A DNA stretch of 33,654 nt from positions 1 through 33,654 of the forward strand of contig SCQV01000366.1 of the NCBI GenBank assembly GCA_004299085.1. The letters run 5' to 3'. Both the position numbers and the translations under genes were made by a program. This document shows positions 1 through 33,654 of the stretch, piece by piece. The notes beneath the pieces were generated by a model. It was not told where the DNA came from. It worked only from the letters and a program-made list of their open reading frames with translations, and made no database searches. The stretch is from Chitinophagaceae bacterium (GTDB taxonomy: Bacteria > Bacteroidota > Bacteroidia > Chitinophagales > Chitinophagaceae). Each line of letters starts with the position of its first letter. Position 1 is the stretch's first letter.

Positions 1-58
1 TTTTAATATCCTCTTCAATAATATCCTCAATAAAATTCAGCGATTTTTCTTCACTCAT
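1..58 (-). CDS. glnS: Glutamine--tRNA ligase, N-terminal fragment (cut by window edge)
   Basis: Only the first 19 codons are in the window, read leftward from an ATG at 58-56. The peptide begins MSEEKSLNFIEDIIEEDIK, which matches the N-terminus I know from glutaminyl-tRNA synthetases of Bacteroidota. The enzyme charges tRNA-Gln in the cytoplasm. The rest lies beyond position 1, so no catalytic motif can be checked. It is the housekeeping neighbour on the left side of the catabolic island. The identification rests on a short peptide, so it is good but not certain. Confidence 0.7.
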   Translation of the reverse strand, partial: MSEEKSLNFIEDIIEEDIK

Positions 59-475
59 GAATGAAACTGTTTAGTGGACAAAGGTAAGGAAACGGAGGGG
101 GATAATGTGGGAATGACAGTGCTGAAAGTGGGGGAATGCAATTTTCTGTTTATCCATTCACGAAAAAAGGGCAAAAGCAGTGTGAATCATGCTATTGTCC
201 GCATTAAAAAGGCCGGAAATGTTCTCAGCCTTTTCGCTTCCCCTGTTGGACTTGAACCCGCGACCCTCTGCTTGTAAGAAATGTCTCATAGTTTTTAGCA
301 AGTTTTTAAATCATTATTGTCTGAGTAAAATCATACAATTATAACTCCTACCCATTTACAGGTAAAGATTTTAGGTTAAAAGCGCATTGGTTCACAATCA
401 AGGGAGTTCCCCTCGGCCATTTATGGGTTAAAACCCAATGAACTGCCTCCAGTTCCCAATGAGCGTCTCCATGCC
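59..475. other. Non-coding left boundary region
   Basis: Apart from the tRNA-like remnant near 237-285, I see no gene here. A small perfect inverted repeat, TGGGTT-AA-AACCCA, lies at about 424-437. The region separates the start of glnS from the decayed transposase. Confidence 0.5.
237..285 (-). other. tRNA 3'-half remnant, possible attachment-site footprint
   Basis: Read on the minus strand, this stretch has CTTACAAGCAGAGGGTC followed by GCGGGTTCAAGTCC, which looks like an anticodon loop, variable region and T-loop. If the loop is CTTACAA the anticodon would be TAC (valine type). No D-arm or acceptor 5' half precedes it, and the T-stem is partly mismatched (GCGGG against CCAAC), so it is not a working tRNA gene. 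tRNA 3' halves like this are left behind by integrases that use tRNA genes. A small plus-strand reading frame over it is not a gene. Confidence 0.5.
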
Positions 476-885
476 TTATACGTATCCTTTATAAATCCCA
501 TAAGCGAGCGATACGTAACTCATTAAATGCAGCCCGATAACGGTAATCATATTAGCAAATGATCTTTTTGTTTTAGCCTTCTTTCTAATCACCACCATCA
601 GAAAGATGGAAACGATATCCACGGTCGTTTCGACTTTTTTTTCTGCCGCCATCACTTTTACTAACTTGCTCTATTGGCAATAAGTCCCCGGATAATAGTT
701 CCTTTTTTTCCTCTGCGTACTGTGTGTTTGTGTATGGAGTATTTTTCAGCAATTTCATCCACCCCATCATATCCAAGCTTCATGGATTCCAAACCTGCAT
801 ATAATCTTTTACTTTTCTCTGACAAACTATTAAAAAACAGTAGGGAGCACTTGTCAATGTTGATGTTAAAATCTGATTTTTTCAT
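476..885 (-). pseudogene. Decayed ISAzo13-like transposase N-terminus with two frameshifts
   Basis: From an ATG at 885 the frame reads FFNSLSEKSKRLYAGLESM, then LGYDGVDEIAEKYSIHKHTV. This resembles the N-terminal helix-turn-helix of ISAzo13-family transposases (an 'SEKSRRLYAA.EA..LG.GG...' pattern). At an A7 run near 704-710 the frame must shift to continue as KKELLSGDLLPIEQVSKSDGGRKK. At an A8 run near 637-644 it must shift again to read VETTVDIVSIFLMVVI. The frame ends at a stop at 476-478. The DDE catalytic part is absent. The last 40 or so codons look hydrophobic (ending SYVSLAYGIYKGYV) and may be a different sequence joined on. The family call comes from recalled motifs. Confidence 0.5.
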
Positions 886-998
886 ACAACAAGATAGCTC
901 GTTAATTCAAACTGTTATAAGTTATTCTTATCTCATCACTTAATATAAAATGAAGTTGTGCAACTGCAAGGAACGGCCCTCCTTTTGGGAATGATTTA

Positions 999-1880
999 CT
1001 AAATATCCTCTTTCAGAAATTTTTTTGCATATTCCTTAGCGGTCAGGCCAGTTATAGATTTGAACTCCCTATTGAAATGAGAAATATTGTTATATCCTGT
1101 ATTGTAGCATATTTCTGTGATGGTCATGTGGCTGTTGACCAATAATTTACAGGCATTAAGAATCCTGATCTCATTTAGGAATTGAGAAAACGTCTTATGG
1201 GTTTTGGCCTTAAAGTAGCGGCAAAAGGATGTTTCGGTGAGATTAGAAAGTGCAGCAACCTTTTCTGTATTCACATCCTCAGAATAATGTTTCATGACAA
1301 AATCCATGACTACATTGATTCGTTCCGCATCCGCAAGGTTAACAGAATTAATATAACCTGGACTTGAAAGCAGATCGTACTCTTCAGTATTTGCAATAGC
1401 GTCAAGAGTCTTTAAAAATAAGACCAGTCTGTTGAAGCCAGAAGAGAGAGCCACTTCTTTTACAAGGGTTGATATTCTTTTATGATCTTCGCCGGGTCTC
1501 ATGAAAACTCCCTGTTGACCATGATGAAAGAGTCTTTTAATGTGCGTTAGCTCTGGAAGGTCAAAAAAGCCCTCTTTAAATGCGTTTTCACGGAAGTGGA
1601 TAACATACACATCTACAAAAAGTTCCTTATTCCCCTGGTAGAAATCCTGATCATTTCTCCACACATGGGGGAGATTGGAGCTTATAAACATTAAATCACC
1701 ATTAGAAAAGTTCCCGATATGGTTTCCCATGAAACGGATGCCATAGCTTTTTTCAACAAAAATAATTTCATGTTCGGGATGATAGTGCCAGGGATAATCC
1801 ATATAAGGGGTTATCTCTCTTTTGACGGTAATCGAGGAAGAATATATCAAAGGAACCTTCTCGAGTTTCGGTAACATCAT
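999..1880 (-). CDS. AraC-family transcriptional regulator with cupin-type sensor domain
   Basis: This 293-residue protein has the usual length and layout of the AraC family. An N-terminal cupin-like effector domain carries the His-rich strand WHYHPEHEIIFV at about residues 31-42. Two helix-turn-helix motifs lie in the last 100 residues (VAALSNLTETSFCRYFKAKT, then ITEICYNTGYNNISHFNREF). It is transcribed away from the sugar-porter operon, the usual place for a local activator. Paired direct repeats in the intergenic region (1949-1980) fit an AraC-type dimer site, and the same site recurs at 9919-9950. It probably senses the transported sugar or an intermediate and activates both operons; this is inference. 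A second ATG one codon later (1877) is an equally possible start. Confidence 0.9.
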   Translation of the reverse strand: MMLPKLEKVPLIYSSSITVKREITPYMDYPWHYHPEHEIIFVEKSYGIRFMGNHIGNFSNGDLMFISSNLPHVWRNDQDFYQGNKELFVDVYVIHFRENAFKEGFFDLPELTHIKRLFHHGQQGVFMRPGEDHKRISTLVKEVALSSGFNRLVLFLKTLDAIANTEEYDLLSSPGYINSVNLADAERINVVMDFVMKHYSEDVNTEKVAALSNLTETSFCRYFKAKTHKTFSQFLNEIRILNACKLLVNSHMTITEICYNTGYNNISHFNREFKSITGLTAKEYAKKFLKEDI

Positions 1881-1948
1881 GTTACTATCTATTTATGATA
1901 CTAAGTTACTTTATTTGTCATTAAGTTGAGGGAATATCTTTCTTTATT

Positions 1949-1980
1949 GCAAATATAGTGTCCTAAATCGAAAATATAGT
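1949..1980 (+). promoter_or_regulatory. Predicted AraC-type operator (two direct half-sites 21 bp apart)
   Basis: Two copies of AATATAGT start at 1952 and 1973, exactly 21 bp (two helical turns) apart, within GCAAATATAGTGTC and GAAAATATAGTGGC. Direct repeats two turns apart are typical of AraC-family dimer sites. The block lies between the divergent araC-type gene and the transporter operon. It matches 9919-9950 without gaps. The downstream half-site ends 25 bp before a -7 element at 2006-2013. Confidence 0.65.
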
Positions 1981-2005
1981 GGCTCTATTGCTTTTTTTCA
2001 TCCTG

Positions 2006-2013
2006 TAGCTTTG
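2006..2013 (+). promoter_or_regulatory. Bacteroidota -7 promoter element (TAGCTTTG)
   Basis: TAGCTTTG is an exact match to the Bacteroidota -7 consensus TAnnTTTG. A TTG lies at 1988-1990 but is too close to serve as a standard -33 element, which fits an activator-dependent promoter. Transcription would start near 2019-2021. That would leave almost no leader for an ATG at 2026 and favours the in-frame ATG at 2047. Confidence 0.55.
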
Positions 2014-2046
2014 TAGCTCAGAAGTATGAATCGTTTTATGCAGGAC

Positions 2047-3465
2047 ATGGAAACAAAGAGAGTCAGTAGGCTTTATATTTTTAAGGTGACGCTGGTGGCA
2101 TCTGTTGGTGGCTTTTTGTTTGGATATGATTTGGTGGTGATTGCAGGCGCTCTCCCTTTCCTGGTAGGATATTTTCATCTTTCAACGACTATGCAGGGCT
2201 TTGCAGTAAGCAGTGCTATTCTGGGGGCTATTGTAGGCCCGTTATTTGGTCTTTGGTTTTCTGAAAAGCTTGGAAGACGTAAAACAATGATGATAGCGGC
2301 CATTTGCTTTATGGTTTCAGCCATTGGAAGTGCCTTGGCGCTGACTATATGGGATTTTGCTTTCTGGCGTTTCATTGGCGGGGTGGGTATCGGTCTGGCA
2401 ATGATGTCATCACCCATTTATATAGCTGAATTATCTCCGCCTCAGATACGTGGCCGGCTCGTCAACGTAAACCAATTATCCAACGTCATAGGGATTAACC
2501 TTGCTGTTATTGCCGGGTATTTGCTTTCATCTGACGGTTGGGGTTGGCGATGGATGTTCGGTTCGGAGGCGCTCCCGGTTATCTTTTTGATTATCGGCCT
2601 GTTATTTATTCCCGAAAGCCCAAGATGGTTAGCTGCTCAAAATCGTATACAGGAGTCATTAAAAGTACTGACGAGAGTAAATGGAAGTGATAGGGCCAAG
2701 GATGAATTAAGAGAAATTCGGGAAGAGTTGCAAAAAGACAAAGATGGGGGGAATTTTAAGGAGTTGCTACAACCGGGAGTAAAAGTAGCTTTCTTTATAG
2801 CAATGGTGTTGATGATACTTTCTCAGATTAATGGGATAAATATGATGTTATTATATGCACCAACTATATTGTCTGACGCTGGAATTGATATGGGTACAAA
2901 TTCGATCCTAAGTTCTATTCCGGTATATTTATTTATTTTTATTTGCACGATCGTAGCTTTTGGACTTATAAAACGTTTCAGCCGCAGGGGGTTATTAATT
3001 AGCAGTGTTTTATTTATGGCCGTGGGAAATGCGATCATGGCTATTAACTTGCAACAGCACTGGCCTGCACTATTTACGCTAATACCCATGTTGATTGGCA
3101 CGGGAGCATTTACACTGGGTTTCGCTCCCTTAAGTTGGATAATTGTATCAGAGATATTACCTAATCGTATTAGAGGTAAGGGATTGGCTGTAGTATGTGC
3201 TGTTCTCTACTTCTCATCCTTCATTACTGCCCAGGCATTTCCCATGATGACCCATTGGTTTGAGATCCGATTTGGTAGTTCGTCGGGCGTTTATTGGATA
3301 TTCTGTGGTATATGTATGCTTTGTACCTTTTTTTCATGGAAAATGGTACCGGAAACTAAGGGCATGAGCCTTGAAAAAATTAGTGAGTTCTGGCAGACGG
3401 CGGGCAGTTTAAAACCAATGAGAAAAAGGAATAAAAAAATCATACAAAAAGATATTTACGATTAA
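2047..3465 (+). CDS. MFS sugar-porter family transporter (XylE/GalP/AraE type)
   Basis: This proton-coupled sugar importer of the inner membrane has 472 residues, the normal length for the sugar-porter family. All the family signatures are visible: GGFLFGYDLVVIAG in the first membrane helix, KLGRRK in the 2-3 loop, PESPRWL after helix 6, RRG in the 8-9 loop and PETKGMSLE at the C-terminus. About twelve hydrophobic segments are present. I chose the ATG at 2047 because it aligns with XylE-like N-termini (a short tail before YIF-VTLVASVGG) and leaves a leader after the predicted promoter. In-frame ATGs at 2026 and 2038 are possible. It is the first gene of the operon, 33 bp before the isomerase. 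The substrate is presumably a monosaccharide or polyol but cannot be named. Confidence 0.9.
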   Translation: METKRVSRLYIFKVTLVASVGGFLFGYDLVVIAGALPFLVGYFHLSTTMQGFAVSSAILGAIVGPLFGLWFSEKLGRRKTMMIAAICFMVSAIGSALALTIWDFAFWRFIGGVGIGLAMMSSPIYIAELSPPQIRGRLVNVNQLSNVIGINLAVIAGYLLSSDGWGWRWMFGSEALPVIFLIIGLLFIPESPRWLAAQNRIQESLKVLTRVNGSDRAKDELREIREELQKDKDGGNFKELLQPGVKVAFFIAMVLMILSQINGINMMLLYAPTILSDAGIDMGTNSILSSIPVYLFIFICTIVAFGLIKRFSRRGLLISSVLFMAVGNAIMAINLQQHWPALFTLIPMLIGTGAFTLGFAPLSWIIVSEILPNRIRGKGLAVVCAVLYFSSFITAQAFPMMTHWFEIRFGSSSGVYWIFCGICMLCTFFSWKMVPETKGMSLEKISEFWQTAGSLKPMRKRNKKIIQKDIYD

Positions 3466-3498
3466 TGATGTTTTAATAGAAAATTAAAAGGGATATAC

Positions 3499-4848
3499 AT
3501 GAACTTGAAAGCAGGATTCGTAGGCTTTGGAGAAATTAATTCTCCAAAGCAATTAATAGAAAATAAATGCCGGTCAGCTTTGGACGGAGTAAAATCCTTA
3601 GGGATTGAAATGGTGACAACGGATGTAGTTACGGATGACGCCAGAGGAGAGGATGTAATACGGGCTATAAGAGATTTGAGGAAAAGTACTTTTGACGTAT
3701 TGATCGTATGCCTTGCCGGATGGATACCGTCCCATGCCGTTATTGCAATAACAAGTGAGTTTAAGTACAAGCCGATGATCTTGTGGGGGCTTTGCGGAGA
3801 TAGGGAGAATGGCCGTATAGTGACTGCCGCTGCTCAGGCGGGAACTACCGCATTACGCAAAGTATTCGATGACTTGGGGTACCGATTTGTGTATATCTAT
3901 AATATTATTGGTAAGCCGTTGCCGTTAGACCGGATTAGAAGTTTTGTATTAGGAGCAACTGCCTTAAAATCTCTTGAGCAGGCCAAAGTAGGTATGATGG
4001 GCTTCAGAGATATGAAGCTATATAATACCCTTTATGAGGGGCTGTCATTAAAAGCATTTCTAGGGGTTGAGGTAGAGTTTTTTGAAATGTTGGAGATGGT
4101 CCAGTTAAGTGAAAAAATAGAGGACAGACAAGTACAGGAAATATTACTAAAAATAAAAAGAGAGTGGGAATTTATTAAACCTGTAGATGATGCATTTCTC
4201 ATAAAAGGAATTACTTATTATCTGGCTATAAAAAAAATTGCAGAAGAAAATCATTTTGATGCTATATCGTTGAAAGACGTGGATGGAATGAAAAAGATTC
4301 TACATTTCCCTCCAGCCTTGATCTTTATGCTGCTATCCGATGAGATAAAAGTATGCACTATCCCTGAGAATGACGTGATGGGGGCAGTGACACAACTGAT
4401 TGTTAAACATATTACCGGGCAGTGTGGAGCTTATTTTGAGTTTTACGAATTTTTTGAACGGAGCCTCTTGGTCGGAGTACCCGATTATGTACCATCTGAA
4501 GTGGTTGATGGGAAAGTAACTGTGACAAGCGCAGCTTTCGGAGGCGTTAGTGGGGGCTTGTTAAATATATCTACAGTGAGAACAGGGAAATTAACAATGG
4601 TCCGCTTATCAAATACCGGAGATCAATATACAATGCATATATGCACGGGCGATGGAAGGCTACGATCATGGGAGGAGGCAGGATGGGATCAGCCTGCTCC
4701 GCAACTACCAAGCCTTGAAATATTTCTTGATTCCTCCATTGACGAGTTCTCTCAAAAAGTTTCCGGCCAGCATTATATCATTGCTTATGGGGATTATACA
4801 CAAGCATTGGCTGACTTCTGTTATTTAAAAAATATTAAAGTAGTATAA
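3499..4848 (+). CDS. L-fucose/L-arabinose isomerase-like protein
   Basis: This is a 449-residue cytosolic protein of the FucI/AraA-like aldose-ketose isomerase superfamily. The C-terminal pattern GQHYIIAYGDYTQALADF is the usual 'HH..L.YGD' end of these enzymes and places a metal-ligand His at residue 425. PENDVMGAVTQLI gives Glu290. With E. coli FucI ligands Glu337, Asp361 and His528 as reference, the residue 24 positions after Glu290 is Glu314, so the middle ligand appears to be Glu instead of Asp (ungapped estimate). It is shorter than FucI (about 590 residues). It sits between the sugar porter and the PfkB kinase (6-bp gap), so it most likely converts the imported aldose to a ketose for phosphorylation. 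The exact sugar is unknown. Confidence 0.8.
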   Translation: MNLKAGFVGFGEINSPKQLIENKCRSALDGVKSLGIEMVTTDVVTDDARGEDVIRAIRDLRKSTFDVLIVCLAGWIPSHAVIAITSEFKYKPMILWGLCGDRENGRIVTAAAQAGTTALRKVFDDLGYRFVYIYNIIGKPLPLDRIRSFVLGATALKSLEQAKVGMMGFRDMKLYNTLYEGLSLKAFLGVEVEFFEMLEMVQLSEKIEDRQVQEILLKIKREWEFIKPVDDAFLIKGITYYLAIKKIAEENHFDAISLKDVDGMKKILHFPPALIFMLLSDEIKVCTIPENDVMGAVTQLIVKHITGQCGAYFEFYEFFERSLLVGVPDYVPSEVVDGKVTVTSAAFGGVSGGLLNISTVRTGKLTMVRLSNTGDQYTMHICTGDGRLRSWEEAGWDQPAPQLPSLEIFLDSSIDEFSQKVSGQHYIIAYGDYTQALADFCYLKNIKVV

Positions 4849-4854
4849 GAAAAG

Positions 4855-6051
4855 ATGAAAAAGTATGATGCAGTAATCTCCGGGTATATCTGTGTGGATT
4901 TAATTCCTGATTTCAAGAAAAATAAGTCAGCAACAAGCATTTTTGAAGTCTTAAAGCCAGGTAAGTTAATAGAGATAGACGGGCTCCACGCGACGCTTGG
5001 CGGTGTGGTGGCAAATACCGGGATAGCAATGAAGAAATTTTCACAGAATGTTTTCTTAAATGGGGCCATTGGGGATGATTTTATTGGCAAAATTGCTAAA
5101 AGATGGCTGGATGATTATGCGTTGAAGGGAGACATAAAAATAATGAAGAAGGAAGGGACAGCATTTGGTCTTGTAATAGCGCCACCCGGAGTAGATCGTA
5201 TTTTTCTTGAGTCTCTTGGGTGCAGTCAATTATTTGATAATAGCTGTATTGATTTTGACACTATTGCTCAGAGCCGCCTGTTTCATTTCGGATACCCCCC
5301 CTTACTGAAACAATTTTATCTTAATGAGGGCACCCAATTGATTGATATGTTTTCTGAGGTTCAGCGAGCGGGGGTGGTTACTTCCATGGATTTTAGCTTA
5401 CCTGACAACGAGAGTGAATCAGGTAAGATAAACTGGCCTAAAATTTTAAAACGCGTATTGCCCCATACGGATATTTTCGTTCCCAGCCTGGAAGAAGCAC
5501 TACAAATAATGATGCCTTCTGCATACACAGAAATACAGGCTACTGCCGGAGGTAATGAAATTATTGACTTTATTCCAATTGAGACCATCCGGGAAATCGG
5601 TCAACGGATCATTGATGCTGGCGTAAAAATAGCTTTGATAAAAGCAGGTCATCGTGGTGCTTTTTTATGGACGAACGATATTACAGCTATTAGTGAAAAT
5701 TCAGGCTTTGATTTACATAGGGGGCATTGGAACTTTCGTGAACTCTGGTGCGATGCCTACCCTGTCGAGTATAGTAAAATAAAGAGTGCTTCAGGGGCCG
5801 GTGATACGGCCGCAGCTGCATTCCTTTCAGCAATCCTTAACGGAGAATCTCCGGAGTCTTCATTGCAGTATGCTACGATTGCGGGCAGGAACAATTTATA
5901 TTGTTATAATATTCACGACGAATTACCAGGATGGCCGGAAATGACTAGCGGAATAAAAGTGGAGGTTAATCCCGTTGTTAATTTAAAACAATTGAAAAAT
6001 AATAATTTACCCGGTGTGAGAAGGAACCCTGTATTTAAAAAACAGATATAA
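4855..6051 (+). CDS. PfkB-family carbohydrate kinase
   Basis: This 398-residue ATP-dependent sugar kinase of the ribokinase/PfkB family shows the N-terminal YDAVISGYICVDLIP strand and the glycine-rich LGGVVANTGIAM substrate-binding segment. The C-terminal signature SASGAGDTAAAAF has the catalytic base at Asp317. It is longer than typical PfkB kinases (about 300-330). The extra length lies partly between about residues 215 and 290, around VPSLEEALQIMMPSAYTEIQ and the following helix. It starts 6 bp after the isomerase and 20 bp before the aminotransferase, so it is co-transcribed. It probably phosphorylates the ketose made by the isomerase, to feed the class I aldolase at the end of the operon. 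Confidence 0.88.
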   Translation: MKKYDAVISGYICVDLIPDFKKNKSATSIFEVLKPGKLIEIDGLHATLGGVVANTGIAMKKFSQNVFLNGAIGDDFIGKIAKRWLDDYALKGDIKIMKKEGTAFGLVIAPPGVDRIFLESLGCSQLFDNSCIDFDTIAQSRLFHFGYPPLLKQFYLNEGTQLIDMFSEVQRAGVVTSMDFSLPDNESESGKINWPKILKRVLPHTDIFVPSLEEALQIMMPSAYTEIQATAGGNEIIDFIPIETIREIGQRIIDAGVKIALIKAGHRGAFLWTNDITAISENSGFDLHRGHWNFRELWCDAYPVEYSKIKSASGAGDTAAAAFLSAILNGESPESSLQYATIAGRNNLYCYNIHDELPGWPEMTSGIKVEVNPVVNLKQLKNNNLPGVRRNPVFKKQI

Positions 6052-6071
6052 AATCTTTTTAACAGAGTATA

Positions 6072-7460
6072 ATGAAGAATATGAATAAATTATCAAAAGA
6101 CTGGTGGAAAGAACGTGCGATGACTATTCCTGACATCAAAACTGAATTGCCAGGTCCAAAATCGAAAGTCATGCATGCCAATACGGCAAGATACATGAAA
6201 GGTCTCAGCACTCAAGTGAAATTATTTCCTGTCTGTTTTGAAGAGGGCTTTGGCATTACTCTTACAGATGTTGATGGAAACCGGTATCTTGATTTCTCAT
6301 CGGGAATTTATGTTACCTCTTTAGGGCATTGTCACCCTAAAGTATCAGAAGCGATAGCTTTCTGGGCAAAAAAATTGATGAATGCGCATGACTTTACCAC
6401 ACCGGTAAAAGAAAAACTGATGGAGAAAATGGCTTCTGTTTTACCAGGCCGACTAAATGCCATTCAACTGTATTCTGATGGAGCGACCGCTGTAGAGGCC
6501 GCAATCAGAGCTGCCAGAGCTATTACAAATAAACATGAGTTCATCTCAGCCTACCGCGATTTTCACGGCAAGACACTGGCAGCAGTGAGCAGTGCCCGAA
6601 TGAACCGTGGTGGCACTTTAAGCTACGGGCCGACGAGAGCACCTGGTTTTTATATGGTGCCACGCCCCGATCCTTATCGGCCTCTTTGGACTAAAGCAGA
6701 TGGCACAATTGACACAGATGCTTACATCCGGTTTTATGAACAGTTCTTAACAGAAGGAACCGTGGGAAATATTGCAGCCTTTGTACTGGAGCCCGCTCAG
6801 GGGTGGGCCGGTAGTATTTTCCCACCCGATGATTTTTTCCCGAAGTTGAAAGCACTTTGTGAGAAGCATGATATCCTTCTTTATGATGATGAAATATTGG
6901 CAGGAATGGGAAGGACAGGAGAATGGCTTACGTTAGATCACTGGAATGTTATTCCTGATATTGTAACCTTCGGCAAGTCCTTTGGCAATGGATTCCCGGT
7001 TACGGCTATGGTGGTCAGAGAAGAGAATGGGGAAGCACTTGAAAAAATTTCAGCATCATCCAGCTATGGAGGTAATCCGATGGCCTGTGCCGCGGCATTA
7101 GCTTCTATAGAAGTGATTGAGGAAGAGGGGATACTTCAAAATGTGCGCGAAGTAGGGAATTCTTTTATAAAACGAATGAATAAAATGAAAGAACAACACC
7201 CAATTATAGGAGATGTAAAAGGCAAGGGGTTTCTACTGGGAATGGAACTTGTAAAAGATAAAAAAACAAAAGAACCTTTTGATGAGGCGGGTAAGTTAGT
7301 TTACCAGAAGGCTTTCCGAAGGGGCCTTGCCTGGATTCCGGCAGGTCATATCCTGCGCATGTCTCCGCCTTTAATCATGGATGAAAAATATGCCATGGTA
7401 GGTATGGACATTATCGAGGATGCCATTACAGAGGTAGAAAAAGAACTCGGATATAAATAA
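6072..7460 (+). CDS. Class III PLP-dependent aminotransferase
   Basis: This 462-residue fold-type I enzyme belongs to the GABA/ornithine/dialkylglycine group. Motifs in order are the SSGIYVTSLGHCHP substrate-cofactor region (about 77-89), SDGATAVEAAIRAAR (about 135-149, cofactor phosphate), EPAQGWAG (about 240), DDEILAGMGRTG with the pyridine-binding Asp273, and FGKSFGNGFP with the Schiff-base Lys302. No signal peptide is present. Enzymes of this class move an amino group from a terminal amine to a 2-keto acid, or the reverse. Inside an isomerase-kinase-aldolase operon and next to an amidase-fold gene it suggests a nitrogen-bearing substrate or intermediate. Glutamate-1-semialdehyde or diaminobutyrate aminotransferase is less likely here. 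ATGs at 6072 and 6081 are both possible starts. Confidence 0.88.
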   Translation: MKNMNKLSKDWWKERAMTIPDIKTELPGPKSKVMHANTARYMKGLSTQVKLFPVCFEEGFGITLTDVDGNRYLDFSSGIYVTSLGHCHPKVSEAIAFWAKKLMNAHDFTTPVKEKLMEKMASVLPGRLNAIQLYSDGATAVEAAIRAARAITNKHEFISAYRDFHGKTLAAVSSARMNRGGTLSYGPTRAPGFYMVPRPDPYRPLWTKADGTIDTDAYIRFYEQFLTEGTVGNIAAFVLEPAQGWAGSIFPPDDFFPKLKALCEKHDILLYDDEILAGMGRTGEWLTLDHWNVIPDIVTFGKSFGNGFPVTAMVVREENGEALEKISASSSYGGNPMACAAALASIEVIEEEGILQNVREVGNSFIKRMNKMKEQHPIIGDVKGKGFLLGMELVKDKKTKEPFDEAGKLVYQKAFRRGLAWIPAGHILRMSPPLIMDEKYAMVGMDIIEDAITEVEKELGYK

Positions 7461-7478
7461 TAAAAAAATGAAACCGAC

Positions 7479-7527
7479 ATGATTAAAATAATCATTGAAC
7501 TCACTGGGGAATGATTATTTTAATCAT
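7479..7527. repeat. Perfect 18-bp inverted repeat (intra-operon hairpin)
   Basis: The left arm ATGATTAAAATAATCATT (7479-7496) and right arm AATGATTATTTTAATCAT (7510-7527) are exact reverse complements around a 13-base loop. Each arm is also an imperfect palindrome by itself (ATGATT/AATCAT). It fills the only long gap (128 bp) in an operon whose other gaps are 6-33 bp. It could stabilise the upstream mRNA, attenuate the last two genes or be a small mobile repeat. Confidence 0.75.
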
Positions 7528-7540
7528 CAAAGGTTACATC

Positions 7541-7559
7541 TCCGAAGGAGTCCTTCGGA
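7541..7559. repeat. Short perfect hairpin before the ceramidase-like gene
   Basis: TCCGAAGG (7541-7548), loop AGT, and CCTTCGGA (7552-7559) form an 8-bp perfect stem only 14 bp after the larger inverted repeat. No T-run follows, so it is not a simple terminator. It lies 29 bp before the chosen ATG of the next gene and might affect its translation or mRNA processing. Confidence 0.6.
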
Positions 7560-7588
7560 CCGACAACTTAAAGACAAAAAATAAACGG

Positions 7589-9025
7589 ATGAAAGAAAAA
7601 CAGAAAAGGATGCTGTGCATAGGCTGGGCTGAAGCAGATATTACTCCGGAGGGGCCTGCTTCACTTTTCGGCCAGTATTATGAAAGGATTTCTCAATACG
7701 TGCAAAGCCAACTACAAGTAACTGCCTGTGCTATTGAAGCCATCAATGAGGATGGTGATAAGGATCAAGCCATCATGATATCTATGGATTTATTATATCC
7801 TCTAAAGGCCTTACAGGGTGCATTAAGAAATGACATAAAAGAATTAATCCCGGATTTTGATACCAGAAAACTGTTCCTGAATGCCACGCATACTCATTCA
7901 GCGCCAGAGCCTCGTATAGATAGTGATTATGGTCAGTTATTGCTGAAACAGTTGGGCAAAGTAGTTGTTGAGGCATGGGGTAACCGGGCTCCTGCCGGAG
8001 TAAGTGCTGAATTAGGCTATGCCGTCACCGGTCATAACCGGAGAGCTAAATATGCTGATGGGACGGCTGAGATGTATGGCGCTACAGACAGGTCTGATTT
8101 TATCGGGATGGAGGGGCCAGAAGATTCAGGTGTTAATATGCTTTTCTGTTGGGATGAGGCGCAAAATCTGAATGGAATTATTATGAACGTACCCTGTCCG
8201 GCACAGGTAACAGAGGCTCGGTATTATGTTTCAGCGGATTATTGGAGCGAAGTCAGAAGACGGTTAACAGAGAAATTCTCAGAGAAAGTATTTGTCTTAG
8301 CACAATGTGGAGCAGCGGGAGATTTATCACCTCGTGATCTACCGCGTGGGTATAAGGACAGAGAGCTTAACATGTGGGATATATCCGGCATGGAATTAAT
8401 CGGGAAAAGATTATTCCAAACGGTCATGGAAGTTTACCCGAAGGCTAAAGAAAAAATCCTGACAGAGGTAGAATTTAAACACGTGGCAAAAGACATCAAT
8501 ATTCCCACCCGAAAAGTAAGTAAGGAGGAGTATGAAGAAGCATTAAAGATTTCCACTGAAATACACTCTCGGGAACCAGATGATCCTAATTCGCCCGATA
8601 CAGCCTGGAACAGGTTCCTGAGTGAAATAAAAGAAAACGAGAAGTTGAAAGTTCATGGGCCATGGGATAATAAAAATACAGACTATGGCATTGTAAGGAA
8701 AAAAGACGCTGTAATAGAACAATACAGGAACCAGGAATCTTTCCCCTTTTATAACATGGAATTACATGTGATCCGGATTGGAGAAATAGTCATTGCTTCT
8801 AATTCATTTGAGCTATTCGTGGATTACGGATTCCAAATCATGGGAAGGAGTCTGGCAAAACAGACCTTTCTTGTTCAATTAAGCTGCGACTATGGAGAAT
8901 ATTTGCCAACAAGAATTGCTCTTCAAGGGGGAGGCTACAGTGCTATGGCTAACCCGGTAGGCCCTGAAGGTGGAAAGATATTAGTCGAAGAAACTTTGAA
9001 CGTTATTAATAATCTGTGGGAATAA
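7589..9025 (+). CDS. Neutral/alkaline ceramidase-fold amidase, cytosolic
   Basis: This 478-residue protein matches the catalytic domain of neutral ceramidases, zinc amidases that cleave N-acyl bonds. Visible motifs are NATHTHSAP (zinc His101 and His103), GHNRR (His149-Arg152) and AGDLSP with Ser247 at the position of the ceramidase nucleophile (GDVSP). I chose the ATG at 7589 because the longer frame from 7511 would translate the two hairpins. ATG 7610, just before LCIGWAEADITPEG, is another option. No signal peptide is seen and the C-terminal immunoglobulin-like domain of secreted ceramidases is missing, so it probably works inside the cell on a small substrate. It follows the aminotransferase, which suggests deacylation of an amide to expose an amine. 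Family assignment is strong; substrate is unknown. Confidence 0.82.
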   Translation: MKEKQKRMLCIGWAEADITPEGPASLFGQYYERISQYVQSQLQVTACAIEAINEDGDKDQAIMISMDLLYPLKALQGALRNDIKELIPDFDTRKLFLNATHTHSAPEPRIDSDYGQLLLKQLGKVVVEAWGNRAPAGVSAELGYAVTGHNRRAKYADGTAEMYGATDRSDFIGMEGPEDSGVNMLFCWDEAQNLNGIIMNVPCPAQVTEARYYVSADYWSEVRRRLTEKFSEKVFVLAQCGAAGDLSPRDLPRGYKDRELNMWDISGMELIGKRLFQTVMEVYPKAKEKILTEVEFKHVAKDINIPTRKVSKEEYEEALKISTEIHSREPDDPNSPDTAWNRFLSEIKENEKLKVHGPWDNKNTDYGIVRKKDAVIEQYRNQESFPFYNMELHVIRIGEIVIASNSFELFVDYGFQIMGRSLAKQTFLVQLSCDYGEYLPTRIALQGGGYSAMANPVGPEGGKILVEETLNVINNLWE

Positions 9026-9039
9026 ATGAATAATACATT

Positions 9040-9873
9040 ATGAAATCATACAGATTAAACAGGCTTTTTCATCCTGTTTCACAAAAATGTTTTGATGTAG
9101 CCATTGATCACGGGCTTTTTAATGAATATAGCTTCTTAAAAGGGATTGAAAGCATACAAACATCGGTGGATACACTTATTGGTGCATGTCCGGATGCCAT
9201 TCAATTAACTATTGGTCAGTTGAAATATTTGCAGCGGGTACCAGGCAGGCAAAAGCCTTCTCTTGTACTGCGTACTGACGTGGCAAACGTATATGGAGAA
9301 TCTATTCCTTCGGCTCCTTTCAGCAAAATGATAGCAGAGCCTGTATTACAGGCAGTGAGAGCAGATGCAGCCTGCTTATGTATCAATTTATTTAGCATTC
9401 CCGGGGCACCAGAGGTGACGGCCCAATGTATAGAAAATATCCTGAAGATAAAGCCGGCATCTGATTATTACAGTATGCCTCTAATGATAGAGGCGATTGT
9501 GTTCAAGCCAAATCGTGAATCTGGCGGCTATATGGTAGATGGAAACATTCAAAAAATTTTGCCTTTAGTAAGGCAGGCTGTGGAACTGGGTGCAGACATT
9601 ATCAAGGCCGATCCATCTGACAATGTGGATGATTATCATCGTGTAATTGAAATAGCAGGTGATGTTCCCGTTTTGGTGAGAGGAGGGGGGAAGGCTCCGG
9701 ATGAAGAAATCATTGACCGAACGATACATCTAATGGAGAAAGGGGCTGCAGGAATCGTTTATGGAAGGAATATTATCCAGCATGAACGCCCCGAACTTAT
9801 CACTAAGGCTTTAATGGGAATAGTGCATGAGAAAAAATCAAAGGAAGATGCTTTCAGGATACTGAATATTTAA
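9040..9873 (+). CDS. Class I aldolase of the DhnA/FbaB/LsrF/YihT-like group
   Basis: This 277-residue TIM-barrel protein of the DeoC/LacD/FbaB superfamily has FDVAIDHG at about residues 18-25. The Schiff-base region is GADIIKADPSD with Lys189. A phosphate-binding strand VPVLVRGGGKAP (about 209-220) is followed by GAAGIVYGRNIIQHERP (about 235-251), typical of FbaB/LsrF enzymes. It should cleave a ketose phosphate to DHAP or a related triose phosphate plus an aldehyde. It starts 14 bp after the ceramidase-like gene and is the last gene of the operon. It completes the isomerase-kinase-aldolase set, an order analogous to the sulfoquinovose (sulfo-EMP) route. The aldehyde product may be what the aminotransferase handles, but that is inference. 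Confidence 0.82.
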   Translation: MKSYRLNRLFHPVSQKCFDVAIDHGLFNEYSFLKGIESIQTSVDTLIGACPDAIQLTIGQLKYLQRVPGRQKPSLVLRTDVANVYGESIPSAPFSKMIAEPVLQAVRADAACLCINLFSIPGAPEVTAQCIENILKIKPASDYYSMPLMIEAIVFKPNRESGGYMVDGNIQKILPLVRQAVELGADIIKADPSDNVDDYHRVIEIAGDVPVLVRGGGKAPDEEIIDRTIHLMEKGAAGIVYGRNIIQHERPELITKALMGIVHEKKSKEDAFRILNI

Positions 9874-9918
9874 TCTCCCACTTGTAACAGCATAATTCTT
9901 TTCTTATAAGTAAAATAA

Positions 9919-9950
9919 GCCAATAGAGTGTCGTTATTTGCAAATATAGT
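9919..9950 (+). promoter_or_regulatory. Second predicted AraC-type operator (two half-sites 21 bp apart)
   Basis: GCCAATAGAGTGTC starts at 9919 and GCAAATATAGTCG at 9940. Their cores AATAGAGT (9922) and AATATAGT (9943) are 21 bp apart. The block aligns without gaps to 1949-1980, with GC.AATA.AGTGTC shared in the first half and AAATATAGT in the second. It precedes the PhyH-type gene. Confidence 0.6.
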
Positions 9951-9975
9951 CGTTTCTACTAAAGGATTATTGCTA

Positions 9976-9983
9976 TTACTTTG
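9976..9983 (+). promoter_or_regulatory. Probable -7 promoter element (TTACTTTG)
   Basis: TTACTTTG matches TAnnTTTG at all but the second fixed base. It begins 26 bp after the last base of the operator, the same spacing as at 1980-2006. Transcription would start near 9990, leaving a leader of about 80 nt before the ATG at 10073. Confidence 0.45.
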
Positions 9984-10072
9984 CCCTAATACTTGATGAT
10001 AAAAGATATATTTTTTTAGAAAACAGGCAAACATCAATAAAACAAAACATCATAATTTAAATCTTTAGTCCC

Positions 10073-10903
10073 ATGTCATACTTTAAATTGATGCCAAAAC
10101 ATATAGATGATTATAAAAAAAACGGCTATATCATAATCAGGAACTTCCTAAGTCTAGAGGAAATCACCAAACTTTCAGATGCTGCATGGGGGGACTCGGT
10201 TATAATGAGACACGCCTTTGATTTAAATGATAAAACGGGGAAAAAAACAAAATTGACCTCTTGGTATTTTCCAGGGAATGACATATACGGCTTCCTTACC
10301 AGAAGCAAGAGAATTGTAGGGTCGGTTGACAAATTGATAGCTGGGGAAGGTGCTGTTTGCCATTTTCATAGCAAGTTAATGCAGAAAGAACCGAGAGTAG
10401 GTGGAGCTTGGGAGTGGCATCAGGATTATGGATACTGGTATAAAAATGAATTCTTGTTTCCAAACCAGATGATCTCGGTGATGGTTGCTATAACAGATGC
10501 CAATAAGGAAAATGGTTGCCTTCAGGTAATAAAAGGCTCTCACAAAATGGGACGTATTGAGCATGGGTTTGCTGGTGAGCAGGTGGGTGCCTCACAACAT
10601 TATGTTGATCTGGCATTAAAAACAATGGAGCTAGTATATGTAGAAATAAAAGCAGGAGATGCTCTTTTTTTTCACAGTAATTTATTGCATCGCTCTGAAG
10701 CCAATCTTTCAGATAAGCCCCGGTGGTCTTTAATTTCATGTTACAATAGAATCACTAATGTCCCATATAATGAACCGTCAAAATCAAGTATTACTCCCTT
10801 GAAGATGGTTCCTGATGAGTCCCTGCTAGAATGGAAAACAGAGGATATTACCGAAGAAGCAGATTTTGCGAATAAAAGCCAGGTTCATAAGAAGAATTCT
10901 TAA
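10073..10903 (+). CDS. Phytanoyl-CoA dioxygenase (PhyH)-family Fe(II)/2-oxoglutarate oxygenase
   Basis: This 276-residue cytosolic protein is typical in length for PhyH-family oxygenases. The iron triad is visible: HQD at residues 116-118 (WEWHQDYGYWY) and His206 in FFHSNLLHRSEAN, with Arg217 (SDKPRWSL) placed to bind 2-oxoglutarate. GYIIIRNFLSLEEI near the N-terminus is also characteristic. It should hydroxylate a small molecule using oxygen and 2-oxoglutarate; the substrate is unknown and need not be a CoA ester. Its promoter carries the same operator as the region A operon. It precedes the first SusC gene by 284 bp, so it belongs to the polysaccharide-utilisation-like locus. Confidence 0.87.
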   Translation: MSYFKLMPKHIDDYKKNGYIIIRNFLSLEEITKLSDAAWGDSVIMRHAFDLNDKTGKKTKLTSWYFPGNDIYGFLTRSKRIVGSVDKLIAGEGAVCHFHSKLMQKEPRVGGAWEWHQDYGYWYKNEFLFPNQMISVMVAITDANKENGCLQVIKGSHKMGRIEHGFAGEQVGASQHYVDLALKTMELVYVEIKAGDALFFHSNLLHRSEANLSDKPRWSLISCYNRITNVPYNEPSKSSITPLKMVPDESLLEWKTEDITEEADFANKSQVHKKNS

Positions 10904-10920
10904 GGATACGAATATTTACG

Positions 10921-11172
10921 AAAAGTCAAAAACTTATTTGATAGGTAAGATATCGATGTTTTATAGGACTAAAGATTAAAAAACTCTATTGACAAGAAGA
11001 TCAGAGCAGCACTCCACGGAATAGTTAAACGAGAACTCTCCAATAAATTTGTTAGAAAATTATTTGATTGATAAAGTGTAAAAGTTTTATAAGACTAAAA
11101 ATTAAAAAATCTTATTAATAAGAGGAACTGAGCAGCACCTAACGGAAACGAAAAAATAAAAACTTATAATAA
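10921..11172 (+). repeat. Imperfect tandem duplication, 126-bp period, in the SusC leader
   Basis: Two units of about 126 bp lie head to tail. Matching blocks are TTATTTG at 10934 and 11060, TTTTATAGGACTAAAG (10959) against TTTTATAAGACTAAAA (11085), GAGCAGCAC near 11004 and 11130, and ACGGA near 11016 and 11142. By hand, 10959-11020 and its copy agree at roughly four of five bases; the rest has diverged more. A TAAATTTG at 11044-11051, a perfect -7 consensus, lies at the junction and could be the SusC promoter. Confidence 0.6.
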
Positions 11173-11187
11173 ATCAAAAATTAAACC

Positions 11188-14100
11188 ATGAAAATTCATT
11201 TACGTCTTAAGGACATATTGTCTCCAAGCCACTTTAAGGAGAGTCCTTTCCTAAAGAAGCAAGTCCTTACATCAGTATTAATGTGCATTTTTTGCATGAA
11301 TTCTGTCGCGATACCGCATAACAGGTACGATGGACACAATTTGTTAAATTTATTAAAGGTGGAATATCCTACCTTAATTGGGTCAAAAGATGTTATAATT
11401 AGAGGCCATGTAACTGATGATAATGGGAAACCCCTTCCTGGTGTGACTATTCACTTAAAAGGCACATCCATTGGAACCACCTCAAACACGAATGGTAATT
11501 ATCATATTAGTGTTACTGAAGGTGGTATATTAGTCTTTTCTTTTGTCGGTTATGAAACTCAGGAAATAAAGATAGTTGATCAATCAACAATAAATGTAGT
11601 ACTAAAAGTAAGCAGTACTCTCTTGGGAAAAGTGATAATCACTGCGCTCGGCGTAAAGCAAAACACCAATCAAATCTCTTATGCTACCCAAACAGTTTCA
11701 GGTAAAGAACTGAATACAGCTCCATCAACTAATTTTGTAGATATGCTATCTGGACGGGTTTCAGGCGTTTCTATCCATCAAAGCAGTTCCGGAATTGGGG
11801 GATCGGCTAGTGTGGTCATCAGAGGGTTTAAGTCTGTTCAGGGGAATAATCAACCGTTATATGTTATTAATGGTGTTCCCATGGATAACTTTTCTTCGGA
11901 TGTTATTAATCAAACTTTTACTAGTATGGATCAGGGGGACGTCATATCTTCTTTAAACCCCCAAGATATTGAGAGTATCACCGTATTAAAAGGAGCCTCT
12001 GCGGCGGCACTATACGGCAGTGATGCGGCTAATGGGGCCATACTAATAACTACAAAGCAAGGGGTGGCCGGTACCACAACGGTACATTTATCTTCAAGTC
12101 TTACAATAGATAAAGCAGCTTATGGAATTCCACAGCTACAAAACTCATACGGAGAATCATCTCCCGGATCAGAACAAAGCTGGGGCTCTTCCATTTCGAA
12201 TGCTTCAGATATTATTTCGGGGTTTTTTCAAGATGGAATAACTAACAATAATTCTGTCTCGCTTTCCACAGGCTCCGAAAGAACACAAACCTATATCTCT
12301 TATGGAAATACTACCGCCCGTGGTATTATAGAAAATAATACCCTGTCAAGGAATAATCTCAATGTTAATGAAACGTCCCATTATTTCAATAATAAACTAA
12401 GTATTAACGCAAATGTTAGCTTCGAAGAACAAACAATTAATAATCCTTATGTGAGTGGTTATCAGGCCACCGTATTGCGTGGGTTGTATGGTTTTCCCAG
12501 AGGATTAGATTTTACCCCCTATAAGCAATATCAAATATTTGATTCTACCAGAAATGTTTATACTCAGAATTGGCCTTTTATCACTGCTGATGATCAGAAC
12601 CCTTATTGGGTAGCAAATAAGAATTTAGCCACCAATAAGCGTAACAGATCTATGTTGGCCATGACCGTAAAATACAATATAACAGATTGGCTGAATCTTC
12701 AGCTCCGGGGAAGCAGGGAGAGAATAAATGACCTTAATACTATAGAATATTATTTGGGCACACAGGGGGCTTATGCTGGTACGAATGGAGGGTATAAATA
12801 CCTTAACGCTACCAATACTCAGTATTATGGAGATGCTTTACTCAATTTTGCAAAAACATTTAACAAAATACACATAGACGGGTTGCTAGGAACCAGTATA
12901 AAGAATTCAGAACAATACGGCGTAACAGCAGGAAATTCCACCAATCTATATATTCCTAATGTATTTCTTCTGCAAAATATGAGTGTTATAAACGGTACCA
13001 CAACAAGTCAACTTTCAAATCAGCATGAGCAGGTGCAGTCGGTTTTCGGAAGTGCCAATGTATCCTATAATGATTGGCTGTTTCTTAATCTTACAGGTAG
13101 AAACGACTGGGCATCTACCTTAAGCTTTACTCCTAATGAGTCGTTTTTTTATCCCTCGATTGGATTAGATTTATTGTTGAACAAGGTAGTAAAATTACCG
13201 GAAGTTATAAGCTATACAAAACTTCGGGGTTCTTACGCTGTAGTAGGTAATGCTGTCCCTCTTTTTGTTACTAACCCACAGAATCATTTAAATAGTCAGG
13301 GGAACGTGGTCTTTAACAATAAGGCCCCATTTACGGATCTAAAACCAGAGAAAACAAGATCCCTTGAATTTGGCGCCGATATTCACTTGTTAGAAGATCA
13401 ATTCATTTTGGACTTTGCCTATTATAAATCTAATTCAATCAATCAATTCTTCCCCGTTGCTGTCCCTCCTGGAACAGGATTCAGTACCCGTTTTGTGAAT
13501 GGCGGAAATATCCAAAACTCTGGGGTTGAGATTACTATAGGATACTCAACGCCCAAAGGCCGGCCTTTTCAATGGAGTTCAAACATAAATTTCTCTACCA
13601 ATAGAAACATAGTCAAACAATTGGCGCCCCAATTTGGATTGAACCAATTCCTGTTGGTGAATGACATAAATGGTTATTCTTCCATCCTTAAGGTTGGAGG
13701 GTCTTATGGAGATATTTATGGGCCAATTTTGCAACATGACAAAAGCGGTAGGATAATGATTGATACGAGCGGTGTTCCTATAAGACAAGGAGGGTTGCCA
13801 TCTTATTTAGGCAATCCGAATCCTAAATTTCAAATGGGATGGAATAATACTTTTGGATACAAGAACTTTATACTTAGTATTCTATTTGATGGATCGGATG
13901 GTGGGAAAGCGATGGATCTAACAGAACAAATGTTGGATGGCCTTGGAGTTTCTAAAGCATCTGGTATTGCACGAGAAAACGGCGGAGTGAAGGTAAATGG
14001 CGTTGTGTCTGAGACCGGAGCGACTGTTACTACAGTAGATGCTCAGAAATGGTACACGACTATCGGAGGAAGAGGTGGCGTAACCGGAGAGTATATGTAT

Positions 14101-14346
14101 AATCTGTCAAATATACAGCTAAGAGAACTTTCTATCGGGTATTCTTTACCGAATAAGATGTTGAGAGATAAGTTTATTAAAAAAGTTGAACTTTCTTTAG
14201 TGGCTAGAAATGTCGCTTTTCTATATAACAAAGCTCCATTCGATCCGAATCTTATATATGCCACGCAGAATGGGTATAATGGTGTAATGGTATTTAGCCA
14301 GCCGACAACACGTAATTTCGGATTTACACTCAATGTTACATTCTAA
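11188..14346 (+). CDS. SusC/RagA-family TonB-linked outer-membrane transporter
   Basis: This 1052-residue outer-membrane importer has a signal sequence after a charged N-terminal stretch (hydrophobic core VLTSVLMCIFCMNSV, about residues 27-41). A CarboxypepD_reg-like domain follows (about 68-155, with GHVTDDNGKPLPGVTIHLKG and VFSFVGYETQEI). The plug carries the SusC features MLSGRVSGVSI, VVIRGF and PLYVINGVPM, and ITVLKGASAAALYGSDAANG is the classic 'LKDASAAAIYG' signature. A 22-strand barrel ends in NFGFTLNVTF with a terminal Phe suited to outer-membrane insertion. SusD follows 33 bp later. It imports an oligosaccharide or glycoconjugate in TonB-dependent fashion; the ligand cannot be told. 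Confidence 0.95.
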   Translation: MKIHLRLKDILSPSHFKESPFLKKQVLTSVLMCIFCMNSVAIPHNRYDGHNLLNLLKVEYPTLIGSKDVIIRGHVTDDNGKPLPGVTIHLKGTSIGTTSNTNGNYHISVTEGGILVFSFVGYETQEIKIVDQSTINVVLKVSSTLLGKVIITALGVKQNTNQISYATQTVSGKELNTAPSTNFVDMLSGRVSGVSIHQSSSGIGGSASVVIRGFKSVQGNNQPLYVINGVPMDNFSSDVINQTFTSMDQGDVISSLNPQDIESITVLKGASAAALYGSDAANGAILITTKQGVAGTTTVHLSSSLTIDKAAYGIPQLQNSYGESSPGSEQSWGSSISNASDIISGFFQDGITNNNSVSLSTGSERTQTYISYGNTTARGIIENNTLSRNNLNVNETSHYFNNKLSINANVSFEEQTINNPYVSGYQATVLRGLYGFPRGLDFTPYKQYQIFDSTRNVYTQNWPFITADDQNPYWVANKNLATNKRNRSMLAMTVKYNITDWLNLQLRGSRERINDLNTIEYYLGTQGAYAGTNGGYKYLNATNTQYYGDALLNFAKTFNKIHIDGLLGTSIKNSEQYGVTAGNSTNLYIPNVFLLQNMSVINGTTTSQLSNQHEQVQSVFGSANVSYNDWLFLNLTGRNDWASTLSFTPNESFFYPSIGLDLLLNKVVKLPEVISYTKLRGSYAVVGNAVPLFVTNPQNHLNSQGNVVFNNKAPFTDLKPEKTRSLEFGADIHLLEDQFILDFAYYKSNSINQFFPVAVPPGTGFSTRFVNGGNIQNSGVEITIGYSTPKGRPFQWSSNINFSTNRNIVKQLAPQFGLNQFLLVNDINGYSSILKVGGSYGDIYGPILQHDKSGRIMIDTSGVPIRQGGLPSYLGNPNPKFQMGWNNTFGYKNFILSILFDGSDGGKAMDLTEQMLDGLGVSKASGIARENGGVKVNGVVSETGATVTTVDAQKWYTTIGGRGGVTGEYMYNLSNIQLRELSIGYSLPNKMLRDKFIKKVELSLVARNVAFLYNKAPFDPNLIYATQNGYNGVMVFSQPTTRNFGFTLNVTF

Positions 14347-14379
14347 ACGTATGTATTAATCTCTTAAAAAATAAATAAG

Positions 14380-15981
14380 ATGAAAAATGCTAAATTTTAT
14401 ATTAATTATATTGTTCTGATAGCAATATTATTGCTAATGAACTCCTGTACCAAGAGTTTTGAGAAATATAATACAGACTCTAATGGAATAAGTGAAAAGG
14501 AGCTAACCGTTGATTTTAATAATATCGGCCAGTTCTTTCCACCTATTGAACAAGCGTATGATTTTATTGGAGATATAAATCAGAACGTACAAATGGATGT
14601 TGGATTTTTAGGAGGTGCTGGTGGTTATGGGGGATATTTTTCAAACACCTATATAGGCCAAACTCTTTCTAATTATTCCTTTTCTGCTAATACTTTAAAC
14701 AACCAAATGTTATTTCCGTGGGGATATAATTACGTAATGTCTCCGATTGAAAATATAGCACGAGGTGGTGCCAGAGTATCTGCTCCAGATTTTTGGGCTA
14801 TTGCGCTAATTTTGCAAGTCGGAGCAATGCAAAAAGTAACAGATATGTATGGGCCAATTCCATACAGCAAATTCGGCCAGGGAGGTTCCACGGTCTCTTA
14901 CGATAGTCAAGAGTCTATTTATAACCTGTTCTTTTCCCAATTAGATACGGCGGTGAATAATTTGAAGGCATATATTGCGAATCGTCCAGGAGCCAAACCT
15001 TTCAAAAAATTTGATGAAGTTTATGGTGGGGATTATACAGAATGGTTAAGATATGCAAATTCTTTGCGTTTACGATTGGCTATGCAGATTGTTAAAGTTG
15101 ATCCTCAAGAAGCCCAAACTCAAGCAGAAAAAGCTGTTAATCCAAGCAGTGGGGGAGTTTTGACGACAAATACCGACAATGCCCTTGTTTCAGGGGCTAT
15201 TAATCCGGTAGAAATATCTCTCCATGAGTGGCAGGATAATCATGTCAACGCGAATATAGTTTCCTATATGTTGGGGTATAATGATCCGCGGGTTAGTAAA
15301 TATTTTGAGCCCTCTACAATTGTCCCAGGACAATACATAGGGCTTCGATTCGGTGGTGCTTATGATGCACAGTCTATTACTCTTCAGTTCACGAATGCGA
15401 CGAATGACATAAATAGGCAATCTCCTTTTATTTTAATGACTGCGGCTGAAGTCTATTTTTTACGTGCAGAAGGAGCATTGAGAGGTTGGAATATGGGGGG
15501 AACGGCGGAGGATTTGTACAATGAAGGCATTGATGCATCCTTTGCTCAATGGGGAGTTGGGAGTGATGCCTCAGCATATATCAATAATTCAACAAGTATC
15601 CCAGCAAATTATGTAGATCCGAGTAATTCCCATAATAATATAAATGCATTATCAACTATTCCAATTCAATGGATCGCAAACGGGTCCAAGGAGCAGAATT
15701 TGGAACAAATTATAACCCAGAAATGGATTGCAACTTATCCATACGGTTGTTCTGAAGCATGGGCCACTTTCCGTAGAACCGGATATCCTAGACTTTTTCC
15801 CGTCGTAAATAATTTTAGTGGTGGAACTGTTAATACAACTATTCAAATAAGGAGGGTGCCATATCCACAAACAGAATATGAAAATAATAGTGCAGCAGTC
15901 ACGCAAGCAGTACAAATGCTTGGGGGACCTGATGATGGCGGGACAAGAGTTTGGTGGGATATTAATGAAGGCAATTTTTAG
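14380..15981 (+). CDS. SusD/RagB-like outer-membrane lipoprotein (SusD-like_2 type)
   Basis: This 533-residue surface glycan-binding lipoprotein is the partner of the preceding SusC. The signal peptide ends in LLLMNSC with the lipid-carrying Cys23, followed by the family start FEKYNTDSNGI. TPR-like helices are suggested by YANSLRLRLAMQIVKVDPQEA, and TAAEVYFLRAEGA and SEAWATFRRTGYPRLFP are characteristic of the SusD-like_2 group (PF12771). It holds the ligand as a lid over SusC. A GC-rich hairpin follows the stop by 15 bp. Confidence 0.93.
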   Translation: MKNAKFYINYIVLIAILLLMNSCTKSFEKYNTDSNGISEKELTVDFNNIGQFFPPIEQAYDFIGDINQNVQMDVGFLGGAGGYGGYFSNTYIGQTLSNYSFSANTLNNQMLFPWGYNYVMSPIENIARGGARVSAPDFWAIALILQVGAMQKVTDMYGPIPYSKFGQGGSTVSYDSQESIYNLFFSQLDTAVNNLKAYIANRPGAKPFKKFDEVYGGDYTEWLRYANSLRLRLAMQIVKVDPQEAQTQAEKAVNPSSGGVLTTNTDNALVSGAINPVEISLHEWQDNHVNANIVSYMLGYNDPRVSKYFEPSTIVPGQYIGLRFGGAYDAQSITLQFTNATNDINRQSPFILMTAAEVYFLRAEGALRGWNMGGTAEDLYNEGIDASFAQWGVGSDASAYINNSTSIPANYVDPSNSHNNINALSTIPIQWIANGSKEQNLEQIITQKWIATYPYGCSEAWATFRRTGYPRLFPVVNNFSGGTVNTTIQIRRVPYPQTEYENNSAAVTQAVQMLGGPDDGGTRVWWDINEGNF

Positions 15982-15995
15982 TCGGCATTGAAAAT

Positions 15996-16014
15996 CCGCC
16001 GCTACAGGCGGCGG
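15996..16014 (+). terminator. GC-rich hairpin after SusD
   Basis: CCGCCGC (15996-16002), loop TACAG, and GCGGCGG (16008-16014) form a perfect 7-bp GC stem just after the SusD stop codon. No T-run follows, so it may protect the SusC/SusD mRNA 3' end rather than act as a strong intrinsic terminator. Confidence 0.45.
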
Positions 16015-16184
16015 TTAGGTACTAAAGGGGCTATGCCCAAGATTGTTGACTTTTGGATTTTGGCGGATATATAAAGCAATCCCTATGTGTATGCAAATGT
16101 GACGACTACTATAAAATATCGGAAACATAAGGAAAGTGAAAAGGAGCGAGATTAAAGTAATTTTAAAACACCAGGATTGGGTCT

Positions 16185-16230
16185 TTAGCCCTATGGGCTA
16201 ATCTTTTCGAGCCATCACCTTTGGTGGTGG
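16185..16230 (+). terminator. Two tandem hairpins, the first terminator-like
   Basis: TTAGCCC-TAT-GGGCTAA (16185-16201) is a perfect 7-bp stem followed by the T-rich TCTTTTC. CCATCACC-TTT-GGTGGTGG (16212-16230) is an 8-bp stem with one G-T pair. Together they probably end or attenuate transcription between SusD and the beta-propeller gene, or belong to a small structured RNA. Confidence 0.4.
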
Positions 16231-16267
16231 TAATTGACTCGCTGAGTTTTGGAATCTTAGGTTACCT

Positions 16268-16279
16268 GGAAACGATTTC
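16268..16279. promoter_or_regulatory. Candidate LacI-type operator before the beta-propeller gene
   Basis: GGAAACGATTTC fits the GAAAnCGnTTTC pattern of the three sites at 20023-20065 with one mismatch (second base). It lies 166 bp before the next ATG. The rest of 16015-16444 holds no gene that I can see besides the hairpins above. Confidence 0.35.
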
Positions 16280-16444
16280 TGAATTTTACAGTTAATAAAA
16301 TATGCATAGCTTGGCCTAATTTATTGGAGTCAAAAGGAATCTCTAATAAGAGAGAAGAAAGTACATGACGTTCGTATAATTTATTTCGTGCTTTCCGTGG
16401 TAATGAATTGGTATTTTAATTATTAAATGTAAAAACAATATAGA

Positions 16445-18427
16445 ATGTATTTTTGCTTGTATCTTTTCTTTCTATTGGTACTGTTATTTGGACACCAAAG
16501 TCAAAGCCAACACAAAATAAAGAATAATGATTATGCTTTATTCTCAAACTGCAACGAGTGGACACATGATTATGCCATGGGAGGCCCATCATGGGATATG
16601 TTTGAGCGACTTAGGGACAATCCTGTATTTAGGGGATACAAAGGTAGGGAATGGCCGGTTAATGGGTTCCTATTTTTAGACCCAGTAAGTAAGGATTGGT
16701 ATTTGTATATTGGTTTATATAGAGAATTTTACGGGGATTTTAAAGATTCTTCAACTACGAGAGCTTCTATATGTATAATTTATAAGTCGTCGGATAAAGG
16801 TAACTCTTGGCAAAGAATAGGAGACCTATTCCCCAAGGATATGACCTACTTTGATGATTCTCTGAAATACGTGAGTGCTCCGGATGTTATGGTTACTTAT
16901 TCCGGAGGGAAATATCACATGGTCTTCGACTGGGGAGCTAAGGATTTCGATTGGGAACATGCTTACCGAGGTGGATTAGGTTATGCAGAGGCAGAAAACC
17001 CTGCTGGCCCATGGACAGTGGCAGGTAAGCCGATAAAGGTGGATTCACAATTTTTACATCATCCGTTATTGGGTAGATATTGGAGGATGTACGCAGGTAT
17101 GATTATTAAGCGGAAAAAAGATTGGGTCTTATTGTACATGATGGACACCCAGCCACCTCGTAGTTGGGCCTTGGCTGCATCAACTTCATCTCGGCCTGAA
17201 GGACCTTACGGAGATACTAAGATTCTTCGTCATGTGGAAGTGAAAACATATTACCCGCCTCTTTTGGAATATTTTCCAGCATTTATTCATGACGGGTATG
17301 TTTATCTACCGGCTACCTCCGTTTCAATTAATAGGAATTATCAATATGTCTCTCGTGTGAAAATAGAAGATGTTATGACCCCAAGTAAATATCAAGTATT
17401 CAATGCTGGCTCTTTTTGGCATCCTGAAGACGTTGAGAATGAATATTGGGGAATCTGGGGGCAAACTTTTAGTGCCTTTATTGATAATAGGAATGATTCT
17501 ACGTACCTGATGTTTCCATCTAAAGACAAGAAAGATTACGGAACCATTAACATAGCAAAAGCATCTTGGAACCACTTATATAGAAAGAGAGGGTTTAACT
17601 TTGGTGCGAGTGAAGGAAATTCGTTTTCGTTTATTAAAAAAGGAATAAACGTTTCAGAAATAAACATGAAGTTTAAATTGGAAGGGACTATGCATCTTAT
17701 CTGGGATTTTCACTCTCCGATAGATATATTGAATGGGTGGGGAGAGTTTTCTCTGAGCCAAAACAGTCCAAACTATAAAGAGATTATAATTAATAAGTCA
17801 GGTTGGAAGATTAAGGTATATGATGGAAACAAAGATAATGTTCAGGTAATTGATTCCGGCATTTTTCATAATTGGAATGATAACGAAAATAGCCTTGATC
17901 TTAAAGGGGATAATGGGAGACATAGCCTTTTTATAAATGGTATAAAATGTTGGGAAGGGGAATTACAAAATAACCCTGGCGTGGTGGGAATAGAGTTAGA
18001 CCCTCATAGTTACTTATTTGATAACCGTTTTATAATATCTGGGGAAAAGGTACCATGCTATGTAACTTATGGCTTCTATAGAGCGCTTGTGAATGCAGGA
18101 AACCAAGATAGCGATTGGAATTTCAAGAAGAAGGACTCCTTGTTCCAATATGGCAGAGGGGCTGTAGCAAAAAAAGATTCAAGTTTTGCAAAATGGCAGT
18201 TTTACGGGAAAAGGTTTAATATTTTTTCACCAAAAGGGCCTTTATATGGAACTATAAACATATATCTTGACGGAAAATTACTCAAGAATATATCACTGAG
18301 ATCTTATCGCCTAAGGAAATCATCTATAATCTTTCAATCAGCAGCAATTAGTCCGGGTAAACATGCGGTTTATATTGAATCATTAGATGGCTTACTACCG
18401 GTTGATTGTATTAAAGTCGAACTATAA
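16445..18427 (+). CDS. Secreted beta-propeller glycoside-hydrolase-like protein with C-terminal accessory domains
   Basis: This 660-residue protein has an N-terminal export signal (LYLFFLLVLLFG, then QSQSQ). Residues from about 30 to 380 have repeated propeller-blade strands such as FLFLDPVSKDWYLYIGLYRE, CIIYKSSDKGNSWQRIG (an Asp-box-like turn), APDVMVTYSGGKYHMVFDWG and PAFIHDGYVYLPATS, as in GH43/GH32/GH33-like five- or six-bladed enzymes. Residues of about 390-535 look like a jelly-roll. The C-terminal 130 residues (KWQFYGKRFNIFSPKG, IYLDGKLLKNISLRSYRLRK) resemble a carbohydrate-binding module common in secreted Bacteroidota enzymes. I cannot place it in a known GH family or name the catalytic acids. 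It probably acts on the ligand of the upstream SusC/SusD pair in the periplasm or at the surface. Confidence 0.65.
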   Translation: MYFCLYLFFLLVLLFGHQSQSQHKIKNNDYALFSNCNEWTHDYAMGGPSWDMFERLRDNPVFRGYKGREWPVNGFLFLDPVSKDWYLYIGLYREFYGDFKDSSTTRASICIIYKSSDKGNSWQRIGDLFPKDMTYFDDSLKYVSAPDVMVTYSGGKYHMVFDWGAKDFDWEHAYRGGLGYAEAENPAGPWTVAGKPIKVDSQFLHHPLLGRYWRMYAGMIIKRKKDWVLLYMMDTQPPRSWALAASTSSRPEGPYGDTKILRHVEVKTYYPPLLEYFPAFIHDGYVYLPATSVSINRNYQYVSRVKIEDVMTPSKYQVFNAGSFWHPEDVENEYWGIWGQTFSAFIDNRNDSTYLMFPSKDKKDYGTINIAKASWNHLYRKRGFNFGASEGNSFSFIKKGINVSEINMKFKLEGTMHLIWDFHSPIDILNGWGEFSLSQNSPNYKEIIINKSGWKIKVYDGNKDNVQVIDSGIFHNWNDNENSLDLKGDNGRHSLFINGIKCWEGELQNNPGVVGIELDPHSYLFDNRFIISGEKVPCYVTYGFYRALVNAGNQDSDWNFKKKDSLFQYGRGAVAKKDSSFAKWQFYGKRFNIFSPKGPLYGTINIYLDGKLLKNISLRSYRLRKSSIIFQSAAISPGKHAVYIESLDGLLPVDCIKVEL

Positions 18428-18916
18428 CGGAACGCATGATTGTGCATCTGATTATGTTTATATATTCGGGTAGCCGGACAGAGAATTCTTCCCCTATAGT
18501 GTCAAGAAGTTAGTCTGAACAGTAACAACACATTTAAGCTGTAACTTTTTTTCTTTCGGAATATAAATCCCAATATTTTCACCACTCTTCTCAATCTCGG
18601 TACCGATTTCCCTATATGTTAGCTCTTTTCAGGTATCGTAGCTTTGGGTCCCTCATATATTCTGTATTATGGGATATTAAATATCGAATAAAAAAATAGC
18701 GAAATCAAATGCTATTGTAGCTTACATGTGTCTATGTTAAAGGACTAAACGATTACAGTATAAATAGGAAATGAAGTAGGAGTCTTCATTTCGTTGGGGT
18801 AGGGGTGTTTACAGAAACGTTCGTTATTTTAGACATTGGTAACTTGTTTGGCGATGTCGGTAGTAGGAATAAAGGGCCGGTACCTCACATAGCAAATAAT
18901 GCTGCAGTGTGTTTCA
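18428..18916. other. Gap between convergent genes with one gene-relic-like open stretch
   Basis: No full gene is visible. On the minus strand, 18494-18628 is open for 44 codons and reads like the end of a protein (TYREIGTEIEKSGENIGIYI, then PKEKKLQLKCVVTV). It has no start and is preceded by a stop in frame. It may be the worn 3' end of a lost gene. I do not recognise it. GAAACGTTCG near 18812 is not a good LacI site. Confidence 0.25.
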
Positions 18917-19942
18917 TTAAGAATTCTTCTTTTTATTCAATGAAGATTCTCTAACAACCAATTTACCATCCAAGATTATTGTCTTAGGATTGATATTCCC
19001 TGTCGAAGTTAATTCCTCTAGGAGTAACATAGCAGCAGTTCGTCCCATCTCATAAGTAGGTTGATCCACGCTAGTCAGGGATGGCTCAACAACTTCCGCC
19101 ATTTTTGAATTAGAAAAACCTACGAATCCAATGTCTTTAGGTATTTTAAGACCGTGCTTTTTTGATACCCTCATAGCTCCTATGGCAATAAGATCATTAG
19201 TGGCGAATACGGCATCGGGGATATTGTCTTGTTGGATAAGGGCTTCCATTGCTCGCTCTCCACCCTCAATCGAAAAACTGGTTTCAATGATTTGTCTGTC
19301 TTCGCAAGGGCATCTATATTTTTCCATTGCTCGTTTAAACCCCCTAATGCGTTCCTTAACAAGTGTAAGATGGGTATGGCCAGTAAGATGAACTATCTTT
19401 TGATACCCTTGCTCAATAAGATGTTCTGTTGCAAATAATGACCATTTATAATCATTGAAAAGAACCTTCGGGGAAGATAATCCACTATTAACGCGATTAA
19501 AAAGTACTACGGGAAATTTATCTTTAATAAGATGTTCTAAGTAATCAATATTCATCGTTTCTTTAGATAAAGATATCAGCAACCCTTCCACCATATTATT
19601 TTCCAGAGAAATAATATTTGCCAGTTCCAACTCTGCGTTTTCGTTAGATTGCATAATGATCACCTGATAACCTTTTTCATAAAAGACTTCCTGTACGCCA
19701 ATAATGACCTCTGGGAAAAAAGAATGTATAAATTCCGGAACGATGACGCCGATGTTGAACGAGTGTTTTTGAAGAAGTTTTTTAGCAATAGGATTTGGTT
19801 TATACCCTAACTCTTTTGCTTTTTGTAAGATCATCTCCTTCGTCTCCTTTCTTATATCATACCTGTCATTGAATGCTTTCGATACGGTAGCTACGGAAAC
19901 ATTTAGTGAATGAGCAATATCTTTTATGGTAATATACCGCAT
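18917..19942 (-). CDS. LacI-family transcriptional regulator
   Basis: This 341-residue regulator has the family's normal length. The start is taken at the ATG 19942-19940, giving MRYITIKDIAHSLNVSVATV, where the helix-turn-helix begins at once as in other LacI proteins. The longer frame from 19981 adds 13 residues not seen in the family. The hinge helix is NPIAKKLLQ and the sugar-binding domain starts at SFNIGVIVPEF. The FNRVNSG, AVFATNDLIAIGAMR and GFVGFSNSKMAE motifs are typical of the periplasmic-binding-protein-like core. It is divergent from the FAD oxidoreductase operon, with three operator-like palindromes between them. It probably represses that operon and itself until a sugar inducer binds. 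Confidence 0.93.
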   Translation of the reverse strand: MRYITIKDIAHSLNVSVATVSKAFNDRYDIRKETKEMILQKAKELGYKPNPIAKKLLQKHSFNIGVIVPEFIHSFFPEVIIGVQEVFYEKGYQVIIMQSNENAELELANIISLENNMVEGLLISLSKETMNIDYLEHLIKDKFPVVLFNRVNSGLSSPKVLFNDYKWSLFATEHLIEQGYQKIVHLTGHTHLTLVKERIRGFKRAMEKYRCPCEDRQIIETSFSIEGGERAMEALIQQDNIPDAVFATNDLIAIGAMRVSKKHGLKIPKDIGFVGFSNSKMAEVVEPSLTSVDQPTYEMGRTAAMLLLEELTSTGNINPKTIILDGKLVVRESSLNKKKNS

Positions 19943-20022
19943 GATCAAAGTATTTGTTAAATATGAAGATGTAAGATACAAACTCCTAAAATATTATTAA
20001 TAATTAAGTAACAATAAGGTTC

Positions 20023-20065
20023 GAAATCGTTTTCGTCTTTTGAAATCGTTATCGAAAACGGTTTC
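20023..20065. promoter_or_regulatory. Cluster of three LacI-type operators
   Basis: Three 12-bp near-palindromes with the central CG typical of LacI operators lie together. GAAATCGTTTTC (20023-20034, inside the longer palindrome CGAAATCGTTTTCG) and GAAAACGGTTTC (20054-20065) fit GAAAnCGnTTTC exactly. GAAATCGTTATC (20042-20053) has one mismatch and directly abuts the third. They lie 81 bp upstream of the LacI ATG on the minus strand and about 300 bp before the FAD gene, so one repressor could control both directions. Confidence 0.7.
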
Positions 20066-20087
20066 CTTAATTTCTTTAATAAAAAAC

Positions 20088-20118
20088 TTGGTGTCGGGGA
20101 GGCATATCTATTAGTTTC
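20088..20118 (+). promoter_or_regulatory. Candidate promoter for the FAD-oxidoreductase/SusCD operon
   Basis: TTG at 20088-20090 and TTAGTTTC at 20111-20118 are separated by 20 bp, within the 19-21 bp expected for Bacteroidota -33/-7 elements, although the -7 match is only 6 of 8. It lies just downstream of the LacI operators. It would give a leader of roughly 240 nt; I see no structure or gene in 20119-20363. Confidence 0.3.
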
Positions 20119-20363
20119 GCCCCGTCAATTAAAGGTTACAGATAGTTTATTTAGTTTATTCCGGCATTATTGCCTTCAATATTTCTATTGATATCATTTT
20201 TGAATTGTGTATTTCGTTTTAGCCTCTATACAGAAAGAATTAAAAGCCTTTCAGCCCTTAAAGAGGCACACGAGATGAAAAATGAAAAGAATCTTGTCAA
20301 TTTGAAAGATTTCTAAAATACTTTGAACTTAATTTTCCCTGAGTTAATCAGGATTAAAATAAA

Positions 20364-22658
20364 ATGAGTATTCTTTTTATGTTAAAAAACGATAAAGAAA
20401 CAATTCGTATTAATAAGCTTGTTAAGCTGAACGCAGGCATGGTAGTTACAGGGGGAGGAATGGCCGGGGTATGTGCTGCGATTACGGCAGCAAGGGCCGG
20501 AATTAAGGTGGTGCTCGTTCAAGACCGGCCTGTATTAGGCGGTAATGCATCAAGTGAAATAAGACTTTGGATATTGGGAGCCACCTCTAGTATGGGCAAC
20601 AATAACCGATGGTCCAGAGAAGGAGGAGTGATAGATGAAATACTAGTTGAAAATCTTTTTCGGAATAAAGAAGGTAATCCATTAATTCTAGACACCATTC
20701 TGTTAGAGAAAGTAACTAATGAAGCTAATATCACCCTGCTCCTAAACACAGCCGCTTATGAAGTAACTAAAAAAGACGAAAAAGTCATTCAATCGGTTAA
20801 AGCATTTTGTAGTCAAAACTCAACTGAATATGAATTGTCTGCCCCACTGTTCTGTGATGCTTCCGGTGATGGCATAATAAGTCATTTATCCGGTGCTTCT
20901 TTTAGGATGGGGGCTGAATCCAGAGAGGAATTTGGCGAGCAACTAGCTCCCGAAAAAAACTATGGAGAGTTGTTGGGGCATTCCCTTTATTTTTATAGCA
21001 AACGGGTGGAAAAACCGGTAAAGTTTATTCCTCCTGCTTTTGCGCTACAGGATATCACTAAAATACCACGATATAAAATGCTCAATCAGAAGGATGATGG
21101 ATGCAGACTTTGGTGGATAGAATATGGAGGAACAAAAGATACAGTCTATGATACTGAAACCATAAAATGGGAATTGTGGAAGGTGATTTACGGGGCTTGG
21201 AATTATATAAAAAACTCGGGGAAATTTGAAGACGTGGACAACCTTACCTTGGAATGGGTTGGCACTATTCCAGGAAAAAGAGAAAGTCGTCGCTTTGAAG
21301 GAATGTATATGCTTACACAGCAAAATATAGTTAATCAGACTCAATTTAATGATGCCGTATCATACGGAGGATGGGCACTTGACCTGCATCCGGCAGATGG
21401 TATTTATAGTAAACTACCTGGATGTAATCAGTGGCATGGCAAGGGTATCTACCAGATACCTTACCGTTGTTACGTGAGTAAAGATATTGACAATTTATTC
21501 TTTGCAGGTCGTATTATTAGTTCCACACATGTTGCGTTTGGGTCGTCGAGAGTAATGGCTACGTGTGCGTTAGGAGCACAAGTCGTAGGCTTGGCCGCGG
21601 CAATGTGTCGAAAACATAGCTTATTGCCGAAAGATATTATTGAAGAATCATGGATAGCTAAGCTGCAAAATGCCCTAAATAGAAGAGGACAGAGCATTCC
21701 TGGGATTCCTATTAACTATGGCGCAGATAGTTTAATGCACCAGGTTTCTATTGCAGTATCTTCTGTTTGCAAGTTAAATATTATTCCCTTTAATGGTGGT
21801 TGGTTGCGATTAGATATAGGCACTGCAGAGCTATTACCAATGAAAAAAGGTACGTGCTATCATTTTAAAATAAATGTAAAAGCATCGAAAAGAACAATAT
21901 TAACAGTTGAATTAAGAAGCAGCTCAAAGAAATTCAATTACACACCGGATATAACGCTTGAAACTATAAAAATACCTGTTAAAGAAGGAGAGCAGTTTGT
22001 TGAGTTACATTTTTCAGCACCCATCCCGGAAGACCAATACGGATTCCTTCTGCTTCGTCAAAATAAAGATATAGAGGTACAGGAAAGTATGTCTCGTTTT
22101 ACTGGAATTGAATCCATATTTAATGGAAAGAACAAAGCTGTTTCAAATAACGGGTACCAGGATGCACCAGAACGATTGGGTGTGGATAGTTTTGAGTTTT
22201 GGTGCCCGCGTAGGAGGCCGGAAGGGCGAAACATTGCTATGGAAATTTCACCGGCTTTAGAACCTTATGATCCTGTTTTTTTGAAAAACGGGTTCACTCG
22301 CCCCTACTTAAAAACAAATGCATGGGCAGCCGACCCATCAGAAGGGAATGCGGAGGTAGTTCTTACATGGAACAGTCCTCAAAAAATATCTTCTGTTACT
22401 CTCTTTTTTGATACCGATTTTGATAACCCCTTAGAGTCTTCATTAAGAGGGCATCCTGAGAATGTCATCCCTTTCTGTATAAAAGAGTATTCTATATATA
22501 ATGATACTGGCATAGTATTGTATAAAACAAACGATAATCACCAGACTATAAATAGAATAGATTTAAAAAGACCTGTTGAAACATCATATTTAAAAATCCA
22601 ATTCAAACGGCCAGATATTCATATACCTGTAACCTTATTCGAAATACTTGTTCAATGA
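20364..22658 (+). CDS. FAD-dependent oxidoreductase (FAD_oxidored type) with C-terminal discoidin-like domain
   Basis: This 764-residue protein opens with a Rossmann FAD-binding fold (MVVTGGGMAGVCAAITAARA, Gly30-Gly35), followed by QDRPVLGGNASSEIR. A second FAD contact, FCDASGDGIISHLSGASFRMG, lies at about 167-187. NLFFAGRIISSTHVAFGSSR near 380-400 is the typical 'GR..S..H.a.gs.R' region of PF12831 proteins. The last 160 residues (KISSVTLFFDTDFDNP to LKIQFKRPD) look like an F5/8 type C (discoidin) beta-sandwich. No signal peptide or Tat motif is seen, although the sugar-binding-like tail is more usual in exported proteins. It starts the LacI-controlled operon, 39 bp before the second SusC. 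It probably oxidises a sugar or sugar acid; substrate unknown. Confidence 0.85.
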   Translation: MSILFMLKNDKETIRINKLVKLNAGMVVTGGGMAGVCAAITAARAGIKVVLVQDRPVLGGNASSEIRLWILGATSSMGNNNRWSREGGVIDEILVENLFRNKEGNPLILDTILLEKVTNEANITLLLNTAAYEVTKKDEKVIQSVKAFCSQNSTEYELSAPLFCDASGDGIISHLSGASFRMGAESREEFGEQLAPEKNYGELLGHSLYFYSKRVEKPVKFIPPAFALQDITKIPRYKMLNQKDDGCRLWWIEYGGTKDTVYDTETIKWELWKVIYGAWNYIKNSGKFEDVDNLTLEWVGTIPGKRESRRFEGMYMLTQQNIVNQTQFNDAVSYGGWALDLHPADGIYSKLPGCNQWHGKGIYQIPYRCYVSKDIDNLFFAGRIISSTHVAFGSSRVMATCALGAQVVGLAAAMCRKHSLLPKDIIEESWIAKLQNALNRRGQSIPGIPINYGADSLMHQVSIAVSSVCKLNIIPFNGGWLRLDIGTAELLPMKKGTCYHFKINVKASKRTILTVELRSSSKKFNYTPDITLETIKIPVKEGEQFVELHFSAPIPEDQYGFLLLRQNKDIEVQESMSRFTGIESIFNGKNKAVSNNGYQDAPERLGVDSFEFWCPRRRPEGRNIAMEISPALEPYDPVFLKNGFTRPYLKTNAWAADPSEGNAEVVLTWNSPQKISSVTLFFDTDFDNPLESSLRGHPENVIPFCIKEYSIYNDTGIVLYKTNDNHQTINRIDLKRPVETSYLKIQFKRPDIHIPVTLFEILVQ

Positions 22659-22697
22659 TATGAAATGGAATCTTTATAAACAGTTAAACTTTAAGCT

Positions 22698-25600
22698 ATG
22701 AAACAGTTTTTTTATTTACTCATAATTTTCCTGCTCTTTAGCGGGATGAGCATTGCACAGCAGCGGGTAATCAAAGGTGTAGTCAAAAATGAAAAAGGTA
22801 ACGTCTTAGTTGGTGCCAATGTCATGGTAATTGGTACGACCAACGGCACGATTACCGATGCCAATGGTGGCTTCACATTGAGAATCAATAGAGATGATGC
22901 CATTCTGAAAGTCTCTTACCTTGGCTTCCAGAGTAGGGACGTTCCTATCTCAAATCAGACCTTTCTCAATATTAGATTAAATTCTAATTCTGTAGGGCTA
23001 TCCGAGGTCGTGGCGATTGGCTACGGGAGCATGAAGAGTGCTAATCTTACGAATGCGGTGGCAGAAATGAAAATGAATAAGGTTCAAAACAGGCCCATAA
23101 CCGGTATTGGTAGTGCCCTGGAAGGGCAACTTGCCGGTGTCAGGGTTCAGACAGCCGATGGAGGACTCCCGGGAGCCGCACCCAGTATTACAGTCAGGGG
23201 TATTGGCTCAATCAATGGAGGCACCGGCCCGCTTTACGTAGTTGATGGGATTCCCCTCAGTGGCGGACTTGATAACATTAGCACCAGTGATATTGCATCT
23301 ATTGAGGTGTTGAAAGATGCTGCCTCGGCAGCCATTTACGGTTCCAGGGGGTCGAACGGGGTCGTTCTAATTACTACTAAGCAGGGTAAAGAAGGTGGGC
23401 CGGTAATTAATTTGAATGTTCAGACGGGGATACAGGAAGTCATGAAGACCTATCAGGTCATGAACAGAGATCAATGGATCAAGTTTGCCATAGAGGAGAG
23501 AACAAATACGTATGCTTTAAACGGAGGGAATCCCAACGTACCTATTCAGGACAGGCCGGGATTTACCGCCATTGATCCTAAGTGGATAAGTGATCCGAAT
23601 AGCTTTCCGGATAATAATTGGGCAGATCTTATTTATAGAAAAGCCCCTTTTCAAAACTATCATTTATCGGTTAGCGGAGGGAGCCAGAATACCAAATACT
23701 ATTTTGGAGGAGAATACATGAACCAGGAGGGGCTTATGATTAACAGCGGGTATAAGAGATATTCCCTTATCGCCAACGTAGAGAGCCATGTCAATAAATG
23801 GATTGAGCTCGGATTAAACTTAAATGCCAATATTGCTAGTACTACAAATCCCGATGCTGAAAACATTGGAGGACCAGTAAGCAGGGCGGTATTCATGCCT
23901 CCAATCGTAGGCATAGATCAAAATACCGATGCCACAGGGTTCAACCCATGGGTACTAAGCGCCCTTGTTAATCCCTTACAATGGGCGAAGCAAGTAACAG
24001 ACCCATCGAATGACTCAAGGCTGTTATCTTCATTCTATGCCCAGGTCAATATCCTTGATGGACTCAATTTCAGGAGTACGGTTTCTGCCGGGCTGCAAAA
24101 CTCCAGAGATAATTATTATATGCCTAATAGCATCAACAGGGGTAAGGGTAGCCTTGCAGATTTTTCCACCGGTATGACGGTAAACCTGCTAAGTAATAAT
24201 ATATTTACGTACGATAATACCTTTGGTAAGAGCCACATTAATGCCATTGCCGGTTTTACTGCACAAAAGATTGATGCGCAAAGCAACTATGCTCAGGCAA
24301 CCGGGTTCCCGAATGATGCTGTCAGAACGCTGAATGCAGCGACACAGATTCTGTCTGCCACTTCCAGCACTACCGGTTCCCGTTTATTATCTTATCTGGC
24401 AAGGGCAATATACAGCTACAATGACCGGTATCTTTTTACCGCAAGCATCCGGCGAGACGGGTCTTCTAAATTTGGAACGAATAATAAATGGGGGTGGTTC
24501 CCTTCTGTATCAGCCGGATGGAGAATATCTGATGAGAACTTTATGAAGGATGTGCACTTTATTAATAATTTAAAGTTAAGGGCAAGCTATGGTATTACAG
24601 GAAACAATTCATTTCCGGGGAATAATGATTTTCCCTCAATTGGTGCCTTAGCCCAAGCTAATTATGTATTCGGTTCAGGGTTAGGGAATAAAATAATCGG
24701 GTTAAGGCAATCTACGCTGTCCAACCCCGATTTAACCTGGGAGAAAGATAAATCTACTGACATAGGATTAGACATCGGTATTCTGAATAACAGGATATCA
24801 GCCAGCATAGACTGGTATGACAGGCTGACCTATGGGTTGCTTTTAAATGTACCGGTTCCTCAGATAACCGGATTCAGTAATGCCTATCAGAATGTCGGGA
24901 AAGTTGATAACAGAGGATTTGAGCTTGAGCTGGATGCGCATGTTTTAACAGGACGATTTAAGTGGGATTTGGGCGGGAATATTTCCCATAATAAAAATAC
25001 CGTCAAACAACTCGGCCCAGGAAATACCCCTATCCCCGGGGTCGCAAGGGGAACTATTGTATCTTTAACAAAGGTCGGTGATCCGATAGGATCATACTAT
25101 CTTATCCCGGTCGTGGGCATCTTTCAGACACAGGAAGAAGTGGATACCAGTCCCGTGTCCAAAGTAGAAAATCCGGGCGACCTTAAATATAAGGACACTA
25201 ACGGAGACGACGTTATTAATGATGCGGACAGACAGATAGTAGGACACAATAACCCGAATTATATCTGGGGAATGACCAATTCCTTCCAATATAAAAATTT
25301 TACTTTGTCAGTGTTCCTCCAGGGCGTTTGGGGTAATAGTTTGGTAAGTACTAGTATGGCGGGTGAGGGCCAGTCCCGGCAAAATAATTTATCTCTATTC
25401 TTAGACCGATGGGAATCACCAGATCACCCCGGTAACGGGAAAGTCCCACGGGCGGCCGTGACGGCCAATTTGACAACAGCCTCTACCTTCTGGATGTTTA
25501 ACGCGAGCTACTGGCGGATACAGAATATTTCTTTGGGTTACGCTTTTCCGGATGAACTCTTTCATAAAATTAAGGGTATCTCAGGAGTGAACGCTTACTT

Positions 25601-25754
25601 AAGTGTTGAGAATATCGCCTCTTTCGACCATTATTATGGCGTTCCGGAAACAGGATCCCAATCTAATGATCCTTTAACCCCAGGTCTTGATGCATTAACC
25701 ACGTATCCATTAGCGAGGACCTTCACCTTTGGGCTAAACCTTTCCTTTAAATGA
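22698..25754 (+). CDS. Second SusC/RagA-family TonB-linked outer-membrane transporter
   Basis: This 1018-residue protein has a clean signal peptide (FFYLLIIFLLFSGMSIAQQ) and a CarboxypepD_reg domain (VIKGVVKNEKGNVLVGANVM). The plug carries VAIGYGSMKSANLTNAV, SITVRGIGSINGGTGPLYVV and IEVLKDAASAAIYGSRGSNG. The barrel ends in TFTFGLNLSFK. It is a standard-length SusC, unlike the first pair with its long N-terminus. Its codons look richer in G and C than those of the 11188-18427 genes, suggesting a separate origin. It ends in a 4-bp overlap with the SusD frame's first possible ATG. It imports the glycan handled by the BNR protein and lyase downstream. Confidence 0.96.
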   Translation: MKQFFYLLIIFLLFSGMSIAQQRVIKGVVKNEKGNVLVGANVMVIGTTNGTITDANGGFTLRINRDDAILKVSYLGFQSRDVPISNQTFLNIRLNSNSVGLSEVVAIGYGSMKSANLTNAVAEMKMNKVQNRPITGIGSALEGQLAGVRVQTADGGLPGAAPSITVRGIGSINGGTGPLYVVDGIPLSGGLDNISTSDIASIEVLKDAASAAIYGSRGSNGVVLITTKQGKEGGPVINLNVQTGIQEVMKTYQVMNRDQWIKFAIEERTNTYALNGGNPNVPIQDRPGFTAIDPKWISDPNSFPDNNWADLIYRKAPFQNYHLSVSGGSQNTKYYFGGEYMNQEGLMINSGYKRYSLIANVESHVNKWIELGLNLNANIASTTNPDAENIGGPVSRAVFMPPIVGIDQNTDATGFNPWVLSALVNPLQWAKQVTDPSNDSRLLSSFYAQVNILDGLNFRSTVSAGLQNSRDNYYMPNSINRGKGSLADFSTGMTVNLLSNNIFTYDNTFGKSHINAIAGFTAQKIDAQSNYAQATGFPNDAVRTLNAATQILSATSSTTGSRLLSYLARAIYSYNDRYLFTASIRRDGSSKFGTNNKWGWFPSVSAGWRISDENFMKDVHFINNLKLRASYGITGNNSFPGNNDFPSIGALAQANYVFGSGLGNKIIGLRQSTLSNPDLTWEKDKSTDIGLDIGILNNRISASIDWYDRLTYGLLLNVPVPQITGFSNAYQNVGKVDNRGFELELDAHVLTGRFKWDLGGNISHNKNTVKQLGPGNTPIPGVARGTIVSLTKVGDPIGSYYLIPVVGIFQTQEEVDTSPVSKVENPGDLKYKDTNGDDVINDADRQIVGHNNPNYIWGMTNSFQYKNFTLSVFLQGVWGNSLVSTSMAGEGQSRQNNLSLFLDRWESPDHPGNGKVPRAAVTANLTTASTFWMFNASYWRIQNISLGYAFPDELFHKIKGISGVNAYLSVENIASFDHYYGVPETGSQSNDPLTPGLDALTTYPLARTFTFGLNLSFK

Positions 25755-25771
25755 TATTAAATTTAAGAAAG

Positions 25772-27253
25772 ATGAAAAATAGACACTATATTATCCTGCT
25801 GTTGCTTTCGGTGTTTGCTTCAGCCTGTTCGGATAAGTTCATTAATTTTACCCCCCCCTCCATTAACTCTGCCGAAGGGTTCTTCAATACAAAAGAAGGT
25901 GTTGACCAGGCAGTAATTGGGGCTTACAACGGGCTTCAGGAAGTGGAAGCCTCTAATTTTGCTGAGTTGATGAATGAGGAAAGATCAGATAATGTATGGA
26001 CTCCATCGGTTGTCTCGAGTTATAATGACCTTTCCGTCCAGAAGTTTTTGGTATCCTCCAGTGAACCATTCTTAGATGACGCATGGTCTGATACTTATGA
26101 CGTAATCCACCGGTGTAATCTGGTACTGGAGAATATCGGGAGTGTATCTTTCAGCGATACCACATTAAAGAGTCAGTATATTGGGCAGATGGAATTCATA
26201 AGAGCACTTATGTATTTTGACTTAGTAAGATACTTCGGAGGGGTTCCTCTTGTAACCAAAAGTGTAACTCCGGAGGAGGCAACCAAGATAAAGCGGGCAA
26301 CAGTCCAGGAAACATATAATTTAATCATAAATGATTTGAAAGATGCCATTAATAGATTGCCCAAAACTTATGCTGGGGCAGATATAGGCAGGGCGACTAA
26401 ATATTCGGCGGAAGGATTGTTAGGCCGGGTTTATGTTGCCATGGGTGGCTATCCCTTGAAAGCCCCCATGTGGTCAGCAGCAAAGGGGCTCTTTGAAGAT
26501 ATTATTTCTTCCGGGCAATTCCAGTTTCTGCCAACCTATGCAGGTGTCTTTAATTTGGCTAACGAAAATGGTCCTCAATGCGTATTCTACGTCCAGTTTA
26601 AGGCCGGGGCTAATGACGTAGGGAATCCTATACCTACCAGGAATGCTGATAATGACGTAAACCCCAGTACCTTCCCGTTTGGCGGCAGCCCTGATGCCCC
26701 GATAGTTTCTCAGGACCTTATAGATAGCTATGAGCCGGGAGATGTACGCTATGCCCATGATATACGCCTGAAGTGGGTCAATAAGTCCGGCGACACAGTA
26801 TCCAATCTGCCAACTATTCAAAAATTTGCACAGGGAACACCAGCTAAGGCGAGTGATTGGGATATCAACTGGCCGGTAATCAGATATGGGGATGTGTTAA
26901 TGATGTATGCTGAATGCCTGAATGAATTAGGATACGACCCTAACGGACAGGCGATGCAAATATTAAATATGGTTCGAACCAGAGCCGGATTACCATCTAA
27001 AACACCGGCTGAAATACCAAACCAACAGGCATTCAGGGCGGCAATGGAAGAGGAGAGAAGACATGAATTTGTAGGGGAGAATTTCCGGTGGAATGACTTG
27101 GTCAGGACAGACATGGCCTTTGATACAATGAAACATTTTCTGGGTGAATTTGGAATGGGGAATAATCTGAAAAGCAGGGATCAATATCTCTATCCAATCC
27201 CCCTGCAAGTCTTAGAGGTTAACCCCTCTATGAGCCAAAACCCTGGTTATTGA
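25772..27253 (+). CDS. Second SusD/RagB-family outer-membrane lipoprotein
   Basis: This 493-residue partner of the preceding SusC is taken from the ATG at 25772, which gives a compact lipoprotein signal (MKNRHYIILLLLSVFASAC, lipid Cys19). An earlier in-frame ATG at 25751 overlaps the SusC stop. Standard SusD features are WSDTYDVIHRCNLVLENIG, GQMEFIRALMYFDLVRYFGG, VIRYGDVLMMYAECLNELG, RRHEFVGENFRWNDLVR and the terminal YPIPLQVLEVNPSMSQNPGY. It belongs to the classic SusD (PF14322/PF07980) group, unlike the SusD-like_2 protein of the first pair. The 252 bp between it and the next gene hold no recognisable element. Confidence 0.95.
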   Translation: MKNRHYIILLLLSVFASACSDKFINFTPPSINSAEGFFNTKEGVDQAVIGAYNGLQEVEASNFAELMNEERSDNVWTPSVVSSYNDLSVQKFLVSSSEPFLDDAWSDTYDVIHRCNLVLENIGSVSFSDTTLKSQYIGQMEFIRALMYFDLVRYFGGVPLVTKSVTPEEATKIKRATVQETYNLIINDLKDAINRLPKTYAGADIGRATKYSAEGLLGRVYVAMGGYPLKAPMWSAAKGLFEDIISSGQFQFLPTYAGVFNLANENGPQCVFYVQFKAGANDVGNPIPTRNADNDVNPSTFPFGGSPDAPIVSQDLIDSYEPGDVRYAHDIRLKWVNKSGDTVSNLPTIQKFAQGTPAKASDWDINWPVIRYGDVLMMYAECLNELGYDPNGQAMQILNMVRTRAGLPSKTPAEIPNQQAFRAAMEEERRHEFVGENFRWNDLVRTDMAFDTMKHFLGEFGMGNNLKSRDQYLYPIPLQVLEVNPSMSQNPGY

Positions 27254-27505
27254 AACTAATATCTATTTTAATCCGGCAGAACAGTGGAGCAATTAGTACA
27301 TTGCTGATTGAGATTCTGTTTCTTAAAAGTGTAACAGACTTGAAAAACAATCTAGGGGTCTATAATAATAGAATGAATTTGTTAGACAACTTCTGAAACG
27401 TATTACTGTATTGGTTCTGGTGGAATAGTCAGAGAAAGTAAGCGAATAAATGGGCTATACAAATCCTGTTCGAAAACTGATTTAATTTAAAATAATTTGT
27501 TCAAA

Positions 27506-28708
27506 ATGAAAAAATTGATTGTGTTCTCTGTACTTCCCTTAGTGATGCCGCTGGTTTACCTTGTTGGGATTCAAACCAGTATGGCGGCTAATTTAAATGT
27601 AGGAAAGGTACTCTATAGTAACTCGATCCAGAATGAACCAACTATTTGGAAAGAGTCGGACGGTGAGATGGCTTCAGATACTTCGGTTAATCCCCAACAA
27701 ATATTTTTCCATTTTCGTAAAACCCAAATTCTCTTTAATGCTAATATCCTTAATGGAAGAAAGTATTGTGCATTCCCTTCAACTGTTAAATTGAATGATT
27801 CGACTGTTTTAATATCTTATAAGAGAGGATATGCCCATTACAAAGATACTGGGTTTGTGGGTCTAATTAGGTACGATCCAAGGATAATGAAGGTAATCAG
27901 TAGAGGTCCCATATATAAAACTAAATATAATAATCAGAATACGGAAATTCTTAAAATGCCCAATGGAGACGTAGTTATATACGTTGACAGACAAATGCCT
28001 GGTCCTAAAAAAAGGATAGGGCTTGAAGAGCTAAGATCAACGGACGACGGAATTACTTGGAAGGATATGGGAACTGTCGGGTTAGTTAATGGGGTTCAAT
28101 TTGGTTATGCATTTGATGATTACATTGAGGGGCACACGATATATGCCTTATGGATGACGTTCCCGGAACTTAGGGGATCCGAAGGCGAAAGAAGTGTTCA
28201 CGTGGTTAAGTCAAATAATAATGGTGAGTCCTGGACAGACATAAAGGATCTAACCAAAGCTTATAAAAAAGCGTTTAATGAATCTACTCTTGTAAAGTAC
28301 AATAATGGATTTCTAATTGTGGCTAGAGCGGATGAAAAAGGTTCAGCATTTATATTTAAAACGGATTCCAATTTTAACCTAATCAAAGAGAAGAATCTTT
28401 CTTCAGTATATTCATGTATTGATGCAATCGGTAGGCCAAAACTATTTGTGAAGGATGGATCATATTATATGATTTGTAGAAATAATAGCTGTTTGTTTTT
28501 TTATAAGATTAATCCTGCAACCTTGAGCATTGAAAAATGGGCAAGACTTTATAGAAGCCCAGGATGGGGGGGGGATGCTCATTATGCTGAGCCCTATTTC
28601 CAACAAGAAGGTAATAAGACTTATTTTAATGTTATAGATTATTTTCCTGTAAACAGTCGTTTCCCTGAAATAGTGCGATTTGAATTTAAATGGGCAGAAC
28701 TCAGATAG
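27506..28708 (+). CDS. Secreted BNR-repeat (sialidase-fold) protein
   Basis: This 400-residue protein starts at the ATG 27506; the longer frame uses a TTG at 27497. A signal peptide (KKLIVFSVLPLVMPLVYLVG, then SMAA) is clear. Two Asp-box turns are visible, STDDGITW at residues 178-185 and SNNNGESW at 236-243, the mark of sialidase/BNR beta-propellers. I do not see a convincing FRIP motif or the full Arg triad of GH33 sialidases, so activity on sialic acid is not shown. It lies 76 bp before the sialic-acid-lyase-like gene. It probably binds or cleaves the terminal sugar that the lyase later splits, or it is a lyase or hydrolase of another propeller family. Confidence 0.75.
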   Translation: MKKLIVFSVLPLVMPLVYLVGIQTSMAANLNVGKVLYSNSIQNEPTIWKESDGEMASDTSVNPQQIFFHFRKTQILFNANILNGRKYCAFPSTVKLNDSTVLISYKRGYAHYKDTGFVGLIRYDPRIMKVISRGPIYKTKYNNQNTEILKMPNGDVVIYVDRQMPGPKKRIGLEELRSTDDGITWKDMGTVGLVNGVQFGYAFDDYIEGHTIYALWMTFPELRGSEGERSVHVVKSNNNGESWTDIKDLTKAYKKAFNESTLVKYNNGFLIVARADEKGSAFIFKTDSNFNLIKEKNLSSVYSCIDAIGRPKLFVKDGSYYMICRNNSCLFFYKINPATLSIEKWARLYRSPGWGGDAHYAEPYFQQEGNKTYFNVIDYFPVNSRFPEIVRFEFKWAELR

Positions 28709-28784
28709 GGAGAAAGCTTATACTATGATTCTTGGTGTCTTTCTACCGTGATCATGAAGTTAAAATTAAAAACATAAAATTAAT

Positions 28785-29702
28785 ATGATATTTAAAAAGA
28801 TTGAAGGGTTAGTAGCCCCTGTATTTACGCCAATGGCTCCAGACGGGAGCTTAAATTTGGCGAAAATAGAAGAATATGCCAAAGACCTAATGGGGAAAGG
28901 ATTATCTGGAGTTTTTGTCTTGGGATCCTCTGGAGAAGGACTTCTTTTAAATACCGAAGAGAGAAAAGAGGTAGTTGAAAGGTGGTCTCGTTATACAAGT
29001 GAAAGATTTAAGCTAATTGTCCATGTCGGAGCAACAAGTTACCGGGAAGCCCAGGAACTCGCAATACATGCCCAGGAGCACAACGCCTTTGCTATTTCGA
29101 GTATGGGGCCTTCCTTCTTACAACCAAAACGAACGGAAGAATTAGTGATGTACTGTTACCAGATAGCATCAGTTGTACCTGAATTGCCATTCTATTATTA
29201 TCATATCCCGATCAGGTCTGGGGTGACGGTTAATATGTGTGCTTTTTTAAAAAGTGCTTCAAAAAAGATACCCAACCTGGTTGGTATTAAATACACGGAT
29301 TCTAATCTTATGGAACTGCAGCAATGTCTCAATTTAGATAATAATAAGTTTGATATACTTTACGGTTCTGATGCCTCTCTAGTTTGTGGACTTACCTTAG
29401 GAATTAATGGAGGGATAGGGACCACCTATAATTTCATGCCGCATGTTTATTATAAGATGATTGAGGCATTTAAGAAAAAGGATATTTTAGAAGCCAGAAA
29501 GCACCAATGGTTTTCAGTTCAGGTAAATGATATTATAGCCCGATACGGAGGAGGGATCGTTGCCGGTAAAGTAATTGAAAAATTAATAGGAATAGATTGT
29601 GGCCCATGCAGGTCGCCTCTCAAGAATTTAACTCAGGCGGAGGTTGGCTTAATGCAAAAAGAACTTGAGTCAATTGGCTTTTTCGAAAAAGCGCTTAATT
29701 AA
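28785..29702 (+). CDS. N-acetylneuraminate lyase-like aldolase (DapA/NAL superfamily)
   Basis: This 305-residue cytosolic class I aldolase is the normal length for the family. GSSGE (47-51) binds the carboxylate, Tyr139 in FYYYHIP is the proton relay, and Lys169 in LVGIKYTDSN is the Schiff-base lysine. GGIGTTYNFM (209-218) is the sialate-lyase form of the motif rather than that of dihydrodipicolinate synthase. PFYYYHIP and EGLLLNTEERKEVVERW look most like the animal-type NPL subgroup. The E. coli enzyme binds the sugar tail with Asp191-Glu192; here the pair is Asp196-Ala197. It probably splits a sialic-acid-like or other 2-keto-3-deoxy sugar acid into pyruvate and an aldose. The neighbouring BNR protein and transporter support this, but no N-acylmannosamine epimerase or kinase is present. 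Confidence 0.85.
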   Translation: MIFKKIEGLVAPVFTPMAPDGSLNLAKIEEYAKDLMGKGLSGVFVLGSSGEGLLLNTEERKEVVERWSRYTSERFKLIVHVGATSYREAQELAIHAQEHNAFAISSMGPSFLQPKRTEELVMYCYQIASVVPELPFYYYHIPIRSGVTVNMCAFLKSASKKIPNLVGIKYTDSNLMELQQCLNLDNNKFDILYGSDASLVCGLTLGINGGIGTTYNFMPHVYYKMIEAFKKKDILEARKHQWFSVQVNDIIARYGGGIVAGKVIEKLIGIDCGPCRSPLKNLTQAEVGLMQKELESIGFFEKALN

Positions 29703-29829
29703 ATTTAATAAACCGACCTAATCTGGGGAAAATGATTAGTCAGTATAGCCATAGGGTTATTTTAATATAATAAAGGAAATGAATAGAAAGACTCAACATT
29801 AAAGATATTATTAATTCATTGAAAGTAAT

Positions 29830-31095
29830 ATGCCAATATCTTCAGTACCCCATGTTTCTATAGGGCAACCTATTAAAAAAGATATACTTCCCGGCGCGTG
29901 GGTTGTGGTGGCATTGCTCTCCTTTGTAGGAACGTTAAATTATCTGGATCGTACTACCATCACTACGATGAGAGATTCGATTACTGCTGCAATTCCAATG
30001 AATAATGCCCAGTTCGGATTATTAACTTCTGTCTTTTTATGGGTATATGGTATTTCAAGCCCGTTTGTAGGCTTTTTGGCAGACAGATTCAGTAAAAGCA
30101 AGGTTATTATTTTAAGCCTGATTGTCTGGTCGGTAGCCACGGTTATAACAGGATTCTGCAAGACATTCGATGAATTATTAGCTACAAGGATACTAATGGG
30201 TATTAGTGAAGCATGTTACATTCCGGCTTCATTGGCTCTTATCATGGATTACCATAAGGGATCTACTCGTTCCCTGGCTACTGGAATAAATATGGTTGGG
30301 CTAATGGTCGGGTCAAGTTTGGGGTTTTTAGGGGGGTGGATAGCAGAACATCATAGCTGGAATTTTGCATTCCATATTTTCGGCATTATAGGTATTGCCT
30401 ATTCTTTATTCTTGATATTTGTCCTTCGGGATGCCCCCAGAAATATATTAACTCCAGTGGAAAAGCAGGGGCAAAAGAAGATCCGCTTCTTTGATACTGT
30501 GAAGTCTCTTTTGAGCATTCGCTCATATATTCTAATGCTCATCTTTTGGGCGCTACTTGGTATTGTGGGGTGGCTAATTGTAGGATGGCTACCTACTTAC
30601 TTCCAGGACCATTTTCATCTTTCTCAGAGTATGGCAGGTTTATATGCTACAGGGTTTCTTTATCCATCTGGCATAGTCGGCTTACTTTTAGGTGGGTTTG
30701 TAGCTGATAGGTGGAATAAGCTCAACCCAAGAGCCAGAATTCTTACTCCAGTCATTGGGCTTTGTGTGGCTGCCCCCAGTGTTTTTATTGCCAGCTATAC
30801 AAATGCACTCCCGCTAGCAATCGTGTTCTTTATTGCCTATTATCTAATGCGTACATTTAGTGATACCAACCTGATGCCTATATTATCTATGGTAGCAGAC
30901 TCAAACCACCGGGCAACTGGATATGGGATTTTAAATTTGTTTGCCACAATTGTAGGAGGGATTGGTATCTATGTAGGAGGTACATTAAAGGATTCTCATA
31001 TTGGTTTTAACATAATTTTTCAATCCGCCTCTGTTCTTCTGCTCATTTGTGCAGGGTTATTATATTTCGTAAAGTCGAATGGAAAAAAGAGATAA
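29830..31095 (+). CDS. MFS transporter of the anion:cation symporter (ACS) type
   Basis: This 421-residue inner-membrane importer has about twelve hydrophobic segments. TLNYLDRTTI in the first helix is the 'NY.DR' mark of the ACS family (ExuT, GarP, sialin-like), which carries organic anions such as hexuronates and sialic acids. GFLADRFSKSKVI is the 2-3 loop motif, and RILMGISEACYIPASLALIMDY is the helix 4-5 region. The N-terminal 25 residues are hydrophilic. It lies 127 bp after the lyase. It is the natural carrier for an acidic sugar released in the periplasm by the BNR protein and hydrolase. Confidence 0.88.
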   Translation: MPISSVPHVSIGQPIKKDILPGAWVVVALLSFVGTLNYLDRTTITTMRDSITAAIPMNNAQFGLLTSVFLWVYGISSPFVGFLADRFSKSKVIILSLIVWSVATVITGFCKTFDELLATRILMGISEACYIPASLALIMDYHKGSTRSLATGINMVGLMVGSSLGFLGGWIAEHHSWNFAFHIFGIIGIAYSLFLIFVLRDAPRNILTPVEKQGQKKIRFFDTVKSLLSIRSYILMLIFWALLGIVGWLIVGWLPTYFQDHFHLSQSMAGLYATGFLYPSGIVGLLLGGFVADRWNKLNPRARILTPVIGLCVAAPSVFIASYTNALPLAIVFFIAYYLMRTFSDTNLMPILSMVADSNHRATGYGILNLFATIVGGIGIYVGGTLKDSHIGFNIIFQSASVLLLICAGLLYFVKSNGKKR

Positions 31096-31189
31096 TATTA
31101 AGCATTTGATGTCTATCTAAAAGGCTCGCTTTATAATGAAATGGAAATCATAAAATGAGGATAAATTGTATTCTCAATATAAGTATATC

Positions 31190-31993
31190 ATGAAAAAAAT
31201 CTATATAGTGGCTGTTCTTTTATTTTATGATATAAACTCCCTAAAGGCGCAGCCAAAAAGAAACCCAATAGTGGATACCATAATTACAATCTGTGGGAGG
31301 GAAACATACATTTCATATCCTATAGATATAAAAGAAAAGTATCCTGTAGTTATGGCTATTCATGGTAGTGGAAGGGGAGCCTTAAGTTACGATCCTAATT
31401 CTAAGTTGAGCTCTCCTTTTTATATACACCAAAGAAATTTGGCAGTAGATCATGGCTTTATGTTTGTTGTTATTTCAAACGGTGCCGATACATGGGGAAC
31501 TGACGAAGGATTGAAAAGGTTAGATTCCCTTTATAATTATATTTACGACAAGTACAACGTAAAAAAAAGATGGATACTTTGGGCAACATCGGCCGGAGGT
31601 GTTTTATTGGCACGGTTTATTAAAGATAACCCGGACAAAGTATGTAAAGCCCTTGGGACTTTTCCTGTGTATAATTTAAGATATGAGTATTTTCATTTGA
31701 AAAGTGCTCATAGCGCTTGGGGTACCGACACTACTGAAATGAACAGAATAAATCCAATTAATTATCCCCAAGCTTTTACAAATATTCCATATCTAATTTT
31801 CCATGGAAGGAATGATACTGCTGTACCGGTAAAAATAAACTCCATCAGATTAGAGAAGGAGGTAAATAACATAGGAGGGCATGTGATGCTTCACATAGTT
31901 CCCGGTGGGCATAGTACACACAATTGGCATGTTTACGATGATAAGGTTATTATTAGATTTTTATTGAATAAATGCCCCTATCGTAAATCCTGA
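31190..31993 (+). CDS. Secreted alpha/beta-hydrolase, probable esterase
   Basis: This 267-residue protein starts at the ATG 31190; the 24-bp longer frame needs a TTG. A signal peptide is present (KKIYIVAVLLFYDINSLKAQ). The hydrolase core shows the HGSGRGALSY oxyanion region, a nucleophile elbow WATSAGG with Ser134, Asp209 in HGRNDTAVPV and His241 in PGGHSTHNWH, a full Ser-Asp-His triad. The elbow has Ala where Gly is usual (A-x-S-x-G). The nearest groups are PHB-depolymerase/feruloyl-esterase-like and prolyl-oligopeptidase-like hydrolases. As the last gene of the module it may remove acyl groups from the glycan or sugar acid before transport, as sialate O-acetylesterases do; that role is inferred. 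Confidence 0.78.
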   Translation: MKKIYIVAVLLFYDINSLKAQPKRNPIVDTIITICGRETYISYPIDIKEKYPVVMAIHGSGRGALSYDPNSKLSSPFYIHQRNLAVDHGFMFVVISNGADTWGTDEGLKRLDSLYNYIYDKYNVKKRWILWATSAGGVLLARFIKDNPDKVCKALGTFPVYNLRYEYFHLKSAHSAWGTDTTEMNRINPINYPQAFTNIPYLIFHGRNDTAVPVKINSIRLEKEVNNIGGHVMLHIVPGGHSTHNWHVYDDKVIIRFLLNKCPYRKS

Positions 31994-32226
31994 TCGGCGA
32001 TGTATAAGCCATCTTTCCAAAATAAATCACATGATATTTAAGAGACATCAAGTTCAATATTGGTTTGGAAAATCAACGGGCTTGGTTTTCGTTTGAAATC
32101 AGGAGGTGCCTATTAATTTTTCTTGACTTTGACACCATGTTATTTGTTTAATGCATAACTAATTGTTTTATTATTTTTGAAACACCGAAAAGGGTTTTCC
32201 GGCTATGGAAAGGTTATATTAGGAGC

Positions 32227-32656
32227 ATGCCTGTACGAAAGAAAATAAACAACAGTGATATTGTCAGTTTCCAGATAATAGACAAAAGCCAGGGGAACCA
32301 CCGGGTAGTTAAGACAATAGGAAGCGGCAAAGAGCAAGCTATAATTCAATCACTCTCTGAGGAAGGAAAGAAATGGATAGAAACGCACTTAGGCCAACAG
32401 GATATGTTTCTACCGGCAAATCAGGCAGAGGAAGAGAAACAGACCATAGAATATTGGGTATCTAATATTGAAGGTATCCTCTTAAGCGGTACGCAACTGG
32501 TGTTGGAAAATATATATTTATAACACCATTGGATTCGATAAGCTGGGAGACGATATTCTAAAGCATATAGTGATTGCCCGATTAAGTCGGCCTTTAAGTA
32601 AATCTGCAACCATAGCATGTCTGAAAGAGCATTTAGATGGATTTATTATTCTATAA
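32227..32656 (+). pseudogene. IS1634-like transposase remnant, frameshifted and truncated
   Basis: The first 98 codons read VRKKINNSDIVSFQIIDKSQ and WIETHLGQQDMF, like the start of IS1634/IS4-group transposases (basic start, 'IDKS.G...VKTIGS'). The frame stops at 32521, but in the +1 frame from 32522 it continues as NTIGFDKLGDDILKHIVIAR and LSRPLSKSATIACLKEHLDG, typical of the same proteins ('ARL..P.SK.AT..YL'), up to a stop at 32654. The DDE domain is missing. It is therefore a dead fragment at the right edge of the island. I see no terminal inverted repeats. The family was judged by motif memory. Confidence 0.65.
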
Positions 32657-33017
32657 AACCGGCCGCTTTTATAGACATATTTCCAAACAATTCGTCGCCC
32701 AACCTTAATCCAATAGACCCGTTTGACAGGGAAGATTCTCTGAATATGAACTCCTAAGTTTCTCTTTCAGTACCTCCAATCGGATTTGTTTTGCTGTATT
32801 ACCTTTTCATATGCGTTACGGGGAGTTGTATTACCAACAACACAAAATCCGGGATAACCTTTTGTTGAATGTTGTTTGTGGCCAACTGAATCTTTCCAAC
32901 GGGCTTTGGAAAGATTATACTACTTTATAGATCTTGGATATATTCTTTTCTGTCTCCTTATTAAAAATACAAGGTTTATCCGCAATCGTATGGAAACTCT
33001 AAAACATGGATTAACAT
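32657..33017. other. Non-coding stretch between transposase remnant and TPR gene
   Basis: No open frame of note and no RNA gene are visible. The region may contain further worn transposase sequence, but I could not recognise any motif in six frames. Confidence 0.4.
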
Positions 33018-33654
33018 TTAGTTGAGATTACCACTCTGAGAAATAGCATTTATCTGATTCTCATAACTTGTTATTTCACTCTTAGAGAAATTGTGACCTT
33101 GCATTGCCTGCTTTACTAGAGATTCAACTTCATTTTCTAAGCTATCATGGATCATATCAGGATAAGGCATTCCTTCACCGAGGCGTTCAGGCCATTCCCT
33201 GGATTCTGAAACTTTTTTTAAGGCGGCCTGGTATTTTTTCTGCTGAACCAACTGCAGCGCCCTCATCAATTTGACCTGTTTGTATAACAAATGTCCGTCT
33301 GTTGCTCCTTCATAGGGAAGAACATGAATATTATTCAATACTTTCTCAGCGGCTGGATATTCATCATTGCGCATCAGGCAATGGGCATAGAGCGTCGCCA
33401 CAATATAATTCCCGGGATCTTTCTTAAAATATGGTTCAATAGATTGTACCGCTTCATGATATCTCTTTTGTGCTAAAAGAAATTCAGTTAAATATTTCCC
33501 ATATCGCCAGTCTTCTATATTTAATGATGCCGCTTTCCTGTAATCATCTAAAATATTGGCCGTATCTGAAGTATTCCTCACTCTGGCAAGTGTTACATAA
33601 AGCGGTGCAAAGTTCGATTCCGGCGCTGTCTTTTCTAATATCTGTTCCGCCTCT
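33018..33654 (-). CDS. DUF5107-type TPR protein, C-terminal part (cut by window edge)
   Basis: The minus-strand frame is open to the right edge and codes for at least 211 residues; the GTG at 33581 is internal. Helical repeats of TPR type are visible (YGKYLTEFLLAQKRYHEAVQ, then YFKKDPGNYIVATLYAHCLM). ALKKVSESREWPERLGEGMP near the end matches the C-terminal 'REWPE.LG.G.PY' region that I know from long (about 1000-residue) Bacteroidota TPR proteins carrying a DUF5107 domain. The DUF5107 part would lie beyond the window. Such genes often sit in carbohydrate loci, but a function is not known. It is transcribed toward the island. Confidence 0.7.
   Translation of the reverse strand, partial: EAEQILEKTAPESNFAPLYVTLARVRNTSDTANILDDYRKAASLNIEDWRYGKYLTEFLLAQKRYHEAVQSIEPYFKKDPGNYIVATLYAHCLMRNDEYPAAEKVLNNIHVLPYEGATDGHLLYKQVKLMRALQLVQQKKYQAALKKVSESREWPERLGEGMPYPDMIHDSLENEVESLVKQAMQGHNFSKSEITSYENQINAISQSGNLN

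Follow-up and report, generated by a model that had tools for sequence, protein, structure and literature searches.

Introduction

In the sulfo-EMP pathway, the kinase YihV belongs to Pfam family PF00294 and the aldolase YihT to PF01791, as given in the excerpt of PMC9594981 used here. The same excerpt describes SqvD, a FucI-family isomerase that acts in the sulfo-EMP2 and sulfo-TAL pathways, and one hybrid cluster in which SqvD stands for YihS and SqiA for YihT (PMC9594981). Here, we describe a locus encoding an isomerase (ISO), a PfkB-family kinase (KIN), and a class I aldolase (ALD), together with a class III aminotransferase (AT3) and a protein of predicted neutral ceramidase fold (CER). 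The locus lies in the window, the whole 33,654-nucleotide stretch of Chitinophagaceae contig SCQV01000366.1 that was analysed. With confidence a little short of an even chance, we read it as an AraC-controlled locus for the import and catabolism of an aldose, most likely one bearing an amino or N-acylamino group. An earlier note on this DNA knew of no described pathway with this gene set, and none was found in searches of open-licence papers.

Results

Organization and Regulation of the Locus

Six same-strand ORFs, as called in the window, form one tight operon at 2026-9873 (Table 1). The five-gene set claimed by the earlier note is present as this one operon, with AT3 and CER lying between KIN and ALD; the start given previously, 2047, falls within the ORF of the MFS importer. 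From the MFS gene to the aldolase gene, the intergenic gaps are 33, 6, 20, 50 (128 from the likely CER start), and 14 bp, and the PhyH gene starts 199 bp 3′ of the aldolase end. A tRNA scan made as an insertion-site check found no tRNA gene, and a search for relatives among viral contigs found none.

Table 1. Features of the locus, with positions in the window
Feature	Position	Strand	Basis
AraC-family regulator, divergent	999..1880	-	Pfam HTH_18/HTH_AraC
Putative tandem operator of AraC type (two half-sites, 21 bp spacing), 5′ of catabolic operon	1952..1980	+	sequence
Sugar-porter MFS importer	2026..3465	+	Pfam Sugar_tr 321 bits; TIGR00879 319 bits, above cut-off
ISO, L-arabinose-isomerase-fold aldose-ketose isomerase, unnamed family	3499..4848	+	AlphaFold2/Foldseek; candidate metal residues
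KIN, PfkB-family ketose kinase	4855..6051	+	Pfam PfkB 62.9 bits
AT3, class III PLP aminotransferase	6072..7460	+	Pfam Aminotran_3 315 bits; aligned lysine
CER, neutral-ceramidase-fold hydrolase	7589..9025	+	fold; 7511 is the longer ORF start, 7589 more probable
ALD, class I DeoC/LacD/LsrF-type aldolase	9040..9873	+	Pfam DeoC 98 bits; aligned lysine
Second putative AraC-type operator, 5′ of PhyH	9922..9950	+	sequence
PhyH-type 2-oxoglutarate/Fe(II) oxygenase, accessory in genus	10073..10903	+	Pfam PhyH 137 bits
SusC-type TonB-dependent outer-membrane transporter	11188..14346	+	window protein scan
SusD-type lipoprotein	14380..15981	+	window protein scan
Probably secreted protein without Pfam family, kept in G001	16445..18427	+	window protein scan

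The AraC regulator, orthologs of which (56-73% identity) adjoin 14 of 26 Bacteroidota isomerase loci with the window counted, probably binds the tandem operator. The operator, AATAKAGT-N13-AATATAGT, occurs at both positions given in Table 1 and in 0 of 100 shuffles, and these two sites are its only exact matches across the whole assembly. A longer form allowing up to three mismatches gave five sites in the assembly, and the reversed control also gave five; the genome-wide scan yielded no further regulon members outside the locus above control. The same operator before the operon and before PhyH lends sequence support to the co-regulation proposed in the earlier note, and would tie the catabolic operon to the PhyH-SusC-SusD unit. 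A PhyH ortholog was found next to the gene set only in the window and in the same-genus genome G001, for which reason PhyH was rejected as a core member of the route; it appears to be a member of the regulon that is not conserved with the set.

Isomerase, Kinase, and Aldolase

ISO has no Pfam match, whether to PF07221 (YihS) or PF02952 (SqvD/SftI), and hence no AraA_N domain above cut-off; its sole NCBIfam match is SftI, at 35.9 bits against a cut-off of 700. Because these family searches are too weak, the assignment is drawn from the fold. The model (pLDDT 91) has L-arabinose isomerases as its best matches (Foldseek E ~1e-24, query TM ~0.8) and matches L-fucose isomerase with E 1e-17, which places ISO by predicted fold in the L-arabinose/L-fucose isomerase superfamily. 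By profile, ISO aligns only weakly with AraA (probability 7%, E 0.005), and an AraA_N search of 39 genomes gave a match in 14, with G000 among those without. The candidate metal residues E290, D292, E314, D329, and H380 are present in 39 of 39 alignment rows and H425 in 38, the remaining row being gapped. H79, R120, R170, and K265 are likewise invariant (39/39).

KIN and ALD fall in Pfam families PF00294 and PF01791, respectively, and the best NCBIfam match of KIN is an IolC domain (47.1 bits; cut-off 300). A lysine of ALD, which we take to be the Schiff-base residue, aligns with the lysine of MJ0400 and LsrF. The isomerase-kinase-aldolase logic suggested previously is supported. In other loci, an ALD-PfkB pair is adjoined by a D-lyxose/mannose-isomerase family gene and GH92 (L172) or by a PIG-L deacetylase and a NagB-like gene (L170, L171). 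The aldolase is absent from 8 of 19 AT3-bearing genomes, where a Gfo/Idh oxidoreductase is present in its stead.

Aminotransferase

The lysine of the FGKSFGNG stretch of AT3, presumably the PLP lysine, aligns with that of the solved relatives 7vno and 9wqz. The nearest solved relatives are named as a 4-aminobutyrate-type aminotransferase and as alanine/serine and broad amino-acid racemases, and none of the 25 NCBIfam matches listed of 69 is above cut-off. AT3 accompanies ISO and KIN in all 21 Bacteroidota loci with 6.5 kb downstream and is present in 10 of 10 tested Bacteroidota genomes and one Terriglobia genome, but 15 of the 16 Clostridia-like genomes tested lack it; the genomes of L081 and L087, both known AT3 carriers, lie outside this sample. 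The ISO route therefore does not depend on AT3 to remove an amine. AT3, Gfo/Idh, and CER occur together in L081 and L087, AT3 and Gfo/Idh adjoin in L157, and this adjacency is found in both Bacteroidales and Clostridia. Two further AT3-cluster matches (31-32%) were rejected, that in L068 because it scores above the ArgD cut-off and has an ornithine-carbamoyltransferase-like gene adjoining, and that in L072 because of the same neighbours.

Ceramidase-Fold Protein

The Pfam Ceramidase_alk score of CER (20.9 bits) is below the gathering cut-off (32.1), and its label is for this reason also taken from the fold. The model (pLDDT 92) matches neutral ceramidase 2zws with E 2e-25, probability 1.00, query TM 0.69, and rmsd 8.4, which points to a neutral ceramidase fold. 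We take the zinc ligands of neutral ceramidase to be His97, His204, Glu411, and Tyr448. At the position of His204, 46 of 52 CER rows carry Pro and 1 carries His, and the four-ligand site would appear from the alignment to be incomplete. H101, E408, and Y438 are present in 52 of 52 rows and C203 in 49; the tyrosine probably corresponds to the ceramidase ligand, the alignment ending short of it. By eye, a leader or lipobox is present on CER in several Bacteroidota, and no signal peptide is seen on the window copy. Given the degenerate zinc site and these leaders, the "cytosolic amidase" of the earlier note is not established.

Linkage of the CER gene to ISO in two phyla agrees with the proposed conservation of an amidase-like gene with the isomerase, but the only ceramidase gene at five loci (L012, L015-L018) is a 25-27% paralog. 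CER is encoded elsewhere in 12 of the 20 genomes without CER beside ISO, several of whose ISO contigs are short, so that an adjoining CER may have been cut off. The loci L019, L020, L033, L062, L088, L097, L120, and L121 each encode two or three CER proteins, often from tandem genes, and in L098 a CER paralog with Cys-His at the metal site adjoins another class III aminotransferase.

Conservation and Neighbouring Genes

Among the relatives taken in (the best 80 of 191), the exact order ISO-KIN-AT3-CER-ALD is found in 10 of 26 Bacteroidota loci. Isolates whose loci have all or most of these genes are Agriterribacter humi, Pedobacter sp. MC2016-24, and Parapedobacter indicus. Between the window and G001, dN in the five genes is low (0.10-0.34) and their synonymous sites are saturated or nearly so; together with the gene order kept across families, this argues that the set is not a product of chance. 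In Clostridia, ISO and usually CER are kept, and PfkB and the class I aldolase give way to an FGGY kinase and, often, an enzyme of transaldolase type (TAL, PF00923): the 50 Clostridia-like loci carry FGGY kinase in 38, TAL in 16, and KIN and ALD in none. Atypical TIM, SIS-domain, and YjbQ-type proteins often accompany this version. The Terriglobia genome has ISO, FGGY, AT3, and ALD, and no CER at E 1e-40.

Amine and amino-sugar enzymes encoded close to ISO or CER include NagA (above cut-off) with a NagB-like protein (below cut-off) in L058 and L120, the ornithine-cyclodeaminase family in L040 and L123, a class I aminotransferase in L041, M20 deacylases in L069 and L070, and GH123 in L120. In Clostridia, the neighbours of ISO or CER include an alanine-aminotransferase-like gene. 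A glycerate kinase scoring above cut-off was found in only two of the loci searched, the ISO locus of L031 and the CER locus of L120. The neighbours also include the glycosidases GH39, GH3, and GH123 and a mannosylglycerate-hydrolase-like gene. GH39, seen in at least 6 of the 72 neighbour proteins scanned (hand-picked from 208; 25 of 121 families listed), was set aside as a substrate clue. The best solved match of an L040 protein is named only "glucosidase" and thus names no sugar.

Discussion

In the proposed route, the SusC/D and MFS proteins would import the compound. CER would act first, as a hydrolase that strips an acyl or conjugate group from the sugar, and AT3 would remove the amino group to give a carbonyl, which may be reduced by the Gfo/Idh enzyme found beside AT3 in other lineages. 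ISO would convert the aldose to a ketose, KIN would phosphorylate it, and ALD would split the phosphorylated ketose into DHAP and a three-carbon aldehyde; in Clostridia, ISO and usually CER would be followed by the FGGY kinase and often the transaldolase-type enzyme. The analysis shows the operon, the predicted folds, the conservation, the operator sequences, and the gene replacements, from which we infer each reaction and the reaction order; the substrate likely contains nitrogen.

The route is supported by the predicted fold and invariant candidate metal residues of ISO, the Pfam families that KIN and ALD share with YihV and YihT, the SqvD precedent (excerpt of PMC9594981), the kinase and aldolase replacement in Clostridia-like loci, the ALD-PfkB pairs beside other isomerising enzymes, the nitrogen enzymes near ISO or CER, and the shared operators. 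Its leaders and lipobox, and its location elsewhere in 12 of 20 genomes, support an upstream role for CER. Against the route stand the Clostridia-like genomes without AT3, the Pro at the His204 position of CER, the AT3 relatives named for amino acids rather than sugars, the AT3 genomes without ALD, the Terriglobia genome without CER, and the fact that each nitrogen enzyme is seen at a handful of loci and might belong to an adjacent pathway.

The dispensability of AT3 would be accounted for if CER split a conjugate of a sugar with an amine or amino acid. Its sugar half would then pass to ISO, KIN, and ALD and the amine to AT3, Gfo/Idh (carbonyl to alcohol, e.g. hydroxypyruvate to glycerate), and glycerate kinase, AT3-less Clostridia discarding the amine half or using other amino-acid enzymes. 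We consider this rather unlikely: the names of the AT3 relatives, the AT3-Gfo/Idh adjacency, the two glycerate kinase genes, and the ornithine-cyclodeaminase, alanine-aminotransferase-like, and M20 genes in Clostridia are consistent with it, but glycerate kinase is confined to those two loci, and the NagA, NagB-like, and PIG-L neighbours favour amino sugars over amino acids. A nitrogen-free substrate, either a hexose substituted at position 6, of which sulfoquinovose is an example, or a uronic acid, with AT3 acting on the three-carbon aldehyde from ALD and CER serving as an esterase or other hydrolase, is improbable. The Bacteroidota version (PfkB with class I aldolase) and the Clostridia version (transaldolase type) mirror sulfo-EMP and sulfo-TAL as described in the PMC9594981 excerpt, SftI is the sole NCBIfam match of ISO, its invariant H79, R120, R170, and K265 could bind an acidic group, and the CER zinc site is degenerate. 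Yet the SftI score is far below cut-off, the scan of 17 of the 22 window ORFs gave no GH31 sulfoquinovosidase or SLA-reductase-type family, and we know of no catabolic use for the amination of a waste aldehyde.

Combinable with any of these readings is the unlikely case that CER is no amidase: its metal site altered to His, Glu, Tyr, and possibly Cys203, it would act on glycosidic or ester bonds, with paralogs for different linkages. The conserved H101, E408, Y438, and C203, the Pro in place of the lost His, the multiple CER genes per locus, and the glycosidase neighbours fit this, whereas CER has an amidase fold and the L098 Cys-His paralog adjoins an aminotransferase. That the genes belong to an already described pathway, or are a chance row of unrelated genes, is very improbable. 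All parts are of known folds or families, but the conserved gene order already contradicts a chance row, the exact operator occurs at this locus only, and the search of open-licence papers gave no match.

Returning to the amino-sugar reading, its broader form is possible but doubtful: an undescribed route, whole or partial, in Bacteroidota, Clostridia, and one Terriglobia genome (the last without CER), in which CER, with its altered metal site, and AT3 would unmask an N-acylated amino sugar that ISO, a ketose kinase, and a class I aldolase or transaldolase-type enzyme would burn, as an amino-sugar counterpart of sulfoglycolysis. If true, it would reveal a nutrient of soil Chitinophagaceae and gut Clostridia that is invisible to family-based annotation, since ISO has no Pfam family and CER is below threshold. 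It would also assign a role to a branch of the ceramidase fold whose name alone would place it in lipid metabolism, and suggest that the logic of sulfoglycolysis, isomerisation and cleavage with or without phosphorylation in between, is a broader template for modified hexoses.

Comparison with Known Pathways

Similar to sulfo-EMP and sulfo-EMP2 in the excerpt of PMC9594981, the window combines a PF00294 kinase with a PF01791 class I aldolase, and sulfo-EMP2 has a FucI-family isomerase. The window differs in the added AT3 and CER and in ISO falling far below the SftI cut-off. GH31 sulfoquinovosidase and SLA reductase/dehydrogenase families are absent among 17 of 22 window ORFs, the five others of at least 100 aa (3462-3770, 22698, 25751, 26474-26821, 33018) lying outside that scan. 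Membership in a sulfoquinovose pathway was rejected on the SftI score and these missing genes, and the likeness is kept as an analogy. The Clostridia version resembles sulfo-TAL and sulfo-SFT (SqvD/SftI with SqvA/SftT; excerpts of PMC9594981 and PMC11968277) in pairing an isomerase with a PF00923 enzyme (16 of 50 loci) and differs in its FGGY kinase, CER, and, often, TIM, SIS-domain, and YjbQ-type proteins.

The L-fucose and L-arabinose isomerase pathways share the ISO fold and, in Clostridia, the FGGY kinase. In contrast, ISO is only 10-16% identical, the Bacteroidota kinase is PfkB rather than FGGY, and AT3 and CER are extra. CER shares with neutral ceramidase (PF04734) its fold and three metal-site residues (the first His, the Glu, and the Tyr), but has no His204 equivalent, is shorter (478 residues versus about 640), lies in a sugar operon, and, in the window, is leaderless. 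N-acetylglucosamine catabolism follows the same sequence as the proposed route, from deacylation to amine removal to a ketose, and NagA, NagB, or PIG-L-type genes lie near ISO, CER, or ALD in L058, L120, L170, and L171. In the window operon, which has neither NagA nor NagB, CER and AT3 would fill those roles.

Gene Content and Predicted Folds

The gene set described in the earlier note is real: an AraC regulator on the minus strand accompanies six tightly spaced plus-strand genes, including those for an isomerase (ISO), a PfkB kinase (KIN), a class III aminotransferase (AT3), a ceramidase-fold protein (CER), and a class I aldolase (ALD). ISO and CER have no Pfam or NCBIfam name above cut-offs, and their AlphaFold2 models, built from alignments of 39 and 52 homologs, respectively, are confident (pLDDT 91 and 92). 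In Foldseek comparisons, the ISO model is closest to L-arabinose isomerases (E about 1e-24), before L-fucose isomerases (E about 1e-17). The CER model resembles neutral ceramidases, four chains of which are matched with a probability of 1.00 (best E 2e-25, query TM 0.69, rmsd 8.4); the remaining matches listed have probabilities of at most 0.35.

Features of the window
Feature	Position	Strand
tRNA-like fragment (by eye)	240-280	
AraC regulator	999-1880	minus
Putative operator site	1952-1980	
MFS, ISO, KIN, AT3, CER, ALD, closely spaced	2026-9873	plus
Putative operator site	9922-9950	
PhyH, SusC, SusD, then probably secreted unclassified protein	10073-18427	
This same probably secreted protein, in the ISO regulon, no Pfam family	16445-18427	
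Second, LacI-associated locus	18917-31993	

The probably secreted protein may represent a new glycosidase family. The LacI-associated locus encodes a PF12831 FAD oxidoreductase, a SusC/D-like pair (by eye), a weak BNR-repeat protein, a DHDPS-family lyase, an MFS transporter, and an alpha/beta hydrolase, and it reads like a locus for sialic-acid-like or keto-sugar-acid utilization. The tRNA-like fragment occurs once in the assembly, with no gene called there, and is possibly the remnant of an insertion site.

Two Versions of the ISO Locus

Scanning the named genomes with an ISO alignment from the window and the same-genus genome G001 gave 191 relatives, the best 80 of which were used. With a duplicate contig (L026) removed and the window and a 20-kb G001 region added, 81 loci (L-numbers) were compared: 26 Bacteroidota, 52 Clostridia-like (ISO ORF kept in 50), and three from outside these groups (one each from Terriglobia and Spirochaetota, and one contig labelled Opitutus). 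Groups were assigned from record titles, and loci are not equivalent to separate genomes (L012 and L028 come from one genome). ISO is rare in sampled genomes of the window's phylum, occurring in two of 39 close relatives (the window's own genome and G001) and giving, across 395 genomes, one strong match (the own genome) and four weak ones at 21-23% identity.

Among the 26 Bacteroidota loci compared, KIN and a CER-cluster gene are each found in 25, AT3 in 23, and ALD in 15; the CER-cluster gene has low identity in five loci (25-27%; L012 and L015-L018) and in three more (32-36%; L011, L024, and L033). Where at least 6.5 kb follows ISO, KIN and AT3 are each present in 21/21, the CER-cluster gene in 20/21, and ALD in 15/21. 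The order ISO-KIN-AT3-CER-ALD is exact in 10 of the 26 (window, L008, L010, L013, L023, L027-L030, and L037), and AT3 is the best-conserved member, at 77-88% identity. Three proteins near ISO have no Pfam family (L012:5974-8319, L079:2992-4887, and L055:6488-8503) and are possibly new glycosidase families; the cluster of the L079 protein (c33) recurs near CER in L014, L020, and L120.

The partners of ISO in the 50 Clostridia-like loci, again from the best 80 of 191, are an FGGY kinase (38), CER (34), a YjbQ-type protein (26), TIM (23), SIS (21), and TAL/FSA (16); KIN and ALD occur in none of the 50. The ISO-FGGY-TAL-TIM-SIS-YjbQ group recurs, for example in L065, L066, L070, and L077, so that a YjbQ-type protein (UPF0047) lies within a sugar operon. 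Among four AT3-cluster matches, only those of L081 and L087 are counted as AT3; the L068 protein is ArgD, and the L072 match, with the same neighbors, was also discarded.

Both phyla show a link of CER to ISO, and AT3 is linked to ISO mainly outside Clostridia, as judged from presence counts in 20 genomes for CER and 27 for AT3. Of the 20 genomes with no CER at the ISO locus, several of whose ISO contigs are short and may have lost an adjoining CER at the contig end, 12 carry CER elsewhere (E 1e-40 or better) and eight have none at that threshold, the Terriglobia and Spirochaetota among them. AT3 (E 1e-100) is present in 10/10 Bacteroidota, the Terriglobia genome, and 1/16 Clostridia-like genomes in a hand-picked sample that excludes the carriers L081 and L087. 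The earlier note would have counted against its proposal a lack of conservation of aminotransferase and amidase with the isomerase-kinase-aldolase genes in other genomes; such a lack is seen in part, for AT3 in the Clostridia-like group.

Among 19 genomes with AT3, ALD (E 1e-20) and a Gfo/Idh enzyme (c17; E 1e-60) each occur in 11, alone in eight each and together in three, where they are adjacent in all three. In L172:9752-13365 (G456:C4), the neighbors of the ALD-Gfo/Idh pair are PfkB, GH92, and a gene of the D-lyxose/mannose-isomerase family; in L170:8789-13590 and L171:9489-14292, the latter labelled by similarity to L170, they are a PIG-L deacetylase, a NagB-like gene, and a kinase of PfkB type. 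The NagB-like genes are 27-29% identical to that of L058, and the L170 copy has no Pfam or NCBIfam match of its own. These modules are possibly non-phosphorylated mannose and GlcNAc routes via a ketose phosphate, and ALD would be a general ketose-phosphate aldolase downstream of various isomerizing enzymes.

Putative Operator Sites

The two putative operator sites in the window, matching AATAKAGT-N13-AATATAGT, are clear. A longer form of the pattern is exact at these sites alone in the 4.98-Mb assembly; with up to three mismatches it gives five sites, as does a reversed control. In 13 orthologous loci, the stretch that follows AraC gives mixed evidence when judged against 300 Markov shuffles. 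L031 has two mismatches (0/300 shuffles as good); L021, L023, L028, L029, L030, and L037 have three (2 to 13/300), although L028-L030 nearly duplicate each other; L010, L020, L027, and L032 have four (13 to 30/300); and L013 and L014 are at chance level. L010 and L021 score better at a spacing other than 21. Overall, the operator is probably conserved across loci.

CER Site and Candidate Substrate

All 52 CER rows have Glu408, Tyr438, and the leading His of HTHS. The place of His204, a zinc ligand of neutral ceramidases, is occupied by Pro (46), Thr (4), Ser (1), and His (1), preceded by Cys203 in 49/52 rows; a search of open-licence papers for the zinc ligands was without result. A more distant paralog in L098, which has Cys-His there, helps to fix the alignment at this place. 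In L098:8540-15082 (G162), this paralog adjoins a class III aminotransferase, MFS, a dehydrogenase of 3HCDH type, and a gene of a dipeptidase family, which makes a second, independent pairing of the ceramidase fold with a class III aminotransferase; the best matches of this aminotransferase, below cut-off, are guanitoxin GntE and glutamate-1-semialdehyde aminomutase.

By eye, no signal peptide is seen in CER of the window or Clostridia rows, and a hydrophobic leader or lipobox is seen in L011, L014, L017, L019-L021, L024, L025, and L033. With leaders in several members, CER would fit an upstream place in the route, hydrolyzing its substrate either ahead of import or following it, better than a place between the kinase and aldolase reactions.

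The favored candidate substrate is an N-acylated amino sugar, which CER would deacylate and AT3 would deaminate. The strongest rival is a conjugate that CER would split into a sugar and an amine or amino acid, the latter half being the one that AT3 would convert; the glycerate kinase found in L031 and L120 fits this rival. Several nitrogen enzymes lie near ISO or CER: AT3, CER, and Gfo/Idh together in L081 and L087; AT3-Gfo/Idh near a GH39-like gene (labelled by eye) in L157; NagA (over cut-off) and a NagB-like gene (below cut-off) directly after the ISO group in L058, and likewise with three CER genes and GH123 in L120; ornithine-cyclodeaminase-family genes in L040 and L123; a class I aminotransferase in L041; and M20 deacylases in L069 and L070. 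Because each occurs in few loci, together they are suggestive rather than proof. The three ceramidase-fold genes of L120 lie close together (8022-14642), and three more, with leader sequences, lie in L097:7290-11776, where SusC/D and a large gene that by eye looks dehydrogenase-like are close by.

Comparison with Sulfoglycolysis

KIN and ALD share families with YihV and YihT of sulfo-EMP, and the set resembles sulfoglycolysis in its working; the sulfoquinovose-specific features tested were not found in it. SqvD, a FucI-family isomerase, acts in sulfo-EMP2 (PMC9594981) and, alongside a transaldolase, in sulfo-TAL (PMC9594981; PMC11968277), and one hybrid cluster has SqvD in place of YihS, with the aldolase exchanged too (PMC9594981). 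The Bacteroidota and Clostridia-like versions of the ISO set look like the split between sulfo-EMP and sulfo-TAL.

Follow-up and report, generated by a model that had tools for sequence, protein, structure and literature searches.

A lyase of the N-acetylneuraminate lyase (NAL) type from a Chitinophagaceae bacterium carries two changes in its sugar-tail pocket, Glu to Ala and Leu to Arg, at the places of Glu192 and Leu142 of E. coli NanA. As judged from its sequence and gene context, the enzyme may be an aldolase that arose from a NAL and acts on a 2-keto-3-deoxy acid lacking the C8-C9 diol, probably one with a carboxylate tail. This reading is preferred tentatively, at a little under an even chance. 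The gene lies in the window, i.e., the whole stretch of 33,654 nucleotides analyzed, which corresponds to one entire contig (C311) of a Bacteroidota assembly with 625 contigs and 95% completeness. A substrate other than ordinary sialate, as proposed in the first-pass annotation, is not proven but is supported by several observations: the two pocket residues A197 and R144, the clade of the adjacent permease, the independent occurrence of the same Ala beside that permease clade in another genome (locus L185), a propeller protein unlike a sialidase, and the presence of two further, ordinary sialate loci in this genome.

The lyase gene is part of a same-strand unit (20364-31993, +). The four genes previously described as a sialic-acid set (propeller, lyase, importer, and esterase) are all present and intact on one strand, but they are only the downstream half of this larger unit. 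It is headed by a FAD-dependent oxidoreductase (20364-22658, Pfam PF12831), followed by a SusC-like TonB-dependent importer (22698-25754), a predicted SusD-like surface binding protein (25751-27253), a secreted BNR_2 propeller of the sialidase superfamily (from 27497 with a TTG start or 27506 with an ATG start to 28708), the NAL-type pyruvate lyase with P12, R144, and A197 (28785-29702), an ACS-type MFS permease (29830-31095), and a secreted alpha/beta hydrolase of the Peptidase_S9 or depolymerase-like type (31166-31993). The intergenic gaps, in this order, are 39, -4, 243, 76, 127, and 70 bp. A LacI-family regulator (18917-19981, -; Pfam LacI and Peripla_BP_3) is divergent from the unit, whereas GntR regulators recur at related lyase loci. 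Pfam searches of the four downstream proteins returned BNR_2 (E 1.8e-6, below the gathering score), DHDPS/NAL (8.7e-46), MFS_1, and a prolyl-oligopeptidase-like hydrolase. By Pfam, the supposed esterase is thus no SASA-type sialate O-acetylesterase. No epimerase or kinase, NanM, SASA, or GH33 gene was found in 20364-31993, and no gene of a pathway for the aldehyde product was recognized within the unit. A promoter and terminator scan gave signals no better than chance. Elsewhere in the window, a separate catabolic cluster (2026-10903) encodes a sugar MFS transporter, a sugar-isomerase-like protein, a PfkB kinase, a class-III aminotransferase, a protein without Pfam match (7511-9025), a DeoC/LacD aldolase, and a PhyH oxygenase. 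A 660-aa protein (16445-18427), weakly GH43-like in its N-terminal part, follows the first SusC/SusD pair of the window.

The motif G194-S195-D196-A197 was read directly in the window lyase. When the lyase is aligned with NanA of E. coli K-12, D196 falls on Asp191 and A197 on Glu192, which confirms that Asp-Ala stands where sialate lyases have Asp-Glu. The comparison covered 185 other distinct homologues from the family, phylum, and public genome set. Asp196 is present in 185 of the 185, and the Glu192 column contains Glu in 184 and Ala in one (L185). The A197 codon, GCC (29373-29375, +), is two base changes away from a Glu codon, which argues against a one-base sequencing error, and this explanation was dropped. 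The supply of a Glu from another position had been named earlier as a finding that would speak against an altered substrate; for the neighboring positions, this was also dropped, as S195, S198, L199, and V200 are the flanking residues. The Ser208 equivalent is T213. Two further changes had been missed by the first-pass annotation. R144 (codon 29214-29216, +) aligns with Leu142 of E. coli NanA and with the Arg of the DapA of a same-genus genome; among the other 185 sequences, this place holds 97 Leu, 43 Phe, 2 Lys, and 0 Arg. Moreover, P12 replaces an Ala12 that is invariant in the 185 homologues.

Studies on engineered enzymes give a meaning to these positions. Glu192 of E. coli NanA contacts O8 and O9 of the sugar (PMC3014015). 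In DapA, the Glu192 place is occupied by Ala189, and Arg138, at the place of Leu142, binds the distal (C7) carboxylate (PMC5380162). The single change L142R is sufficient for E. coli NanA to gain DHDPS activity (PMC5380162, PMC3014015). From this comparison, A197 and R144 both appear to shift the pocket toward the DHDPS state, and together they would make the tail pocket more positive. Among position-192 variants of NanA at 0.5 mM, significant cleavage of N-acetylneuraminate (Neu5Ac) was obtained with Glu and Gln only (PMC3014015). For E192S, the kcat/Km for Neu5Ac was 8 compared to 59 in the wild type, i.e., ~14% was kept (PMC3014015). By analogy, the loss of Glu192 would weaken Neu5Ac cleavage but need not abolish it, and residual Neu5Ac cleavage by the window lyase is quite possible.

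The activity kept by E192S speaks for ordinary sialate scavenging, in which Neu5Ac, or an O-acetylated or tail-modified form of it, would be cleaved with a weaker tail grip by a third, redundant locus. The nearest lyases, found mostly within sialate-type loci, agree with this explanation. The FAD oxidoreductase also has a 56% identical orthologue in G500, directly followed by a gene for an SSS-like symporter and then by all genes of an ordinary nan locus (the region is L254:7695-19859 on G500:C1), and permeases 48-50% identical to that of the window are located in sialate loci. Nevertheless, scavenging of this kind is rather unlikely given the near-invariant Glu of the homologues, the uniqueness of R144, the clade of the permease, the missing FRIP Arg and acid/base Asp of the propeller, and the two normal sialate loci that the genome already has.

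In its fold and catalytic residues, the enzyme is a regular NAL. The AlphaFold model (pLDDT 96.2) matches Proteus NAL 6h4e with a TM score of 0.94. The catalytic residues K169, Y139, and T171 are retained, K169 and Y139 being invariant in 142 of 142 homologues. Identity to NALs of Bacteroidota is 37-51%. The window lyase scores 151 bits with the NCBIfam N-acetylneuraminate lyase model (cut-off 281); the Glu-bearing NAL of Mariniphaga sediminis (L096) is also low, with 164 bits. The closest neighbor in the tree is this L096 lyase, 50% identical and sister to the window lyase with weak support (85/84). It retains Glu, which counts against the preferred reading of a diol-free substrate, as do the activity kept by E192S, the FAD orthologue in G500, and the 48-50% identical permeases at sialate loci. 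A contig scan with the single lyase sequence recovered no relative, and relatives were recovered with an alignment as query. Neither 294 genomes of the family nor the same-genus genome yielded a close orthologue. Together with the long end branch (0.76), this would suit a decaying or neutral paralogue whose changes arose by drift once the gene had been duplicated or transferred. Such decay is improbable: the frame is open, all catalytic residues are kept, the fold is predicted with high confidence, and drift would have to account for two simultaneous changes to the DHDPS state and for a second, independent Ala beside the same permease clade. At the 34 columns with 95% conservation in a previous alignment of 139 sequences, the window lyase was not among the sequences departing most, and it is therefore not broadly degenerate.

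The DapA-like pair of residues raises another question, namely whether the window lyase is the dihydrodipicolinate synthase of the cell. In the 95%-complete window genome, no DapA above the cut-off was found (best score 173, cut-off 206). This role is highly improbable, and replacement of DapA was dropped as an explanation. The window lyase reaches 112.9 bits with the dapA model (cut-off 206), and its gene sits in an uptake operon. The same-genus genome has a normal DapA with 324 bits, so a gap in the assembly is the likelier cause of the missing gene.

The permease provides a second line of evidence. It is 70% identical to the permease of L182, in a sister genome, and 65% to that of L183, another locus of its own genome, compared to 39% to the NanT-like permease of contig C406 and 24% to E. 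coli NanT. In the permease tree, the window, L182, and L183 are joined with a support of 100/99 and do not group with nan-locus permeases. Both L182 and L183 permeases adjoin a HpcH/HpaI aldolase (GarL/HpaI-like), in L182 along with an enolase-type sugar-acid dehydratase. The core permease clade comprises 16 loci including the window. HpaI is present in six of them, a DHDPS-like aldolase in four, and a NAL in two (window and L185); in the remaining four, the stretch read contains no aldolase. The aldolases are thus swapped around the core-clade permease, and the partner in the window happens to be a NAL. Outside this core, the permeases of the sister pair L197/L198 and of the verrucomicrobial L157 are in sialate loci with Asp-Glu lyases. 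BNR_2 propellers without FRIP recur beside core-clade permeases and HpaI or DHDPS-like aldolases (L182, L183, L188, L189, L193, L194, L196, and L079); these appear to form a larger, undescribed group of sugar-acid loci. A HEAT-like protein family also adjoins MFS permeases in some loci (L182:7826-8815; L187:9647-10651), whereas in L096 (10903-13350) it occurs as a fusion with an SSF symporter.

The other NAL beside this permease clade is located in genome G502 (L185, G502:C56:78000-97900; lyase 12103-13056). The permease led to this locus, and all strong NAL matches of the family search were checked afterwards. The L185 lyase reads G-R-D-A and lies beside a window-type permease, being both the only other Ala among 186 sequences, the window included, and the only other lyase beside the permease clade. 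With the window taken as given, the chance that the lone other Ala falls on the lone other clade-adjacent NAL is 1/185 (0.005). A single origin of Ala in the two lyases was rejected (p-AU 9e-6), so Glu was replaced by Ala twice. The neighbors in L185 are a YhcH protein and a tagaturonate reductase (543 bits, cut-off 359), and another locus of G502, L186, pairs an ordinary NAL with a NanT-like permease. This parallel points to an association of Ala at the 192 place with non-sialate sugar acids; for L185, one guess is hexuronate-derived KDG. As the L185 lyase keeps Leu142, the carboxylate-tail part of the preferred reading is drawn from the window lyase only.

The propeller fits a sialate locus poorly. 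In the alignment, A92-F93-P94 replaces R-I-P and GFVGLI, without Asp, occupies the acid/base place, although the register is uncertain in this weakly similar region. With the same uncertainty of register, E262, R277, and Y363 align with the sialidase Glu, Arg, and Tyr. The lack of an obvious FRIP motif reported earlier is thus borne out, and the acid/base Asp is also absent. A better register for the FRIP region was attempted and could not be forced. The AlphaFold model is poor (pLDDT 53), and its top Foldseek matches are sialidases, with weak support. Searches in the genomes of the order, family, and phylum gave only weak partial matches, so the protein has no known orthologue there. It is probably best regarded as a distant member of the sialidase superfamily and should not be named a sialidase.

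Two ordinary sialate loci were recognized in the same genome, with gene names assigned by sequence similarity and motifs. Contig C461 carries SusC/D, GH33, SASA, and a NAL with Asp-Glu. Contig C406 carries SusC/D, GH33, a hexosaminidase, an Asp-Glu NAL, NanM, the NanT-like permease, and an AGE-type epimerase. Since these loci are separate and have normal lyases, the window module represents a divergent addition to them; it is absent from one other genome of its genus. The absence of an epimerase and a ManNAc kinase, taken earlier as a sign against sialate, holds for the module itself, but carries little weight, as an epimerase is encoded in C406.

The first-pass annotation proposed another nonulosonic or octulosonic acid, such as legionaminic acid, pseudaminic acid, KDN, or Kdo, as the substrate. 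A 9-methyl tail, as in the 9-deoxy acids Leg and Pse, would suit the loss of the diol contact and a small residue at 197, and the unit contains a propeller of the sialidase superfamily. Leg and Pse offer no negative tail for R144, and the diol of KDN is the same as that of Neu5Ac. In addition, a literature search found no published lyase of the Leg/Pse type. This proposal is unlikely. Neu5Gc and KDN have the same C8-C9 diol as Neu5Ac and would therefore not explain the loss of Glu. A better fit is a 2-keto-3-deoxy acid that is shorter or ends in a carboxylate, or else a 9-deoxy acid.

In the preferred reading, the module would be a LacI-controlled unit for the uptake and cleavage of an acidic sugar. 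SusC/SusD would take the acid across the outer membrane and the MFS permease across the inner membrane. The NAL-type lyase would then cleave it by a Schiff-base retro-aldol reaction to pyruvate and an aldehyde. The wall that holds the C8-C9 diol (Glu192) would be rebuilt by Glu to Ala and Leu142 to Arg, i.e., minus one negative and plus one positive charge, giving a pocket in the DHDPS state, whose Arg binds a distal carboxylate. Because of this charge change, the substrate is expected to lack the C8-C9 diol and probably to end in a carboxylate. Ulosaric or aldaric acids are candidates, e.g., Dha of rhamnogalacturonan II. The analysis itself establishes the gene order, the residues, the fold, their distribution, and the permease clade, from which the substrate, the direction of transport, and the roles of the BNR protein, the FAD protein, and the hydrolase are inferred. 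A literature search found neither a dedicated catabolic Dha aldolase nor anything relevant on a FAD oxidoreductase together with a NAL. A bolder proposal, with a modest chance of being right, is that a sialate-lyase scaffold was naturally turned by Leu142Arg and Glu192Ala into an aldolase for dicarboxylic 2-keto-3-deoxy sugar acids (e.g., Dha), and that the aldolase-swapping permease clade marks wider undescribed sugar-acid pathways.

Positions 142 and 192 of NanA, both altered by protein engineers to redirect this enzyme, are changed together in a natural enzyme, and the change at 192 occurred twice independently beside one permease clade. Together, these cases offer a natural experiment in which aldolase specificity can be tested. 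Furthermore, a NAL-like gene beside a BNR protein does not suffice to annotate a locus as one for sialate, a mistake that is easily made with metagenomes.

Compared to known N-acetylneuraminate lyases (NanA/NPL; Proteus 6h4e, human 6arh, E. coli 1nal), the window lyase shares the fold, the catalytic Lys and Tyr, GxxGE, and the Asp191 equivalent. It differs by Ala, Arg, and Pro in place of Glu192, Leu142, and the invariant Ala12, and its permease and propeller partners also differ. The engineered E. coli NanA variants E192X and L142R are altered at the same specificity-changing positions, but they are single laboratory mutants, whereas the window lyase has Ala and Arg together. DapA belongs to the same superfamily and has the same Arg138/Ala189 pocket pair, yet both its sequence and its fold match place the window lyase in the NAL subfamily. 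The 2-keto-3-deoxy acid aldolases of the YagE/YjhH type, also of this superfamily, likely perform similar chemistry on shorter sugar acids; they are 26% identical to the window lyase and have Asp-Asp instead of Asp-Ala. The Mariniphaga sediminis locus L096 is the nearest module, with the best relatives of SusC (44%) and SusD (39%, others ≤27%). Its adjacent propeller-like protein has no Pfam match and no detectable sequence similarity to the window BNR protein, and is therefore a counterpart by position only. L096 has a HEAT-SSF symporter, GntR, and Glu, in contrast to MFS, LacI, and Ala in the window. The sialic-acid operons of Bacteroidota (nanLET and NanOU, e.g., in Tannerella) have the logic of SusC/D, propeller, NAL, and MFS in common with the window unit, which differs from them by the absence of an epimerase, NanM, SASA, and a FRIP sialidase and by a permease of a different clade.
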